A stretch of 55,362 nt of DNA, taken from contig NZ_SNUW01000013.1 in assembly GCF_004376845.1 (NCBI RefSeq), positions 1-55,362 of the forward strand, in the 5' to 3' direction. Positions 1-55,362 of the stretch are shown here, in pieces; the stretch's first letter is position 1; each line of letters begins with the position of its first letter. The notes under the pieces were generated by a model, which saw nothing but the letters and a program-made list of their open reading frames with translations, was not told the DNA's origin and made no database searches. Made by a program: the position numbers and the translations under genes. Source of the DNA: Psychromonas algarum. Its GTDB lineage: Bacteria; Pseudomonadota; Gammaproteobacteria; Enterobacterales; Psychromonadaceae.

Positions 1-13
1 TTGTTTGATTAAA

Positions 14-25
14 TTGTTAAAGAGC
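14..25 (-). promoter_or_regulatory. boxA antitermination site of an rRNA operon leader
   Basis: Read on the minus strand this is GCTCTTTAACAA, the NusB/S10-binding boxA found in rRNA leaders. It lies downstream of two rrn-type promoters and points out of the left edge, where the 16S gene is expected. Confidence 0.85.
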
Positions 26-47
26 GTGCCTTTCGGCTAGGCGGCGT

Positions 48-75
48 ATATTACGCGCCTTTCGAACAATGTCAA
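48..75 (-). promoter_or_regulatory. rRNA operon promoter P2
   Basis: On the minus strand the -35 is TTGACA (75-70) and the -10 is TAATAT (53-48), with a 16-bp spacer. A GC-rich discriminator follows, as is usual for stringently controlled rrn promoters. It lies just upstream of boxA. Confidence 0.8.
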
Positions 76-184
76 CGTTTTAATTTAACTTAATTTCGAA
101 GCGAACCTCGAAGCGTTAATACGTTGTAAATCATTCTCAAACTCGCTGGGTAACTTGCGTTCCGTCCCGTGTCTGTGGATGCGC

Positions 185-212
185 ATTATAGGGATCACAA
201 AAGTATTGGCAA
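185..212 (-). promoter_or_regulatory. rRNA operon promoter P1
   Basis: On the minus strand the -35 is TTGCCA (212-207) and the -10 is a perfect TATAAT (190-185), with a 16-bp spacer and a GCGC discriminator. It lies about 130 bp upstream of P2, the normal tandem layout of gammaproteobacterial rrn operons. Confidence 0.8.
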
Positions 213-443
213 GCGTTTATTGTTAATTATTTAAATTTAATGACCAAGTGATTAATTAAGCAACAATATGAATATATTTCATTCAAAAAGGTAAGGGGTT
301 TTGTGATTTCTTACTGCACGTTTAGGTAATAAACTTCTTTTTACAATACTCCACCTTATTAATACCTTGATAATGCTTATTAAAAATAGAGTAAATAACA
401 GTTTGGATTCAAACTTAGATTCAAATACTAAGTGCATTAAAAA

Positions 444-471
444 CAAAAAATCCCCTCACCTAGGTGAAGGG
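444..471 (-). terminator. Rho-independent terminator of the alginate lyase gene
   Basis: On the minus strand a CCCTTCACC/GGTGAGGGG hairpin with one wobble pair is followed by a T run. It sits about 20 bp beyond the lyase stop codon and separates it from the rrn promoters. The rest of 213-491 is AT-rich and shows no gene. Confidence 0.75.
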
Positions 472-491
472 CTTAAACAAAATAGTTAAAA

Positions 492-1532
492 TTATTGTTT
501 CAAGTCTAATTGATAAAAACTGACTTGAGCATAATCTCCTGCAGCAATACCTTTATTAGTACATTCTGATGAGCCTACATTACATTGATTGTAGTTACCT
601 GCTTTGAAATACATCCAGTCAGTTGCATAACCTTCATCGTATTCATTACCTTGGTATTTACCTTTTGATAAATCGACAGAGAATGTTTTCACTACTTCAT
701 TTGCTTCACCGACATTTTTAACAAAAGTAAGGTTCATAACGCTATTTTTAACATTTATATCATATGAAAAAACTTCACCTAATTTAATGCCATCAGTTGG
801 TTCAGGTGATCCTGTGCGTAAATTGTAAGCACCAAATACGTTATGATAGATATCTTTACGTTTAGAGCGATTCTCACCTGTCGCGTTTATTTCATATCTC
901 CAATACAAAGAACCATATTCTTGACCAGGTAATTTACGATAAACAATCTTTAAAGGTTCATTGGTTGAACCATGGATTTGACCAATTACAGTTGAAAATG
1001 CACCGTTCTTTTTATCGTTGCCACTTGTACTTACCCAATCTACAGAAAGCGTTGCAGATAATTCACCACCAACAGCTCCATAAGATGCAGCATCAGGATT
1101 AGATGCAATGGTAAAGTTATTTTTTGGATCACCGTAATCTGTCGCTAACATTGCACGCAATTCACTTCGTGCATTTTTACTATTTGGAGTTGTCATTGCT
1201 TTATTAGGCGTTTTAAATACCATTGCCCCTGTTTCTTTATCGGTATAGAACCAGTCAGGGTTTGAAAATGGTTTTTCTTGATTACTTAAATCGTGGACAT
1301 AAATTTCCATCACTTTACCAGCACGCTCTGGTTTATCATCTTCCATTGGAATGTTCAGCTTCCATTTACTCAAATCAAAGTTTTGAGCCGGTGCTTTTGT
1401 TGGATCTAACTTAGCCATTAATGCAATTGTATTTTTTGTGGGCTGCCCAGCTGTTGCTTTTGGTGCTTCACCATTACTTGCACAACCAGCAAGAAGGCCT
1501 GCAACCATTACGCTTAAATAGATTTTTTTCAT
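492..1532 (-). CDS. Secreted alginate lyase lipoprotein, polysaccharide lyase family 7
   Basis: This is a polysaccharide lyase family 7 enzyme that cleaves alginate by beta-elimination. The three hallmark motifs of the family are all present: RSELR, QIHG, and YFKAGNYNQ near the C-terminus. They line the active-site cleft of the beta-jelly roll. The N-terminus is a lipoprotein signal with lipobox LLAGC, so the mature protein is probably lipid-anchored in the outer membrane. I chose the ATG at 1532 because it starts directly at the signal peptide (MKKIYLS) and is preceded by an AAGGC ribosome site; an upstream in-frame ATG at 1565 would add 11 residues that fit poorly. No other alginate genes are nearby, so it is an isolated scavenging enzyme. 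Its preference for M, G or mixed blocks cannot be read from the motifs with certainty. Confidence 0.93.
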   Translation of the reverse strand: MKKIYLSVMVAGLLAGCASNGEAPKATAGQPTKNTIALMAKLDPTKAPAQNFDLSKWKLNIPMEDDKPERAGKVMEIYVHDLSNQEKPFSNPDWFYTDKETGAMVFKTPNKAMTTPNSKNARSELRAMLATDYGDPKNNFTIASNPDAASYGAVGGELSATLSVDWVSTSGNDKKNGAFSTVIGQIHGSTNEPLKIVYRKLPGQEYGSLYWRYEINATGENRSKRKDIYHNVFGAYNLRTGSPEPTDGIKLGEVFSYDINVKNSVMNLTFVKNVGEANEVVKTFSVDLSKGKYQGNEYDEGYATDWMYFKAGNYNQCNVGSSECTNKGIAAGDYAQVSFYQLDLKQ

Positions 1533-1718
1533 TGAAGTGCCTTTATTATTATAATTTGTATGCAAATTCTATAAGAATAGTTACCGAGAATATGTGATCT
1601 TATTGGCAGGCTAATAAAATACTATATACACATCTAATTTCAATAGAGCTGTTAATGAGGAGGTAAAAAGAATAATGGTAGATGTTTAAGGTTAATGTAT
1701 TGAAGTTCAATATTAATT

Positions 1719-1737
1719 AAAAAGGAGCCAGAGCTCC
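1719..1737 (-). terminator. Rho-independent terminator of ppnP
   Basis: On the minus strand a GGAGC-TCTG-GCTCC hairpin is followed by five T, 20 bp past the ppnP stop. Confidence 0.8.
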
Positions 1738-1757
1738 CTTATGTATAGCTATTATGA

Positions 1758-2045
1758 TTATTTTTCGTAAAGGCAAAGGTAAGCAGTTTGTACTGTTACT
1801 TTTACATTAAAACTTGTATTTGCAGGCACTTCAAACGTTTCACCTGCATTGAATGTAGTCCATTCAGGATAACCTGGAAATTGAATCGTTAGGTTTCCAC
1901 TAACAACAGTCATATATTCTTTTGCACCTGCATCAAACGTGTATTCACCCACTTCCATAACACCAACAGTTGCCGGTAACGTCTCACTTTGGAATGCGAT
2001 TGATGTTACATTTCCGTCAAAATATTCATTTGTTTCAAAACTCAT
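1758..2045 (-). CDS. ppnP: Pyrimidine/purine nucleoside phosphorylase PpnP
   Basis: This is a small single-domain cupin of 95 residues, the usual length for the PpnP (formerly YaiE, DUF1255) family. The family carries out phosphorolysis of a broad range of nucleosides to free base and ribose-1-phosphate. Family landmarks are present in order: NEYFDGNV near the start, VGVMEVGEYTF, the EYMTVVSG strand, and the closing AYLCLYEK. It is a single-gene unit with its own downstream terminator. The 236 bp upstream, toward yheS, hold no gene that I can recognise. Confidence 0.93.
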   Translation of the reverse strand: MSFETNEYFDGNVTSIAFQSETLPATVGVMEVGEYTFDAGAKEYMTVVSGNLTIQFPGYPEWTTFNAGETFEVPANTSFNVKVTVQTAYLCLYEK

Positions 2046-2281
2046 GTTACTTCCTTTTATATTTACTAGTGATACAACCGAAGCTGATTATGTCGAAGCG
2101 TGGTTTAAAACTCAACCTTACACGATTTTTAATTTAGCTTATTCGCCGCTTTACATTATTACGAGAACTATAAAGTTAATGATGAAGTTAATTAAATAAC
2201 TATCCAAAAAAATCAGCGCTAAATATATAATTAGCTACTTTATTCCTAAGTACTTAATTGTTTGCTTAATAACTAGGTTGT

Positions 2282-4195
2282 TTACTCGGTTGTAAATTCT
2301 GATTGTAATAACTCAATTTGTTCCTGAGCCTCCATCCATAACATTTCTGCTTCTTCGAGAGCTTCTTTCACTTCGCCTTGCTCTTTTAATAAGTCAGTTA
2401 ACATTTTTTTATTTTCTTGCTCGTAAAGCGTACTGTCACTTAACTGTTCTTCTATGGTAGTTAAACGTTCAGAGTAACTATCCATATTTTTCTCAGCAGC
2501 CGTTAATTGTTTTTTATAAGGAGTTAATTTTTTACGAAACTCTGCTTCTAATCTTTTTTGGTCTTTACGATTGGCACTTGCTGACACCGTTTTTTCAGTT
2601 GTTTGATCTGATTGCTTCTCAATACGTTGTTGATCTGACAACCACTGATGATAATCATCTAAGTCACCAGAAAACGGCTCTACTTTTTTATCATGCACTA
2701 AATAAAGGTCATCGATTGTGGTACGAAGTAAATGTCGATCATGTGAAACAACGACCATCGCTCCTTCAAATGCTTGAAGGGCTACGGTAAGTGCATGACG
2801 CATTTCTAAATCAAGGTGATTGGTTGGTTCATCAAGTAATAATAAGTTAGGTTTTTGCCACACTAATAAAGCTAAGACCAAACGGGCTTTCTCTCCACCA
2901 GAAAAAGGAGCAACGATATCAAAAGCTTTATCACCTTGAAAACCAAAACTGCCTAAGAAATTACGCAATGGAAGTTCTTTTTCATCAGGCGCGAGACGTG
3001 ACAGATGTTGCATAGGACTTTCGTCTAGATGTAAAAACTCTAATTGATGCTGTGCAAAGTAACCTATTTTAGCATTAGTATTAATTTCAATTTTACCCGA
3101 TTTAGGCTGAAGTTGATTCGACAACAACTTAACTAAAGTCGATTTACCTGCGCCATTTCTGCCTAATAAACCGATGCGACTTCCTGGTACTAGGTTTAAT
3201 TTAATTTCATCAAGAATTAATACATCTTCGTAACCTGCACTCACTTTTTCTAATGTTAATAGAGGCATTGGTAACGCTTCAGGCTCTCTAAATGAAAAAC
3301 TAAACTGATTATCAACATGCGCAGGTAATAAAGTTTCCATTTTTTCCAGCGCTTTAATACGGCTTTGCGCTTGTTTGGCTTTATTGGCTTTATAACGAAA
3401 ACGATCAATATAGCTTTGCATATGATCCATTTGAGCTTGCTGCTTTTCATAAGAAGATTGTTGCTGCATTAACTTTTCAGCTCGTTGGCGCTCAAAACTG
3501 GTGTAGTTGCCTGTATATTCAAATAATTTATTTTGTTCAATATGAATTATCTTATCAACAATACTGTCGATAAAGTCTCGGTCATGAGAAATAAGAATTA
3601 ATGTGCCTTGATATTGATGCAACCATTTTTCAAGCCAAATAACGGCATCTAAGTCTAGGTGATTGGTTGGTTCATCAAGTAATAAAAGGTCAGATGGACA
3701 AAGCAATGCTTGTGCTAAGTTTAATCGCATACGCCAACCACCAGAAAAGTCACTCACTGGGCGCCCTTGTGCTTGTTCACTAAAACCCAGACCGGCTAAC
3801 AATTCTGCCGCTCTTGATTCAATGGTATAACCACCTGCATTATCAAGTTGGATATGCATTTCGGCTATTTTAGTTCCATTATCATCCGCTTCCGCTTGAG
3901 CGAGCTTAGCTTGTAACTCCCGAAAATAACGGTCACCATCAATAACATACTGTAATGCATTAGTGTCTAAAGCAGGTGTTTCCTGTGCAACACTAGCTAA
4001 TCGCCAATGATGAGGGATCGTTAAGTCACCCGCATCAACTTGATGATCTTGTTTTAATAAAGTAAAAAAACTGGATTTACCACAGCCATTCGCTCCTACC
4101 AAGCCTACTTTTTGTTTTGGATTAATTGTCGCACTGGCATTTTCAAGTAAAGGTTTTCCGCCACGAATGAATTCAATATTAGTTGCAACAATCAT
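2282..4195 (-). CDS. yheS: ABC-F ribosome-associated ATPase YheS
   Basis: This ABC-F protein has two ATP-binding cassettes and no membrane segment, as expected for factors that bind the ribosome E site and relieve stalling. Both Walker A motifs (GANGCGKSS near residue 35; GRNGAGKST in the second half), both signature motifs (FSGGWRMR, FSGGEKAR) and both LLLDEPTNHLD Walker B stretches are intact. The cassettes are joined by the charged linker typical of ABC-F, and a C-terminal coiled coil is present. The length of 637 residues matches YheS. The adjacent divergent yheV-slyD pair is the standard gammaproteobacterial neighbourhood. Confidence 0.93.
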   Translation of the reverse strand: MIVATNIEFIRGGKPLLENASATINPKQKVGLVGANGCGKSSFFTLLKQDHQVDAGDLTIPHHWRLASVAQETPALDTNALQYVIDGDRYFRELQAKLAQAEADDNGTKIAEMHIQLDNAGGYTIESRAAELLAGLGFSEQAQGRPVSDFSGGWRMRLNLAQALLCPSDLLLLDEPTNHLDLDAVIWLEKWLHQYQGTLILISHDRDFIDSIVDKIIHIEQNKLFEYTGNYTSFERQRAEKLMQQQSSYEKQQAQMDHMQSYIDRFRYKANKAKQAQSRIKALEKMETLLPAHVDNQFSFSFREPEALPMPLLTLEKVSAGYEDVLILDEIKLNLVPGSRIGLLGRNGAGKSTLVKLLSNQLQPKSGKIEINTNAKIGYFAQHQLEFLHLDESPMQHLSRLAPDEKELPLRNFLGSFGFQGDKAFDIVAPFSGGEKARLVLALLVWQKPNLLLLDEPTNHLDLEMRHALTVALQAFEGAMVVVSHDRHLLRTTIDDLYLVHDKKVEPFSGDLDDYHQWLSDQQRIEKQSDQTTEKTVSASANRKDQKRLEAEFRKKLTPYKKQLTAAEKNMDSYSERLTTIEEQLSDSTLYEQENKKMLTDLLKEQGEVKEALEEAEMLWMEAQEQIELLQSEFTTE

Positions 4196-4331
4196 AATTT
4201 CAGGATCTCAATATAGATGGGATAAATTAGAGCAAGATAATAACGAACTTTGCAAACTTGAGCCATAGCTACTGTAAATGAACAGCGATTTGTTTATCAT
4301 TACGTACTTTTTATTATTTGTGATTTTTTAT

Positions 4332-4556
4332 ATGCCAGTATCCAAAAACAAAAAACGCTTTATTGCAGGGGCTGAATGCCCGCAATGCAAGACTATTGAC
4401 AGTATTGCTCTGACACTGGAAAATGCAGTTGAAACCTTAACCTGTGTTGCCTGTGGTTATACGCAGACACAAACACCGACTCAGGCTAAATCGGCAACTC
4501 GCCAATTTGAACATATGATTGGTGTTTTTGATCCATCTGAGCATGATAAAGAATAA
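4332..4556 (+). CDS. yheV: YheV-like zinc-ribbon protein
   Basis: This small protein matches the YheV family: KKRFIAGAECPQCKTID near the start, a second CVACG knuckle, and a short ending IGVFDPSE. The two CxxC pairs suggest one bound zinc. The biochemical role is unknown. I start it at the ATG at 4332 because the family begins a few residues before the KRFIAGA motif. A longer reading from 4278 would add a hydrophobic N-terminus; neither start has a good ribosome site. It lies 12 bp before slyD and is probably co-transcribed with it. Confidence 0.8.
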   Translation: MPVSKNKKRFIAGAECPQCKTIDSIALTLENAVETLTCVACGYTQTQTPTQAKSATRQFEHMIGVFDPSEHDKE

Positions 4557-4568
4557 AGAGAGATAGTA

Positions 4569-5159
4569 ATGAAAATCGAAAAAAATTCAGCAGTTTCAAT
4601 TCACTTCGGTGTTGCAGAAGTTGATGGTAACGCACTAGATAGCACAGAAAACGGTAGCCCTCTACAATACATCCAAGGTTCACAATACTTAGTACCTGGA
4701 TTAGAAAAAGAGTTAGAAGGCAAAGAAGTAGGTTATAAATTTGATGTTAAATTAGAAGCTGAAGATGCTTACGGCCCATTCCAAGAAGAACTAGTTCAAG
4801 AAGTTCCACGCTCTTTATTTGAAGGCGTTGATGAAATTGAAGTGGGTATGGCATTTCAAGCAGAAACAGAACAAGGCCCACGTACTGTTGAAGTAACGGC
4901 TGTGACTGAAGATTCTGTTAGCATTGATGCAAACCATCCATTAGCAGGTATGGCGTTACAATTTGTTGGTGAAGTTGTTGCAATTCGCCCTGCAACAGCA
5001 GAAGAAATTGCACATGGACATATCCATTCAGCAGAAAGCCACACTTGTTGTGGTGGTGATTCAAGCAAACATGCTGAAGGTGAATCATGTTGTGGTGGTG
5101 CTGGGCACGAAGAGAAAAAAGAAGAAAAAGCTGAAGGCTGTTGTGACAGCTGTCACTAA
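4569..5159 (+). CDS. slyD: FKBP-type peptidyl-prolyl isomerase SlyD
   Basis: SlyD is a cytoplasmic prolyl isomerase, chaperone and metallochaperone. The FKBP fold with its inserted IF chaperone flap spans about residues 1-150, including the PLQYIQGSQYLVPGLE stretch typical of the family. The tail of about 45 residues is rich in His and Cys (CCGG twice, CCDSCH at the end). It should bind nickel or other metals, which in characterised SlyD supports nickel delivery to hydrogenase maturation. The length of 196 is normal. It follows yheV closely and ends at a strong terminator. Confidence 0.95.
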   Translation: MKIEKNSAVSIHFGVAEVDGNALDSTENGSPLQYIQGSQYLVPGLEKELEGKEVGYKFDVKLEAEDAYGPFQEELVQEVPRSLFEGVDEIEVGMAFQAETEQGPRTVEVTAVTEDSVSIDANHPLAGMALQFVGEVVAIRPATAEEIAHGHIHSAESHTCCGGDSSKHAEGESCCGGAGHEEKKEEKAEGCCDSCH

Positions 5160-5225
5160 AAGTAACCTACAACATTAGATTTACTGATGGTAAAAACATC
5201 AAATAATTACAATTTAAAATAATAA

Positions 5226-5256
5226 AATAAACTGCATTAATATGCAGTTTATTTTT
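5226..5256 (+). terminator. Rho-independent terminator of yheV-slyD
   Basis: A perfect 12-bp stem AATAAACTGCAT / ATGCAGTTTATT with a TAAT loop ends in a T run. It could also work in reverse. Confidence 0.85.
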
Positions 5257-5310
5257 ATCCAGCAAGCCCCAAAACCCCTACCAATAGCAATTACCGCAAA
5301 CTTCACTCAA

Positions 5311-5338
5311 TATTTGAATTGCAATAACAATTCAAATA
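5311..5338. repeat. 11-bp perfect inverted repeat upstream of pstS
   Basis: TATTTGAATTG is followed after 6 bp by CAATTCAAATA. It lies about 65 bp upstream of the Pho box in the slyD-pstS gap (5160-5492), which has no gene. It may be an operator; there is no T run to suggest a terminator. Confidence 0.5.
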
Positions 5339-5401
5339 ACGGTAAAAATCATTGTGATACTCACGCCACTTTAGTATCAATAAAAAATCAAATAACAAAC
5401 A

Positions 5402-5435
5402 CTGTAACCAAATTGTCACACTTGCTTGTTTAAAT
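5402..5435 (+). promoter_or_regulatory. Pho box and promoter of the pst operon
   Basis: Two 7-bp half sites, CTGTAAC (5402-5408) and TTGTCAC (5413-5419), are direct repeats exactly 11 bp apart with an A-rich spacer (CAAA). This is the PhoB-binding layout, with consensus CTGTCAT repeated at 11 bp. A plausible -10, TTAAAT (5430-5435), follows 10 bp later, the distance at which PhoB replaces the -35. Phosphate starvation should activate the operon. Confidence 0.75.
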
Positions 5436-5492
5436 GCACTCGCTTCTTAAGAAGTACACATAATTTTATAAGAATATAAAGTGAGATATAAG

Positions 5493-6305
5493 ATGAAAAA
5501 AGTTATTGGTTTAGTAGCTGCATTGGGTTTGATGGCAAGCCCTTTAACACAAGCAAATACAGCAATTACCGTTTCAGGTTCGACATCGGTTACCAATGTA
5601 ATGGAAGTACTTGGTGAAACATACCAACAACTAACAAATCAAACAGTTGAAGTTCAAGGAACAGGCTCTTCTGCAGGTATTCGAGCAGCAAAAGATGGCA
5701 CTAGTATGATTGGTATGTCATCTCGTGACGTAAAAGATAGTGAAGTCACTGCTGATACTAAAGAAATAGTTATTGCTCGTGACGGTATCGCTGTAACGAT
5801 TAACAATAAAAACGCAGTGAGCAATTTAAGTAAAGAGCAAATAGCAAAAATTTACCGTGGTGAACTAAAAAACTGGAATGAAGTTGGTGGTGAAAATCGC
5901 CCTATCGTTGTAGTAACACGTGATGCAGCTTCTGGTACTCGTGGTGCATTTGAAGACATCATGAAATTAAAGCGTGAAGTTAATGGCATGAAAGTATCTG
6001 CAATTACATCATCTGCACAAGTAGGTAACGGTAACGGAATGGTTAAAACGATTGTTGCAAACAATCCTTATGCGATTGGTTACATTTCACTAGGCTCTGT
6101 TGACGATTCATTAAAAGCAGTCAGTGTTGATGGCGCAGCTCCTTCATCTAAAACTATCGCTTCAGGTGATTACTCAATTGCACGCCCATTCGTTCTTTTA
6201 ATTAAAGAAGATGTTGATCCGGCAGCAAATAAATTTATTGATTACATTCTTTCTGAAGATGGTCAAAAAATTGTTGAAGCACAAGGTTATATCCGCGTTA
6301 ACTAA
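5493..6305 (+). CDS. pstS: Phosphate-binding periplasmic protein PstS
   Basis: This is the high-affinity phosphate-binding subunit of the PstSCAB transporter. A cleavable signal peptide (MKKVIGLVAALG, cleaved after TQA) precedes the phosphate-binding fold, which has the family landmarks SGSTSVTNVMEVL, GTGSSAGI, IARDGIAV and RDAASGTRGAFE. I chose the ATG at 5493 over the GTG at 5481 because the signal peptide starts there and an AAAGTGAG ribosome site sits upstream. It is the first gene of the operon behind the Pho box. At 271 residues it is one of the shorter PstS forms common in marine bacteria. Confidence 0.95.
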   Translation: MKKVIGLVAALGLMASPLTQANTAITVSGSTSVTNVMEVLGETYQQLTNQTVEVQGTGSSAGIRAAKDGTSMIGMSSRDVKDSEVTADTKEIVIARDGIAVTINNKNAVSNLSKEQIAKIYRGELKNWNEVGGENRPIVVVTRDAASGTRGAFEDIMKLKREVNGMKVSAITSSAQVGNGNGMVKTIVANNPYAIGYISLGSVDDSLKAVSVDGAAPSSKTIASGDYSIARPFVLLIKEDVDPAANKFIDYILSEDGQKIVEAQGYIRVN

Positions 6306-6370
6306 GCAGTTTGTGGTTAGTCATTAACTAATGACTAACCACTCATTTTTTTAAGAGTATTGAGGTAGTG

Positions 6371-7276
6371 ATGGATAGTGCAATGACAACCAACACATTA
6401 AAGTTGCCAGAAAAAGCAACAAAAAAACGCGACTGGATAGAGACAGTTTTTCACCTGTTATTTTTAGGGTGCGCAATGGTTGGAGTACTATCAGTTGCTA
6501 CCATTGCTTGGTTCGTATTTCATGAAGGTTTACCCGCTTTTCAACAAGCAGGTATTAGTGAAATAATATTTGGTCGAGAATGGTTACCTCCAGCGCTCTT
6601 TGGTATTGCACCAATGATCGTAGCCTCTTTAATATCAACACTTGGTGCTGTTATTATCGGTGTACCTATTGCAATTTTAACTGCAGTATTTTTAGCTGAA
6701 TTAGCCCCTAAGTGGTTAGCAAACTTAGTTCGTCCCGCTGTAGAGTTGTTAGCAGGTATTCCTTCTGTTGTTTATGGTTTCTTTGGTTTAGTTATCATAG
6801 TACCAATGATAGAAGTGCTATTTCACATTCCGGCAGGTAACACAATATTGGCAGGCATAATCGTACTTGCAATCATGATCTTGCCAACAGTTATTACAAT
6901 TTCAGAAACATCTTTACGTGCACTACCAAGCACTTATAAAGAAGCAGCACTAGCACTCGGTGCTTCACATATTTACAGTATTTTTAGAGTACTTATTCCT
7001 GCAGCACGCAGTGGTATTTATACAGGTATTTCACTAGGGGTTGCCCGCGCAATTGGTGAAACGATGGCCATTATCATGGTAATGGGTAACGCACCTGCGA
7101 TGCCTGGCTCTCTACTTGAACCGGCTCGTACACTAACAGCTAATATTGCCATGGAAATGTCATACGCAACCGGCATTCATGCAAGTGCACTGTATTCAAC
7201 AGGTATTGTTTTATTAGTATTTATTGTGCTGTTAAACGCTAGCTTGTTATACCTTAATCACAAGAGATCACACTAA
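6371..7276 (+). CDS. pstC: Phosphate ABC transporter permease PstC
   Basis: This is a membrane subunit of the phosphate importer, with about six transmembrane segments and the EAALALGAS coupling loop that contacts PstB. ELLAGIPSVVYGFFG is the conserved PstC/PstA membrane motif. I start at the ATG at 6371 with GAGG upstream; a GTG at 6368 is directly before it. The stop codon overlaps the pstA start by one base (TAATG), which indicates translational coupling. Confidence 0.95.
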   Translation: MDSAMTTNTLKLPEKATKKRDWIETVFHLLFLGCAMVGVLSVATIAWFVFHEGLPAFQQAGISEIIFGREWLPPALFGIAPMIVASLISTLGAVIIGVPIAILTAVFLAELAPKWLANLVRPAVELLAGIPSVVYGFFGLVIIVPMIEVLFHIPAGNTILAGIIVLAIMILPTVITISETSLRALPSTYKEAALALGASHIYSIFRVLIPAARSGIYTGISLGVARAIGETMAIIMVMGNAPAMPGSLLEPARTLTANIAMEMSYATGIHASALYSTGIVLLVFIVLLNASLLYLNHKRSH

Positions 7277-8121
7277 TGTTAAACAGAACACAACAAGACA
7301 AAGTGTTACTAGGTGCCATCTGGGCATCAGCGTCAATCACAATACTATTTTTACTATGGGTAATGTGGCATATTTTAAGTAATGGTTTAAGCCACGTTAG
7401 CTGGGAGTTTATCACTGGTGCTTATACTCGTATTGGTGAAGCATCAGGTATCTGGGCAATGATTGTGTCTACCGTTTATATGGTTGGACTGTCACTATCC
7501 ATTGCCGCTCCTATTGGAATTATGACTGCGATTTACTTAACCGAGTATGCAAAACCAGGTAGTAAAATAGTTAAAGTTATCCGTTTTTGTACAGAGTCAC
7601 TAGCAGGTATTCCATCTATTGTTTATGGCTTATTTGGTATGACTTTCTTCGTGACAACTTTAGGGTTAGGCTTCTCTATTTTAGCGGGCTCTCTAACACT
7701 ATCTATGCTTATTTTACCCGTGATCATTCGTACCACTGAAGAAGCATTAATGGCTGTACCAATCAGTTATAGAGAAGGCGGCTATGCATTAGGAGCTACA
7801 AAAATATATACCATTTGGCGTTTAATATTACCAAGTGCAATGCCGGGTATTATTACTTCAATTATTTTAAGTATTGGGCGTGTGATTGGTGAATCTGCAC
7901 CGGTATTTTTAACTGCAGGTATGGTGACACAAATTCCTGAATCAGTTTTAGAATCCGGTCGAACGCTGACAGTACATTTATACAAACTAACTCAAGAATT
8001 ATTTACACAATCCGAATGGGATCAAGCTTATGCAACGGCAACAATATTGATTGTCCTTGTACTTGCTTTAAACCTAGCAACTAAGATCATTACTAACCGT
8101 TACAACAAAGTATCCCATTAA
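7276..8121 (+). CDS. pstA: Phosphate ABC transporter permease PstA
   Basis: This is the second permease subunit, homologous to PstC. It has about six membrane segments, the motif SLAGIPSIVYGLFG, and the EGGYALGATKIYT coupling loop. It pairs with PstC to form the channel in the inner membrane. It overlaps pstC by one base and lies 12 bp ahead of pstB. Confidence 0.95.
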   Translation: MLNRTQQDKVLLGAIWASASITILFLLWVMWHILSNGLSHVSWEFITGAYTRIGEASGIWAMIVSTVYMVGLSLSIAAPIGIMTAIYLTEYAKPGSKIVKVIRFCTESLAGIPSIVYGLFGMTFFVTTLGLGFSILAGSLTLSMLILPVIIRTTEEALMAVPISYREGGYALGATKIYTIWRLILPSAMPGIITSIILSIGRVIGESAPVFLTAGMVTQIPESVLESGRTLTVHLYKLTQELFTQSEWDQAYATATILIVLVLALNLATKIITNRYNKVSH

Positions 8122-8133
8122 AGGCAGAACAAC

Positions 8134-8883
8134 ATGAACAAACTTACAATAAATAACCTAGATCTGTTTTATGGTGAAAACCATGCATTAAAAGATATTT
8201 CATTAAATATCCCTAATCGTAAAGTAACGGCATTAATTGGGCCTTCAGGTTGCGGTAAATCAACCTTATTACGTACCTTAAACCGTATGAACGATTTAGT
8301 TGAGAACGTAAAAATAACCGGTGATGTCCATTTTGATGGTGAAGATATTTATCAGCAAAGTGATGTTAAGGCATTGCGTAAACGCGTGGGAATGGTATTT
8401 CAAAAAGCTAACCCTTTTCCTATGAGCATCTTCGAAAATGTTGCTTTTGGATTAAAAGCGCAAGGAGTTAAAAGTACCGAAGAGATTAAAGCTGTTGTAG
8501 AAGAGTCTCTTCGCAGTGCTGCATTATGGGATGAAGTAAAAGACCGTTTGGACAGTGACGCATTTGGCTTGTCAGGAGGTCAACAACAACGTTTATGCAT
8601 TGCTCGAGCGATTGCAATGGAGCCTGAAGTTATTTTAATGGATGAACCTACTAGTGCATTAGATCCGATTGCGACGCATAAAATTGAAGAGTTGATGGAT
8701 GAATTACGTAAAAAATTCACCATAGTGATTGTGACGCATTCAATGAATCAAGCAAAACGAATTGCAGATAAAACAGCATTCTTCTGGATGGGTGAATTGG
8801 TTGAGCATGGTGAAACTGACCAGATATTTAACAATCCAATCGATACACGCACTCAAGGTTACGTTAGCGGCGAATTTGGTTAA
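8134..8883 (+). CDS. pstB: Phosphate ABC transporter ATPase PstB
   Basis: This is the ATPase subunit of the phosphate importer. Walker [10 protein letters not shown], signature LSGGQQQR and Walker B/D-loop [11 protein letters not shown] are intact, and the length of 249 is typical. It is the last gene of the unit. The negative regulator gene phoU usually follows pstB but does not here; a terminator and then bioH come next. Confidence 0.96.
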
Positions 8884-8890
8884 CCTTACC

Positions 8891-8924
8891 TTCCCCCTAA
8901 AAACATATTTTTAGGGGGAAATTT
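8891..8924 (+). terminator. Terminator after pstB
   Basis: A 13-bp perfect stem TTCCCCCTAAAAA / TTTTTAGGGGGAA with a 4-base loop is followed by a short T-containing tail (ATTT). It sits in the convergent gap between pstB and bioH and may stop transcription from both sides. Confidence 0.8.
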
Positions 8925-8969
8925 ATATCTGCTTACTTCAGAAAACAGCCACTCTAGTAAAAATAAGAT

Positions 8970-9749
8970 CTAGATAAAACGTTTCAACACTTCTATAAAA
9001 CATTCACTTTCACTAATAAATGGCGCGTGTGATGAGCATTCAAAAACCACTTTTTTCTTAGATGGAGACAACAACATTACCGCCTGTAAGTTTGTGATAG
9101 GCACTAAGCTATCATGCTCACCAAATAAGCTTAAACAAGGCATAGATAATTGTTCAAAGTCATTTCGTAAATCAACATCATTTAATAAATCTAATCCAGA
9201 AAGTAATGCTGTTGAAGTAGGTAAAGGTTGACCAGTTAATAATGATTTAATGGTCATAATATCAGATTTAACTGTGTCACTTCCCATTGCTTGCAATGAG
9301 AAAAATCGAGTTAATGTTTTTTTAGATTGCTTGCTTACCCCAACTTTAAAAGCATCAAACACCTCTTTTTTAACACCCCGCCACTGCTCCTGTTCAACAA
9401 ATTTCATTGAAGTACATACTTGGATAAGTTTATCCACTCGTTCAGGAAAATGAGCAGCAACGTAAGTAGCAACTAAACCACCTAAGGACCAACCACACCA
9501 AATAGCGTGTTCCGGTAATTTTTGTAAAATAGTGTTGCTAATATTTGCCAAAGAGTAATGATCAACATCAGGTTGTTCCCCATAACCCGGTAAATCAACT
9601 AAATGCACTCGATAATCTTGACTTAATTGTTCTGCAACAATACTCCAAATGGCACTATTAACTCCCCAGCCATGAACTAAAACAAGATCACGGCCTTCAC
9701 CAAGCACTTGATAATCAACTTGCTCATTATTTTGCTGTTCTATACTCAC
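8970..9749 (-). CDS. bioH: Pimeloyl-ACP methyl ester carboxylesterase BioH
   Basis: BioH removes the methyl group from pimeloyl-ACP methyl ester, closing the pimelate branch of biotin synthesis. The alpha/beta hydrolase core is clear: the HGWG oxyanion motif, the nucleophile elbow GWSLGG (Ser88), the acid in FGEHDSLVP, and the catalytic His241 in SSHAPF. The length of 259 fits BioH. The divergent gntX gene starts only 30 bp upstream, so their promoters must overlap coding sequence. The bioH/gntX/nfuA block is conserved in the class. Confidence 0.92.
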   Translation of the reverse strand: MSIEQQNNEQVDYQVLGEGRDLVLVHGWGVNSAIWSIVAEQLSQDYRVHLVDLPGYGEQPDVDHYSLANISNTILQKLPEHAIWCGWSLGGLVATYVAAHFPERVDKLIQVCTSMKFVEQEQWRGVKKEVFDAFKVGVSKQSKKTLTRFFSLQAMGSDTVKSDIMTIKSLLTGQPLPTSTALLSGLDLLNDVDLRNDFEQLSMPCLSLFGEHDSLVPITNLQAVMLLSPSKKKVVFECSSHAPFISESECFIEVLKRFI

Positions 9750-9779
9750 TATAACTTCATCTCTCTATAGGCTGTTTAT

Positions 9780-10523
9780 TTGCAACACTTTTTACGTAAT
9801 ATCTACCAACATAGTCAAAGACTACTTGAAGCTTGTTTACCAAGCCACTGTTTGCTGTGTAACCTAGCAAGTAAGCAGTCACTGATTTGTTCATTTTGTC
9901 ATGACGCCATATTAACAGAGAGAACTTATTGTTTGCACTGCGGATGTGGGCTAACTGCATCACAAGATTTTTGTGGAGAATGCTTACAACATCATTTTGA
10001 TTTTCAACAATTACATGCTGTTGCGAGTTACCAATCGCCCTTTCCTGAATTAATCAAACAACTAAAGTATAACAATCAATTATTAGTGGCAGACCTATTA
10101 GGCTTATTATTAGCTGATTCCCTTAAACAACGTTATAACCAACAACAATTACAAATTATTGATTACCTTATTCCTGTGCCCTTGCATGCAAAAAAACAAA
10201 GAACACGAGGTTTTAATCAAACACAACTTATTAGTAATGCACTGACTCAAAACCTTCCCGTTAAAATCGCACAAAAAACGATAATACGAAATAAGTTTAC
10301 TCAAGCTCAAGAAGGGTTGTCTCGCCAGCAACGAGCCTTTAATCTAAACAATGCTTTTTCATTAAGTGCAGAAGACAAAGCTGCATTAGCAGGAAAATAT
10401 ATTGTATTGCTTGATGATGTTGTAACAACAGGCGCAACAATTAACAGTTTATGCCAATGTTTATTAGCAGCGAAAGTTAAACGGGTTGATGTCTGGTGTA
10501 TTTGCCGCACTGAATTGCAATAA
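9780..10523 (+). CDS. gntX: ComF/GntX family phosphoribosyltransferase-like protein
   Basis: The N-terminus has a four-cysteine zinc-finger region (CLLC, CSFC, CLHCGCG, CGEC). The C-terminal half is a type I phosphoribosyltransferase fold with the PRPP-binding signature IVLLDDVVTTGATI and the FNQTQLIS motif typical of ComF. E. coli GntX is implicated in use of DNA as a nutrient, and ComF is needed for natural transformation, so DNA uptake is a reasonable but unproven role. The reading frame has no internal methionine, so the start must be a rare codon; TTG at 9780 is the best candidate but has only a weak ribosome site. Confidence 0.85.
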   Translation: MQHFLRNIYQHSQRLLEACLPSHCLLCNLASKQSLICSFCHDAILTERTYCLHCGCGLTASQDFCGECLQHHFDFQQLHAVASYQSPFPELIKQLKYNNQLLVADLLGLLLADSLKQRYNQQQLQIIDYLIPVPLHAKKQRTRGFNQTQLISNALTQNLPVKIAQKTIIRNKFTQAQEGLSRQQRAFNLNNAFSLSAEDKAALAGKYIVLLDDVVTTGATINSLCQCLLAAKVKRVDVWCICRTELQ

Positions 10524-10676
10524 TATTACCGTTCAATAACCAACATTTTGAGGTGATTGATTGCTTATATAAGCATCTTTATTTTATTATTTACTGCAAT
10601 ATCACTCTTTGCTTTATTATTGCGTTCAATTCTCGCTATAATACCCAAGTAAATTACTCAAGCATAAAGGTTTAAC

Positions 10677-11258
10677 ATGATCGAAATTACACCAGTTGCA
10701 CAAGCACACTTTGCAAAACTACTAGCGCCACAAAAAGAAGGCACTAACATCCGCGTGTTTGTAATCAACCCGGGTACACCAAAAGCGGAATGTGGTGTTT
10801 CATATTGTCCACCAGAAGCTGTTGAAAGTAGCGATACACGTTTAAAACTTGATGGCTTTGACGCATTAATTGATGAGATTAGCCTACCTTTCTTAGAAGA
10901 TGCTTTTGTTGATCTTGTTGAAGAAGAAGCAGGCACTCAATTAACATTAAAAGCACCTAATGCCAAAATGCGCCGCGTAAAAGACGATGCACCATTAATT
11001 GAACGTGTTGAATATGTAATCCAAACACAAATAAATCCACAGCTAGCAAGCCATGGTGGTTTTATTAAGCTAATTGAAATTACTGATGACAACGTTGCCA
11101 TCATTGAATTTGGTGGCGGCTGCAATGGTTGTTCACAAGTAGATTTAACGCTAAAAGAAGGCATTGAAAAAGAATTACTTGAAGAGTTCTCTGGCGAGCT
11201 AAATGCAGTACGTGACGTAACTGAACACGCTAGCGGCGATCACTCTTTCTACAAATAA
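10677..11258 (+). CDS. nfuA: Fe/S biogenesis protein NfuA
   Basis: NfuA carries a 4Fe-4S cluster to target apoproteins, mainly under oxidative stress or iron limitation. It combines a degenerate A-type carrier domain (residues 1-95) with a C-terminal Nfu domain holding the cluster-binding CxxC (Cys149, Cys152 in [11 protein letters not shown]). The length of 193 matches E. coli NfuA (191). A TATAAT hexamer about 40 bp upstream (10637-10642) is a probable -10. It converges with yjeH, with only 13 bp between the stops. Confidence 0.95.
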
Positions 11259-11271
11259 TGTCTATAAAGAG

Positions 11272-12546
11272 TTAGTCTAATTTGATGCGGTTATTTGCTT
11301 GATAGATAACCGCATAATAACCAGCTAAACCTAATACTAATAGCAACGCAAAAATCATCTCTCGACCTAATGCTAAAAACAAAATAAAGCATGTCAAACT
11401 AGCAAAGCCTGCAATCCATTTACCTTTACCCTTAAGCAATTTAACGCCTGCAATTGCAGCAGCTAAATAGATCAAAATAAACAAACCATTCGCATTAGCA
11501 ATTAAAGTATCTATAGGTAAATGAATCATATGGGTAATTAACAACACAATGAAACACAATAAAATGGCCAAAGAGAGCCCTAGATAAGCCACATTATGCT
11601 TATTAGTATGTTGAAAATTTCTATAGATTTGCTGCTGTTGAGCCATACTTTGTAACAAACGAGAGAAGCCAACAAAATAAAGACTAATAGAAATAAAACA
11701 AGTACAGAAGCCCACTAAGTTAACTAACAAATAACCTTTATTTCCTAAACTAGACTCAACCAAATGTACCACTGAATTTAGGTTATTTTCTTGCCCACCA
11801 TAAAACCCCATTTGTAATAAGCTAACACTAATCACTCCATAAACAATTAAAGTGATGGTAATGCCAATAAAAATGGTCAGCGGAAAATCTCGTTCAGGAT
11901 GTTTAAAATCATCTGCAATATGCGTGATCGCTTCAATGCCTAGAAAACACCAAAGAATGAAAGTTGCGCTTAAAGCAATATGGCTAATATTGAATGCGGT
12001 ATCAGGTAATTCAACAGGATAACTCAACTGACTATCAATAGAGGCAAATAATAAAGTACTTACAATAACAAGACTAAGTAAGGATTGAATAATGGCAGCC
12101 GTTTTTAACCCTAACAAATTAATCATTAATAAGAACAATAAAATAACGATTGAGATTTCGAGTCGAAGATCCATTTGAGGACTAATAAAATGCCAATATA
12201 TTAATGCATTTTGTAAAAAATTCGCAGCCGTCATCGTGATCACAGGAGATCCTAGAGCAACAACCCAAATAAACATCCAGCTAACTAATCGAGCACTACG
12301 TTCTCCAAATGCTTGTTGTACAAAATAAGCTGTGCCACCTGCATTGGGATAAAACTTTCCTAATTGCGCAAAGGTAAACACAATAGGCACGATTAATATC
12401 CCCATTATTGCCCAAGCTAATAACGACCAACTGCCCGAGATTTGAGCGGCAATGGCAGGAATAATAAAAACCCCCGAACCCAATAATGCAGAAACCAAGA
12501 TGCCGACACCCTGAGGTACTGATATTTTATGTGTTTTCAACGTCAC
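11272..12546 (-). CDS. yjeH: APC-family amino-acid exporter, YjeH-like
   Basis: This inner-membrane transporter of about twelve segments belongs to the amino acid-polyamine-organocation superfamily. The opening GVGILVSALLGSGVFIIPA, the YPNAGGTAYFV loop and the LWCFLGIEAITHIADDFKHP segment follow the YjeH pattern closely. E. coli YjeH exports L-methionine and branched-chain amino acids. The substrate here is assigned by family only. It stands alone on the minus strand. Confidence 0.82.
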   Translation of the reverse strand: MTLKTHKISVPQGVGILVSALLGSGVFIIPAIAAQISGSWSLLAWAIMGILIVPIVFTFAQLGKFYPNAGGTAYFVQQAFGERSARLVSWMFIWVVALGSPVITMTAANFLQNALIYWHFISPQMDLRLEISIVILLFLLMINLLGLKTAAIIQSLLSLVIVSTLLFASIDSQLSYPVELPDTAFNISHIALSATFILWCFLGIEAITHIADDFKHPERDFPLTIFIGITITLIVYGVISVSLLQMGFYGGQENNLNSVVHLVESSLGNKGYLLVNLVGFCTCFISISLYFVGFSRLLQSMAQQQQIYRNFQHTNKHNVAYLGLSLAILLCFIVLLITHMIHLPIDTLIANANGLFILIYLAAAIAGVKLLKGKGKWIAGFASLTCFILFLALGREMIFALLLVLGLAGYYAVIYQANNRIKLD

Positions 12547-12714
12547 AAACTCTCCTTAATTTGCACGCAGTCTACCACTTGTTTTCAATTAACTCAGTAG
12601 TGAAATAAAGCATCTTCACAGAAAAAGCAAAGCAACCATTGAAATAGAGAAATCACAAGCCACTTATTGAAATTCTAGCCTTGTATAACACTTCATTTAT
12701 AAAAAACGTGCAGT

Positions 12715-12742
12715 TTGTCAAATAATGCGAGCATTTTATAAA
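12715..12742 (+). promoter_or_regulatory. Probable deaD promoter with a leader of about 200 nt
   Basis: TTGTCA (12715-12720) and TATAAA (12737-12742) are separated by 16 bp. Transcription from here would give an untranslated leader of about 200 nt before deaD. It includes a GC-rich hairpin, CGCGG/CCGCG, at 12819-12834. Long leaders are known for cold-shock-induced deaD mRNAs. The rest of 12547-12950 has no gene. Confidence 0.5.
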
Positions 12743-12950
12743 CAAATAAAGTAGAATGCGCCTCCCTCGCACACGGATCCATCTAAAGCGAAGCAAAATA
12801 TTCAGAGTAAACCTACTACGCGGTTGATTCCGCGAAAAATTAATGGAAATGGTTCAATTAGCATTTAACTTGTTGAACTGATGTAGGAATAGGCTGAATT
12901 TAACGTGCGTTCGAGCAACGTACAGTATTTTATAAACTCATGAGGCCACT

Positions 12951-14678
12951 ATGTCAGAGTCAGAAAACCAAGTAGAAAAAGCAGGACCAACTTTTAAAGA
13001 ATTAAACTTACCAGAAGCACTTGTACAAGTTGTTTCAGAAATGGGTTACGAAACACCATCTCCTATCCAAGCACAAACAATACCGCACCTATTAAAAGGT
13101 GAAGATGTATTAGGTCTTGCACAAACGGGTACAGGTAAAACGGGTGCTTTTGCTCTTCCTTTATTAGCAAATATTGATGTCAGTAAAAATCATCCACAAG
13201 TATTGGTATTAGCACCAACTCGTGAATTAGCAATCCAAGTAGCTGAAGCATTTCAATCTTATTCTCGCCACATGCGTGGTTTCCACGTTATGCCAATTTA
13301 CGGTGGACAAAGCTACAACATTCAATTCAAACAACTAGCTCGTGGACCACAAGTAGTTGTTGGTACGCCTGGTCGTATCATGGACCACTTAAAACGTAAA
13401 ACATTAGATTTATCAAACCTACAAACATTAGTACTTGATGAAGCTGATGAAATGTTACGTATGGGTTTCATTGATGATGTTGAAACAATCATGAAAGAGA
13501 TGCCTGAGAAGCACCAAACTGCGCTTTTCTCAGCAACAATGCCTGATCAAATCAAGCGCATTACTAAGCGTTACATGAACAACCCGACAGAAGTTAAAAT
13601 CAAAGCTAAAACATCTACTGTTTCAAACATTGAACAAAAATGTTGGATCGTACGTGGTGTTAACAAGTTAGATGCATTAACACGTATGTTAGAAACTGAA
13701 GAGTTTGATGGCGTGATCATCTTTGCTCGTACTAAAACAGCAACCGTTGAATTAGCAGAACGTTTAGAAGCTCGTGGTTACCGCAGTGCTGCACTAAATG
13801 GTGATATGAACCAACAAACACGTGAACGTACCATTGCACGCCTTAAGTCTGGTGGCTTAGATATTTTAGTAGCAACCGACGTTGCTGCTCGTGGTCTAGA
13901 CGTTGAGCGTATTAGCTTAGTAGTAAACTACGACATCCCAACTGATACTGAATCTTATGTTCACCGTATCGGTCGTACAGGTCGTGCTGGCCGTACTGGT
14001 AAAGCAATTTTATTTGCAGCACCACGTGAACGTCGTTTATTACAAGCAATTGAACGTGCTACTCGTCAACCAATTACTATTATGGACTTACCAACACGTG
14101 ATGAAGTAACTCAAACACGTATTGATAACTTCCAAAAACAAATCTTCTCAACATGTGAAAGTGAAGATTTAACATTCTTCCGTACTTTATTTGAGCAAAT
14201 GGTTAATAATTCTGAGATTGATGATACCGATCTTGCTGCAGCATTATTATTCTTGGCACAAAAAGAAAAACCATTACAGCCAGTTGAAGAAAAATTTGTA
14301 GAGCCTCGTAGCAATGATCGTGATTTTGCTCGTGGTGATCGCCCTCGTCGTGATCGTAACGATCGCTCTCGCGGAGATCGTCCTGACCGTAATGATCGTT
14401 CTCGCAACGAAGATAAACCACGTGGTCGCGGACGTCCTACTGACGTTGAACTTGAAATGTTCCGCTTAGATGTTGGTCGTGAGCATGGTGTACAGGTTAA
14501 AAATATCGTAGGTGCTATTGCAAACGAAGCAAACATCAACAGCCGTTTCATTGGTGATATCCGTTTAAATGACGATCACTCAACAATTGAATTACCAAAA
14601 GGTATGCCGGAAAACACATTAGCGCATCTTAGAGGTGTGCAAGTATGTAAACGTCCGTTAAACCTTAAAAAAGTCTAA
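12951..14678 (+). CDS. deaD: ATP-dependent DEAD-box RNA helicase DeaD (CsdA)
   Basis: DeaD unwinds structured RNA during ribosome assembly and cold adaptation. The helicase motifs are complete: AQTGTGKT (Walker A), PTREL, TPGR, LDEADEML, SAT, and HRIGRTGRAGR. A charged linker rich in Arg and Asp with RGD-like repeats (about residues 455-495) precedes the C-terminal DbpA-type RNA-binding domain. At 575 residues it is slightly shorter than E. coli DeaD. It has a long leader and a strong terminator, so it is a single-gene unit. Confidence 0.95.
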   Translation: MSESENQVEKAGPTFKELNLPEALVQVVSEMGYETPSPIQAQTIPHLLKGEDVLGLAQTGTGKTGAFALPLLANIDVSKNHPQVLVLAPTRELAIQVAEAFQSYSRHMRGFHVMPIYGGQSYNIQFKQLARGPQVVVGTPGRIMDHLKRKTLDLSNLQTLVLDEADEMLRMGFIDDVETIMKEMPEKHQTALFSATMPDQIKRITKRYMNNPTEVKIKAKTSTVSNIEQKCWIVRGVNKLDALTRMLETEEFDGVIIFARTKTATVELAERLEARGYRSAALNGDMNQQTRERTIARLKSGGLDILVATDVAARGLDVERISLVVNYDIPTDTESYVHRIGRTGRAGRTGKAILFAAPRERRLLQAIERATRQPITIMDLPTRDEVTQTRIDNFQKQIFSTCESEDLTFFRTLFEQMVNNSEIDDTDLAAALLFLAQKEKPLQPVEEKFVEPRSNDRDFARGDRPRRDRNDRSRGDRPDRNDRSRNEDKPRGRGRPTDVELEMFRLDVGREHGVQVKNIVGAIANEANINSRFIGDIRLNDDHSTIELPKGMPENTLAHLRGVQVCKRPLNLKKV

Positions 14679-14700
14679 GTTTAAATAAGACTTTATATCA

Positions 14701-14723
14701 AGGAGGCTAGCGCCTCCTTTTTT
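14701..14723 (+). terminator. Rho-independent terminator of deaD
   Basis: The stem AGGAGGC / GCCTCCT with a TAGC loop is followed by six T. Confidence 0.92.
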
Positions 14724-14783
14724 GTGCCTGTAAGAAAATTAACTCGCTAAACTTCCTCTGCTAATATTTTTATTATTCGCAAT

Positions 14784-14816
14784 AAAAAAGGCCGATGACA
14801 AATATCAACGACCTTT
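14784..14816 (-). terminator. Rho-independent terminator of glmU
   Basis: On the minus strand a 12-bp stem with one wobble and one mismatch (AAAGGTCGTTGA / TCATCGGCCTTT) runs into six T, 26 bp past the glmU stop. Confidence 0.8.
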
Positions 14817-14842
14817 AAAAGAGTTACATTTAATAACAAATA

Positions 14843-16201
14843 TTATTTTTTAATTGGACGCTTCCAACCTTCAACATGACGTTGCTTAGTTCGTGCAACC
14901 GTTAGTGCATTTTCAGGGACATCATTAACAATTGTTGTTCCTGCTGCCGTTGTCGCACCATTACCAATAGTAACGGGAGCCACAAGTTGACAATCACTAC
15001 CAACAAACACATCGTCACCAATTGTTGTTAAATGCTTATTTGCACCATCATAGTTACAAGTGATCACACCTGCACCTACATTTACACGTTGTCCAATCAC
15101 ACTATCGCCGATATAACTTAAATGCCCACATTTAGTGCCATTTCCTAGTGTTGATTTTTTCACTTCTACAAAATTACCGATATGTACATCTTCTTTAAGT
15201 ACAGTACCAGGACGAATGCGAGCAAAAGGACCAATTGATGAAGCCTCTCCTATACTTGCACCTTCGATAATAGAATTTGCTTTTATTTCAGTGTTATCAG
15301 CGATATCACAGTTTTTTAGAATACAGCCTGCACCTATTTTTACGCCATAACCTAAGGTCACTTTACCTTCAATAATAACGTTAATATCAATATCAACATC
15401 TTGGCCACAAGTTAATTCACCACGTAAATCAAAACGACTTGGGTCACGCAACATAACTCCACTTAACAATAGGTCATTAGCTTTTTGACGTTGATATGCT
15501 CGCTCTAAATTAGCAAGTTGTAAGCGGTTATTAACACCTTCAACTTCAAAAGCATGCTCAGGTTGAACAGTTTCAATTGAACAGCCTTCTAAATGAGCCA
15601 TTTTAATAATATCAGTGATGTAATATTCACCCGCGGCATTATCGTTAGATAGAGCTGGCAACCAACGACTTAAGTCACTTGCATTCGCCACTAAAATACC
15701 AGTATTCACTTCTTGAATGGCAAGTTGAGTTGGGTTGGCATCTTTTTGTTCAACAATACCAATAACATCACCACCAGCACGTTCGATACGACCGTAACCA
15801 GTTGGATCATCTAATTTAATTGTTAATAGTCCAATCCCACCTTGCGGTTGCACTGCAATTAATTTTTGTAATGTAGTCGCTGATAATAAAGGCACATCAC
15901 CATAGACCATTAATATTTTTTCTTCTGCTTGGAAATGAGGTTGTGCAATTTGCATTGCATGCCCTGTCCCCAATTGTTCAGTTTGTTCTATCCAATTTAA
16001 ACAAGGGTCAGAAATATTCTTTTGCATGATGTCGCCACCATGCCCATAAATTAAATGAATGTTTTCAGAGCCAATCCCTTTTACGGTGTCAATAACATGC
16101 TGCACCATGGGTTTGTCTGCAATTTTATGTAACACTTTTGGTAAACGAGAACACATGCGGGTGCCTTTGCCGGCAGCGAGAATAACAACACTAAGTGACA
16201 T
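14843..16201 (-). CDS. glmU: Bifunctional GlmU: GlcNAc-1-P uridyltransferase and GlcN-1-P acetyltransferase
   Basis: GlmU makes UDP-N-acetylglucosamine for peptidoglycan and LPS. The N-terminal pyrophosphorylase domain starts with LAAGKGTRM, the nucleotide-binding loop. YGDVPLL and the EVNTGI segment follow. The C-terminal half is a left-handed beta-helix of hexapeptide repeats with the acetyltransferase region [11 protein letters not shown]. The length of 452 is standard. It is transcribed alone and divergently from nadE. Confidence 0.96.
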
Positions 16202-16421
16202 AAATAAAACTCCAGAAAATCAGAAAAATATTATTTTAACTGAATTACCGGCGATAGCGAATCACAAAGCAATATTAACTAACTTTTTATTTAAAAAAAT
16301 AAATGGAATATCTTCACAGAGTGTGAATAATAAATAGCTTAATGGAAACACTATGATTCAATAGAAAAAATTACCATAATAGATCTTATTCTACTCAATA
16401 AAAAAATTAATGGGATGTTCA

Positions 16422-17252
16422 ATGAAAGAGCAAATTTTAGCTGAAATGCATGTGCTACCAAGCATTGATATCGAAACAGAAATTCAACAACGTATCAACT
16501 TTATTAAACAGACATTACAACAATCTCATACTAAAACTTTAGTATTAGGTATTAGTGGTGGTGTCGACTCAAGTACTGCCGGTCGTCTATGCCAGTTAGC
16601 TGTTGAACAACTTAACCAATCAACACAAACAAACGATTACCAATTTATTGCTGTGCGTTTACCTTATGCAGTACAAAAAGATGAAGATGAAGCACAACTT
16701 GCGTTAAGTTTCATTCAACCTTCACACAGCGTGGCAGTAAATATTCAAGCTGGCGCTGATGGTATTCATCAAAGTACTTTAGATGCAGTAAAAAATAGCA
16801 GTATTCATTATTCTGAAGAGACTAACCTAGATTTTGTTAAGGGCAATGTTAAAGCGCGTATGCGAATGATTGCGCAATATGAAATAGCCGGATTAACGGG
16901 AGGTTTAGTTGTTGGAACCGATCACAGTGCAGAAAACATTACCGGTTTTTACACAAAACATGGGGATGGCGCTTGCGACTTAGCCCCTCTATTTGGTCTA
17001 AACAAACGCCAAGTAAGATCACTTGCAAAGCACCTAGGTGCACCTAGCTTACTAGTTGAAAAAGCGCCAACAGCAGATTTAGAAGAAAATAAGCCTCAGC
17101 TAGAAGATGAAGTTGCATTAGGTATGACTTATGACCAAATAGATGATTTCTTAGAAGGAAAATCTGTTGCTCCAGAGATAGAAGAAAAATTAATTGCCAT
17201 CTATTTACGAACTCAACATAAGCGCCAACCTATCCCAACTATTTACGACTAA
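16422..17252 (+). CDS. nadE: NH3-dependent NAD+ synthetase NadE
   Basis: NadE amidates nicotinic acid adenine dinucleotide to NAD+ using ammonia. The PP-loop [19 protein letters not shown], and the KAPTADLE segment all match the family. I use the ATG at 16422 because the family begins MxxQI at this point and a GGGA ribosome site precedes it; an in-frame ATG at 16410 would add four residues. The resulting 276 residues match E. coli NadE (275). No glutaminase domain is present. Confidence 0.94.
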
Positions 17253-17301
17253 ACACCTTAGTATTCAACGTTCTCAGTTGTATATGAATAGTTTCCTTAT
17301 C

Positions 17302-17329
17302 TAATGGCTTAATAGAAATTAAGCCATTA
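17302..17329. repeat. 12-bp perfect hairpin downstream of nadE
   Basis: TAATGGCTTAAT and ATTAAGCCATTA flank an AGAA tetraloop. It probably ends or stabilises the nadE transcript, although no T run follows directly. The remaining asd upstream region is AT-rich, with no riboswitch that I can recognise. Confidence 0.6.
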
Positions 17330-17464
17330 TGGTAAATTTATGCACTTTTTTTTCAGCAAATCATCAAATCACTAGCCTTAATAAGGTTTCTAATGGTAAA
17401 TTATCTGCTCGATTAATAATTAATCGAACTCTATTTAACTATAAATTTTAAGGAAATGTAGACC

Positions 17465-18577
17465 ATGAAAAAAGTGGGTTTAGTTGGTTGGCGCGGTATG
17501 GTTGGTTCTGTTCTTATGCAAAGAATGCGTGAAGAGAATGATTTTGCAACGATTGAGCCAGTATTTTTCACCACCTCACAAGTTGGTCTACCTTCACCAG
17601 AGGTTGGCAAGCCAACCGAAACCTTAAAAGATGCCTCTTCAATTGAAGAATTATCAAAAATGGATATCATCATTACCTGTCAAGGTGGTGATTACACAAA
17701 CTCTGTTTATCCTGCGTTACGTGCTAGCGGTTGGGATGGTTACTGGATTGATGCCGCATCTTCATTACGCATGAAAGATGACAGCATTATCGTATTAGAC
17801 CCTGTAAATAAAGATGTTATTCAGCAAGGTTTAGCTGATGGTGTAAAAACATATGTTGGCGGTAACTGTACTGTTTCACTAATGCTATTAGCATTAGGTG
17901 GTCTATTTGAAGCAGATTTAATTGAATGGGTTTCTCCACATACTTATCAAGCAGCTTCAGGTGCAGGCGCACGTAATATGCGTGAATTAATCAGCCAAAT
18001 GGGTGCAATTGAATCATCAGTAGCTGCTGAGTTAGCGGATCCTGCATCAGCTATTTTAGAACTAGATAAAAAAGTAGCTGAATTTATTCGCAGTGATGCA
18101 TTACCAACAGAACAATTTGGTGCTCCGTTAGCAGGCAGTTTGATCCCATGGATTGATGTGCCAATGCCTTCTGGTCAATCAAAAGAAGAGTGGAAAGCAC
18201 AAGTTGAGGCGAACAAGATTTTAGGTACTAGCGACAAGCAAACACCTATTGATGGTTTATGCGTCCGAATTGGTGCAATGCGTTGTCATAGCCAAGCAAT
18301 CACAATGAAATTGAAAAAAGATGTATCAGTTGCTGAAATTGAGAAGATCTTAGCATCACATAATGAGTGGGTTAAAGTTATTCCAAATGAGCGTGAAGTT
18401 ACTGTATCAGAACTTTCTCCTGCAAAAGTAACAGGTACACTGAGTATTCCAGTAGGCCGTATTCGTAAACTAGCAATGGGTCCTGAATACATCAGTGCAT
18501 TTACTGTAGGCGATCAACTTCTATGGGGTGCAGCTGAGCCATTACGTCGTATGCTGAATATATTACAAGAAGCTTAA
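17465..18577 (+). CDS. asd: Aspartate-semialdehyde dehydrogenase Asd
   Basis: Asd reduces aspartyl phosphate to the semialdehyde, the branch point to lysine/diaminopimelate, threonine and methionine. The NADP-binding start is [11 protein letters not shown]. The catalytic Cys135 lies in [10 protein letters not shown], the same position as in E. coli. [11 protein letters not shown] and the [11 protein letters not shown] segment (substrate His) are also intact. At 370 residues it is the gram-negative form. It is monocistronic with a strong terminator. Confidence 0.96.
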
Positions 18578-18610
18578 TTACAAAATTTTTTAATAATAAA
18601 TCTTGTTAAT

Positions 18611-18638
18611 AAAAAGGCCTCTGATGAGGCCTTTTTTT
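18611..18638 (+). terminator. Rho-independent terminator of asd
   Basis: The 11-bp stem AAAAAGGCCTC / GAGGCCTTTTT with a TGAT loop ends in a run of seven T. Confidence 0.93.
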
Positions 18639-18763
18639 GTATCTATAATTTATAGAAATTACACTAATTAACAGATCGATTTTACTTGTTAAACTAAGTC
18701 ATTTTTTCTGCGCAAACTTTAGAGCTCTTATTTAATGTATTGCTATTACTCTCACCCTAAATC

Positions 18764-18787
18764 AAAAAAACCTCCGAAGAGGTTTTT
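18764..18787 (-). terminator. Rho-independent terminator of the yibN-grxC-secB-gpsA operon
   Basis: On the minus strand the stem AAAAACCTC / GAGGTTTTT with a TTCG loop ends in seven T, 24 bp past the gpsA stop. Confidence 0.9.
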
Positions 18788-18810
18788 AAAGCATAAAGTA
18801 GAAGTAATGT

Positions 18811-19815
18811 TTACTCGCCTTTTTTACTACGTGCTAATAAATCCATAGCAGCTTCTTGCACTGCTTTGCCTTGGTAGAGTACATAATAAATTTGTTCACA
18901 GATTGGCATTTCAATATTAACTCGACGTGCTAAGTTATATACTTCTTCAGTATTGCGGTAACCTTCGACAACCTGACCAATTTCAACCTGCGCTTCATCA
19001 ATCCCTTTGCCTTTACCTAATGCTAAACCAAAGCGACGATTACGAGACTGATTATCTGTACAAGTTAACACTAAGTCACCTAAACCAGCCATCCCCATAA
19101 AAGAAGATTCGCTTGCACCTAATGCAACGCCCAAACGAGTTAATTCAGCTAAACCTCGAGTGATCAGAGCGGTACGAGCATTTGCACCAAAACCTAAACC
19201 ATCAGCAAGGCCTGCTCCAATAGCAATAACATTTTTAACTGCGCCACCTAATTGAACAGCAGTGAAATCTTCCGAAATATACGTTCTGAAATTACTTTCA
19301 TTATGAAAAAGTTCAGCAAGATCCTGGATAAAATCAGTATTAGATCCAGCGATTGCAACAGCAGTCGGTAAACCTTTCGCTACTTCCATTGCAAAAGTAG
19401 GTCCCGATAATACTGCAAGAGGATAATTATCTCCGACAATATCTACAGCAACCTCTTGCAATAAACGTCCAGTTTTAGCTTCTAAGCCTTTTGTAGCCCA
19501 TGCGATACGATGCTCTGGACGTAAAAAAGGTTTAACTTGAGAGAGTACCAAACCAAAAACATGGCTAGGTATCACGAGTAAAATAGTATCTGTTGAGGCA
19601 AGGCACTTAGCTAAATCATTTTCAGCTTGAAGACGTTCAGGAAAAGCAACACCGGGTAAGAATTCTTTGTTTTCACGCTCTGCTTGCAACCGTTCTATAT
19701 GGTCAAGTTCATGACCCCAAAGTAACGTATTATATCCATTACGAGCCAAAGATACAGCAAGAGCAGTGCCGTAAGACCCTGCTCCTATTACTGTAATGGC
19801 AATTTGTTCAGCCAT
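18811..19815 (-). CDS. gpsA: NAD(P)-dependent glycerol-3-phosphate dehydrogenase GpsA
   Basis: GpsA makes sn-glycerol-3-phosphate for phospholipid synthesis. The Rossmann start [12 protein letters not shown], the [15 protein letters not shown] segment, the catalytic region [13 protein letters not shown] with its Lys, and the SRNRRFG motif are intact. The length of 334 is standard. It is the last gene of the minus-strand yibN-grxC-secB-gpsA unit, 28 bp after secB. Confidence 0.96.
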
Positions 19816-19843
19816 TAGATCACCTATTTAAGTAAAGACTTAA

Positions 19844-20299
19844 TTAAGAATTTAGTTTTTCTGCTTCAGCTTGCTTAGTTTCCATTGCTTGTTGGAATAA
19901 AGCATCAAAGTTAACTGGCGCTAAGTTTAACTGTGGGAAAGTACCGCGAGTTACTAAGTTTGATACTGCTTCACGTGCATACGGGAATAAGATATTTGGG
20001 CAGAATGCATTTAAACAATGCGCTAATTGTGCACCTTCAAGCTGTGGAACAGAGAAAATACCAGCTTGTTGTACTTCACATAAGAAAGCAACATCACCGT
20101 CAACTTTTGCAGTTGCAGTAAGTGAAAGAGTAATTTCGTATACATTTTCTTCTAATTTATTAGATTTTGTATCGATATCCATTGTGACTTCTGGAGTCCA
20201 CTCTTTCTTAAAGATCTCAGGTGAATTTGGGCATTCAAAAGAGATATCTTTTACATAAATACGTTGGATATTAAATTCTACTTGCTGTTGTTCTGACAT
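19844..20299 (-). CDS. secB: Protein-export chaperone SecB
   Basis: This cytoplasmic chaperone keeps preproteins unfolded and hands them to SecA. The length of 151 and the landmarks [24 protein letters not shown] and the [19 protein letters not shown] segment are diagnostic. Its place between grxC and gpsA is the conserved gammaproteobacterial order. Confidence 0.97.
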
Positions 20300-20347
20300 G
20301 TTCTTTCCTTAAGTTCTTAAAAATAATGATTTTTTAAATAATTTAAA

Positions 20348-20596
20348 TTAGCTTAAAAGCTTATCAAGTTCACCTGCACGCTCTAGTGCGTATAACTCAT
20401 CACAACCGCCGGTTGCTTGTCCATTAATGACAATTTGTGGCACTGTTGTTCCACCTGTTAACTCAGTCATTTTAGAACGTAACGAACGATCAGATACATC
20501 AATCTCTTGATATGCTACTTGTTTGTTGTCCAATAATTGTTTTGCACGAACACAATATGGGCAATAAGAAGTTGTGTAGATTGTTATAGTTGTCAT
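20348..20596 (-). CDS. grxC: Glutaredoxin 3
   Basis: This is a dithiol glutaredoxin of 82 residues with active site CPYC (Cys12, Cys15), the TVPQIVINGQ cis-proline segment and the GGCDELYAL glutathione-binding turn. It reduces disulfides and mixed glutathione disulfides in the cytoplasm. Two bases separate it from yibN upstream, so the two are translationally linked. Confidence 0.96.
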   Translation of the reverse strand: MTTITIYTTSYCPYCVRAKQLLDNKQVAYQEIDVSDRSLRSKMTELTGGTTVPQIVINGQATGGCDELYALERAGELDKLLS

Positions 20597-20598
20597 AA

Positions 20599-21027
20599 TT
20601 ATTTCTTAGTTGTTGGTAAGTTAGCAGCAGTCCAACCGCTCATACCAGAATACAAGTTATTTACTTGCTCAAAACCCGCTTTAACAAGTTTCTCTCCAGC
20701 ACCGGCAGAACGAGTTCCTGATGCACATACAACTATAATGGGGGTCTGCTTATGATTTTCAATAGCAGATAATTTTCCTTGTTCAATCTGTGACACAGTT
20801 ATATTTTTAGCGTTAACAATATGTCCTTTTTTAAACTCTTCTGCAGAACGAAGATCAACCACGATTGCATCTTGTTTATTCATCAACATTGTTGCACCTT
20901 GCGGATCAACATCTGTGACATTACTCAATTTACTTTTAATTGTGGTATGGATTAACATTCCGGCAATAGCTACCCACGCGATGGATAACATAGGGTTGTT
21001 AGAAATAAAATCAATATACTCTTGCAT
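20599..21027 (-). CDS. yibN: Membrane-anchored rhodanese-like protein YibN
   Basis: A single N-terminal membrane segment (about residues 10-28) anchors a rhodanese domain. The active-site loop is CASGTR, with the catalytic Cys in place, so sulfur transfer is chemically possible. The physiological substrate of YibN is not established from this sequence. It leads the yibN-grxC-secB-gpsA unit and diverges from gpmI across a gap of about 210 bp that must hold both promoters. Confidence 0.9.
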   Translation of the reverse strand: MQEYIDFISNNPMLSIAWVAIAGMLIHTTIKSKLSNVTDVDPQGATMLMNKQDAIVVDLRSAEEFKKGHIVNAKNITVSQIEQGKLSAIENHKQTPIIVVCASGTRSAGAGEKLVKAGFEQVNNLYSGMSGWTAANLPTTKK

Positions 21028-21239
21028 AACTAGTTTCTTCTTTGTGAGGGATAATTTGAGCCAGAGTATACCCTTTGGAAAACAGAATATCAGCCTCGAG
21101 ATTTAGATTAATAAATGAAAACGCCTTTTTCTTCGCTATTTTAGCTTGCTTTGATCTCATACTAGGCTTTTTCAGTGACAAGTAGCACAAATGTAGTAAA
21201 ATCCGTGCTAAATAATTTTAAACATTACAGAGGTTTGAT

Positions 21240-22769
21240 ATGACAACTCCTAAGAAACCATTAGTTTTATTAATTTTAGATGGCTGGGGCTACCGCCCAG
21301 ACATGCCAGATAACGCAGTATCAAATGCTAAAACACCTGTTTTAGACCAACTATGTAAAGATTATGCTAATTCTCTAATTTCAGCTTCAGGTATGGACGT
21401 AGGTTTACCTGATGGTCAAATGGGTAACTCAGAAGTAGGTCATACTAATATTGGTGCAGGACGTACGGTTTACCAAAACTTAACTAAAGTAACTAAATCT
21501 ATTGCTGATGGTGATTTCTACGAAAATGCTAATTTTGTAGCAGCGGTAGATAAAGCAGTCGCAGCAGATAAAGCCGTTCATATTATGGGGTTAGCTTCAC
21601 CAGGTGGTGTTCATTCTCATGATGATCACATTGTGGCAGCTATTGAATTAGCAGCAAGACGTGGTGCAAAAAAAGTATTCGTACATGCATTCTTAGATGG
21701 CCGTGATACACCGCCACGAAGTGCAAAAGGACCTTTAGCTCGATTTGAAGATAAATATAAAGAAGTGGGCGTAGGTCGTACTGTTTCTCTTATCGGTCGT
21801 TACTTTGCAATGGATCGTGATAATCGTTGGGATCGTGTTGAGCAAGCTTATAACTTATTAACACAAGCAAAAGCAGAACACACTGCTGACAGTGCATTAC
21901 AAGGCCTTGAAGATGCTTACGCTCGTGATGAAAATGATGAGTTTGTAAAAGCAACTGTGATTGGTGAAGCGGCTCCTATCGTTGATGGTGATGCAGTATT
22001 ATTCTTAAACTTCCGTGCTGACCGAGCGCGTGAATTAGCGCATACTTTTGCGGACCAAGAATTTACTGGTTTTGAACGCGCAGTAACTCCTAAAATTCAT
22101 TTTGTAACACTAACTGAATATGCTGCTGCAATTAAAGCACCAGCAGCCTACCCAAGTGAAGATTTAACACACACTTTAGGTGAATGGTTAGCTAAGAATG
22201 AAAAAACACAATTACGTATTTCTGAAACTGAAAAATACGCACATGTAACTTTCTTCTTTAATGGTGGTGTTGAAGATGAATTCCCAGGTGAACATCGTAC
22301 TTTAATCAACTCACCTGCTGTTGCAACATACGATATGCAACCAGAAATGAGCTCTGTTGAATTAACTGAAAAATTAGTTAGTGCAATTAAGAGTGCTGAA
22401 TACGATGTGATCATTTGTAACTATCCAAATGGTGACATGGTAGGTCACACTGGTGTTTATGAAGCAGCAGTAAAAGCTTGTGAAGCAGTTGATAGCTGTA
22501 TTGGTGAAATCATCACAGCAGTTAAAGAAGTAAGCGGCGAATGTTTAATCACAGCTGACCATGGTAATGCAGAGCAAATGATTGATCCTGATACAGGTGA
22601 AGTACACACAGCTCATACTAACCTACCAGTACCGCTTATCTATGTTGGCCGTGAAGCAACGATTGCTGACGGTGGTCGCTTATGCGATTTAGCACCAACA
22701 ATGCTAACGTTAATGGATATGGAAGTACCAGAAGAAATGACGGGCACACCATTAATTACGCTTAAGTAA
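21240..22769 (+). CDS. gpmI: 2,3-bisphosphoglycerate-independent phosphoglycerate mutase
   Basis: This enzyme interconverts 3- and 2-phosphoglycerate using two manganese ions and a phosphoserine. Metal and nucleophile motifs are all present: LDGWGYR at the start, the catalytic serine in [34 protein letters not shown], and TADHGNAE. The length of 509 is standard. Divergent from yibN and followed by envC, as in many relatives. Confidence 0.97.
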
Positions 22770-22778
22770 TGCATGGAT

Positions 22779-22809
22779 TATCAGGCGCTTTATTAAGTAG
22801 CGTCTGATA
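22779..22809 (+). repeat. Hairpin downstream of gpmI
   Basis: An 11-bp stem TATCAGGCGCT / AGCGTCTGATA with one G-T wobble starts 9 bp after the gpmI stop. No T run follows, so it may be a mRNA-stabilising structure rather than a classical terminator. Confidence 0.55.
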
Positions 22810-23006
22810 GTTATCTTCCTGAAAGCAGATTAGCCAACGTGAAAGTTTGACTTAATCACACTAATATCTCTTTTTATTCAATAAAATAAAATCTACACCT
22901 CAGTAATCGTTTTTTTACTCAACTTCTAAAAAAATTATTGGTAACATAGCAAATTGATAAATTTATCAATTATATTATTAAGTTCATAAGGCCGATAATT
23001 ACAGTG

Positions 23007-24215
23007 ATGTTCAAAAAAATCCATTCAAAGAAGCTACTAGGCTTAGGTCAATTAGCCTGTCTTTCTTTATTAACCCTTATTATCTTCCATGGCCAAGCAT
23101 CAGCGGCTGATCTTAATAAATTACATCGTCAAATCGAACAAAGTAAACAAACCAAAGCGCAAAAAGAGCAACAACAAAAATTGCTGGAACAAGAATTAGC
23201 ACAAAGTGATCAAGCCATTGCTAAAGCCTCACTACAAGTTACTGAAACTAAAAAAACAATTGATGAAAAACGCGCCTCATTAATTAAATTACAGAAAAAG
23301 ACAACGCAGCTGAAAGAAGATAAAACCAAGCAACAGGCTTTGTTACAGCAACAATTAATCAGTGCCTATATGGCTGGTCAAAATGACCTTATTAAACTGA
23401 TTTTAAATCAAGAAGATCTAAGTAAAGTGGTTCGTGCTAAAAGCTATTATCACTACCTTAATAAAGCGCGTTTAGAAAGCATTGAAACATTACATAATAC
23501 TCAGCAAGAACTAGATAATAATGAAAAAGAGCAAGCTTCTGCGCTCGCTGCATTAGAAGTGATGTATGAAGATCAAAAACAAACACAAGCGACAGTAAAT
23601 GCCCAAAAGGCCAAACGTGATAAAGCATTAAAAGAGTTAAACCAAGATATCAATTATCAGACAGCAAAATTAGCAGAGCTTAGTCAATCAGAAAAAGCAC
23701 TAAATGCGCAACTAAAAAAAGCAGCAGAAGCCCGTCAAGAGCGAGAGCTAGCAGCAGCTAAAAAACAAGCCGCTAATAAATTTAAAATTAGAACAGAAAG
23801 CCAAACACATTCCCGATTTGCGAAGAACAAAAATAAGCTGAAGTGGCCTATTCAAGGTAAAGTTCTGCATACTTTTGGCAGTTCTCGTAGTAGCCAAGTA
23901 AAATGGAAAGGTATTGCGATTGCAGCCAATGAAGGTGAAAAAGTCCGCGCGGTTGCTACAGGACGCGTTTTATTCGCAGGTTATTTCAAAGGTTATGGTA
24001 TGGTGATCGCACTCGATCACAGTGATAATTACATTACTCTTTATGGTTATAATCAAACACTACTACAAAAAACAGGTGATGTTGTTTTCGAAGGTGATGC
24101 AATCGCATTAGCAGGACACAGTGGTGGACAAGATAAGAACAGCTTATATTTTGAGTTAAGCCACAAAGGAAAAGCACAAGACCCTTTAAATTGGTTAGCA
24201 CCAAGAAGAAGATAA
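23007..24215 (+). CDS. envC: Murein hydrolase activator EnvC
   Basis: EnvC is the periplasmic activator of the amidases AmiA and AmiB at the division septum. A signal peptide ends near residue 33 (GQASAA). A long coiled coil follows (about residues 35-250), then a C-terminal LytM/M23 domain. That domain is degenerate: metal ligand positions are replaced (YITLYGY, LYFELSH), as expected for an activator without its own hydrolase activity. I start at the ATG at 23007; the GTG at 23004 is adjacent. The gene abuts yibQ. Confidence 0.93.
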   Translation: MFKKIHSKKLLGLGQLACLSLLTLIIFHGQASAADLNKLHRQIEQSKQTKAQKEQQQKLLEQELAQSDQAIAKASLQVTETKKTIDEKRASLIKLQKKTTQLKEDKTKQQALLQQQLISAYMAGQNDLIKLILNQEDLSKVVRAKSYYHYLNKARLESIETLHNTQQELDNNEKEQASALAALEVMYEDQKQTQATVNAQKAKRDKALKELNQDINYQTAKLAELSQSEKALNAQLKKAAEARQERELAAAKKQAANKFKIRTESQTHSRFAKNKNKLKWPIQGKVLHTFGSSRSSQVKWKGIAIAANEGEKVRAVATGRVLFAGYFKGYGMVIALDHSDNYITLYGYNQTLLQKTGDVVFEGDAIALAGHSGGQDKNSLYFELSHKGKAQDPLNWLAPRRR

Positions 24216-24216
24216 A

Positions 24217-25035
24217 GTGCAAAATATAATTTCCAAGCTTATCTTCATTTTTGCCTACTTATTTGCTTGCTCAGTGAGTCATGCAACAACGGTAGGCAAA
24301 ATAACGATTATTATTGATGATATTGGTAATAATCGACATGACCAAGCATTCCTAACATTACCACAACCAATCACCTTAGCGATTTTACCTTTTACTCCTT
24401 TTGCGAAAAATATCGCCAATTCAGCTTATCAACAAAAACGAGAAGTATTATTACACATCCCTATGCAAGCCCATTCACATAATAATTTATTAGGTGCCGG
24501 CGCATTAACACAGGAAATGACAAAACAGACTTTTACTAAAACGTTGAACAATGCCTTAATAGCAATCCCGCATGCTATTGGTGTTAATAACCATATGGGA
24601 AGCCAATTAACAGAAGAGGTTGCCCCTATGCGCTGGACAATGGAGTTATTATCTCAACAAGGACTTTTCTTTATTGACAGTCGAACGACCGCTAAGACGA
24701 TTGCAGAAAGTAGTGCAACAACAGCCGGACTTCCAGCATTAAGAAGACATATATTCTTAGATAATATACGCACACAAGAAGCAATGGATAAACAATTTCA
24801 GTTAGCTATCCAACATAGCAAGAAATATCCTTATACCATTGTTATTGCACATCCCTACCCTGAAACATTACAATATCTAACAGATCATTTTAGCCTGACC
24901 GATAACACTTATCAACTAGTTACTGTTAGCCAGTTAATTTCTGAAAAACAACGAACAGCATTGCAAGAGAAAAGAGTAGAATATCAACAAACACTATTAA
25001 CTCCTGCAGAGCAAACCACCACACAACTTCAATAA
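24217..25035 (+). CDS. yibQ: Divergent polysaccharide deacetylase family protein YibQ
   Basis: After a short N-terminal signal sequence, the protein has the divergent polysaccharide-deacetylase (DUF610) fold. The landmarks are IIIDDIGNN near residue 30, LHIPMQAHS, GVNNHMGSQLT, and FFIDSRTTA. The family is periplasmic and conserved behind envC, but its substrate is unknown. The start is GTG, one base after the envC stop, so translation is coupled. The last 20 residues are Gln/Thr-rich and poorly conserved. Confidence 0.88.
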   Translation: MQNIISKLIFIFAYLFACSVSHATTVGKITIIIDDIGNNRHDQAFLTLPQPITLAILPFTPFAKNIANSAYQQKREVLLHIPMQAHSHNNLLGAGALTQEMTKQTFTKTLNNALIAIPHAIGVNNHMGSQLTEEVAPMRWTMELLSQQGLFFIDSRTTAKTIAESSATTAGLPALRRHIFLDNIRTQEAMDKQFQLAIQHSKKYPYTIVIAHPYPETLQYLTDHFSLTDNTYQLVTVSQLISEKQRTALQEKRVEYQQTLLTPAEQTTTQLQ

Positions 25036-25053
25036 AATAAGAGTGAGTACTGT

Positions 25054-25479
25054 ATGCGATTATCCGTTTTTATTGCTAATACCTTATCAACACAACTTGT
25101 TATAGACCTACAAAAGATCTATCTAAATTACCTAGTTGAAGATTCATTAACTCAACAAGCAATACAACAACTACTTGAGCAAGATTCTACTCGTTTGTAT
25201 GTCACTATGTTTAATGAACGTCATATCGGCGCAGTGAAAGTACAAACAAAAGCAACTCAAGCAACATTGTCACAGTTATGTATTCGGGACATTACTCGAC
25301 GTCGTGGGGTTGGTAAAAACTTACTAAAACAGATCGAAAGCACATTACATGCTGAAGGGATCGAGCAAATTCAATATAATTTACAAGAAGTCGCAAAAGA
25401 TGAGTATTTAAGTACTCAAGCCTTTTTGATGAATAGCGGTTATATCATCAAGGATACAATAGCAAGCAAAGCTATTTAA
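25054..25479 (+). CDS. panZ: PanZ/PanM-like regulator of aspartate decarboxylase maturation
   Basis: This is a GNAT-fold protein whose sequence follows PanZ rather than a generic acetyltransferase. It has DLQKIYLNYL near the N-terminus, RLYVTMFNERHIGAVKV, and the acetyl-CoA loop ITRRRGVGKNLL. In Escherichia, PanZ with acetyl-CoA triggers self-cleavage of the PanD proenzyme and feedback-inhibits it, tuning beta-alanine and CoA supply. It is the last gene of envC-yibQ-panZ, ending at a strong terminator. An ordinary acetyltransferase remains possible. Confidence 0.75.
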   Translation: MRLSVFIANTLSTQLVIDLQKIYLNYLVEDSLTQQAIQQLLEQDSTRLYVTMFNERHIGAVKVQTKATQATLSQLCIRDITRRRGVGKNLLKQIESTLHAEGIEQIQYNLQEVAKDEYLSTQAFLMNSGYIIKDTIASKAI

Positions 25480-25507
25480 CTTTAATTCCCGACAATTAAA
25501 GACATAA

Positions 25508-25543
25508 AAAAACCACACTTCATTTGCATGGAGTGTGGTTTTT
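25508..25543 (+). terminator. Bidirectional terminator after panZ
   Basis: The 12-bp stem AAAAACCACACT / AGTGTGGTTTTT works on both strands. It sits between the convergent panZ and DUF4136 lipoprotein genes. Confidence 0.85.
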
Positions 25544-25617
25544 ATATCGATATAAACTTATTTAACACACAAAAATAGTGCTACCGTATCAGTTTACTTT
25601 TCCAAAGCCGATGTTTA

Positions 25618-26235
25618 TTAATTACCTGCGCCAGGAAAATCACCTAGCATCATGTTTAAAATACCTTGCATTCGTGAGCCTGAACTATTCATTTTATCGT
25701 CTTTTAAATCCAGAAAACCTTGTACCGCAGAACGCCAATAGATCTCTTTTTGCTGATTATCTAATACTGCTAATAATAATGTACCTTTCTCATAACGAGG
25801 ATCGTTTACATGACTGCGAGATAAGCCAGGCAACAAACCAAACTTCTCTTGAATACTTTGATCTGCGACATCATCTTCTAGAGCAAATAAAAACCCAATC
25901 ACAACATCTGCTTGTTTAGGATTTTCACGATACTGGTAACCTTTAGTCCTTAAATACTCAGTAATTTGAGAACGAATGTAGGTTTGCAATTCTTTCTCAT
26001 TATGTCCTGCTAAACCAGATAACACGCGATTATATTGCTCACTCCAAGTATAAGTAGTGAAAGCTGGCAATACCTCTGCGGGTTTACCACTGCTCACGAC
26101 TGTTAAACGGTGAACTTCACTTTGTTCTTGTGCTTTTTTTACTTCTTTTTCCATGTTCGCATCTTGTGAACTACAAGCAACAAGAAGAAACTGCAGCGCA
26201 ACAAAAAACGTCATTAAAAAACAATTCTTTTTCAT
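25618..26235 (-). CDS. DUF4136-type lipoprotein
   Basis: The N-terminus is a lipoprotein signal with lipobox LLVACSS, so the protein is a likely outer-membrane or periplasmic lipoprotein. The body resembles DUF4136 proteins, with the TYTWSEQYNRV start of the domain and the KQADVVIGFLFA strand. The function of this family is unknown. It starts 9 bp after the dusA stop with AAGG upstream, so it probably depends on the dusA transcript and therefore on whichever promoter the island now supplies. Confidence 0.8.
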   Translation of the reverse strand: MKKNCFLMTFFVALQFLLVACSSQDANMEKEVKKAQEQSEVHRLTVVSSGKPAEVLPAFTTYTWSEQYNRVLSGLAGHNEKELQTYIRSQITEYLRTKGYQYRENPKQADVVIGFLFALEDDVADQSIQEKFGLLPGLSRSHVNDPRYEKGTLLLAVLDNQQKEIYWRSAVQGFLDLKDDKMNSSGSRMQGILNMMLGDFPGAGN

Positions 26236-26244
26236 ATTCTGGCC

Positions 26245-27249
26245 TTAATCTTCGTTAACAAATGAAGCTGCTTTTTGCATCACTTCAATACCTGAACCTG
26301 GTATATGTCCATTTTCACTCAAGTGACGACGCCATGCACGTGCACCTGGTAATCCTTGAAACAATCCTAACATATGACGAGCTATTCGATTTAAATGCAC
26401 ACCCTGACTAAGTTGTGATTCGATATAAGGATACATTTTATCTAATACTTCAAAACGTGTTAAAGGTGTTTTATCACAACCAAACAACTGCTTATCAACT
26501 GAACTTAAAATATATGGGTTAGCATAAACTTCTCTACCCAGCATTACACCATCAACATGTTGTAAATGTGCTTCACATTCAGAAAGTGTTTTAATACCAC
26601 CATTAATTGCAATCGTTAATTCAGGAAAGTCTTGCTTTAATTTATAAACACGTTGGTAATCTAATGGAGGAACATCACGATTTTGTTTAGGGCTTAAACC
26701 ACTTAACCAAGCTTTTCGCGCATGCACAATAAAAGTGTCACAACCCTTTGATTTCACTTTTTCAATAAAATCACATAAAAACTCATAAGAGTCTAATTCA
26801 TCAATACCAATGCGTGTTTTTACCGATACTGGTAAACCACTGGCATCTTGCATCGCTTTTACTGCATCAGCAACAAGATCACCTTCTGCCATCAAACAAG
26901 CACCAAAGCGACCATTTTGTACGCGGTCAGATGGGCAACCCACATTTAAATTGATTTCATCGAAACCGCGTGTCGCAGCAGCTTTAGCTGATTGAGCTAA
27001 ATCTAATGGTGCAAAACCACCTAGTTGCAAACAAACAGGATGTTCCGCAGCATCTTTTTGTAAGTAATCACCTTTACCATATAAAATAGCCCCAGTAGTG
27101 ACCATCTCTGTGTATAACAAAGTATTTTTACTCATTAAACGATGAAAATATCGGCAATATTGATCAGTCCAATCAAGCATAGGGGCTATGGAAAATCTAT
27201 TTGAAACGTGTTTTTTATTTTCTTTACTATTTATCAATGAGTTAACCAC
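26245..27249 (-). CDS. dusA: tRNA-dihydrouridine synthase DusA, with an island-derived start
   Basis: DusA uses FMN and NADPH to reduce uridines in the tRNA D-loop. Landmarks are intact: [28 protein letters not shown] with the catalytic Cys, [14 protein letters not shown], and NGGI. The first codons are not native. From the island boundary (27167-27195) upstream, the sequence belongs to the mobile element, and the original start is found 23 kb away at 50363-50425. The listed start is GTG at 27249. A TTG at 27237 has a better ribosome site (AGGTGG, 8-base spacer). Either keeps the frame through NRFSIAPML. Confidence 0.93.
27167..27195. other. attL: left attachment site of the island inside dusA
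   Basis: This 29-bp segment begins GTCCAATCAAGCAT and repeats at 50373-50401 in the same orientation with two mismatches. It encodes the SIAPMLDWT region of DusA on the minus strand. The integrase gene starts about 220 bp inside it. Confidence 0.88.
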
Positions 27250-27320
27250 CTAAAACCACGATAACTCTAAATCGAAGTTTGTTTGTTATGTGTTGTTTTG
27301 CTATATTTTCCATTCTAAAT

Positions 27321-27381
27321 GATCCCAAATAACACCCCAAATTGATCCCAATTCGATCCCAAGCTGTTATTTATGATCCCA
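27321..27381. repeat. Cluster of four GATCCCA repeats near attL
   Basis: GATCCCA occurs at 27321, 27344, 27355 and 27375, between dusA and the integrase gene, with a degenerate copy between. The same heptamer recurs near attR. Placement at both ends suggests arm-type binding sites for the integrase or a directionality factor, or a repressor site for the int promoter. This is an inference. Confidence 0.6.
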
Positions 27382-27415
27382 TTACTAACATAGCGTTTAA
27401 TAGAAAGGATTATAC

Positions 27416-28546
27416 ATGGCATCTGTAATTATTGAAAAAAGAGTTGGTAAAACAGGTAACATTACCCACCGAGCAAAAGTCCAGCAAACGCACGGTGGAA
27501 AAGTAATCGACAGGCTATCTAAGACATTCAAAACAAAAACACTTGCCAAAACGTGGGCGAATAAAATTAAAAAAGAGATGGAAGATAAGTTTGAACGAGT
27601 CAAAGCTGGTATTTATCGCCCTGAATCAGAATTAGCAGAAGTTACTATTGGCGAGCTAATAACGAGGTATCTTACAAACTCTCGTATATCCCCAACAATT
27701 GGTAGAACTAAAGGCTTTGTTCTTAGATCCTTATTAAATTATGAAATATCATCTATTCTAGCGAGTAACTTGCGAGCTAGTGATGTAGTTAAACATTGTG
27801 AAGAACGATTCAGCGAACCTACTAATCCATTACCTCAAACCATCTATCACGATGTAACCTACTTAAAATCGGTAATGGATGCGGCCAAAGGTGGACTTAA
27901 GGTTAATGCCGATAGTAAATACCATAATGAAGCAATTTCATCTTTAGAGCTGCTAAATCTAATCGGAAGATCCAAACCACGAAGCCGCAGACCAACCAGA
28001 GAAGAGCTAAAATTAATGGAAGAGCATTTAATCAAACGCTCTAAGCATAGGTCAGCTAAAATCCCTTACGGCGATATTTTACAAATATCGTTACTTACTG
28101 CAATGCGTATTTCTGAAATCACACGAATAGAATGGACTGATTTAGACCACGAAAATAAAACAGTGATAATTCGAGATAGAAAAGATCCAAGGAGTAAAGA
28201 AGGCAATGATTGGGAAATTCCGTTATTGGGAGGGGCTTATGAAATTATAATGAAGCAGAAAAAAGATCCAGAGCAACCCGAATTAATTTTCCCTTATAAC
28301 CCTCGTTCTGTAACTGCTGGTTGGCAAAGAGTTAGAAAAAAACTAAACATCAGCAATTTACGTTATCACGATTTAAGACGAGAGGCCGCTTCTCGATTAG
28401 CTGAAATGGGTTTGCCAATTAACATAGTTGCTCGAATAACAGGGCATAAAAACATTAATATATTGCACAACATCTACGCCCAAATTGATATCAAAGAGTT
28501 CGGTAAAAAAGGATATGCAAAGTATCTAAAAGAAGATATTTCCTAA
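27416..28546 (+). CDS. int: Tyrosine integrase of the dusA island
   Basis: This site-specific recombinase of 376 residues has the full catalytic set: Arg231 (AMRISEITR), Lys256, His318 and Arg321 (HDLRR), His344 (GHKN) and nucleophile Tyr354. The N-terminal third should contain arm-binding and SAM-like core-binding domains. It lies next to attL and is transcribed away from dusA, the standard arrangement for integrases that use a gene's 5' end. GATCCCA repeats immediately upstream may regulate it. Confidence 0.95.
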   Translation: MASVIIEKRVGKTGNITHRAKVQQTHGGKVIDRLSKTFKTKTLAKTWANKIKKEMEDKFERVKAGIYRPESELAEVTIGELITRYLTNSRISPTIGRTKGFVLRSLLNYEISSILASNLRASDVVKHCEERFSEPTNPLPQTIYHDVTYLKSVMDAAKGGLKVNADSKYHNEAISSLELLNLIGRSKPRSRRPTREELKLMEEHLIKRSKHRSAKIPYGDILQISLLTAMRISEITRIEWTDLDHENKTVIIRDRKDPRSKEGNDWEIPLLGGAYEIIMKQKKDPEQPELIFPYNPRSVTAGWQRVRKKLNISNLRYHDLRREAASRLAEMGLPINIVARITGHKNINILHNIYAQIDIKEFGKKGYAKYLKEDIS

Positions 28547-28561
28547 GCTGTAGAAAGTGAA

Positions 28562-28591
28562 AAGCCCCAATCAAATGATTAGGGCTTCTCT
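28562..28591 (+). terminator. Terminator after the integrase gene
   Basis: The stem AAGCCC(C)AATCA / TGATT(A)GGGCTT, with one mismatch, starts 16 bp past the int stop; the tail is TCTCT-like. Confidence 0.65.
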
Positions 28592-28701
28592 CCGATAAAC
28601 GGTTGCTTATGTAGTGGCTTGAATCAGTGGTCATCTACAAGCTGATAGATATATACTAAGCAACAGCACGATGACTGTCAACTAAAACCAGAAGAATTAA
28701 T

Positions 28702-29613
28702 ATGCCAAACACGATTACATATACCGCCCTCGCCAATGTTATTCCACATCAGCGTTTATCTATGTATGAGAAGGTGTTTAAAACTAGTGACCCTATAGGG
28801 CTTCACGGCGCTTATATTTGGTCAATTAAAGTGGCCGCAAGCATCCACCCTTTGCTTGGTGCCTTAGAAGTTGCGTTACGAAACTCAATCCATATTAGTG
28901 CAACACAAACAATATCAACAGATTGGTATGACAAAATTAGCACTAAAGAACGTAAAAGCTGGAAAGCAGGTAAACGAGATCATAACAACATCAAATGGCA
29001 TAAAGCGCAAGTTGCAGATATAAAGAAAAAGATTGCTCGTAAAATACAAACCGCACCAAAAGGCCTGACAATGCACGACCTACTTGTTGCTAAAATGGAC
29101 TTTGGTTTTTGGGATAATCTTTTAAGAGAGTGCTTTTCAATCAATGGTGATAAAAAAGCACTCTGGCCCCAATGTATGCCCTTAGTTTTTCCCAACTTAC
29201 CCAAGGGAAAAACAAATGCTTCTGTTCAGTTAGAAATATCAGCTCTAAGGGAATTAAGGAACGATATAGCTCATAACTCACCTATTTGGAAACACAAAAG
29301 CGTAATAGATGAACAAACAGCTATTAGCTACGTCAATACTCAAATAGATAAAATTATTGAGATCATCAAATGGCTTTCAAGTGAAAAAGTTGATCTTCTA
29401 GAAGTGCATATGCTCCAGTCAGAAGCGAGAAGAGTTACTTCTCAAGAATATTTGCAATTATGCCAACGAAAACAGGTAACCGATTTACAAGAAAAATATA
29501 GTCTCTATAAAAGAAACTTGAGGGGTAAGCTAAAAAAACTTGATAAAGATGAGTTTGATATTGTAAACACCTACAACGGTGATCTTTATATGGTGACAAA
29601 AGTATCACAATAA
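28702..29613 (+). CDS. Abi-family protein with a HEPN RNase motif
   Basis: This 303-residue protein resembles the Abi_2/AbiD-F group of abortive-infection proteins. The early segment LGALEVALRNSIH and the later ELRNDIAHNSPIW are typical of that group. RNDIAH (Arg186 to His191) fits the RxxxxH catalytic motif of HEPN ribonucleases, so it may cleave RNA on phage infection. It stands alone between the int and MOB regions. No antitoxin-like partner is seen directly beside it on the same strand. Function in defence is inferred from the family. Confidence 0.72.
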   Translation: MPNTITYTALANVIPHQRLSMYEKVFKTSDPIGLHGAYIWSIKVAASIHPLLGALEVALRNSIHISATQTISTDWYDKISTKERKSWKAGKRDHNNIKWHKAQVADIKKKIARKIQTAPKGLTMHDLLVAKMDFGFWDNLLRECFSINGDKKALWPQCMPLVFPNLPKGKTNASVQLEISALRELRNDIAHNSPIWKHKSVIDEQTAISYVNTQIDKIIEIIKWLSSEKVDLLEVHMLQSEARRVTSQEYLQLCQRKQVTDLQEKYSLYKRNLRGKLKKLDKDEFDIVNTYNGDLYMVTKVSQ

Positions 29614-29628
29614 ATAAAGTGATACTTT
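29599..29628. terminator. Bidirectional terminator after the Abi gene
   Basis: The 10-bp perfect stem AAAGTATCAC / GTGATACTTT spans the Abi stop codon and lies between two convergent genes. The tail lacks a long T run. Confidence 0.6.
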
Positions 29629-29636
29629 ACTCATCA

Positions 29637-30350
29637 TTAAATCCATTCTTTTTCTAAAACAAGCTGATTAATTTGACAGCCAATTTCGATAACATTTTCA
29701 CTTAAGTAATCATAAGATTGGTGAAGAAAAGATAAAGCCTCAGTTGCAGGATATTTCTTCTTATCGTAACAAAATGCTTCAAAATTAAACTTATGTGCTT
29801 TATTTACAGGCTCCACTAAGCTGTATGTTAATTGAGGTGTGATATTAGAGCGATGCTTAGTATGATTGATTAAAGCGATTAAGTGTAAATAATTTTCATC
29901 AGAGCTAAAGTCATTTAACGAGGCCAATACATCAGGAAAAACTTCCTTTTCACAAAGTAGCTTTTTAACATTAAATAGAGAAATATTTCGCTCCCCCAAT
30001 GGCTTAATAACTTCTAAGTTCAAACTATAATAAATAACGTGAGCCAATAGATCAGGAGTGCAATGCAAACACCTGAGCAAGGCAAAAATATGAGCTTTAC
30101 AAGCCACCTTAAAATGATGCTCATCATTCAAAACATCTACATCATTAATAAAGACTAACCTGAAATAATCTTGTGGCCTTGTTTTATTTTCAGAATGAGA
30201 CTCAATCAACTGTTTTAACTCATCATAATGAAATCTGGCAAAATCCTGATTTTCAAATATTGAATCTAATGCTTTAGCAAGCAATTTTCCGTGTTCATCA
30301 CCATACAATTCAAGAGCTACTTTTTTCAGCTTTCCAATTTCCCAATTCAT
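29637..30350 (-). CDS. Hypothetical protein, possibly HEPN-like
   Basis: I do not recognise this family. The protein is about 237 residues, mostly helical in appearance, with no signal or membrane segment. A central stretch, ALINHTKHRSNI, resembles the Asn/Lys-His patterns of some HEPN-fold proteins, but the RxxxxH motif is not clear. I prefer the ATG at 30350 because GGGA lies six bases upstream; in-frame starts at 30362 (ATG) and 30374 (TTG) exist. It sits between two island genes, convergent with the Abi gene, and could be a cargo defence gene. Confidence 0.55.
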   Translation of the reverse strand: MNWEIGKLKKVALELYGDEHGKLLAKALDSIFENQDFARFHYDELKQLIESHSENKTRPQDYFRLVFINDVDVLNDEHHFKVACKAHIFALLRCLHCTPDLLAHVIYYSLNLEVIKPLGERNISLFNVKKLLCEKEVFPDVLASLNDFSSDENYLHLIALINHTKHRSNITPQLTYSLVEPVNKAHKFNFEAFCYDKKKYPATEALSFLHQSYDYLSENVIEIGCQINQLVLEKEWI

Positions 30351-30408
30351 TTTAATTCCCATATCTGTTAACAAAAGCTATTAAGCATTTTAACAAAAAG
30401 CAAAGCTC

Positions 30409-31098
30409 CTACTCATCATCAAAGTCTATCTTTAAATCATCATAAAACTGATAATCATCTAAACGAGGTGTTTCTATCGTATAGCGAGTTTTTTTATCAT
30501 AGGTTTCACCGTAGTAAACTGGCTTTTTGCCATTTTTAGCGGAATTAAGAATACGTTTGATTGCAACAAGCTGATTAGAGTGACTCATTTCTTTTGAAAT
30601 ATTAAAAAAATCTACTGCGCCATAAAATGAGATTTTATAGCACTCAAAATAACCGATTTGCAGATGTGCCTTCATCGCAGAGATATTTTTATATCCCATC
30701 AACTCAGATAAAGTGACATTTTTATTATGGGTAGCCTTTTTAAATAAGTCCTTAATATATTCTTCTGTTAGAAAGTATTCTACTTCATCAACCCCACACG
30801 TTAGCTTTTTGATTTTAATATAGGAGTGGTCAATGTTATTTAGAAGCATTTTAACAGCGCTTAAGCTTAATTTTTTAGAGCCAAACAATCCTTTTTTACT
30901 ACTGAGATTTTTTAAACTAAGTTTAAAAGAGAGTTCGTTACTTTTTGCAACGGTTCGGAGCATCATAGCGTGGGCGATCAGTGCAAAAACAAACTTTAAT
31001 TCCAATGGGTTGTTTGCCTGATAAAGTTTACGTTGCGCTTCATTTTTATTCTTGAAGCAAATACTTGGGATGGGTATAAATAGATTTTTTGTTAACAT
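30409..31098 (-). CDS. Hypothetical protein, candidate replication initiator
   Basis: This is an unrecognised 229-residue, Lys-rich protein. The start at 31098 is well supported by AGAGGAAATT directly upstream; a longer frame to 31155 has no ribosome site. Its interest is positional: 240 bp upstream lie three exact 22-bp iterons and an AT-rich stretch, the layout of a plasmid origin and its rep gene. The pattern of helices followed by a KKLTCGVDEVEYFLTEE strand region could fit a winged-helix initiator. I cannot show homology, so this is a hypothesis. Confidence 0.5.
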   Translation of the reverse strand: MLTKNLFIPIPSICFKNKNEAQRKLYQANNPLELKFVFALIAHAMMLRTVAKSNELSFKLSLKNLSSKKGLFGSKKLSLSAVKMLLNNIDHSYIKIKKLTCGVDEVEYFLTEEYIKDLFKKATHNKNVTLSELMGYKNISAMKAHLQIGYFECYKISFYGAVDFFNISKEMSHSNQLVAIKRILNSAKNGKKPVYYGETYDKKTRYTIETPRLDDYQFYDDLKIDFDDE

Positions 31099-31232
31099 AA
31101 TTTCCTCTTTTATTGGATAAATATTCCCAATATAAAAGGATTTTTTACATAACAAGCTCAGTGATAATTGACTAAATTAAATGGGTTGATATATTAAAAT
31201 CATCTTCAACGGCAATTGAGATATTCATTTTT

Positions 31233-31260
31233 AAAGCGCACGTCAATGCGCTTTTTCTTT
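31233..31260 (+). terminator. Terminator-like hairpin upstream of the candidate rep gene
   Basis: The stem AAAGCGCA / TGCGCTTT with a 6-base loop is followed by TTTTCTTT on the plus strand. No plus-strand gene precedes it, so it could end an antisense or counter-transcribed RNA. Confidence 0.4.
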
Positions 31261-31374
31261 ATCATCTAATAAATCATAGAAAATAATTAATGCAAATAAT
31301 CCATCTTTTTTAACAGTGATTTTTACAATAGCGCCGTTTCGTAATTCTGCATTCAACCCTTCGTAATACTGCAT
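31243..31374 (-). CDS. Possible small ORF or gene remnant of 43 residues
   Basis: Reading minus from the ATG at 31374 gives a coherent short frame (MQYYEGLNAELRNGAIVKI and so on) ending at 31243. Its first codons fall within the iterons and no ribosome site is present. The C-terminal part looks protein-like (VKITVKKDGLFALI). It may be the tail of a gene whose front was replaced by the iteron module. Support is weak. Confidence 0.25.
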   Translation of the reverse strand: MQYYEGLNAELRNGAIVKITVKKDGLFALIIFYDLLDDKEKAH

Positions 31375-31512
31375 TGAAAGGTTCGTAATAATGCATCATA
31401 TTAATATATTAAACTTTAATTAATTTTCTTTTAGTTAGTGAAATTAGCTTAAATATTGTTTGAAAAGCACAAAACCGCTTCGCAAAAAAATCAGAGATTT
31501 TCAATTCTGGTG
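31338..31512. repeat. Origin-like module, copy A: three 22-bp iterons plus AT-rich tract
   Basis: Iterons start at 31338, 31360 and 31382, exactly 22 bp apart. They share the core TTCGTAATWMTGCAT. An AT-rich stretch with interleaved TTAAT/ATTAA follows, then a Lys-codon-like A tract. The 131 bp from 31382 recur at 32729-32858 with about four differences. The 22-bp period (two helical turns) next to an AT-rich region is the design of an iteron replication origin. The stretch 31375-31736 has no convincing gene. Confidence 0.65.
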
Positions 31513-31736
31513 GGAGGTGAATATTAGACAGATGTTCAGGAAAAAATTATCAGATAGGCTTAATAGGCTTTTAACCCTACCACTTTATCATTATTTCTTA
31601 ACTCAGGTTAAAAGGCACAGAGAAATCAAATCAATCGCTTATTTAAGCAATTAAGCGCTTTGAATTAAAACAAGACTAAAGCAGACTGTTTATTGTATTA
31701 AACCCGATTTTCTCAAAAAAATATTTGGACTTGTTA

Positions 31737-32675
31737 ATGTCTTATTTATCTTTATTCAAAATGCCTACCCCAATGAAAATAACAGGTAGATCTTCCACCA
31801 TTACTAATGCATTTATTAACGCCATTATTCCAATTAATTATCCGAATAATGATGAAGTTAAAGAAGCGCTCGCTATTTTAGGTATGAATGATGAAAACTT
31901 TCAATGTGCCTATTGCGGTGATACAGCCAGTGAATGGGATCATTTAAGACCTTTAGTTTTGAATAAAAAACCAACAGGCTATATCTCTGAAATACAAAAC
32001 CTAGTCCCTTCCTGTGGTAAGTGTAATCAGTCTAAAGGCAATAAAAACTGGAAAACGTGGATCACCAGCGAAGCAACATTATCACCTGCATCACGTGGGA
32101 TAAGTGATATTGAAAGTCGCATAACAAAGTTAACAAATTATCAAGAATGGGAAATACCAACAAAAATAGATTTTGAAGCGATAGTTGGTGAAAAAAAATG
32201 GAAACAGCATTGGGACAATTGGCAGTTAGTGATCGATACAATGGAACAATCACAGCTTCTTGCAAATGAAATAAAGGGCTTATTGGCAAATGACATTCCG
32301 CAGAGCACAACAGAAACACATTCAACTCATAATGAGCCACATACAACAGATCCTTCACCAGTAGAAATAAACGAAATAAATAAAGTGCAAAGAAAGCTTT
32401 CAGGCTGGATTAATAATCCAACTCAAATAAACTCTCAAATACTAAATAGTTTTTTAGCATTAAAGAGCACACACGAAACAGTGACAATAGATTTATTACG
32501 CTATTCCCTCCCTGAAATGACTACCTTTCGTAGTAACTTCAATCAGATGAGTATTATCGTTGAAAGAAACCACGCCAAAATATTTGAAGTAAATGATAAT
32601 GTTGTAAGGATATGGGGACCAGTTCAATACTTAATTAATGATTATCAAACTCAATTAAATACATTCAATATTTAA
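31737..32675 (+). CDS. HNH endonuclease
   Basis: An HNH nuclease domain lies near residues 55-110: CAYCG, then EWDHLRPL with the catalytic His, then NLVPSCGKCNQSKGNK. The two CxxC pairs should bind a structural zinc. The C-terminal 150 residues have no motif that I recognise and may recognise the target or sense a signal. I start at the ATG at 31737; an upstream in-frame TTG at 31725 is less likely. The gene is flanked on both sides by copies of the iteron module, so it looks like a separate cassette. A role in phage or plasmid defence is plausible. Confidence 0.8.
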   Translation: MSYLSLFKMPTPMKITGRSSTITNAFINAIIPINYPNNDEVKEALAILGMNDENFQCAYCGDTASEWDHLRPLVLNKKPTGYISEIQNLVPSCGKCNQSKGNKNWKTWITSEATLSPASRGISDIESRITKLTNYQEWEIPTKIDFEAIVGEKKWKQHWDNWQLVIDTMEQSQLLANEIKGLLANDIPQSTTETHSTHNEPHTTDPSPVEINEINKVQRKLSGWINNPTQINSQILNSFLALKSTHETVTIDLLRYSLPEMTTFRSNFNQMSIIVERNHAKIFEVNDNVVRIWGPVQYLINDYQTQLNTFNI

Positions 32676-32684
32676 TTTACTCGT

Positions 32685-32858
32685 TTCGTAATTCTGCATT
32701 AATGGGTTCGCTATTCTGCATTTAAAAGTTCGTAATAATGCATCATATTAATATATTAAACTTTAATTAATTTTCTTTTAGTTAGTGAAATTAGTTTAAA
32801 TATTGTTTGAAAAGCACAAAACCGCTCCGCAAAAAATCAGAGATTTTCAGTTCTGGTG
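32685..32858. repeat. Origin-like module, copy B: three 22-bp iterons plus AT-rich tract
   Basis: Iterons start at 32685, 32707 and 32729, again exactly 22 bp apart; the middle one is degenerate (TTCGCTATTCTGCAT). The following tract is nearly identical to copy A. The spacers between iterons differ from copy A, while the AT-rich tract does not. No gene is seen in 32676-32998. Confidence 0.65.
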
Positions 32859-32998
32859 AGAGTCGATTAATCAGACTGATTATCGAAAATCAAAACTGAA
32901 ACAGGCTTAAATACAATCGAAATTAGTCCAAATAAGCCATTATTTACTGATTGGATAAAATGATAGAGGCATTTATAAAAAGGCGTTTATTTTGCTGT

Positions 32999-33412
32999 TT
33001 AAAGTCGTTTCTTGGTGATAGTTCGATTTTTCTTAGCTTTATGCTTTAAAGCAATGGCATTTTGAAGCTCATTCGCAAGCTTTGGATCAACCACTCGAAG
33101 CGCTGAAATAGCCCTATTCACTTGATCAAGTGATAGATAAAGTGTGGTATCAAGCGAGTCTACTTCTGCCTGTATCTCTTCAACTAATGACTGTTCGGAC
33201 TCAATACGATCCAGCAGATTTTTTGAAGGAGCTTCTATCTTCTCCAATATTTTATCTCGTAAAATAATACTGTTTTTTAACTTATCATTTTTCATCATTA
33301 ACAATTTATCAGTCAGAAACTCAGACACACTCAACGCCTGTGTTTTTTGTAATTCTGCTTTTGCCGTATTAACCAGGCATTGTTTGTTATCTTTCTTCTT
33401 ATTATTTTTCAT
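32999..33412 (-). CDS. Hypothetical basic coiled-coil protein upstream of the mob genes
   Basis: This small protein of 137 residues is unrecognised. Its N- and C-termini are Lys-rich (KNNKKKDNK; KHKAKKNR) and its middle is a likely coiled coil (DRIESEQSLVEEIQAEVDS). I start at 33412, where AAGGAAATAGGT precedes ATG; a start at 33430 is also open. It is divergent from mobC across the probable oriT, the position often held by relaxosome accessory proteins. That role is an inference. Confidence 0.6.
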   Translation of the reverse strand: MKNNKKKDNKQCLVNTAKAELQKTQALSVSEFLTDKLLMMKNDKLKNSIILRDKILEKIEAPSKNLLDRIESEQSLVEEIQAEVDSLDTTLYLSLDQVNRAISALRVVDPKLANELQNAIALKHKAKKNRTITKKRL

Positions 33413-33771
33413 ACCTATTTCCTTAGTCATCTATTACAGCAATAGCATAGCTAACAGGCTTTGCAAGAAACATAAGTAATTGGCCCACTTGGGTTATTTG
33501 ACAAATCGTAAAAATATGAGTGGATAGATATTAGGAAATAAGACAGTTTTATAGCTCGGCAAGTTGTGCCACGGGTCCGTAGCCTTGTTTTTAAAAATGA
33601 TAAATCATTTTAAAAAAGAGTGGTGATTGATAACCAAAAATACATTTAAAAATCTTATTGCATTCGATATTTTAAAAACATTTCCCGTTATCAATCTTCG
33701 CTTAAAACCATCATCAAGCATTGCCTGTTTTACTTCCTCATTACATTTGGATTATTAAGGAGAAAGTAAAA
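33413..33771. other. Candidate origin of transfer (oriT) region
   Basis: This 359-bp non-coding gap precedes mobC and the relaxase gene. It contains a GGCA/TGCC inverted repeat (33558-33570) and a short GC-rich CGGGTCCG. A perfect 8-bp inverted repeat, AAAATGAT / ATCATTTT (33594-33611), follows. Structured DNA just upstream of mob genes is where oriT normally lies. I cannot place the nick site. Confidence 0.5.
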
Positions 33772-34146
33772 ATGGAGTGCAATCGTAAAAATAAAGAAAA
33801 AATAATTGTTCGTTGTTCAGGTGAAAAAAAAGCCGAGTTATTGGCAATTAAAGAGAGTTTACAGGTAGATACTTGGCTAGAAATGGTTGAGCTATTAATC
33901 AGTGAAAAAGAGATAGCTCCCCCTAAAACCATCATTCAAGATGATCAGTATCTAATGAAAATACTCACTGAGTTAAGGCGGATTGGTAATAATTTAAACC
34001 AGCTAACTAGGCACTGTAATACCAACAAAGCAATATCACTGGATGAAGTTAAACAGTTGAAAAAATTAGCAACCTCTGTTTCTCGATTAAAAAACAAAGT
34101 CATTAAAACTTTTGTTGTTAAAAGAGCTAAAAAAGGAGGTGCTTAA
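33772..34146 (+). CDS. mobC: MobC-family relaxosome protein
   Basis: This is a 124-residue protein with a ribbon-helix-helix-like N-terminus (IIVRCSGEKKAELLAIKESL) and the MobC hallmark RRIGNNLNQLTRHCN near residue 80. MobC proteins bind oriT and help the relaxase nick it. I start at the ATG at 33772 with AAGGAGA upstream; a longer frame from 33721 is unlikely. The stop overlaps the relaxase start by one base (TAATG). Confidence 0.85.
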   Translation: MECNRKNKEKIIVRCSGEKKAELLAIKESLQVDTWLEMVELLISEKEIAPPKTIIQDDQYLMKILTELRRIGNNLNQLTRHCNTNKAISLDEVKQLKKLATSVSRLKNKVIKTFVVKRAKKGGA

Positions 34147-35960
34147 TGGCTATTGCCAAAATCCTTCATGAGGGCGAAAAACTATATCAGCTTAAAAGAA
34201 CCATTAAATATAATAGTGTTGCTAAAGAGTGGCTGAACTCAGCAGATAACCCTCGTTTAATTGGTGCGTTATCAAACTTGGGAGTTATTGATATAACCGA
34301 TCAGCAAGCTTATGATCAGTTTATGAAAGAGTTTATTAAAGAAGTCACATTAAATAAATCCCTTTCAACCAATAAGCGCCAGACTAAGCTTTATTCTCAC
34401 GATGTAGTGAGTTTTGCGGAACTCGATAACCAGCAACGCTCACAAGATGAATTAACTAAAATTAGTCTAGAAATACTAAACACGGTTTATGATATGGATA
34501 ACACGCCTTATATTCTATGGCCACAAACAGACAATAAACACGGGTTACACTTTCATATCGTTCGTTCAATGTATTCCAATAATGGCGAGTATCAACGAGT
34601 TAAACAATCAAAATTGAAACTACGATCGGCTTGCGAAAAAGCAGAGAAAAAGCACTCTCTTGTGCTAACGGGTAAAAATATTAAAAACACACCCAAAATC
34701 AAAAATGATCCAATGCTAAAAGTGTTTAAAAATAAAAAATCAGAAGCTAATTATCTGCACCAGAAACGCCTCAACGAGGCGATAAATCAAGATATTCCAC
34801 TCATTAAGCTAAAACGAAATGTTCATAATGTAATGCTCACTACGACTTACCAAAGTGATTTAGAAATTGAAGAACAGCAACGCTTTGAAGCGGTAAATAT
34901 TAAAATATCTGATAAAGAAGAGGTTAATAACGAGTTAAACAGCATTAAAAAAACAATATTTTCACTCTATAAAAAATCAGAAAATGAAGCGGAGTTTTTA
35001 AAGCAAATCACCGATAAAAAAATTACCGTTGAACTGCTTAAACACAGTAAATCAGGCAAAAATAAAGGCATCGTTTTTCACTATAAAGACCAATCTATTT
35101 CTGGAGGAAAAATATCTAGTTCAATGACATTAGGCAAGATTAAACAACGCTTTCCAAACTTCATTAACACACTTGAAAAACCACCTACATTTAGTCAAAA
35201 AGGAGCAAAACCAGTTAGCCTACTGGACTTTCATATAGAGCAGATTAACAAATATTATAAACAGCGCAGTAACAAAAATAACGGAGATATTTTAATATAT
35301 TTTGGCAAGAAAAATGTAGAGCAAAGACCTCATAACTTTAACCTTAAATTATCGCACCAACGAGATAAAATCAGCTTTGGCCCAGCAACACCCAATGATT
35401 TTGACCTGAAATTAGCGCTTGATGTTGCACTACAAAACGGCTGGAAAGGTGCAATTATATCTAACTGTAGCCGTGATTTTTTAAAACGTAATATGGCGAT
35501 TGCTTATAAACAAGATCCTAAGCTATTGTTTTATTTTCAGTCTGATAAACCTAATTTGTTAACTTATGATGATTTAAAAGCGATTAAAAATGACCTTACC
35601 GCCACAGAGTTAAAAACTGCAATAAGAAATAATTTAATCTGCGAGAAAGACACCCATAAAATGATTGAAGCGTTAAAAGAAGTAGCTAAAACTCCGCAGG
35701 CAATAGGATTTGCAGACGCACTTAAAAAAGGCTTTTCAATTAAAGATCTTGATAATAAAACAGAACAAGAGTTAGCAACTTTTCATAAAAAAAAATATTT
35801 CAATACAATTAAATCACCAAGTAAAACAATATTATCTACCGAAAAATTAAAAGATGGTCGTCAAACTGCTCTCGATGATATAACAAAAGCAATTGATGAG
35901 TATGAGCCACTTACCTCTGATGTTAAATCAAAGGTAACGGCAAAAATTAATAAACCATGA
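34146..35960 (+). CDS. mobA: Relaxase (mobilization nuclease)
   Basis: The N-terminal relaxase domain has the His cluster of the MobA/VirD2 type: His85 in YSHDVVSF and the HGLHFHIV motif (His132, His135, His137). The catalytic Tyr is probably among Tyr14 and Tyr22. The C-terminal part contains ALDVALQNGWKGAIISNC followed by FLKRNMAIAYKQDP. This resembles the LPD7 domain found in large conjugation proteins. It should nick oriT and pilot the DNA strand during transfer by a helper element. It is translationally coupled to mobC and converges on hsdS. Confidence 0.87.
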   Translation: MAIAKILHEGEKLYQLKRTIKYNSVAKEWLNSADNPRLIGALSNLGVIDITDQQAYDQFMKEFIKEVTLNKSLSTNKRQTKLYSHDVVSFAELDNQQRSQDELTKISLEILNTVYDMDNTPYILWPQTDNKHGLHFHIVRSMYSNNGEYQRVKQSKLKLRSACEKAEKKHSLVLTGKNIKNTPKIKNDPMLKVFKNKKSEANYLHQKRLNEAINQDIPLIKLKRNVHNVMLTTTYQSDLEIEEQQRFEAVNIKISDKEEVNNELNSIKKTIFSLYKKSENEAEFLKQITDKKITVELLKHSKSGKNKGIVFHYKDQSISGGKISSSMTLGKIKQRFPNFINTLEKPPTFSQKGAKPVSLLDFHIEQINKYYKQRSNKNNGDILIYFGKKNVEQRPHNFNLKLSHQRDKISFGPATPNDFDLKLALDVALQNGWKGAIISNCSRDFLKRNMAIAYKQDPKLLFYFQSDKPNLLTYDDLKAIKNDLTATELKTAIRNNLICEKDTHKMIEALKEVAKTPQAIGFADALKKGFSIKDLDNKTEQELATFHKKKYFNTIKSPSKTILSTEKLKDGRQTALDDITKAIDEYEPLTSDVKSKVTAKINKP

Positions 35961-36000
35961 TTAATTTTAAAGAATAGGAGTTTAAATCATCCACTATTAC

Positions 36001-37494
36001 CTAAAATGATTCGTTTATTACAGATATTAGCAGTTTTTTAGATTCTATCTCAGAATATAATACCTCTCTTTCTAATTGTTCTAGTAACTTTATGGATAAT
36101 TTAACTTTTTTCTTTATTTCTAATATCTCTTTTTCTGGGGGTAAAGGTATCAATATATTATCCATCTTATTTTTTGGAAGTCCCTCTCGACCAGCCCCTG
36201 TTTGAACATTAATAATTTCATTTTGAAAATAAGAAGAACAAATAACAATGTGTAAATATTCAGTAAGTAATGTAAACACAGGCCTTATTATTGCCACGTG
36301 TTGATTGATGTTACCTTCATCAAATATAGTATTTACAATACAGCAACGTCCGATTGATCCTCCTGTTATATTTAATAATAGATCGTGAGGTTGAACTTTA
36401 GTTCCTTGCATTTTTTTATGGATTTCATCTGAAATATACGCAATATCACTCAACCGTAAACCATCGTTATATACATTTTGGGACCTAATAAACTTAATAC
36501 CCTGCTCGATATACGCAGATTTTCCACCTCTTGGAGTGCTACCAGAACCAGTTTTAGAGCATAGATCTCCTAAGCGAACCCATTCCCAATTATCAGGTAT
36601 TAAGAATGGAACTGTATTATTCAAAACTGGAGCTAATTTTTTTTCTTTTTTAATTTTTTTTTCTGAAATAAGTTCTAACTTCTGTGAATAAACTTTATTG
36701 AATAAATTATTTGCAGGCTCAAACTTCGTATTTTTACGCCAATTTTCTGTTCCTTTTCCTTGAATTGCATCAGACAGAATAGATTTATATAAAAGCTTAA
36801 CATTTTCTTGTTGAGCCAAGCATTCAGAGAGCATATTTTTACAAGAATCATACCCAGATAATGCACGTGCAATTTTGACTTCTAATTGATCATACCCACT
36901 AACTTTAACCCCCTTCGATAGTTTAATAGCGTCAGATTGCTCTTCATCGGTACAGTATGGGAAAGATAAGTTTTTTAATTTATTAGCGTTTATACTTGGC
37001 CTGAATTCACCTTTATTTAAAGAAACAATTTGAGACCAATAGGCATAACTATTTAAAAATAAATTAATAAATGCGGGCTTGCTCTCTTTATTTGCTCTTA
37101 TTCTAATTAAGTAGCCTGCATATATTGATAAGCTTGGGGGTTCAGAAATAAGAAAACTTTTTCCTGTCGTGCCTCCTGTTCTAGCTATTAATAAATCACC
37201 TGAGTTTAACATATAGGTTGATTCATCTTTACAATCACAAAATGGAACAGAACTCCATTTAACTTTTCCATCTGTTATATCACTGATTCTAAGAAATTTA
37301 TTTCTCCCACTTTTTTGGGCTGAAGCATTATAGCCATATTGGGTGCTTTCAATAACATCACAAAGCTTTAAAGACCTCTCGTGTTTATCAAAGAAATGCT
37401 TCAATATAATAGTATTTTTTATCTGCTTTCTTATTTCTTCTTCTTTTTTAATAAAAGTAAGGGGAATAAACTTGAAATGAAAACTCATAGACAT
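36001..37494 (-). CDS. hsdS: Type I restriction-modification specificity subunit HsdS
   Basis: HsdS sets the DNA target of the type I complex. Two target-recognition domains are visible: TRD1 (about residues 40-200, with the GDLLIARTGGTTGKS turn) and TRD2 (about 300-460, starting DNWEWVRLGDLC, with DLLLNITGGSIGRC). Conserved helical spacers lie between them and at the end. The spacer before TRD2 is encoded by homopolymer runs (T8, T6 and T9 on the plus strand, 36637-36662) that could slip. The start overlaps the end of hsdM by 10 bp. It is the last gene of the sir2-herA-hsdR-hsdM-hsdS unit. Confidence 0.92.
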   Translation of the reverse strand: MSMSFHFKFIPLTFIKKEEEIRKQIKNTIILKHFFDKHERSLKLCDVIESTQYGYNASAQKSGRNKFLRISDITDGKVKWSSVPFCDCKDESTYMLNSGDLLIARTGGTTGKSFLISEPPSLSIYAGYLIRIRANKESKPAFINLFLNSYAYWSQIVSLNKGEFRPSINANKLKNLSFPYCTDEEQSDAIKLSKGVKVSGYDQLEVKIARALSGYDSCKNMLSECLAQQENVKLLYKSILSDAIQGKGTENWRKNTKFEPANNLFNKVYSQKLELISEKKIKKEKKLAPVLNNTVPFLIPDNWEWVRLGDLCSKTGSGSTPRGGKSAYIEQGIKFIRSQNVYNDGLRLSDIAYISDEIHKKMQGTKVQPHDLLLNITGGSIGRCCIVNTIFDEGNINQHVAIIRPVFTLLTEYLHIVICSSYFQNEIINVQTGAGREGLPKNKMDNILIPLPPEKEILEIKKKVKLSIKLLEQLEREVLYSEIESKKLLISVINESF

Positions 37495-38894
37495 AATTCG
37501 CTTAGAATTGAAGCAATTCTTTTTTGACTGAGCTGAATATTTTCAATAATTTCACCTTTTGAAAACTCAACTTCTTCAACACCTTCATCGGGATTATCAA
37601 TATCTAAGCTAAAATTATTTAAATCTTCCAGCTTAACTTTCCAAGAAAGTTCTGTTTCTTGTCGGTTTCCCCACCACTTAATAAGTGGTTCAAACTCATT
37701 AAAGCGGATAGGCTTGGTTTTTGAATAACTTTTCTGACCTTCAGGAAGTTTATGTTCGTAATACCAAATCTCTTTAGTAGGTTCACCCTTGGTGAAAAAT
37801 AAAAGGTTCGTGCTTACTGTGGCTGGAAAAAATGTGCTTTGTGGTAAACGAACAATAGTATGAAGGTTACACTGTGTCAGTAATCGCTCTCTAATACGAG
37901 CCTTTACACCATCTCCTGTAATTGACCCATCAGGTAGAACAATTGCAGCTCTCCCTTTATCTTCTAATAGTTGAATCATTAAAATTACAAACAGATCTGC
38001 ACTCTCTTTGCATCGAAATGTTGCAGGAAAGTTAGTTTCAACACCTTCAGCAATACTCGCACCAAATGGAGGATTAGCTAAAATCACATTCACCTTATCT
38101 TTTTTACTGATGCTATTATATTCTTTCTTTAAGCTATCAATGTAATGATAATCAGGCACATCAATCTCATGTAAAATAAGGTTAGTTAGCCCTAATACAT
38201 AAGCAACTGGCTTCAATTCCCAGCCAGATATACTTTGTTGCAATGTTTGTTCATCTGTAACCGTCTTAACATATTCAGATCTGACATGATCAATAGCGGC
38301 CGTTAAAAACCCACCTGTTCCACAAGCTGGATCTAATACCTTTTCACCTAAAACAGGATCTACCATTTGGGTCATTAATTCAGTAACAGCTCTAGGAGTA
38401 TAATATTCTCCTTTGTTACCTGCATCTCTTAATTCTAGTAATATACTTTCATATATATCACCAAAAACATGCTTATCTTCAGACTTATTAAAATCAACTT
38501 CATTTAGCTTATTGATGACTTTTCTCATCTCAAAGCCTGATTTCATATAATTATTATTACCATCAAAAACTTCTTGAATTAACTCGGCTCTTTTAGTTTT
38601 ATTTTTTTGGGTTAATTCTTTTAAAGCAGGAAAAAGCTCATTATCAATAAACTTAATTAATGGCTCTCCTGTTATTCCTTCTTGGTCTGTTGCCCATGTT
38701 CTCCATTGCAGGTCTTCGGGTATAGCTGAAATATAGTCGTCTTTTATTACTTCTAGCTCTTGATCTTTATCATCCATTATTTTAAGAAAAAGCATCCACC
38801 CAAGTTGCTCTAATCGCTGTGCATCGCCTGAAATACCTCTGTCTTGCCTCATGATATTTCTGATACTACTTACTACTGCACTAATATTTGCCAT
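37485..38894 (-). CDS. hsdM: Type I restriction-modification methyltransferase HsdM
   Basis: HsdM methylates adenine at N6. The helical HsdM N-domain (about residues 1-130) precedes the catalytic domain. That domain has the SAM-binding motif DPACGTGGF and the catalytic NPPFG. The 469-residue size and the hsdR-hsdM-hsdS order fit the type IB (EcoAI/EcoEI) family. It begins immediately after the hsdR stop codon and overlaps hsdS, so all three are translationally linked. Confidence 0.95.
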   Translation of the reverse strand: MANISAVVSSIRNIMRQDRGISGDAQRLEQLGWMLFLKIMDDKDQELEVIKDDYISAIPEDLQWRTWATDQEGITGEPLIKFIDNELFPALKELTQKNKTKRAELIQEVFDGNNNYMKSGFEMRKVINKLNEVDFNKSEDKHVFGDIYESILLELRDAGNKGEYYTPRAVTELMTQMVDPVLGEKVLDPACGTGGFLTAAIDHVRSEYVKTVTDEQTLQQSISGWELKPVAYVLGLTNLILHEIDVPDYHYIDSLKKEYNSISKKDKVNVILANPPFGASIAEGVETNFPATFRCKESADLFVILMIQLLEDKGRAAIVLPDGSITGDGVKARIRERLLTQCNLHTIVRLPQSTFFPATVSTNLLFFTKGEPTKEIWYYEHKLPEGQKSYSKTKPIRFNEFEPLIKWWGNRQETELSWKVKLEDLNNFSLDIDNPDEGVEEVEFSKGEIIENIQLSQKRIASILSELCL

Positions 38895-41267
38895 CTATGC
38901 TACCTTGTATAATTCTTGTTCTAGTTCAGCTAATGCTTCTAAATAGCCTAATTTATTTCCAAATGCTTTTATGATCTCAATCGGAGATCCATGTTGATTG
39001 ATAGGATCAAGTTTCAACACTTCCATACTTTCAATGGTTAATAAACCATCATCAGCATACTTTTCTAATAAACTTTGAATAACAGCTTGAGCTTTTTCGC
39101 CATATTTAGCGAAATAATGTCGTTTTTTTACTTGTTGAGCACGCTCTTTACGAGTGAGAGGGGGTTGTTCAAAAGCTATATGGCATATTAGATCAAAAGG
39201 GTCGAAATCTTGCCCTACTTCTTCTTTTAGTATATCAAAAAATATACCTTGCTCTTCTAATGCTTCAACGATTGTCGTTTTTTTATTGGTATTATTCCAT
39301 TTTTTTAAAAAATCAGAGAGCGTAGCAAATTGTTTATTAATATTATCCTTTGTATAGGCTTTAAAGCTCTCAGTGATAATTTTTCCGTCTTCGCCTAAAT
39401 ATTGAACTCGTTCATTAACTACTTTAACTAATACACCATTGATACGAACTTTTTTACGAGGAGGCTCAGTAATTTCTCCTCCGCCCGTTAATTCTGGAGG
39501 CTCAGTTAAATCGACTTCTTCACCCGTTTCTATATCAATAATTGGATCATCAGTCGCTTCATCTTCAATACCACTTAAATCATCAACTTCTATTACATCT
39601 TTGATCATGACAGGATCGCCATCAAAATCGGGATCAGCAAACAGGTTAGTTACATTTCTAAAGTCCATAATAGTAAAATATTGTTTGCCATACTCTTCAT
39701 TAATACGTGTGCCACGCCCAATGATTTGCTTGAATTCAGTCATTGAAGCAATGTTACTATCAAGCACAATTAATTTGCAGGTTTGAGCATCAACACCTGT
39801 AGTCATTAACTTTGAGGTAGTGGCAATAACAGGGTAAGTTTCACTAGGATTAATAAAATTATCTAACTCTCGCTTTCCTTCTTCATTATCACCAGTGATT
39901 TGCATAATATATTTATTATTCTCAGAGAATAAATCTGCATTTTCATTAACTAATGCGCTTCTCATACCTTCAGCATGTTCAATATCAATGCAGAATACAA
40001 TTGATTTAGAGAAACGGTCATTACCTTTTAAAAACTCCGTTATTTTTTTAGCTACCAGTTTTCTTCTATCATCTACGACAATATTTTTATCAAAATCAGA
40101 ACGGTTATATATCCTATCTTCTACTAGCTCTCCATCTTTATCTTTAAAGCCTTTGGGTGGTCGCCAACCTTCGGCATCAATGTCTAAAGTAACTTTTACA
40201 ACTTTATAAGGGGCAAGGAAACCATCATCAATGCCTTGCTTGAGAGAATAAGTATAAATAGGATCGCCAAAGTAATCCTGATTAGATACATCTTCAGTTT
40301 CTTTTGGGGTAGCAGTTAAACCAACATGAGTAGCTCCATTAAAATACTTTAATATTTCACGCCATTTACTGTCTTCCTTTGCACTTCCTCTATGACACTC
40401 ATCTATTACGATAAGATCAAAAAAGTCAGGGCTAAATTGTTTATATGCATCATCTGATTTACTATCAGAAAGCCCCTGATACAGCGCTAAATATATGTTG
40501 TATGCCGTATCTATTTTCTTATGCTTTATAATTGTCATCGCATCTTTAAAATGCCTAAAATCCCCACGAGCAGTTTGATCTATTAGGGCGGTTCTATCGG
40601 CTAAAAATAAGATTCTTTTTTTCATACCACTTTTCCATAACCTATATATGATTTGAAAAGCGGTATATGTCTTACCTGTTCCCGTAGCCATCACAAGGAT
40701 GATACGATTTTGTTTTTTAGCAACAGCTTCTACTGTGCGGTTTATTGCAATCTGCTGATAATAACGAGGTGAACGTCCAGACGTATCAAAGAAGTAATCT
40801 TGAGAAGCAACTGTTTCAATTTCTTTCGTTTTTATCCCTTTATATTGTTTATATTTTTCCCATAATTGTTCTGGAGTAGGAAACTGGTCTAGTGTTAATT
40901 CAGATTCCATTTCACCGCTAGTATTAGTTTTATCGTGAAAGTAAAAACTATCCCCATTACTGCTAAAAACACAGGGGATATCTAATATCTCTGCATAATC
41001 CAAAGCTTGTTGCATACCTGATTTTACTGATTTTTTATTATCTTTCGCTTCGATAATTGCAATAGGGACATTAGGCTTATAGAAAAGAATATAATCCGCA
41101 AACTTTCTTTTGCCTCGTGTAGTTAATTTCCCTTTTACATAAATACGTCCATCGGTAAAAAATATCTCTCTTCCAATTTGCGTTTGCTCATCCCAGCCAG
41201 ACTTTAATATTGAGGGAGTAATAAACTTAGCCTTAATATCGGATTCAGATAAATCTTTTTTATTCAT
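38895..41267 (-). CDS. hsdR: Type I restriction endonuclease/translocase HsdR
   Basis: HsdR translocates DNA and cuts it. The N-terminal PD-(D/E)xK nuclease is complete, with Asp58 in KFADYILF and Glu73-Ala-Lys75 in IIEAKD. The SF2 helicase motor has ATGTGKT, DECHRGSA, LTATP, and QIIGRGTRI. The C-terminal region resembles the EcoEI R-subunit domain. At 790 residues it is type IB in size. I start at 41267, where AAGGAAGT precedes ATG; a longer frame reaches 41306. It follows herA by 45 bp. Confidence 0.93.
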   Translation of the reverse strand: MNKKDLSESDIKAKFITPSILKSGWDEQTQIGREIFFTDGRIYVKGKLTTRGKRKFADYILFYKPNVPIAIIEAKDNKKSVKSGMQQALDYAEILDIPCVFSSNGDSFYFHDKTNTSGEMESELTLDQFPTPEQLWEKYKQYKGIKTKEIETVASQDYFFDTSGRSPRYYQQIAINRTVEAVAKKQNRIILVMATGTGKTYTAFQIIYRLWKSGMKKRILFLADRTALIDQTARGDFRHFKDAMTIIKHKKIDTAYNIYLALYQGLSDSKSDDAYKQFSPDFFDLIVIDECHRGSAKEDSKWREILKYFNGATHVGLTATPKETEDVSNQDYFGDPIYTYSLKQGIDDGFLAPYKVVKVTLDIDAEGWRPPKGFKDKDGELVEDRIYNRSDFDKNIVVDDRRKLVAKKITEFLKGNDRFSKSIVFCIDIEHAEGMRSALVNENADLFSENNKYIMQITGDNEEGKRELDNFINPSETYPVIATTSKLMTTGVDAQTCKLIVLDSNIASMTEFKQIIGRGTRINEEYGKQYFTIMDFRNVTNLFADPDFDGDPVMIKDVIEVDDLSGIEDEATDDPIIDIETGEEVDLTEPPELTGGGEITEPPRKKVRINGVLVKVVNERVQYLGEDGKIITESFKAYTKDNINKQFATLSDFLKKWNNTNKKTTIVEALEEQGIFFDILKEEVGQDFDPFDLICHIAFEQPPLTRKERAQQVKKRHYFAKYGEKAQAVIQSLLEKYADDGLLTIESMEVLKLDPINQHGSPIEIIKAFGNKLGYLEALAELEQELYKVA

Positions 41268-41312
41268 AGTGCGACTTCCTTCATACCCATTAAGGGCAGT
41301 TAACATTAAGGT

Positions 41313-43280
41313 CTAATTAGGAGTTTGTTTATTAGATGGGTGACTCAAAGGAGCTTTAAACCACTCTTCTGATATTTTGCAATTTTCACTATCAGGTGCA
41401 GGTTTAGCCTCATGAACTTTTAGATGTAACGGCATTGAAACACAATTACCAAAAACTAAAGCTTCACCTGGAACAGACTGTTTAATTTTATTAACAAAGT
41501 CATCAGAAAAAAATGGCAAGATTGCATACACATAACGCATATCGACCTCATTTTGAATCCGATGGATAATAAAATTAGCGCATTGCGATAAAACTGTTTC
41601 TGATAGTTCCGATGGTCTTTGAGAAGAAACTAGAAGATATAACGAATATTTACGACCTTCCCTTGCTATCTTTTCAAAGATATTTTCTTTAAAAACATAT
41701 TGATAATCTTTTTTAATATACCTATGAGCTTCATCAAGTATCAGGTGGATAGGCTTCTCTCGCCTTTCTTTATTTAAATATTGTTTACGTTCTTCAAATA
41801 TTAAACGTGATGTAACGCTTGTTAGGGTTTCTAGAGAATCAGGTGATAGCTCACTTGTATCAATAATCACCATTTGAGTTTGATGTGCATTATTTTCATC
41901 AAAGTCCCAAAAATCATCTAGAAATGATTTTGCATCAGTAATTGATGCATTGGCACGAGCACGCATAAACTCACAATTAGTATTTTCCAGAAAATAATCT
42001 AAACGAGTAAGCATGGTAGAAGTATATTCCCTCATACGCTTATTACCACGAGAGTCTTCTTCAAGTAGCGCTAGGTTTGAAGCAATCTTTAAAAACTTAT
42101 AATCGAAATATTCACCATGAGGTAACTTTTCACAAACAACTGAATCAACATTTTCACTATTAATCTTTTGGATAACGACTTTGGTTTTGTTTAATAACTC
42201 ATCATTATTAGAGCCATAACTTAATCGGCAAGCATTTTTTAATGTCTCTAAATCCGAGCTAAGTTCTGATTGATTTGCGACTAATTTTAAAGACGTATTT
42301 GAATTAATAATCAACTGTAAGCTTGCGATGATGCTTGATGCTGTTGTGATATTAGTAGTATCAGAATCACCTTGGTTAATAATATTCAATATGATGGAAC
42401 AGATTTTATACCTTAAATAATCAACCGTTTTAGCAACCTCATTCCCATCATTTGAAAGTAACTTATAGAAAATAAATGCTTCTTGGAGAACTTTGTCCCA
42501 AAATGGTCTTTGCGTGGCTTCTGTCGCTAATAAAAACGCACTCCACTCATCAATCGACATCAAAAAATGGGGTAAACAAAAGGGTTTAAAGTCGGAATTA
42601 AAATTACTAAGGTTCGGCTTATATAATTTCACTTTAATACTATTGTCAGATGAATACTTAAAGGCATTTTGGTATTCACCATTTACATCAAAAACCAATA
42701 TTCTCGAACCTAAAGCAGTATTATTTTGTTTCTTATGGATCTCTTGAATAATATGAGCAATTGTATTTGATTTACCGCTACCAGAATTACCCAAAACAGC
42801 AGAATGAATATTAAAAAACTTATCAATATTTATATCAATGGGGTAGTTAATTAAACTTTTACTTTTACCTAATGAAAAACTTTGGTGGATTCGGTTTTCT
42901 TTATCGTTTGCTGTAATACCTAATATCACTTCCATATCTTTAAAAGTAATAATTCCAACATTACTATAAAGACTTGGGAAAACGCCTACTCCTAAACTAA
43001 ACCGATGATCACGAGATATAGTCCCAATTGGCTTCAACAATAGTTCTCTATTTCCCTCTAAATCAAAGGCTTTTTCGTTATATTGTAAGTCATTATCAAA
43101 AATAGACATGACTTCAGAAACAATAGTTTCACCTACTGCATTTGTTGATTTTAAATAACTGCCAATATTACCAAAGTAATATATATCACCATTAAGATTA
43201 ATTGAGTTGCCTCGAATCTCCGAGGACACTTTGACTTTAAACTGGTTGTAATTTACTGATATTATTTTCCCTATATTCAT
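41313..43280 (-). CDS. herA: HerA-like ATPase of a SIR2-HerA defence pair
   Basis: This is a DUF87/HerA-type hexameric ATPase of 655 residues. An N-terminal HAS-barrel-like beta domain (about 1-90) precedes Walker A GNSGSGKS (164-171). Walker B LILDEAHRY and the sensor-like VSSQRPSELS follow near the C-terminus. HerA ATPases paired with SIR2 proteins form large antiphage complexes. The ATG directly abuts the sir2 stop codon (TAAATG), so the two are coupled. It continues into the type I R-M genes on the same strand. Confidence 0.9.
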   Translation of the reverse strand: MNIGKIISVNYNQFKVKVSSEIRGNSINLNGDIYYFGNIGSYLKSTNAVGETIVSEVMSIFDNDLQYNEKAFDLEGNRELLLKPIGTISRDHRFSLGVGVFPSLYSNVGIITFKDMEVILGITANDKENRIHQSFSLGKSKSLINYPIDINIDKFFNIHSAVLGNSGSGKSNTIAHIIQEIHKKQNNTALGSRILVFDVNGEYQNAFKYSSDNSIKVKLYKPNLSNFNSDFKPFCLPHFLMSIDEWSAFLLATEATQRPFWDKVLQEAFIFYKLLSNDGNEVAKTVDYLRYKICSIILNIINQGDSDTTNITTASSIIASLQLIINSNTSLKLVANQSELSSDLETLKNACRLSYGSNNDELLNKTKVVIQKINSENVDSVVCEKLPHGEYFDYKFLKIASNLALLEEDSRGNKRMREYTSTMLTRLDYFLENTNCEFMRARANASITDAKSFLDDFWDFDENNAHQTQMVIIDTSELSPDSLETLTSVTSRLIFEERKQYLNKERREKPIHLILDEAHRYIKKDYQYVFKENIFEKIAREGRKYSLYLLVSSQRPSELSETVLSQCANFIIHRIQNEVDMRYVYAILPFFSDDFVNKIKQSVPGEALVFGNCVSMPLHLKVHEAKPAPDSENCKISEEWFKAPLSHPSNKQTPN

Positions 43281-44519
43281 TTATGCAGTTCCTTTTGCAC
43301 CATTTTTTTCAGCAGTCAAATTACTAATAAAGTTTTTAAGTAAACTAATATCTTCAAACTCTTCTAAATCAGGTAAAAAATTATCCACTATATATTTGAA
43401 ATAATGTATTTTTTCACTTTCTACCTCACCAAATATTTTATAAATCCGCCTATCATTTACCTTAAAAATCTCTTTATCAGCGTAATTCCCAAAAACAACA
43501 ATACTAATAGATGAGTTTGAAGCTAATGCCTGATATATAATATTATTTAAGTGTTCATCGCTAAAACTATAACCAACAACAAATAAAACACTATGAGGCT
43601 GTAATAGCTTCTTTTGGAACTCTCTAATTAAATCAGAGTATGGAGCACCTAAGCTCTTATTCTGTTTTAATGGGGTTGGGTATATTAAGATATTGTCTTT
43701 AGGAACTTCATCACTATGTTTAGTAGCTACTTCTTGGATTTGAAAAAAAGAATTAGTCTTACTTTCTCTCCAACTGATTGAGCCGTGCAATTTATATAAA
43801 TAAACCATATTATCCAACGGCTCATATTTATGCACTTCTGCGTCAATTTTTCTGGAAAAAGTATAATTGAATCGAGCAGGGTTAAACAAACGATCTAAGC
43901 CACCACCAAATCCATTATTATAATTAATGTTTGAGTAATCGAGAGCTTTCTCATTAAATAAGTCATTGTTTGTTGTGAATATATTAACTCTTGATAAGTC
44001 TTTATTTCTTAGAGTTATTTTTTGATAAAAGTCTTTATATAGCGCTAAACTATTTTGCGAATTAGGCGTTTCAAAATCAATGTTAATTTGGTTAAACATC
44101 TCATTTTCAATTACCTCTATCAAAAAAGTGGTCTCAGTGTATTGCGGAGAAGCTTCTTCACCAGATCCAATCATATAAGCTCTTCTTGAATAAAGAACCC
44201 CTAATATATCTTCAAGATTTGATTTTGTAGAAGACTTTATTTTTTCAAATAGTGTTTTTAATGATGAACGCAGAGGTGTTTTTGCATCAGGTGAGTTAGG
44301 GAGTTTAGGGGGTTCTGGAATAGACAGCTTTAAATCAATACTAGAGACCATCTCTTTCATTGTGGGAATTGCCCCCGAACTTGCTCCAGCTCCAAGTAAG
44401 AAATGAACATTTTTTACATTTGATAAGTCTAAAATTTTTTGCTTAATTTTATCTAAGCTGGCTGATGGCTCATCATCTTTAACTAAATCTTCTTTACCTT
44501 GATAAAAATTGACATTCAT
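43281..44519 (-). CDS. SIR2-family NAD-consuming defence protein
   Basis: This SIR2-fold protein of about 412 residues has the NAD-binding GAGAS motif (43-47) and LHGSISW, which carries the usual catalytic-region His. GYSFSDEHL is typical of defence SIR2 proteins. Such proteins deplete NAD+ or act with HerA on nucleic acid during phage attack. I start at 44519 with GGTGAG upstream; an in-frame ATG at 44549 lacks a site. It is the first gene of the five-gene defence unit and diverges from ardC. Confidence 0.88.
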   Translation of the reverse strand: MNVNFYQGKEDLVKDDEPSASLDKIKQKILDLSNVKNVHFLLGAGASSGAIPTMKEMVSSIDLKLSIPEPPKLPNSPDAKTPLRSSLKTLFEKIKSSTKSNLEDILGVLYSRRAYMIGSGEEASPQYTETTFLIEVIENEMFNQINIDFETPNSQNSLALYKDFYQKITLRNKDLSRVNIFTTNNDLFNEKALDYSNINYNNGFGGGLDRLFNPARFNYTFSRKIDAEVHKYEPLDNMVYLYKLHGSISWRESKTNSFFQIQEVATKHSDEVPKDNILIYPTPLKQNKSLGAPYSDLIREFQKKLLQPHSVLFVVGYSFSDEHLNNIIYQALASNSSISIVVFGNYADKEIFKVNDRRIYKIFGEVESEKIHYFKYIVDNFLPDLEEFEDISLLKNFISNLTAEKNGAKGTA

Positions 44520-44715
44520 TTTATTCTCACCGTTTTTTGAAAAAAGCACCTTAACTCAAGATATCAAACAATAAAGTGCAAAGACATGATATAAGGTAAA
44601 AATTTGAATTTTTATCAGTAAAATATTTAGTGAAGAAAATAAAAAAGTTAGTTAAATAGCGCAAAAAAAACTAAATTAAAACCTTCTATTGAAAGAAGTA
44701 AAGTAAATGATACGA

Positions 44716-44750
44716 CATAAGTAACCACCTCATAAAAGGAGTTACTTATG
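44716..44750. promoter_or_regulatory. Perfect inverted repeat enclosing the ardC ribosome site and start codon
   Basis: CATAAGTAAC (44716-44725) and GTTACTTATG (44741-44750) are exact inverted copies. The right arm contains the ardC ATG and the loop contains its AGGA ribosome site. As RNA it would hide the start; as DNA it could be an operator for the divergent region. Confidence 0.65.
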
Positions 44751-46175
44751 AAAAACACAAGATCGAGAGCTGGACGCTCTACCGCAAAAACAGACCAACA
44801 GAAACAAATCCTCGATAGATTATTCGATTACTTCTCTAAACCCAAAGGCGAAAAACCAACCTCAGACAGTGATGTTGAAGTAAGTTTTTATCGCAGTGCT
44901 TTAAAAAAGTTGCCTCTCAACTTTCACAACAATGAATATAATGGAGTAAATATTATAATGTTGCTTCAAGAAGGAGAGAGCAACGCAACCAAAGTTCCAA
45001 TTTACTCAACTTTCAAACAAGCTTCTGATTTACTTGAACAACATAAAGACCAGCTTCCACCTAAATCTGAAACATTCGATCCAGATAAGCCACTCAAAGG
45101 TATGACGCTTGACGCTCAAGTCGTAAAATATCTTGAAACCTATAAAAAAGATGGGGAATTGATCAGCAAAAGTGTTTTTGAAAAAGAGACACGAGGTATG
45201 TCATTCAATGAAATGCGTGAAAATGGATATCAAAAGCGCAAAGGATTAAAGCCATACAAAGTTTTTGCAATAGAAAAAATCAAGCATTTGTTACCAGAGT
45301 CGTTTATTGAAGAGCGTGATTATTTTGCACGACAAGAAGAGCTGGAAAATAAAAAAATGTCACCTGAGATGGAGGATGTTGAGTTTGTAGAAAAAGCACA
45401 GCTGATCATTGATGCAATGGGTGTTCCAGTGGTTGAGAAAAATCAAGATCGAGCTTTTTATTCTCCAAAAGATGACTGTATTACTATTCCACCCAGAAAT
45501 AAGTTTAAATCTGATAAAGCTTATTTTGCTGTAATTTTACACGAGCTTTCACATAGCACTGGTCATCCCTGCCGATTAAACAGAAAACAAAATAATGCGT
45601 CTAATTCTAAAGCTTATTTTTCAGAGGAATTAATTGCAGAGACGAGCACAATGTTCATTTGTTTAGATGAAGGACTTGAAACTTTCAATGCACACGCATC
45701 TTATTTAGAGGGTTACGCTAGCCAATTTAAAGATCAGAAAAAAGCACTGTTAAGTATCTGTAAACAGGCTAAGGAAGCACAAAACTATATCAGCCGTAAA
45801 GTGATGAAACATAAATTAGACTTGTCGATACAATCTCCTTATAAAGTGCCTGAAAAGTTAGATTTTGAGCTTAAATTAGCAGACAAACATACCGATGCAT
45901 TAAATGATTATATTGTAAAAAGTGCTAATAACCACAGCCCACTGATACCGTTAAAAAACCAAAAAATAATCGGTTACAATGAGTCTAAAGATGGGATTGA
46001 GGTTTTCACACCCGATAAAAAAGTGGCGCTTACAGGTGTATCAGGCGCTATTGTTCAGCGAGAATTGGACAACTTAAAGTTGCTACAGTCCATTATCCTT
46101 GATGTGTCTGTTGATAATAACGATGAAGCCAAGCCCACCAAAAACAAGCTAAAATCATCACGTTTATCAATATGA
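44748..46175 (+). CDS. ardC: ArdC-type antirestriction protein with zincin metallopeptidase domain
   Basis: The N-terminal ArdC ssDNA-binding domain (about residues 15-110) has the YNGVNIIML strand and the TFKQASDLL segment of the family. A zincin-like peptidase domain follows with HELSHSTGH (265-273), giving the metal-binding HExxH motif, and EELIAE downstream as third ligand region. ArdC proteins help conjugating DNA escape type I restriction in the recipient. It is the divergent neighbour of the island's own type I system, and its start codon is embedded in an inverted repeat. Confidence 0.87.
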   Translation: MKNTRSRAGRSTAKTDQQKQILDRLFDYFSKPKGEKPTSDSDVEVSFYRSALKKLPLNFHNNEYNGVNIIMLLQEGESNATKVPIYSTFKQASDLLEQHKDQLPPKSETFDPDKPLKGMTLDAQVVKYLETYKKDGELISKSVFEKETRGMSFNEMRENGYQKRKGLKPYKVFAIEKIKHLLPESFIEERDYFARQEELENKKMSPEMEDVEFVEKAQLIIDAMGVPVVEKNQDRAFYSPKDDCITIPPRNKFKSDKAYFAVILHELSHSTGHPCRLNRKQNNASNSKAYFSEELIAETSTMFICLDEGLETFNAHASYLEGYASQFKDQKKALLSICKQAKEAQNYISRKVMKHKLDLSIQSPYKVPEKLDFELKLADKHTDALNDYIVKSANNHSPLIPLKNQKIIGYNESKDGIEVFTPDKKVALTGVSGAIVQRELDNLKLLQSIILDVSVDNNDEAKPTKNKLKSSRLSI

Positions 46176-46199
46176 TTTTACCCATCCCAGAACGACAAA

Positions 46200-46220
46200 A
46201 AGCCCTAGATGGGCTTCTTT
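46200..46220 (+). terminator. Terminator after ardC
   Basis: The stem AAGCCC / GGGCTT with a 5-base loop and a CTTT tail begins 24 bp past the ardC stop. Confidence 0.7.
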
Positions 46221-46249
46221 GCGTTACATTAGTCCAAACTAATCTTACG

Positions 46250-46666
46250 TTACTTGGCAAAATCCTCTACTTTATCATATACCCAATTCTCTTCACAGAA
46301 GAGCATAATGCCCGAAAACAAAGGGTTAGATGTATCATTTACGTCATCAGCCCAAATATCAATATCATCAAGCGAAAACCCTTGAAGAAACTCAAAATGA
46401 ACTTGCTGTTTAAGAATATCAACCAAATTACTATAAGCTTTTTGAATATCTCCTTTAGCATTACGACATATATAATCTATTTTTGAACTATCCAAGTTAT
46501 TTAATATCATTCTTGCAAAATGCATAACTTCAACGAACTCTTTTCCATTTCTTATGAATATATATTTAATATTTATGCCTTTGCCATTACAGATACCAAG
46601 TCTATTGATATACATAGCCGTTTCATATTCACAGTTTGGTTGTAATTTTAATAATTTATTTTTCAT
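46250..46666 (-). CDS. Hypothetical island protein
   Basis: I do not recognise this 138-residue protein. It has no signal peptide or membrane segment, and its C-terminus is acidic (DDIDIWADDVND). I start at 46666, which has an AGGAGA site; a frame to 46702 exists but lies inside the upstream gene. It overlaps the preceding gene by 11 bp, so it belongs to the minus-strand cluster running from 49209 to 46250. This cluster ends convergent with ardC. Confidence 0.6.
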   Translation of the reverse strand: MKNKLLKLQPNCEYETAMYINRLGICNGKGINIKYIFIRNGKEFVEVMHFARMILNNLDSSKIDYICRNAKGDIQKAYSNLVDILKQQVHFEFLQGFSLDDIDIWADDVNDTSNPLFSGIMLFCEENWVYDKVEDFAK

Positions 46667-47102
46667 TACTGATCTCCTTACCAGATTTAGTGTGAATATC
46701 AATTAACTCGGTGATCAGTATCTCTCTTAAATCTTCAAATATTTCAGTTTTTTTATATTCAAGATATTCATCAAAACTATCAAAATCATCATTTCCACCT
46801 CTCGAAAGAAACTCTTCTTCATCACACCAAATATCACCTTTAAACTGAATAGTTTCAGTTTGAACAACGTGATATTCATTAATGACTTCTAAGTATTTCA
46901 ATATTTCTAAAGCAAAATATTCAAAGTCAGGCGTTTTACACGAAAAACAATCATCAATTTTTTCTTCTAATTGCTCAATATCTGTTAGTTCTTCGTGCCA
47001 AAACCAACCTCCATAATCAATTACTACTTTTTCAAGCTTAATTAAGGCTCTTTTTGCGTTAATTTCTTCGTCAAATACAGTTATATTTTTTTCTTTACAC
47101 AT
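46656..47102 (-). CDS. Hypothetical acidic island protein
   Basis: This unrecognised 148-residue protein is strikingly acidic throughout (for example DIEQLEEKIDD and CDEEEFLSRGG). Such charge is seen in DNA-mimic antidefence proteins, but also in many others, so I do not assign a function. The ATG at 47102 has a GGAG site eight bases upstream. It is followed with overlap by the 46250-46666 gene. Confidence 0.6.
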   Translation of the reverse strand: MCKEKNITVFDEEINAKRALIKLEKVVIDYGGWFWHEELTDIEQLEEKIDDCFSCKTPDFEYFALEILKYLEVINEYHVVQTETIQFKGDIWCDEEEFLSRGGNDDFDSFDEYLEYKKTEIFEDLREILITELIDIHTKSGKEISNEK

Positions 47103-47147
47103 TTTTTTTCTCCATAAATGCAACCTCCTTGTTGCGTTAAGTTCCTG

Positions 47148-47561
47148 TTAAAGTTGAATGATTTGCACACCATTGTTTTTCATCTCTTCAAGCTGATAAG
47201 AAAACTCAAAATCTTCAATTAACGAGTTAGCTAATTTTTTCAGAGCTTTACATTTAATCTTTTTCGCTATTTTCTTTCCAAATGCTATTTCTTTATCAGC
47301 TAAATATTCTGTGAGTCCAAATAGCATAATTTTGTCTTTTTCAATCAAACAAAAGCCGTCTTTTGTAAACCTTTTTACATCTCTCGAAGAAACGCAGGCA
47401 AAGCCATTTTCTTCATTAGGGATCGACATAAAATCTATTTTTTCTTTAGACAGCCTCAATAACATCTCCTTTAATTCGCCTTGATGGAATAAGGTTTCGA
47501 TTAATGCTAAATGTTTAGGGTGTTGATTTGCTAAGTTGTTATATTTGTTTATATTTTCCAT
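47148..47561 (-). CDS. Hypothetical island protein
   Basis: This is an unrecognised soluble protein of 137 residues, mixed helix and strand, with a Lys-rich middle (KIAKKIKCKALKK). The start has a good AGAGGA site. It lies 13 bp behind the 47575-47946 gene and 45 bp ahead of the next one, all on one strand, as in an operon. Confidence 0.6.
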   Translation of the reverse strand: MENINKYNNLANQHPKHLALIETLFHQGELKEMLLRLSKEKIDFMSIPNEENGFACVSSRDVKRFTKDGFCLIEKDKIMLFGLTEYLADKEIAFGKKIAKKIKCKALKKLANSLIEDFEFSYQLEEMKNNGVQIIQL

Positions 47562-47574
47562 ATTGTTATCCTCT

Positions 47575-47946
47575 TTAGTGGTTGGTTTGTTGTAAGTTGT
47601 TAAACATATTTAATACCGTTTCAAAGAAACTGGCAGTGCATTGAAGTGTTCTAATCAGCAAGCTAAAATGAAGTTTTGCATCAATATGATCTTCCGTAAG
47701 CTCATCAAAGATATGCTCAAGATCATCAGCTTCTTCAATGAACTCATTGATTAAATATTCAAGTCGAATTGCACCAAGGCACTCATTTAATAAGAGCAGT
47801 TCCAGTGTTTCTTTCAGCTCTTCTCTGCGATGTCTCAATAGATCAAGATCTACGAAAAATCGCATTGATGTCGCCAACAAGTGGCGATCACTCTCAAAAC
47901 TCTCACACTCTTTTGCCATCTCTTTCATAATTCCTAATACACACAT
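47575..47946 (-). CDS. Hypothetical all-helical island protein
   Basis: This unrecognised protein of 123 residues appears almost wholly helical and acidic in its middle, with long amphipathic stretches (RREELKETLELLLL; EFIEEADDLEHIFDE). A GAGGAG site supports the start. It follows the 48036-48971 gene after a gap of about 90 bp and is probably co-transcribed. Confidence 0.6.
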   Translation of the reverse strand: MCVLGIMKEMAKECESFESDRHLLATSMRFFVDLDLLRHRREELKETLELLLLNECLGAIRLEYLINEFIEEADDLEHIFDELTEDHIDAKLHFSLLIRTLQCTASFFETVLNMFNNLQQTNH

Positions 47947-48035
47947 ATTTATTTCTCCTCTGTTTTTGTGGGTAATTTTTGGTTATTAATTTGTTTCATT
48001 TTTATTTTGCTCATCATCATTGGCTTCCAATAAAA

Positions 48036-48971
48036 TTAACTCAGTAAGGTGTTCAAACTGCCGTAAACATCGACTTCTTTAACAAACGTCCAACGAGTTC
48101 CACGCTTCATATTTTTGTATTTATCTTTTTTATAAAACCTTTCTGCTCTTAGGTTTCTGTAATGCGGAATGCGATGTGTAATTTTTCTTGTGCTATCACC
48201 ATCACTGCTTTGTTTTTCTTTAAATGAGCGAATGGTTACGGCTTTATAACTTCCTTTAGATTTACTTTTAGGTAGGGAAATAGCAGAAGATGGGTAGCCT
48301 TTTTCCAACTTTTTACCATCAGTCGCACTGTGATAAACACACAAGGCAAGCGCTATTTTGGTAAGGGCTTCCAGCATATTTGTGCCGTTATTTGGAAGTG
48401 GATTAATTGCATTTCTTTTGAATGTTGTAGTGAGGCTGGATAAGTGACTAAAGTTCGTATCGACACGACCACTAGAAGTTGTATAGTTAACGCTAATGCA
48501 TAGCTCATCATCGTCATAATCAGTATTGAAGAAATCTAATAACGTAGTGACAGAAGGCCCATAAAGATTGATAAACTCATCACGAGTCATAATAGTAATA
48601 AGCGCACTTTTAAGCGCCACACCATTAATTTCTGTATGCTCAGGAAATGCCATTACAAATGATTGAAAGGGAGGTGCTACATTAAAGTCTTTTTCATAAT
48701 TAAACTTTGCTTCATATAAGTAGCGAACAAGCTCTTGTGTTTCTAGAAAAACAACTGGAGCGCCCCCTTTATGCCATTGCAATTCTTCATTAAGAAGTTT
48801 AGTGGAGTTTTTTCCTTTTTCTGAACCATTATTAAATATGTCTTTCATTGTGTGGGCATATTTTTGAAAGCTCACAGGCTTATTACCAAAAAGGGCTTTT
48901 AATGCCTTTCTACCCGTTGGGGATGATTTAATTAGCTCTTGTTGATTGCGGTATAATGTTGTGTATTTCAT
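48036..48971 (-). CDS. Hypothetical protein with distant AcrVA2-like features
   Basis: This protein has 311 residues. Three spaced features resemble the plasmid-borne AcrVA2-like family by eye: a strand ending EINGVALKSAL, a helix with ALALCVYHSATDG, and a C-terminal basic stretch HRIPHYRNLRAERF followed by RWTFV. AcrVA2 blocks Cas12a production, but most relatives have no known role, and my comparison is only from memory of the pattern. The ATG at 48971 has an AAGGAAAA site; an upstream ATG at 48998 is also open. It leads the small-gene cluster, possibly after a 42-residue ORF. Confidence 0.5.
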   Translation of the reverse strand: MKYTTLYRNQQELIKSSPTGRKALKALFGNKPVSFQKYAHTMKDIFNNGSEKGKNSTKLLNEELQWHKGGAPVVFLETQELVRYLYEAKFNYEKDFNVAPPFQSFVMAFPEHTEINGVALKSALITIMTRDEFINLYGPSVTTLLDFFNTDYDDDELCISVNYTTSSGRVDTNFSHLSSLTTTFKRNAINPLPNNGTNMLEALTKIALALCVYHSATDGKKLEKGYPSSAISLPKSKSKGSYKAVTIRSFKEKQSSDGDSTRKITHRIPHYRNLRAERFYKKDKYKNMKRGTRWTFVKEVDVYGSLNTLLS

Positions 48972-49080
48972 AGTGTTTTCCTTATATTTAGGGTGCAAAA
49001 AGCCCCACCCAGCGGGCGTAATTTTTTTAATGATTGTTTGTGTTATTTAAAAACTAAGTTCGGACGAACTGAGCCTTGCA

Positions 49081-49209
49081 CTATGGGAAATGCATTAAAT
49101 ATAAGGAGTGAAATATTTTGTTAGCGAATTTTAGACGCAGTAAAACCTCACCGATGATATACATAGGTGACAGGGTTCTATTTTGGGGTGTGATTGATTG
49201 TGTTGACAT
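49081..49209 (-). CDS. Possible 42-residue leader gene of the small-protein cluster
   Basis: A short frame begins MSTQSITPQNRTLSPMYI and ends FHSLYLMHFP. It is preceded by a very strong ribosome site, AGAAGGAGAG, seven bases before the ATG. It lies 109 bp upstream of the 48971 gene on the same strand. The strong site is the main support; no family is recognised. Confidence 0.45.
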   Translation of the reverse strand: MSTQSITPQNRTLSPMYIIGEVLLRLKFANKIFHSLYLMHFP

Positions 49210-49460
49210 ATAACTCTCCTTCTAAATTAAACCACCAATTCAGATGAAATAGTTACTTACGTCAGGTATCAAGTTAAAACAGGTATAATAAAAACACCAG
49301 ATCACACCAATACTTTTGTATTGATTGCATTAGTTACTTTTCGACTAACAGGCACAATAAGCCAGCGTTAACCGATAAATAATTGGATCTATTTTGTGTA
49401 ATTAAAATGTCTCTAAACTTAATACTCCTCTGTTAATGTAAGTAAAAAATCATCTTTCTA

Positions 49461-49562
49461 AAAGAAAACCTCAATAGGTTTTCTTTGATATGAGAACAAC
49501 TTTTGTGTTCTCTATTTGGTGGCTAATTGGAGAGTGAGTCCACTTTGGAGAGTTAGTCCAAG
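49461..49562. other. Structured non-coding stretch: two hairpins and two tandem dyads
   Basis: Hairpin 1 has a 10-bp perfect stem (AAAGAAAACC / GGTTTTCTTT, 49461-49486). Hairpin 2 has a 7-bp stem (GAGAACA / TGTTCTC, 49492-49512). Two 18-bp tandem repeats follow at 49527 and 49545, each TTGGAGAGTNAGTCCA with internal dyad symmetry. The surrounding gap 49210-49919 has no gene I can support. It also holds GCCGAT/ATCGGC (49871-49888) just before prtN and CAATAC/GTATTG at 49308-49323. Confidence 0.55.
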
Positions 49563-49919
49563 ATTAACCTTTGATTCTGCGTGTATCTAAAGAATATCCA
49601 TTCTATGCAGTTGACTAAATATACATCCTCATATAGTGAAATTCACCTATAAGATTTAGCTTGAGCATATAATAACATTAAACACATACTCAAGTCAACA
49701 AATAAATTTTTTAATTATTGACAAGTAAAAAAATTTCATTTCTGTTTTTCTTTTTTATAAAAATACTGTGCAACAACCCTTTTTCAATAAGTGATTACTT
49801 GGGAATATAGACAGAAAAGATTCGAGTTGGTATTGTTTCAATCGTGATGAGTAAATGGATGTCTCACACTGCCGATTTTAATATCGGCTTACTAGACCCG
49901 CTTTTAATTGGGGTCCACT

Positions 49920-50207
49920 ATGAAAAAGAAACAAGAAAATACTGTAACTATGACTCACCACATTTTATTGGCTCAGTTTAGTAATAGACTGTTAATACCA
50001 GTAGAAGAACTGGCTGAATCGTATTTGGGGATTGCTGTTAATACCGCTAAAAGAAAGGCTAAAAGTAACGAGTTACCTTTTCCTTGCTTTAAGATGGGTA
50101 TGAGTCAAAAGTCTCCTTATGTTGTTCATCTGGTGGAATTAGTGAAGTATATAGATAAGCGCACGAATGAGGCTAGAGGTTTATGGAATGAATATCAGTA
50201 TCGCTAA
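49920..50207 (+). CDS. PrtN-family (pyocin activator-like) regulator
   Basis: This protein of 95 residues matches the PrtN family: HHILLAQFSNRLLIPVEELAE, a helix-turn-helix-like GIAVNTAKRKAKSNELPFPCF, and GMSQKSPYVVHLVELVKYID. In Pseudomonas PrtN activates pyocin genes after DNA damage. Small PrtN-like proteins also sit at the ends of integrative elements, where they could act as excision factor or regulator. I start at the ATG at 49920. It lies 165 bp from attR, with GATCCCA repeats between. The target here is unknown. Confidence 0.8.
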   Translation: MKKKQENTVTMTHHILLAQFSNRLLIPVEELAESYLGIAVNTAKRKAKSNELPFPCFKMGMSQKSPYVVHLVELVKYIDKRTNEARGLWNEYQYR

Positions 50208-50281
50208 TGTGTTTGTCGAAATCGGTGCTACTTCATCTTTTAGATGGAGTTAGCGCCACTTTTAACCCTAATTCAATTTAT

Positions 50282-50317
50282 GATCCCATAAAGAAAAACA
50301 TCCCAGACACGATCCCA
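50282..50317. repeat. GATCCCA repeats near attR
   Basis: GATCCCA occurs at 50282 and 50311, with an imperfect CATCCCA at 50299. The same heptamer is present four times near attL. The copies lie 56-91 bp inside attR, consistent with arm sites. Confidence 0.55.
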
Positions 50318-50362
50318 AATTATACAAAAAACAACAAAATCAATAATAAACAACAACTTAAA

Positions 50363-50425
50363 TTAAAGATCTGTCCAATCAAGCATGGGGGCTATTGAAA
50401 AGCGGTTTGTTGGGTAACTTGGCAT
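50363..50425 (-). pseudogene. dusA: Stranded native 5' end of dusA
   Basis: Reading minus from the ATG at 50425 gives [20 protein letters not shown] and then a stop at 50363. This is the original dusA N-terminus: [13 protein letters not shown] is identical to the functional copy 23 kb away. It is cut off from the gene body by the island, and the stop codon is in island sequence. Confidence 0.92.
50373..50401. other. attR: right attachment site of the island
   Basis: This is the second copy of the 29-bp direct repeat (two mismatches to 27167-27195). It begins GTCCAATCAAGCAT and overlaps the stranded dusA start. Confidence 0.88.
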
Positions 50426-50502
50426 AAAAGAATGAGTCTCAAAATAAGATAGACAAAAGTAACCAATTAAAAATTTAATTTTAATGGCTTTTTAGATTGC
50501 AT

Positions 50503-50530
50503 CATTATAACAGAGAAATAGCCTTTAAGA
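50503..50530 (-). promoter_or_regulatory. Original dusA promoter, now orphaned
   Basis: On the minus strand TTCTTA (50530-50525) and a perfect TATAAT (50508-50503) are 16 bp apart, about 80 bp upstream of the stranded dusA ATG. It would now transcribe into the right end of the island, antisense to prtN. Confidence 0.55.
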
Positions 50531-50577
50531 ATGTTCTAGGAAATCATCCTCTTAATTTAATAAATTATTCATCACAC

Positions 50578-50622
50578 AAAAAAATAACCCTAAACTAATA
50601 TGGATATAAGTTTAGGGTTATG
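50578..50622 (-). terminator. Rho-independent terminator of the eutB-eutC-eat operon
   Basis: On the minus strand the 13-bp stem ATAACCCTAAACT / AGTTTAGGGTTAT runs into a T tract, 20 bp after the permease stop. Confidence 0.9.
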
Positions 50623-50641
50623 ACTAACTCATTAATTTAAG

Positions 50642-52033
50642 TTAATTGGTAGCAAGTTCACCTTCAGCTTGAGATAACAAAGCAAACTCTTCTTCAGCCG
50701 AGCTAGCAACTAAGTTATTACGACCAATAAAAGTGTAATAAATCATACCAATAAGAAACAATAGCAATGTAAAGTAAAAGGCTCTTACGTCATAAGCATA
50801 TACACCCGTTAATGCGATTAATGATAAAACAAATGAAATGCCTGAAGTAACAATACCGCCAGGAGTTTTATATGGACGATTTAAGTTCGGCTGTTTAATT
50901 CGTAATAAAATATGACTACCCGACATCATCGCGTATGAAACGGTTGCCCCAACAACAGCCATTGATAACATTAGATCCCCTTCTCCCGTTAAAGAGAGTA
51001 AAAAACCTAAAATACCGGGATAAATTAATGAACGAACTGGCACTTTTCGCTTACTTGTTAAAGATAATTTTTGTGGTAAATAACCTGCACGAGAAAGAGC
51101 AAAAACAAGGCGACTATATCCATAAATAATTGAGAAAAAAGAAGCGACTAAACCCGCTAATCCCAATACATTAACAAATGTCGCAAGATTAGGATTACCA
51201 GTTATGTTCAGCGCATCAACTAAAGGAACAGCACTAGCACCTGTCACTTGAGCGCCAGCTGCACCTGCAACAAGTACGACAACAAGTGTCGCGGTAAATA
51301 ATAAGAAAATCATTGCAGCAATAATACCTTTAGGCACATCTTTCGCAGGATCTTTAGCTTCTTCTGCTGCTAATGGAACACCTTCAACGGCTAAAAATAA
51401 CCACATTGCAAAAGGTAAAGCAGCCCAAACACCATAATATCCCATTGGTAAAAACTCAGTTCCTCCAGCAATTGCTTCAATATTGAATAAATTATCGACA
51501 TTAAAATGAGGTAATAAAGCAACGCCTGTAGCAATAATGGCAAGTACAGCTAATGCACTAATGACCATCATCACTTTTAGTGCTTCACCTGCTCCAAATA
51601 TATGAATTCCGACAAAAAGAAGATAGAAAACAGCATAGATAACTGGGCCATCGACTCCTATCAATTCATTCACAGCCGACCCAATAAAAATAACAATTGC
51701 AGCCGGTGCTAATGTATATTCAATTAACACCGCTAACCCTGTTAGGTATCCACCAGCAGGCCCCATTGCTTGACGAGCAAAACTATAACCACCACCAGCA
51801 GCAGGAATAGCAGCAGACATTTCCGCTAGCGACAAAACTAACGTTAAATACATAACTCCCATTAAAATAGCTGCAACAATAAATCCACCCCAACCAGCTT
51901 GGGCAATACCGAAGTTCCAGCCTGCAAAATCACCAGAAATTACATATGAAACACCTAAACCAGCAAGTAAGATCCAACCAGCCGCTCCTTTTTTTAATTG
52001 TCTTTGAGCTAGATACTCTTCGTTATTAGACAT
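50642..52033 (-). CDS. eat: Ethanolamine permease (APC superfamily)
   Basis: This inner-membrane transporter of 463 residues has about twelve segments, with the LGVSYVISGDFAGWNFG opening typical of the ethanolamine permease group. PAAGGGYSFARQAMGP and FLAVEGVPLAAEEAKDP are also typical. It imports ethanolamine for the lyase encoded upstream. Its place as third gene behind eutB-eutC supports the substrate. This permease type replaces the EutH transporter of enterobacteria, in short eut loci without a microcompartment. Confidence 0.9.
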   Translation of the reverse strand: MSNNEEYLAQRQLKKGAAGWILLAGLGVSYVISGDFAGWNFGIAQAGWGGFIVAAILMGVMYLTLVLSLAEMSAAIPAAGGGYSFARQAMGPAGGYLTGLAVLIEYTLAPAAIVIFIGSAVNELIGVDGPVIYAVFYLLFVGIHIFGAGEALKVMMVISALAVLAIIATGVALLPHFNVDNLFNIEAIAGGTEFLPMGYYGVWAALPFAMWLFLAVEGVPLAAEEAKDPAKDVPKGIIAAMIFLLFTATLVVVLVAGAAGAQVTGASAVPLVDALNITGNPNLATFVNVLGLAGLVASFFSIIYGYSRLVFALSRAGYLPQKLSLTSKRKVPVRSLIYPGILGFLLSLTGEGDLMLSMAVVGATVSYAMMSGSHILLRIKQPNLNRPYKTPGGIVTSGISFVLSLIALTGVYAYDVRAFYFTLLLFLIGMIYYTFIGRNNLVASSAEEEFALLSQAEGELATN

Positions 52034-52072
52034 AATATTTCCCTCTTAGGTATTAATGAAGTAGTTAAAAAA

Positions 52073-52918
52073 TTAACTTGTTAAACAAAATTTTTGTGTA
52101 TTTATTGATTCAATAAGCAAGTCTTCTGAACGGTCTTTTAAGCTCACTCCTGATACTTCTCTTCGATGTGATTCAGTTAATAAATAATGTGCCTTATGTG
52201 TTGCCGCTTGATATGTAAGTCCTTGTGGCCTGATATTAGAAATACAATTTCTCAGAGAGTCTTCAACACCTCGTTTAGCATTCCATGTCATATATAACCC
52301 CATGCTATCTGGAGAACTTAATCCAGGACGTTCACCAATTAACAATACAACTTGCTTTGCATTTAAGGTTTCACAAACATCATCACCCACAGCAACACGA
52401 CCTTGTTGAACAACATAAATTGGTGCGATATTCCAATGCTTACTCGTATCTTCAGTAAGACGACTAATCAACATTTCTAAAAAATGTTTGGCATGATGGC
52501 TAATGGCATAAGAAGACAACCCATCTGCAATAACAAATACCAAGTCATAACGCGCATCTACTGAAGACTCTAATGAAGATATAGAGGCTTCATTTAATTG
52601 CCGCCCTAAGTCTGGACGCTGTAAATATTCCATTCGATCGCGTGCTTTACTATGCAGCTTCTGTAGTGGTAAATAAGGTGTTAATAATTCTGAAGAGGAA
52701 AACTGCAGGCATAATTCATCAATATCTAATGGAACATGAACTGCATCAATCGCTTGTGCATGTGACAATTGAAAGCGCAATAATTCTGCCGTAGGGATGC
52801 TAGTACCTACACGTCCAAGTCCAATACGCGCATCAGTGAATTGACGTAATTTTTCCCAAGCATCCTTATGAACAATTTTGTTATTTTTTTCTTCTACAAG
52901 ACATTCTAAAGTACTCAT
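52073..52918 (-). CDS. eutC: Ethanolamine ammonia-lyase small subunit EutC
   Basis: EutC with EutB forms the adenosylcobalamin-dependent lyase that turns ethanolamine into acetaldehyde and ammonia. Landmarks are ARIGLGRVGTSIPT near the start, DGLSSYAISHHA, and the GERPGLSSPDSMGLYMTW segment near the cobalamin site. The length of 281 is typical. Its ATG overlaps the eutB stop by one base (TAATG). Confidence 0.95.
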   Translation of the reverse strand: MSTLECLVEEKNNKIVHKDAWEKLRQFTDARIGLGRVGTSIPTAELLRFQLSHAQAIDAVHVPLDIDELCLQFSSSELLTPYLPLQKLHSKARDRMEYLQRPDLGRQLNEASISSLESSVDARYDLVFVIADGLSSYAISHHAKHFLEMLISRLTEDTSKHWNIAPIYVVQQGRVAVGDDVCETLNAKQVVLLIGERPGLSSPDSMGLYMTWNAKRGVEDSLRNCISNIRPQGLTYQAATHKAHYLLTESHRREVSGVSLKDRSEDLLIESINTQKFCLTS

Positions 52919-54315
52919 TAAAGTTCCTTAATTAGCTGTAGTGGTTGAGCAAATCTTTTAGGCAGTTTTTTATTTAATTGAGTCAAATTATCTATAGGGG
53001 AGATGTGCATATTTTTTAGCCATTGATCAAATTCTGGCGCTGGACGTAGACCTAAAACCTGCCTTGCATAAAGTGCATCATGGAAAGAAGTGGTTTGATA
53101 ATTCAACATAATATCGTCCGAACCGGGGATTCCCATGATGAAAGAGCATTCAGCAACACCTAACAAAGTTAATAAGTTATCCATATCATTTTGATCGGCA
53201 TAAGCATGATTGGTATAACAAATATCACATCCCATCGGTAGACCCAGTAGCTTTCCACAAAAATGGTCTTCTAAACCAGCACGAATAATTTGTTTACCAT
53301 CAAACAAATACTCTGGACCGATAAATCCAACAACAGTATTAACTAATAATGGCTTGAACTTTCGAGCGACGGCATAAGCACGAGTTTCACAGGTTTGCTG
53401 ATCAACACCATGATGACCATTAGCTGATAAAGCACTACCTTGGCCAGTTTCAAAGTACATAACATTATTGCCTACAGTGCCGCGCTTTAATTCCAATGCC
53501 GCTTGATGAGCTTCAGCTAACACATTGAGATTTACTCCAAATCCTTGGTTTGTTGCCTCTGTACCACCAATGGATTGAAAAACTAAATCAACAGGGGCTC
53601 CAAGTTCAATGGCTTCAATGGTATTTGTTACATGAGTTAATACACAAGATTGAGTAGGAATTTCATGGTGTTGGATTACATCATCCATTAACTTCATTAA
53701 TTTAACGGCCTGAGAGACGCTATCAGTTGCAGGATTAATACCTAATACCGCATCACCGCTGCCATACATCAAGCCATCAAAAATAGTTGCAGCAATGCCA
53801 TTAACATCATCTGTAGGATGATTAGGCTGTAAACGAGTTGATAAATGACCAGGCAAACCAATAGTGTTACGAAATTTCGTGATCACGCTACATTTTTTAG
53901 CGACCAAAATTAGATCTTGGTTACGCATAATTTTACTTACTGCCGCTACCATTTCAGGTGTAATACCTTGACGAATACGTGCTAATTCTATGCAAGTGGT
54001 TGTTTCTTGCAAAAGCCAATTACGGAAGTCACCAACCGTTAAATGAGAGATTTCCGCAAAAGCAACAGCATCATGCTCATCAATAATTAAACGCGTAATT
54101 TCATCACTCTCATAAGCAATAAGCGTCTCTTGCAAAAATGTTTTTAATGGCAACTCAGCTAACAGCATTTGTGCAACAACTCGTTGCTCCGAAGAAAGAG
54201 CAGCAACACCAGCTAACTGATCACCAGATCTCAATGGAGAAGCTTTTGCCATCAAGTCAGCAAGATTATCAAATTGATAAACATGAGAACCAAGCTGATA
54301 ACGGTAACTAGACAT
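52918..54315 (-). CDS. eutB: Ethanolamine ammonia-lyase large subunit EutB
   Basis: EutB is the TIM-barrel catalytic subunit. Conserved stretches include LRSGDQLAGVAA, GLPGHLSTRLQPNH, YFETGQGSALSANGHHG, TVVGFIGPEYL and MGCDICYTNHA. I start at 54315, where the family begins and an AGGGG site precedes the ATG; an in-frame ATG at 54357 would add 14 atypical residues. It is the first gene of eutB-eutC-eat and diverges from eutR. No shell-protein or reactivase genes lie within the window. Confidence 0.95.
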   Translation of the reverse strand: MSSYRYQLGSHVYQFDNLADLMAKASPLRSGDQLAGVAALSSEQRVVAQMLLAELPLKTFLQETLIAYESDEITRLIIDEHDAVAFAEISHLTVGDFRNWLLQETTTCIELARIRQGITPEMVAAVSKIMRNQDLILVAKKCSVITKFRNTIGLPGHLSTRLQPNHPTDDVNGIAATIFDGLMYGSGDAVLGINPATDSVSQAVKLMKLMDDVIQHHEIPTQSCVLTHVTNTIEAIELGAPVDLVFQSIGGTEATNQGFGVNLNVLAEAHQAALELKRGTVGNNVMYFETGQGSALSANGHHGVDQQTCETRAYAVARKFKPLLVNTVVGFIGPEYLFDGKQIIRAGLEDHFCGKLLGLPMGCDICYTNHAYADQNDMDNLLTLLGVAECSFIMGIPGSDDIMLNYQTTSFHDALYARQVLGLRPAPEFDQWLKNMHISPIDNLTQLNKKLPKRFAQPLQLIKEL

Positions 54316-54491
54316 CTTAAATACCCCTAAAAAACAAATTCGGCGCAAACTTTGCAACCTATATGAAGTAATAGAAGCGAAGAACGTTCCAAATAGCCGA
54401 CGGAATTATGCAAAGGCAAGAAAGCATTTAAAAACAGTTAATTATGATTACTATGCATCAAATTGATGCGCCTATGTAGGAGGGTAAAAAA

Positions 54492-55259
54492 ATGACTGAT
54501 GTAAAGCAGTACCAACAAAGTAGCGCTCTTGCACTGGAGAGGTGCAAATCTTTTACTTTTGATGTTAATCAGCAAGCAGAAAGTCTATCTCAATGGGAGC
54601 AACATTATAATCAACATGGTAGTGGTATATTTAATGGTTACCTTGATGAATTAAAGTTAGAGGGAATTCATTTTTTTGAAGAATTTACTAGCCGCATATT
54701 ACAACAAGAATGTAATGTAAAAGAGGAAAGTTTATGGCTTGGTTTCTCACAACAAGCACAAAGACCTAGAATTAATAATGATAAAATTCTTACTGACCAG
54801 ATAATGACGCGTCCTTCAAACATTCCATTCGAATTGATAACACCATCTGATTTTCACATCTATGGATTAGTGATAAATAAAGCGACTCTTTACAATGGAA
54901 TGTTTGGTTCTGATCTTGAACTATGGCAGAAGATAAACACAAAAATTACAGCTTCAAAACCCAACCATTATGTAAGCTATGAATTAACAAAATTAATTGA
55001 CTTATTGCTCAACGGTCATGAACTATTTCAGAATAATAAACCCTCTAGATTAAAAACATTAGCACCACTCATTACATCCAAGGTTATCGATTTATTAGGG
55101 AAGTTAGAATATGACAATACGGAATTAAATATCACGCATTACACAAAGCAACGAGTCATCGCTAATGTGAACAATTACATTAAAAAAAATAACCAGTATC
55201 CATTAACTGTGACTGAGTTATGCAAAATAACCAATGACCCTGTAAATAATTCTGTGTAA
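54492..55259 (+). pseudogene. eutR: eutR transcriptional activator, truncated by an insertion sequence
   Basis: This is the N-terminal effector domain of the AraC-family regulator EutR (for example FELITPSDFHIYGLVI, matching the EutR core). It is preceded by an ideal AGGAGGG site. The frame enters the helix-turn-helix region (PLTVTELCKITN) and then breaks: from 55236 the sequence is the end of an IS256-family element and gives only seven foreign residues before a stop. Full-length EutR is about 350 residues, so nearly the whole DNA-binding domain is missing here. EutR senses ethanolamine plus vitamin B12 and activates eut genes. The rest of eutR probably lies beyond the IS, outside the window. 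Confidence 0.85.
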
Positions 55260-55362
55260 CTGCGGTTTTTAAACGTAGTCTTTAAGACGGTCTTCGAACG
55301 TTATCATAAAACGATTCAAGGCCGTTTTCCAATTTCTTATTGGCATCGTCCATTTCTTTGAT
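55236..55362 (-). mobile_element. IS256-family insertion sequence, one end only
   Basis: The element seems to begin at GACCCTGTAAATAATTCTGT (55236), which has the look of an IS256-family terminal inverted repeat. A transposase C-terminus follows on the minus strand. The other end lies past the window edge. Confidence 0.75.
55269..55361 (-). CDS. IS256-family transposase, C-terminal fragment (window edge)
   Basis: The minus-strand frame entering from the right edge reads KKWTMPIRNWKTALNRFMI, continues FEDRLKDYV, and then stops at 55269. W..(P)..NWK.ALN.F...F.DR is the closing signature of Mutator-like IS256 transposases. Only 30 residues are in the window, so activity cannot be judged. Confidence 0.8.
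   Translation of the reverse strand, partial: SKKWTMPIRNWKTALNRFMITFEDRLKDYV

Follow-up and report, generated by a model that had tools for sequence, protein, structure and literature searches.

The locus studied here raises the question whether a SIR2-HerA pair and a type I restriction-modification (R-M) system that follow each other as five genes on one strand act as a joint machine or are neighbours in a shared place. The window, i.e. the whole stretch of DNA analysed, comprises 55,362 nt from Psychromonas algarum (contig NZ_SNUW01000013.1). All five ORFs are open and are read on the minus strand from sir2 (44519) via herA, hsdR and hsdM to hsdS (36001):

43281..44519, minus strand, sir2, SIR2_2-domain NADase-type effector of the SIR2-HerA pair
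41313..43280, minus strand, herA, HerA/DUF87 ATPase
38895..41264, minus strand, hsdR, EcoAI/FtnUII-family type I restriction subunit
37485..38894, minus strand, hsdM, type I DNA methyltransferase subunit
36001..37494, minus strand, hsdS, specificity subunit with two Methylase_S stretches
44550..44747, no strand, intergenic region separating sir2 from the divergent ardC-like gene, by gene layout the likely promoter site of the five-gene unit

The tight packing on one strand, which an earlier note had read from the sequence, was borne out. The gaps do not exceed 48 nt, the herA ATG abuts the sir2 stop with zero gap, the hsdM ATG abuts the hsdR stop, and hsdS and hsdM overlap by 10 nt. For sir2 (end at 43281) ATG 44519 is a likelier start than the alternative GTG 44549. 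A longer ORF of hsdR (end at 38895) opens with ATG 41306; we preferred ATG 41264 because GGAAG is located just upstream and residue 19 of the longer ORF is the first one covered by the NCBIfam match. The spacing of herA and hsdR is 48 nt with this start and 6 nt only with the first ATG.

The gene identities given in the same note agreed with profile matches from Pfam, PADLOC and NCBIfam. The sir2 product matched SIR2_2 (Pfam) and PADLOC SIR2 (1.7e-142) and carries the motifs GAGASSG (44373-44393), FTTNND (43962-43979) and KLHGS (43779-43793). Sequence matches in the PDB were 8yhx, 8j4u and 8w9l; FTTNND and LHGS align with the chains of 8yhx and 8j4u, and the catalytic Asn and His that characterise SIR2-HerA (Nezha) are in place. 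The protein scored 110 bits against NCBIfam NF042942 and, being below the cut-off of 500, lies outside this NCBI subgroup. The herA product matched DUF87 and PADLOC HerA (4e-216) and has the Walker motifs GNSGSGKSNT (42762-42791) and LILDEAHRY (41718-41744), while its scores against the NCBIfam antiphage HerA models were 202 and 176 bits with cut-offs of 850 and 800. Profile, Walker motifs and abutting genes identify it as the adjacent HerA of a SIR2-HerA (Nezha) pair. HsdR reached 1162 bits with the NCBIfam EcoAI/FtnUII model NF046051, far over the family cut-off of 550, and 1158 bits with PADLOC REase_I; its sequence match in the PDB was 3h1t. HsdM matched N6_Mtase (5e-67) and HsdM_N with the motifs DPACGTGG and NPPF. 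The open HsdM and the two-domain HsdS in one operon, like the order hsdR-hsdM-hsdS, are those of the EcoAI/FtnUII family. The Hsd genes themselves are without visible difference from this family, but in the window they come after sir2-herA. The motifs present in SIR2, HerA, HsdR and HsdM we take to be catalytic.

According to the available text of PMC11559045, members of the SIR2-HerA family assemble into a 12:6 complex that acts as a NADase upon infection, and SIR2-HerA alone conferred phage resistance in another species. The window pair resembles Nezha (PMC11559045; 8yhx, 8j4u) in the adjacent order of sir2 and herA, the SIR2_2 and HerA domains and the FTTN and LHGS motifs. The pair studied in V. 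cholerae, as far as that text goes, shares its island with Gabija, toxin-antitoxin systems and a type II R-M system and is not in a run with hsdRMS, whereas the window pair is.

A promoter scan returned 27 sites compared to 40.8 in shuffled sequences, i.e. fewer than shuffled, and no strong promoter match in 44550..44747. Two terminator-like sites were found, both on the strand opposite to the five-gene unit. These results make co-transcription plausible, and sir2-herA and hsdRMS are probably co-transcribed. With one strand and such short gaps the five genes would probably share a promoter located between sir2 and ardC.

A genome search for a conserved order sir2-herA-hsdRMS had been suggested with the original claim, and a lack of this order in related islands had been named as counting against it. 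The order was absent from all 85 other SIR2-HerA rows, which represent 84 distinct places (L157 and L158 overlap) and are a non-random sample with flanks often cut by contig ends (flank below 1500 nt on one side in 10 of the 85). Identities and packing held, while the exact gene order was not seen elsewhere and the combination was found in other orders. In the reverse direction, 29 loci selected for their HsdR showed neither SIR2 nor HerA in the flanks, which extended to 8 kb at most and in some cases were truncated by contig ends. HerA itself was directly downstream of SIR2 at 55 of 56 loci on genome contigs; the stretch of the exception ends 244 nt past the SIR2 match. HerA relatives in viral contigs were not detected by the patterns used.

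A tblastn search with the Hsd proteins of the window had implied almost no type I neighbours. This result was rejected because Pfam matches placed the neighbours in other type I families, and the count was repeated with profiles whose seeds came from several such families. The seeds include the linked loci L008, L109, L161, L175, L191 and L196, whose own sequences eased their detection. As a control we used one defence family, OLD (40 of 61 listed places), whose flanks averaged about 12.0 kb compared to 13.4 kb for the pairs. No type I gene was present within the fetched flanks of 76 of the 85 SIR2-HerA rows. Any type I gene was seen in 9/85 rows and 4/40 controls (Fisher p 1.0), tight linkage on the same strand in 5/85 and 1/40 (Fisher p 0.66). 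Type I linkage is not significantly commoner for SIR2-HerA than for OLD; nominally 5/85 is the higher value, and these numbers are also compatible with a modest real excess of tight linkage over the control. The conserved association of effector and hsd genes that marks a guard of the PrrC type was not seen in these rows: the association recurs (9/85, tight 5/85) without being conserved. Four further pairs (L273, L279, L280 and L281) came to light once the count was complete and lie outside the 85.

The five tight loci, L008, L109, L175, L191 and L196, differ in gene order and hsd family, and in two of them both the hsd set and the SIR2-HerA pair are complete. L191 is arranged hsdR-hsdM-hsdS-sir2-herA, and its sir2 is separated from hsdS by 4 nt; the modules are 2-4 nt apart in L008, L175 and L191 and 9 nt apart in L196. 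In addition, we sampled 20 SIR2_2 loci, 7 of which are SIR2-HerA pairs counted in the 85. Tight type I linkage occurred in 2/20 (L243 and L248; p 0.26 versus control) and any type I or HsdR-like match in 3/20 (L243, L248 and L255; p 0.68 versus control). In L243 a SIR2 gene that lacks a herA partner lies inside a complete type I operon, where it overlaps its two neighbours, hsdS and hsdR, by 4 nt each. In L248 a SIR2-domain gene at the contig end comes after an HsdR-like gene.

In the window, L008 and L175 herA directly precedes hsdR, which would suit a physical cooperation, also raised in the earlier note, of HerA as a DNA-translocating ATPase with HsdR on phage DNA. Yet the three HsdRs are diverse (EcoAI-like in the window, HindI-like in L008, 28% identical to the best query in L175), and in L109, L191 and L196 sir2-herA comes after the hsd genes with herA apart from hsdR. 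Moreover, SIR2 is the partner of such HerA proteins in solved and studied systems. We regard a cooperation of HerA with HsdR as very improbable.

The proposal that Sir2-type effectors are coupled to type I R-M dates from 2012 (immunity-suicide coupling), and the accessible part of that paper names Sir2 enzymes linked to type I R-M (PMC3506569). Applied to the window, the Hsd complex would silence SIR2-HerA, or Hsd failure would trigger it: phage anti-restriction would block HsdRMS, release SIR2-HerA and lead to NAD+ depletion, comparable to PrrC with EcoprrI. This precedent and the 2012 proposal (PMC3506569; PMC12707154, both in the text at hand), the five tight loci, the nested SIR2 gene of L243 and the ArdC-like anti-restriction gene adjoining the five-gene unit are consistent with such a guard. 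As in PrrC-EcoprrI, the gene of a growth-stopping effector adjoins hsd genes; unlike PrrC, a tRNase, the effector of the window is a NADase-type pair and its guard role is putative. The 76 rows without a type I gene in the fetched flanks argue against a guard, as do pairs beside type III-like genes (L279) or without R-M in view (L280, L281) and the V. cholerae pair, which functions without type I genes in its island as described in the portion of PMC11559045 available. In the SIR2 tree the six linked rows require five label changes, all five forced by well-supported branches, which indicates repeated, separate linkage to type I genes. The linked pairs are scattered and combined with different hsd families, and so a co-evolved interface is not suggested. 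A guard at the window locus is therefore unlikely in our view. We are equally doubtful that SIR2 effectors with or without HerA were joined repeatedly to type I R-M as guards of Hsd that answer phage anti-restriction with NAD+ depletion, with the window, L008, L109, L175, L191, L196 and L243 (SIR2 alone) as separate inventions. Functional coupling of SIR2-HerA and HsdRMS at the window locus, either as a backup or through HerA and HsdR, may exist but found no direct support here.

The SIR2s of L175 and L196 are sisters, and each has type I genes linked to it. That they represent a SIR2 clade with such ties was considered and rejected in view of the relatives L279, L280 and L281, the last being more distant and unlinked by its own annotation. 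The closest relative of the window SIR2, L012, has upstream a DUF1156 gene, a PIN gene and an SNF2/PLD helicase, which are not type I.

The surroundings of the five genes are those of a mobile element. The product of gene 26245-27249 (minus strand) is presumably DusA, judging by its sequence. The element and its slot are composed as follows:

27162..27203, no strand, first copy of the att-like direct repeat D2, within the 5' portion of the dusA-like gene
27416..28546, plus strand, tyrosine integrase (Phage_integrase, 2.4e-25)
33721..34146, plus strand, MobC-like mobilisation protein (domain match)
34146..35960, plus strand, MobA/VirD2-like relaxase (88% identical in congener G007)
35770..44705, no strand, cargo slot, unmatched at the DNA level in the sister element of G007
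44748..46175, plus strand, ArdC-like anti-restriction protein with zincin domain, element backbone (ArdcN, MPTase-PolyVal, PHROG anti-restriction)
49908..50207, plus strand, excisionase-like protein (PHROG 1300, 3e-19)
50368..50409, no strand, second att-like repeat at the other element end

The two direct repeats are 42 nt long and 86% identical. Much of the backbone is common to the sister element of the congener at 84-92% DNA identity, which breaks off after 35769 and sets in again at 44706. By Pfam, the same slot of G007 holds a different type I R-M system without SIR2-HerA. No SIR2 relative was found in the G007 genome and no plasmid DNA close to the five-gene unit. A mobilizable element integrated in dusA carries SIR2-HerA and the type I R-M system as exchangeable cargo. 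By its integrase and by the imperfect repeats in the 5' end of dusA the element is assigned to the dusA islands. As excerpted, PMC4482086 describes for A. baumannii one dusA island that shares with the window element the integrase, the insertion in the dusA 5' end, the imperfect direct repeats and the type I R-M cargo. Relaxase and SIR2-HerA are features of the window element.

Cargo of an integrase/relaxase element could also serve its maintenance, in that the type I R-M system, with SIR2-HerA as a second device, would disfavour loss of the element and exclude rival elements. Both members seen have a type I R-M system in the slot, and a dusA island with such a system is on record (PMC4482086, in the excerpt). 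Defence and maintenance can coexist. We consider an addiction or maintenance device quite improbable. Post-segregational killing by type I R-M systems is usually weak.

We favor as the probable explanation that two anti-phage modules, separate and each sufficient by itself, are carried jointly by the dusA-integrated mobilizable element as a single cargo block. SIR2-HerA would be a NADase-ATPase complex that depletes NAD+ once infection is sensed, as in the characterised family. HsdRMS would methylate self DNA and cut unmodified entering DNA like the EcoAI family. Restriction would come first, and NAD+ depletion would act independently on surviving phages. Their linkage may reflect recruitment of several defences into one element slot instead of a conserved joint machine. 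Because similar gene rows occur elsewhere in other orders, the row looks like a recurrent packing of known defences and not like a new machine. If the modules are mere neighbours, the locus is a clear case of a mobile element swapping whole defence blocks, with a related backbone and the same slot carrying different type I R-M systems, either accompanied by SIR2-HerA or not. Should the modules be coupled, the 2012 hypothesis would have a ready natural test set in the window and the five further linked loci, and unlinked SIR2-HerA pairs could serve as its controls.

Considering the gaps only, the window unit has no room for a separate regulator gene (48 nt at most). In the RRDM island of enteropathogenic E. 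coli DarTG2 is embedded in a type I R-M system and regulated by RptR, going by the accessible text of PMC12255303. There, too, a second defence module is packed into a type I operon, with a different effector and in a nested position.

The five minus-strand genes that an earlier note had named sir2, herA, hsdR, hsdM and hsdS (44519 down to 36001) were all open, and profile searches upheld the identities:

sir2, minus strand: SIR2_2 domain; PADLOC SIR2 at 1.7e-142
herA, minus strand: DUF87; PADLOC HerA at 4e-216
hsdR, minus strand: EcoAI/FtnUII family, 1162 bits (cut-off 550)
hsdM and hsdS, minus strand: named by profile searches

The motifs that we take to be catalytic were all present in SIR2, HerA, HsdR and HsdM. 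There is no gap at the sir2-herA and hsdR-hsdM junctions, and the hsdM and hsdS frames share 10 nt. Between herA and hsdR the spacing is 6 nt from the first ATG of hsdR and 48 nt from the likelier start at 41264. Because sequence scans of the unit revealed no promoter or terminator signal above chance, co-transcription of the five genes is plausible.

The unit, a type I R-M system packed with an abortive-infection-type module, is the cargo of an integrated mobile element. The element comprises:

27162-27203 and 50368-50409: two 42-nt repeats, 86% identical
27416-28546: tyrosine integrase
33721-35960: MobC and relaxase genes
44748-46175: ArdC-like anti-restriction gene
49908-50207: excisionase-like gene

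The first repeat falls within the 5' part of a dusA-like gene, whose product is presumably DusA. Islands associated with dusA, one of them with type I R-M, are described (PMC4482086). A 9-nt inverted repeat (44717-44749; ATAAGTAAC...GTTACTTAT), situated in the divergent promoter region where the ardC-like gene begins, is a possible operator. Plasmid SIR2-HerA pairs of Lactobacillus (L096, 6782-11538) and Listeria (L194, 8965-15645) likewise have an ArdC-like gene close by.

The congener G007 carries an element with a related backbone, 84-92% identical in DNA over the matching segments (window 30402-31606, 32681-35769, 44706-46221 and 47086-49727); in this DNA comparison the integrase end of the window element (27.2-30.4 kb) had no match in the G007 element. 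Between relaxase and ardC the window holds the five-gene unit and G007 another type I R-M system on unmatched DNA (HsdM, HsdS, two ORFs without Pfam hits, HsdR). Judging from the two elements compared, type I R-M blocks seem to be swapped at this slot, with SIR2-HerA as an optional companion. SIR2 relatives occurred in 3 of the 24 genomes compared from the host's family, all 24 belonging to one genus, and G007 was not among the three. An HNH-endonuclease gene (31725-32675) lies between direct repeats at 31335-31533 and 32681-32893 (155 nt at 92%, 39 nt at 87%). In G007 the gene is missing and both repeats stand near each other, which suggests a further cargo site of smaller size.

A SIR2 search of the genome_contigs collection gave 56 loci, 55 of them with HerA downstream; the stretch of the exception stops 244 nt past the SIR2 match. 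A first neighbour test, with only the window's own Hsd proteins as queries, found hardly any type I neighbours. Pfam scans detected HsdR, HsdM or HsdS of other families adjoining some pairs, so hsd profiles were made with seeds drawn from several families, and a recount overturned the near-absence. The recount covered 85 rows of adjacent sir2 and herA other than the window's, at 84 distinct places (genome_contigs 47, further genomes 29, plasmids 9); nine had a type I gene in the fetched flanks and five were tightly linked, i.e. with the gene on the same strand at 300 nt or less. SIR2 or HerA was found near none of 29 fetched HsdR loci (flanks up to 8 kb). Of 369 genomes of the class, 29 (one being that of the window) had an HsdR match at E 1e-100, as did 40 plasmid records; HerA at E 1e-60 was confined to the window's own genome among the 369.

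Pairs outside the window with tightly linked type I genes
L008, Sulfurospirillum: hsdM (broken frame), sir2, herA, 2 nt, hsdR; no hsdS seen
L109, congener G003: hsdM, hsdS, AAA_13 gene, hsdR, 102 nt, sir2-herA
L175, genome G413: hsdM end, other genes including hsdS, sir2-herA, 2 nt, hsdR
L191, genome G514: hsdR, hsdM, hsdS, 4 nt, sir2-herA
L196, Shewanella baltica plasmid pS22302: hsdR, AAA ATPase gene, hsdM, hsdS, 9 nt, sir2, herA remnant (10049-10318; short, HerA-like, 52 bits), Tn3 transposase gene

A full hsd set with a full pair was present at L109 and L191. A conserved order sir2-herA-hsdRMS was not borne out, as none of the five loci repeats it. EcoAI-type hsd loci bear varied cargo:

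L091, 11825-15816: Schlafen/AlbA and Cap4-nuclease genes
L120, 5506-18409: viperin, AAA ATPase and PD-(D/E)XK genes
L093, 13798-17005: two DUF262 genes

The OLD-family nuclease domain served as a control (40 of 61 listed places, from a phylum-wide sample). Type I genes were in the flanks of 4/40 and tight on the same strand in 1/40, the sole case (L203) having 117 nt between open frames and 134 nt between called genes. Fisher tests of pairs versus control gave p 1.0 for any linkage (9/85 vs 4/40) and p 0.66 for tight linkage (5/85 vs 1/40; p 0.18 if L203 is not counted as tight). With the 29 further-genome pairs only, p was 0.30 for tight (3/29 vs 1/40) and 0.48 for any linkage (5/29 vs 4/40). 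Thus the linkage is indistinguishable from the defence-island level at these numbers, which leave room for a modest excess over the control. An OLD-family nuclease domain is also encoded in the window's own genome, on a different contig (G000:C38:29159-29353).

Twenty further SIR2_2 loci comprised seven of the 85 pairs and 13 others. At L243 (genome G471, 3579-11692) hsdM, an ORF, hsdS, a SIR2_2 gene and hsdR follow on one strand; the type I operon is complete, herA is absent, and the SIR2_2 gene overlaps hsdS and hsdR by 4 nt each. At L248 a SIR2-domain gene stands at the contig end with an HsdR-like gene upstream. Against the control this sample gave p 0.26 for tight (2/20) and p 0.68 for any linkage (3/20). 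The two loci are the main evidence of linkage beyond the pairs. They agree with a 2012 paper in which Makarova and colleagues noted a link of Sir2 enzymes to type I RM systems and raised a possible coupling between immunity and suicide modules (PMC3506569). One form of coupling, modelled on PrrC-EcoprrI (PMC12707154), would have the Hsd complex keep SIR2-HerA silent, or its failure trigger NAD+ depletion. L243 and L248 shift the balance by a trace from mere neighbourhood towards such guarding.

By analogy with the characterised families, SIR2-HerA would form a complex and deplete NAD+ upon infection, and HsdRMS would restrict unmodified DNA. The V. cholerae pair by itself still gave resistance after deletion of the remaining island (PMC11559045). 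Because of this family knowledge we favor two defence layers, independent in action and shipped together. DarTG2 is a documented case of a defence module lying inside a type I operon, together with a repressor acting on the promoter of that island (PMC12255303). The earlier interpretation as a whole is partly supported.

A SIR2 tree was built from the window and 83 of the 85 pair rows (84 rows; L013 and L060 were dropped for SIR2 frames below 250 aa); it has long branches, including L191 and L109, and its details are unsure. The six linked rows need five changes, all forced by well-supported branches. With shuffled labels the mean was 5.8, and a number as low arose in 72 of 500 shuffles, so clustering of type-I-linked rows is weak. 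The sole sisters among the linked rows are L175 and L196. In their relative L279 (viral-collection contig, 2493-12912) a single run comprises type III-like methylase and res genes, two ORFs of unknown function and sir2-herA, and no R-M genes were seen at the relatives L280 and L281; these three show that the clade is not tied to type I genes. Among the papers listed by literature searches, mostly open-access journal articles, no title or abstract opening reports SIR2-HerA and type I R-M in one unit. The recurrent, separately assembled SIR2/type I pairings make the old coupling hypothesis testable.
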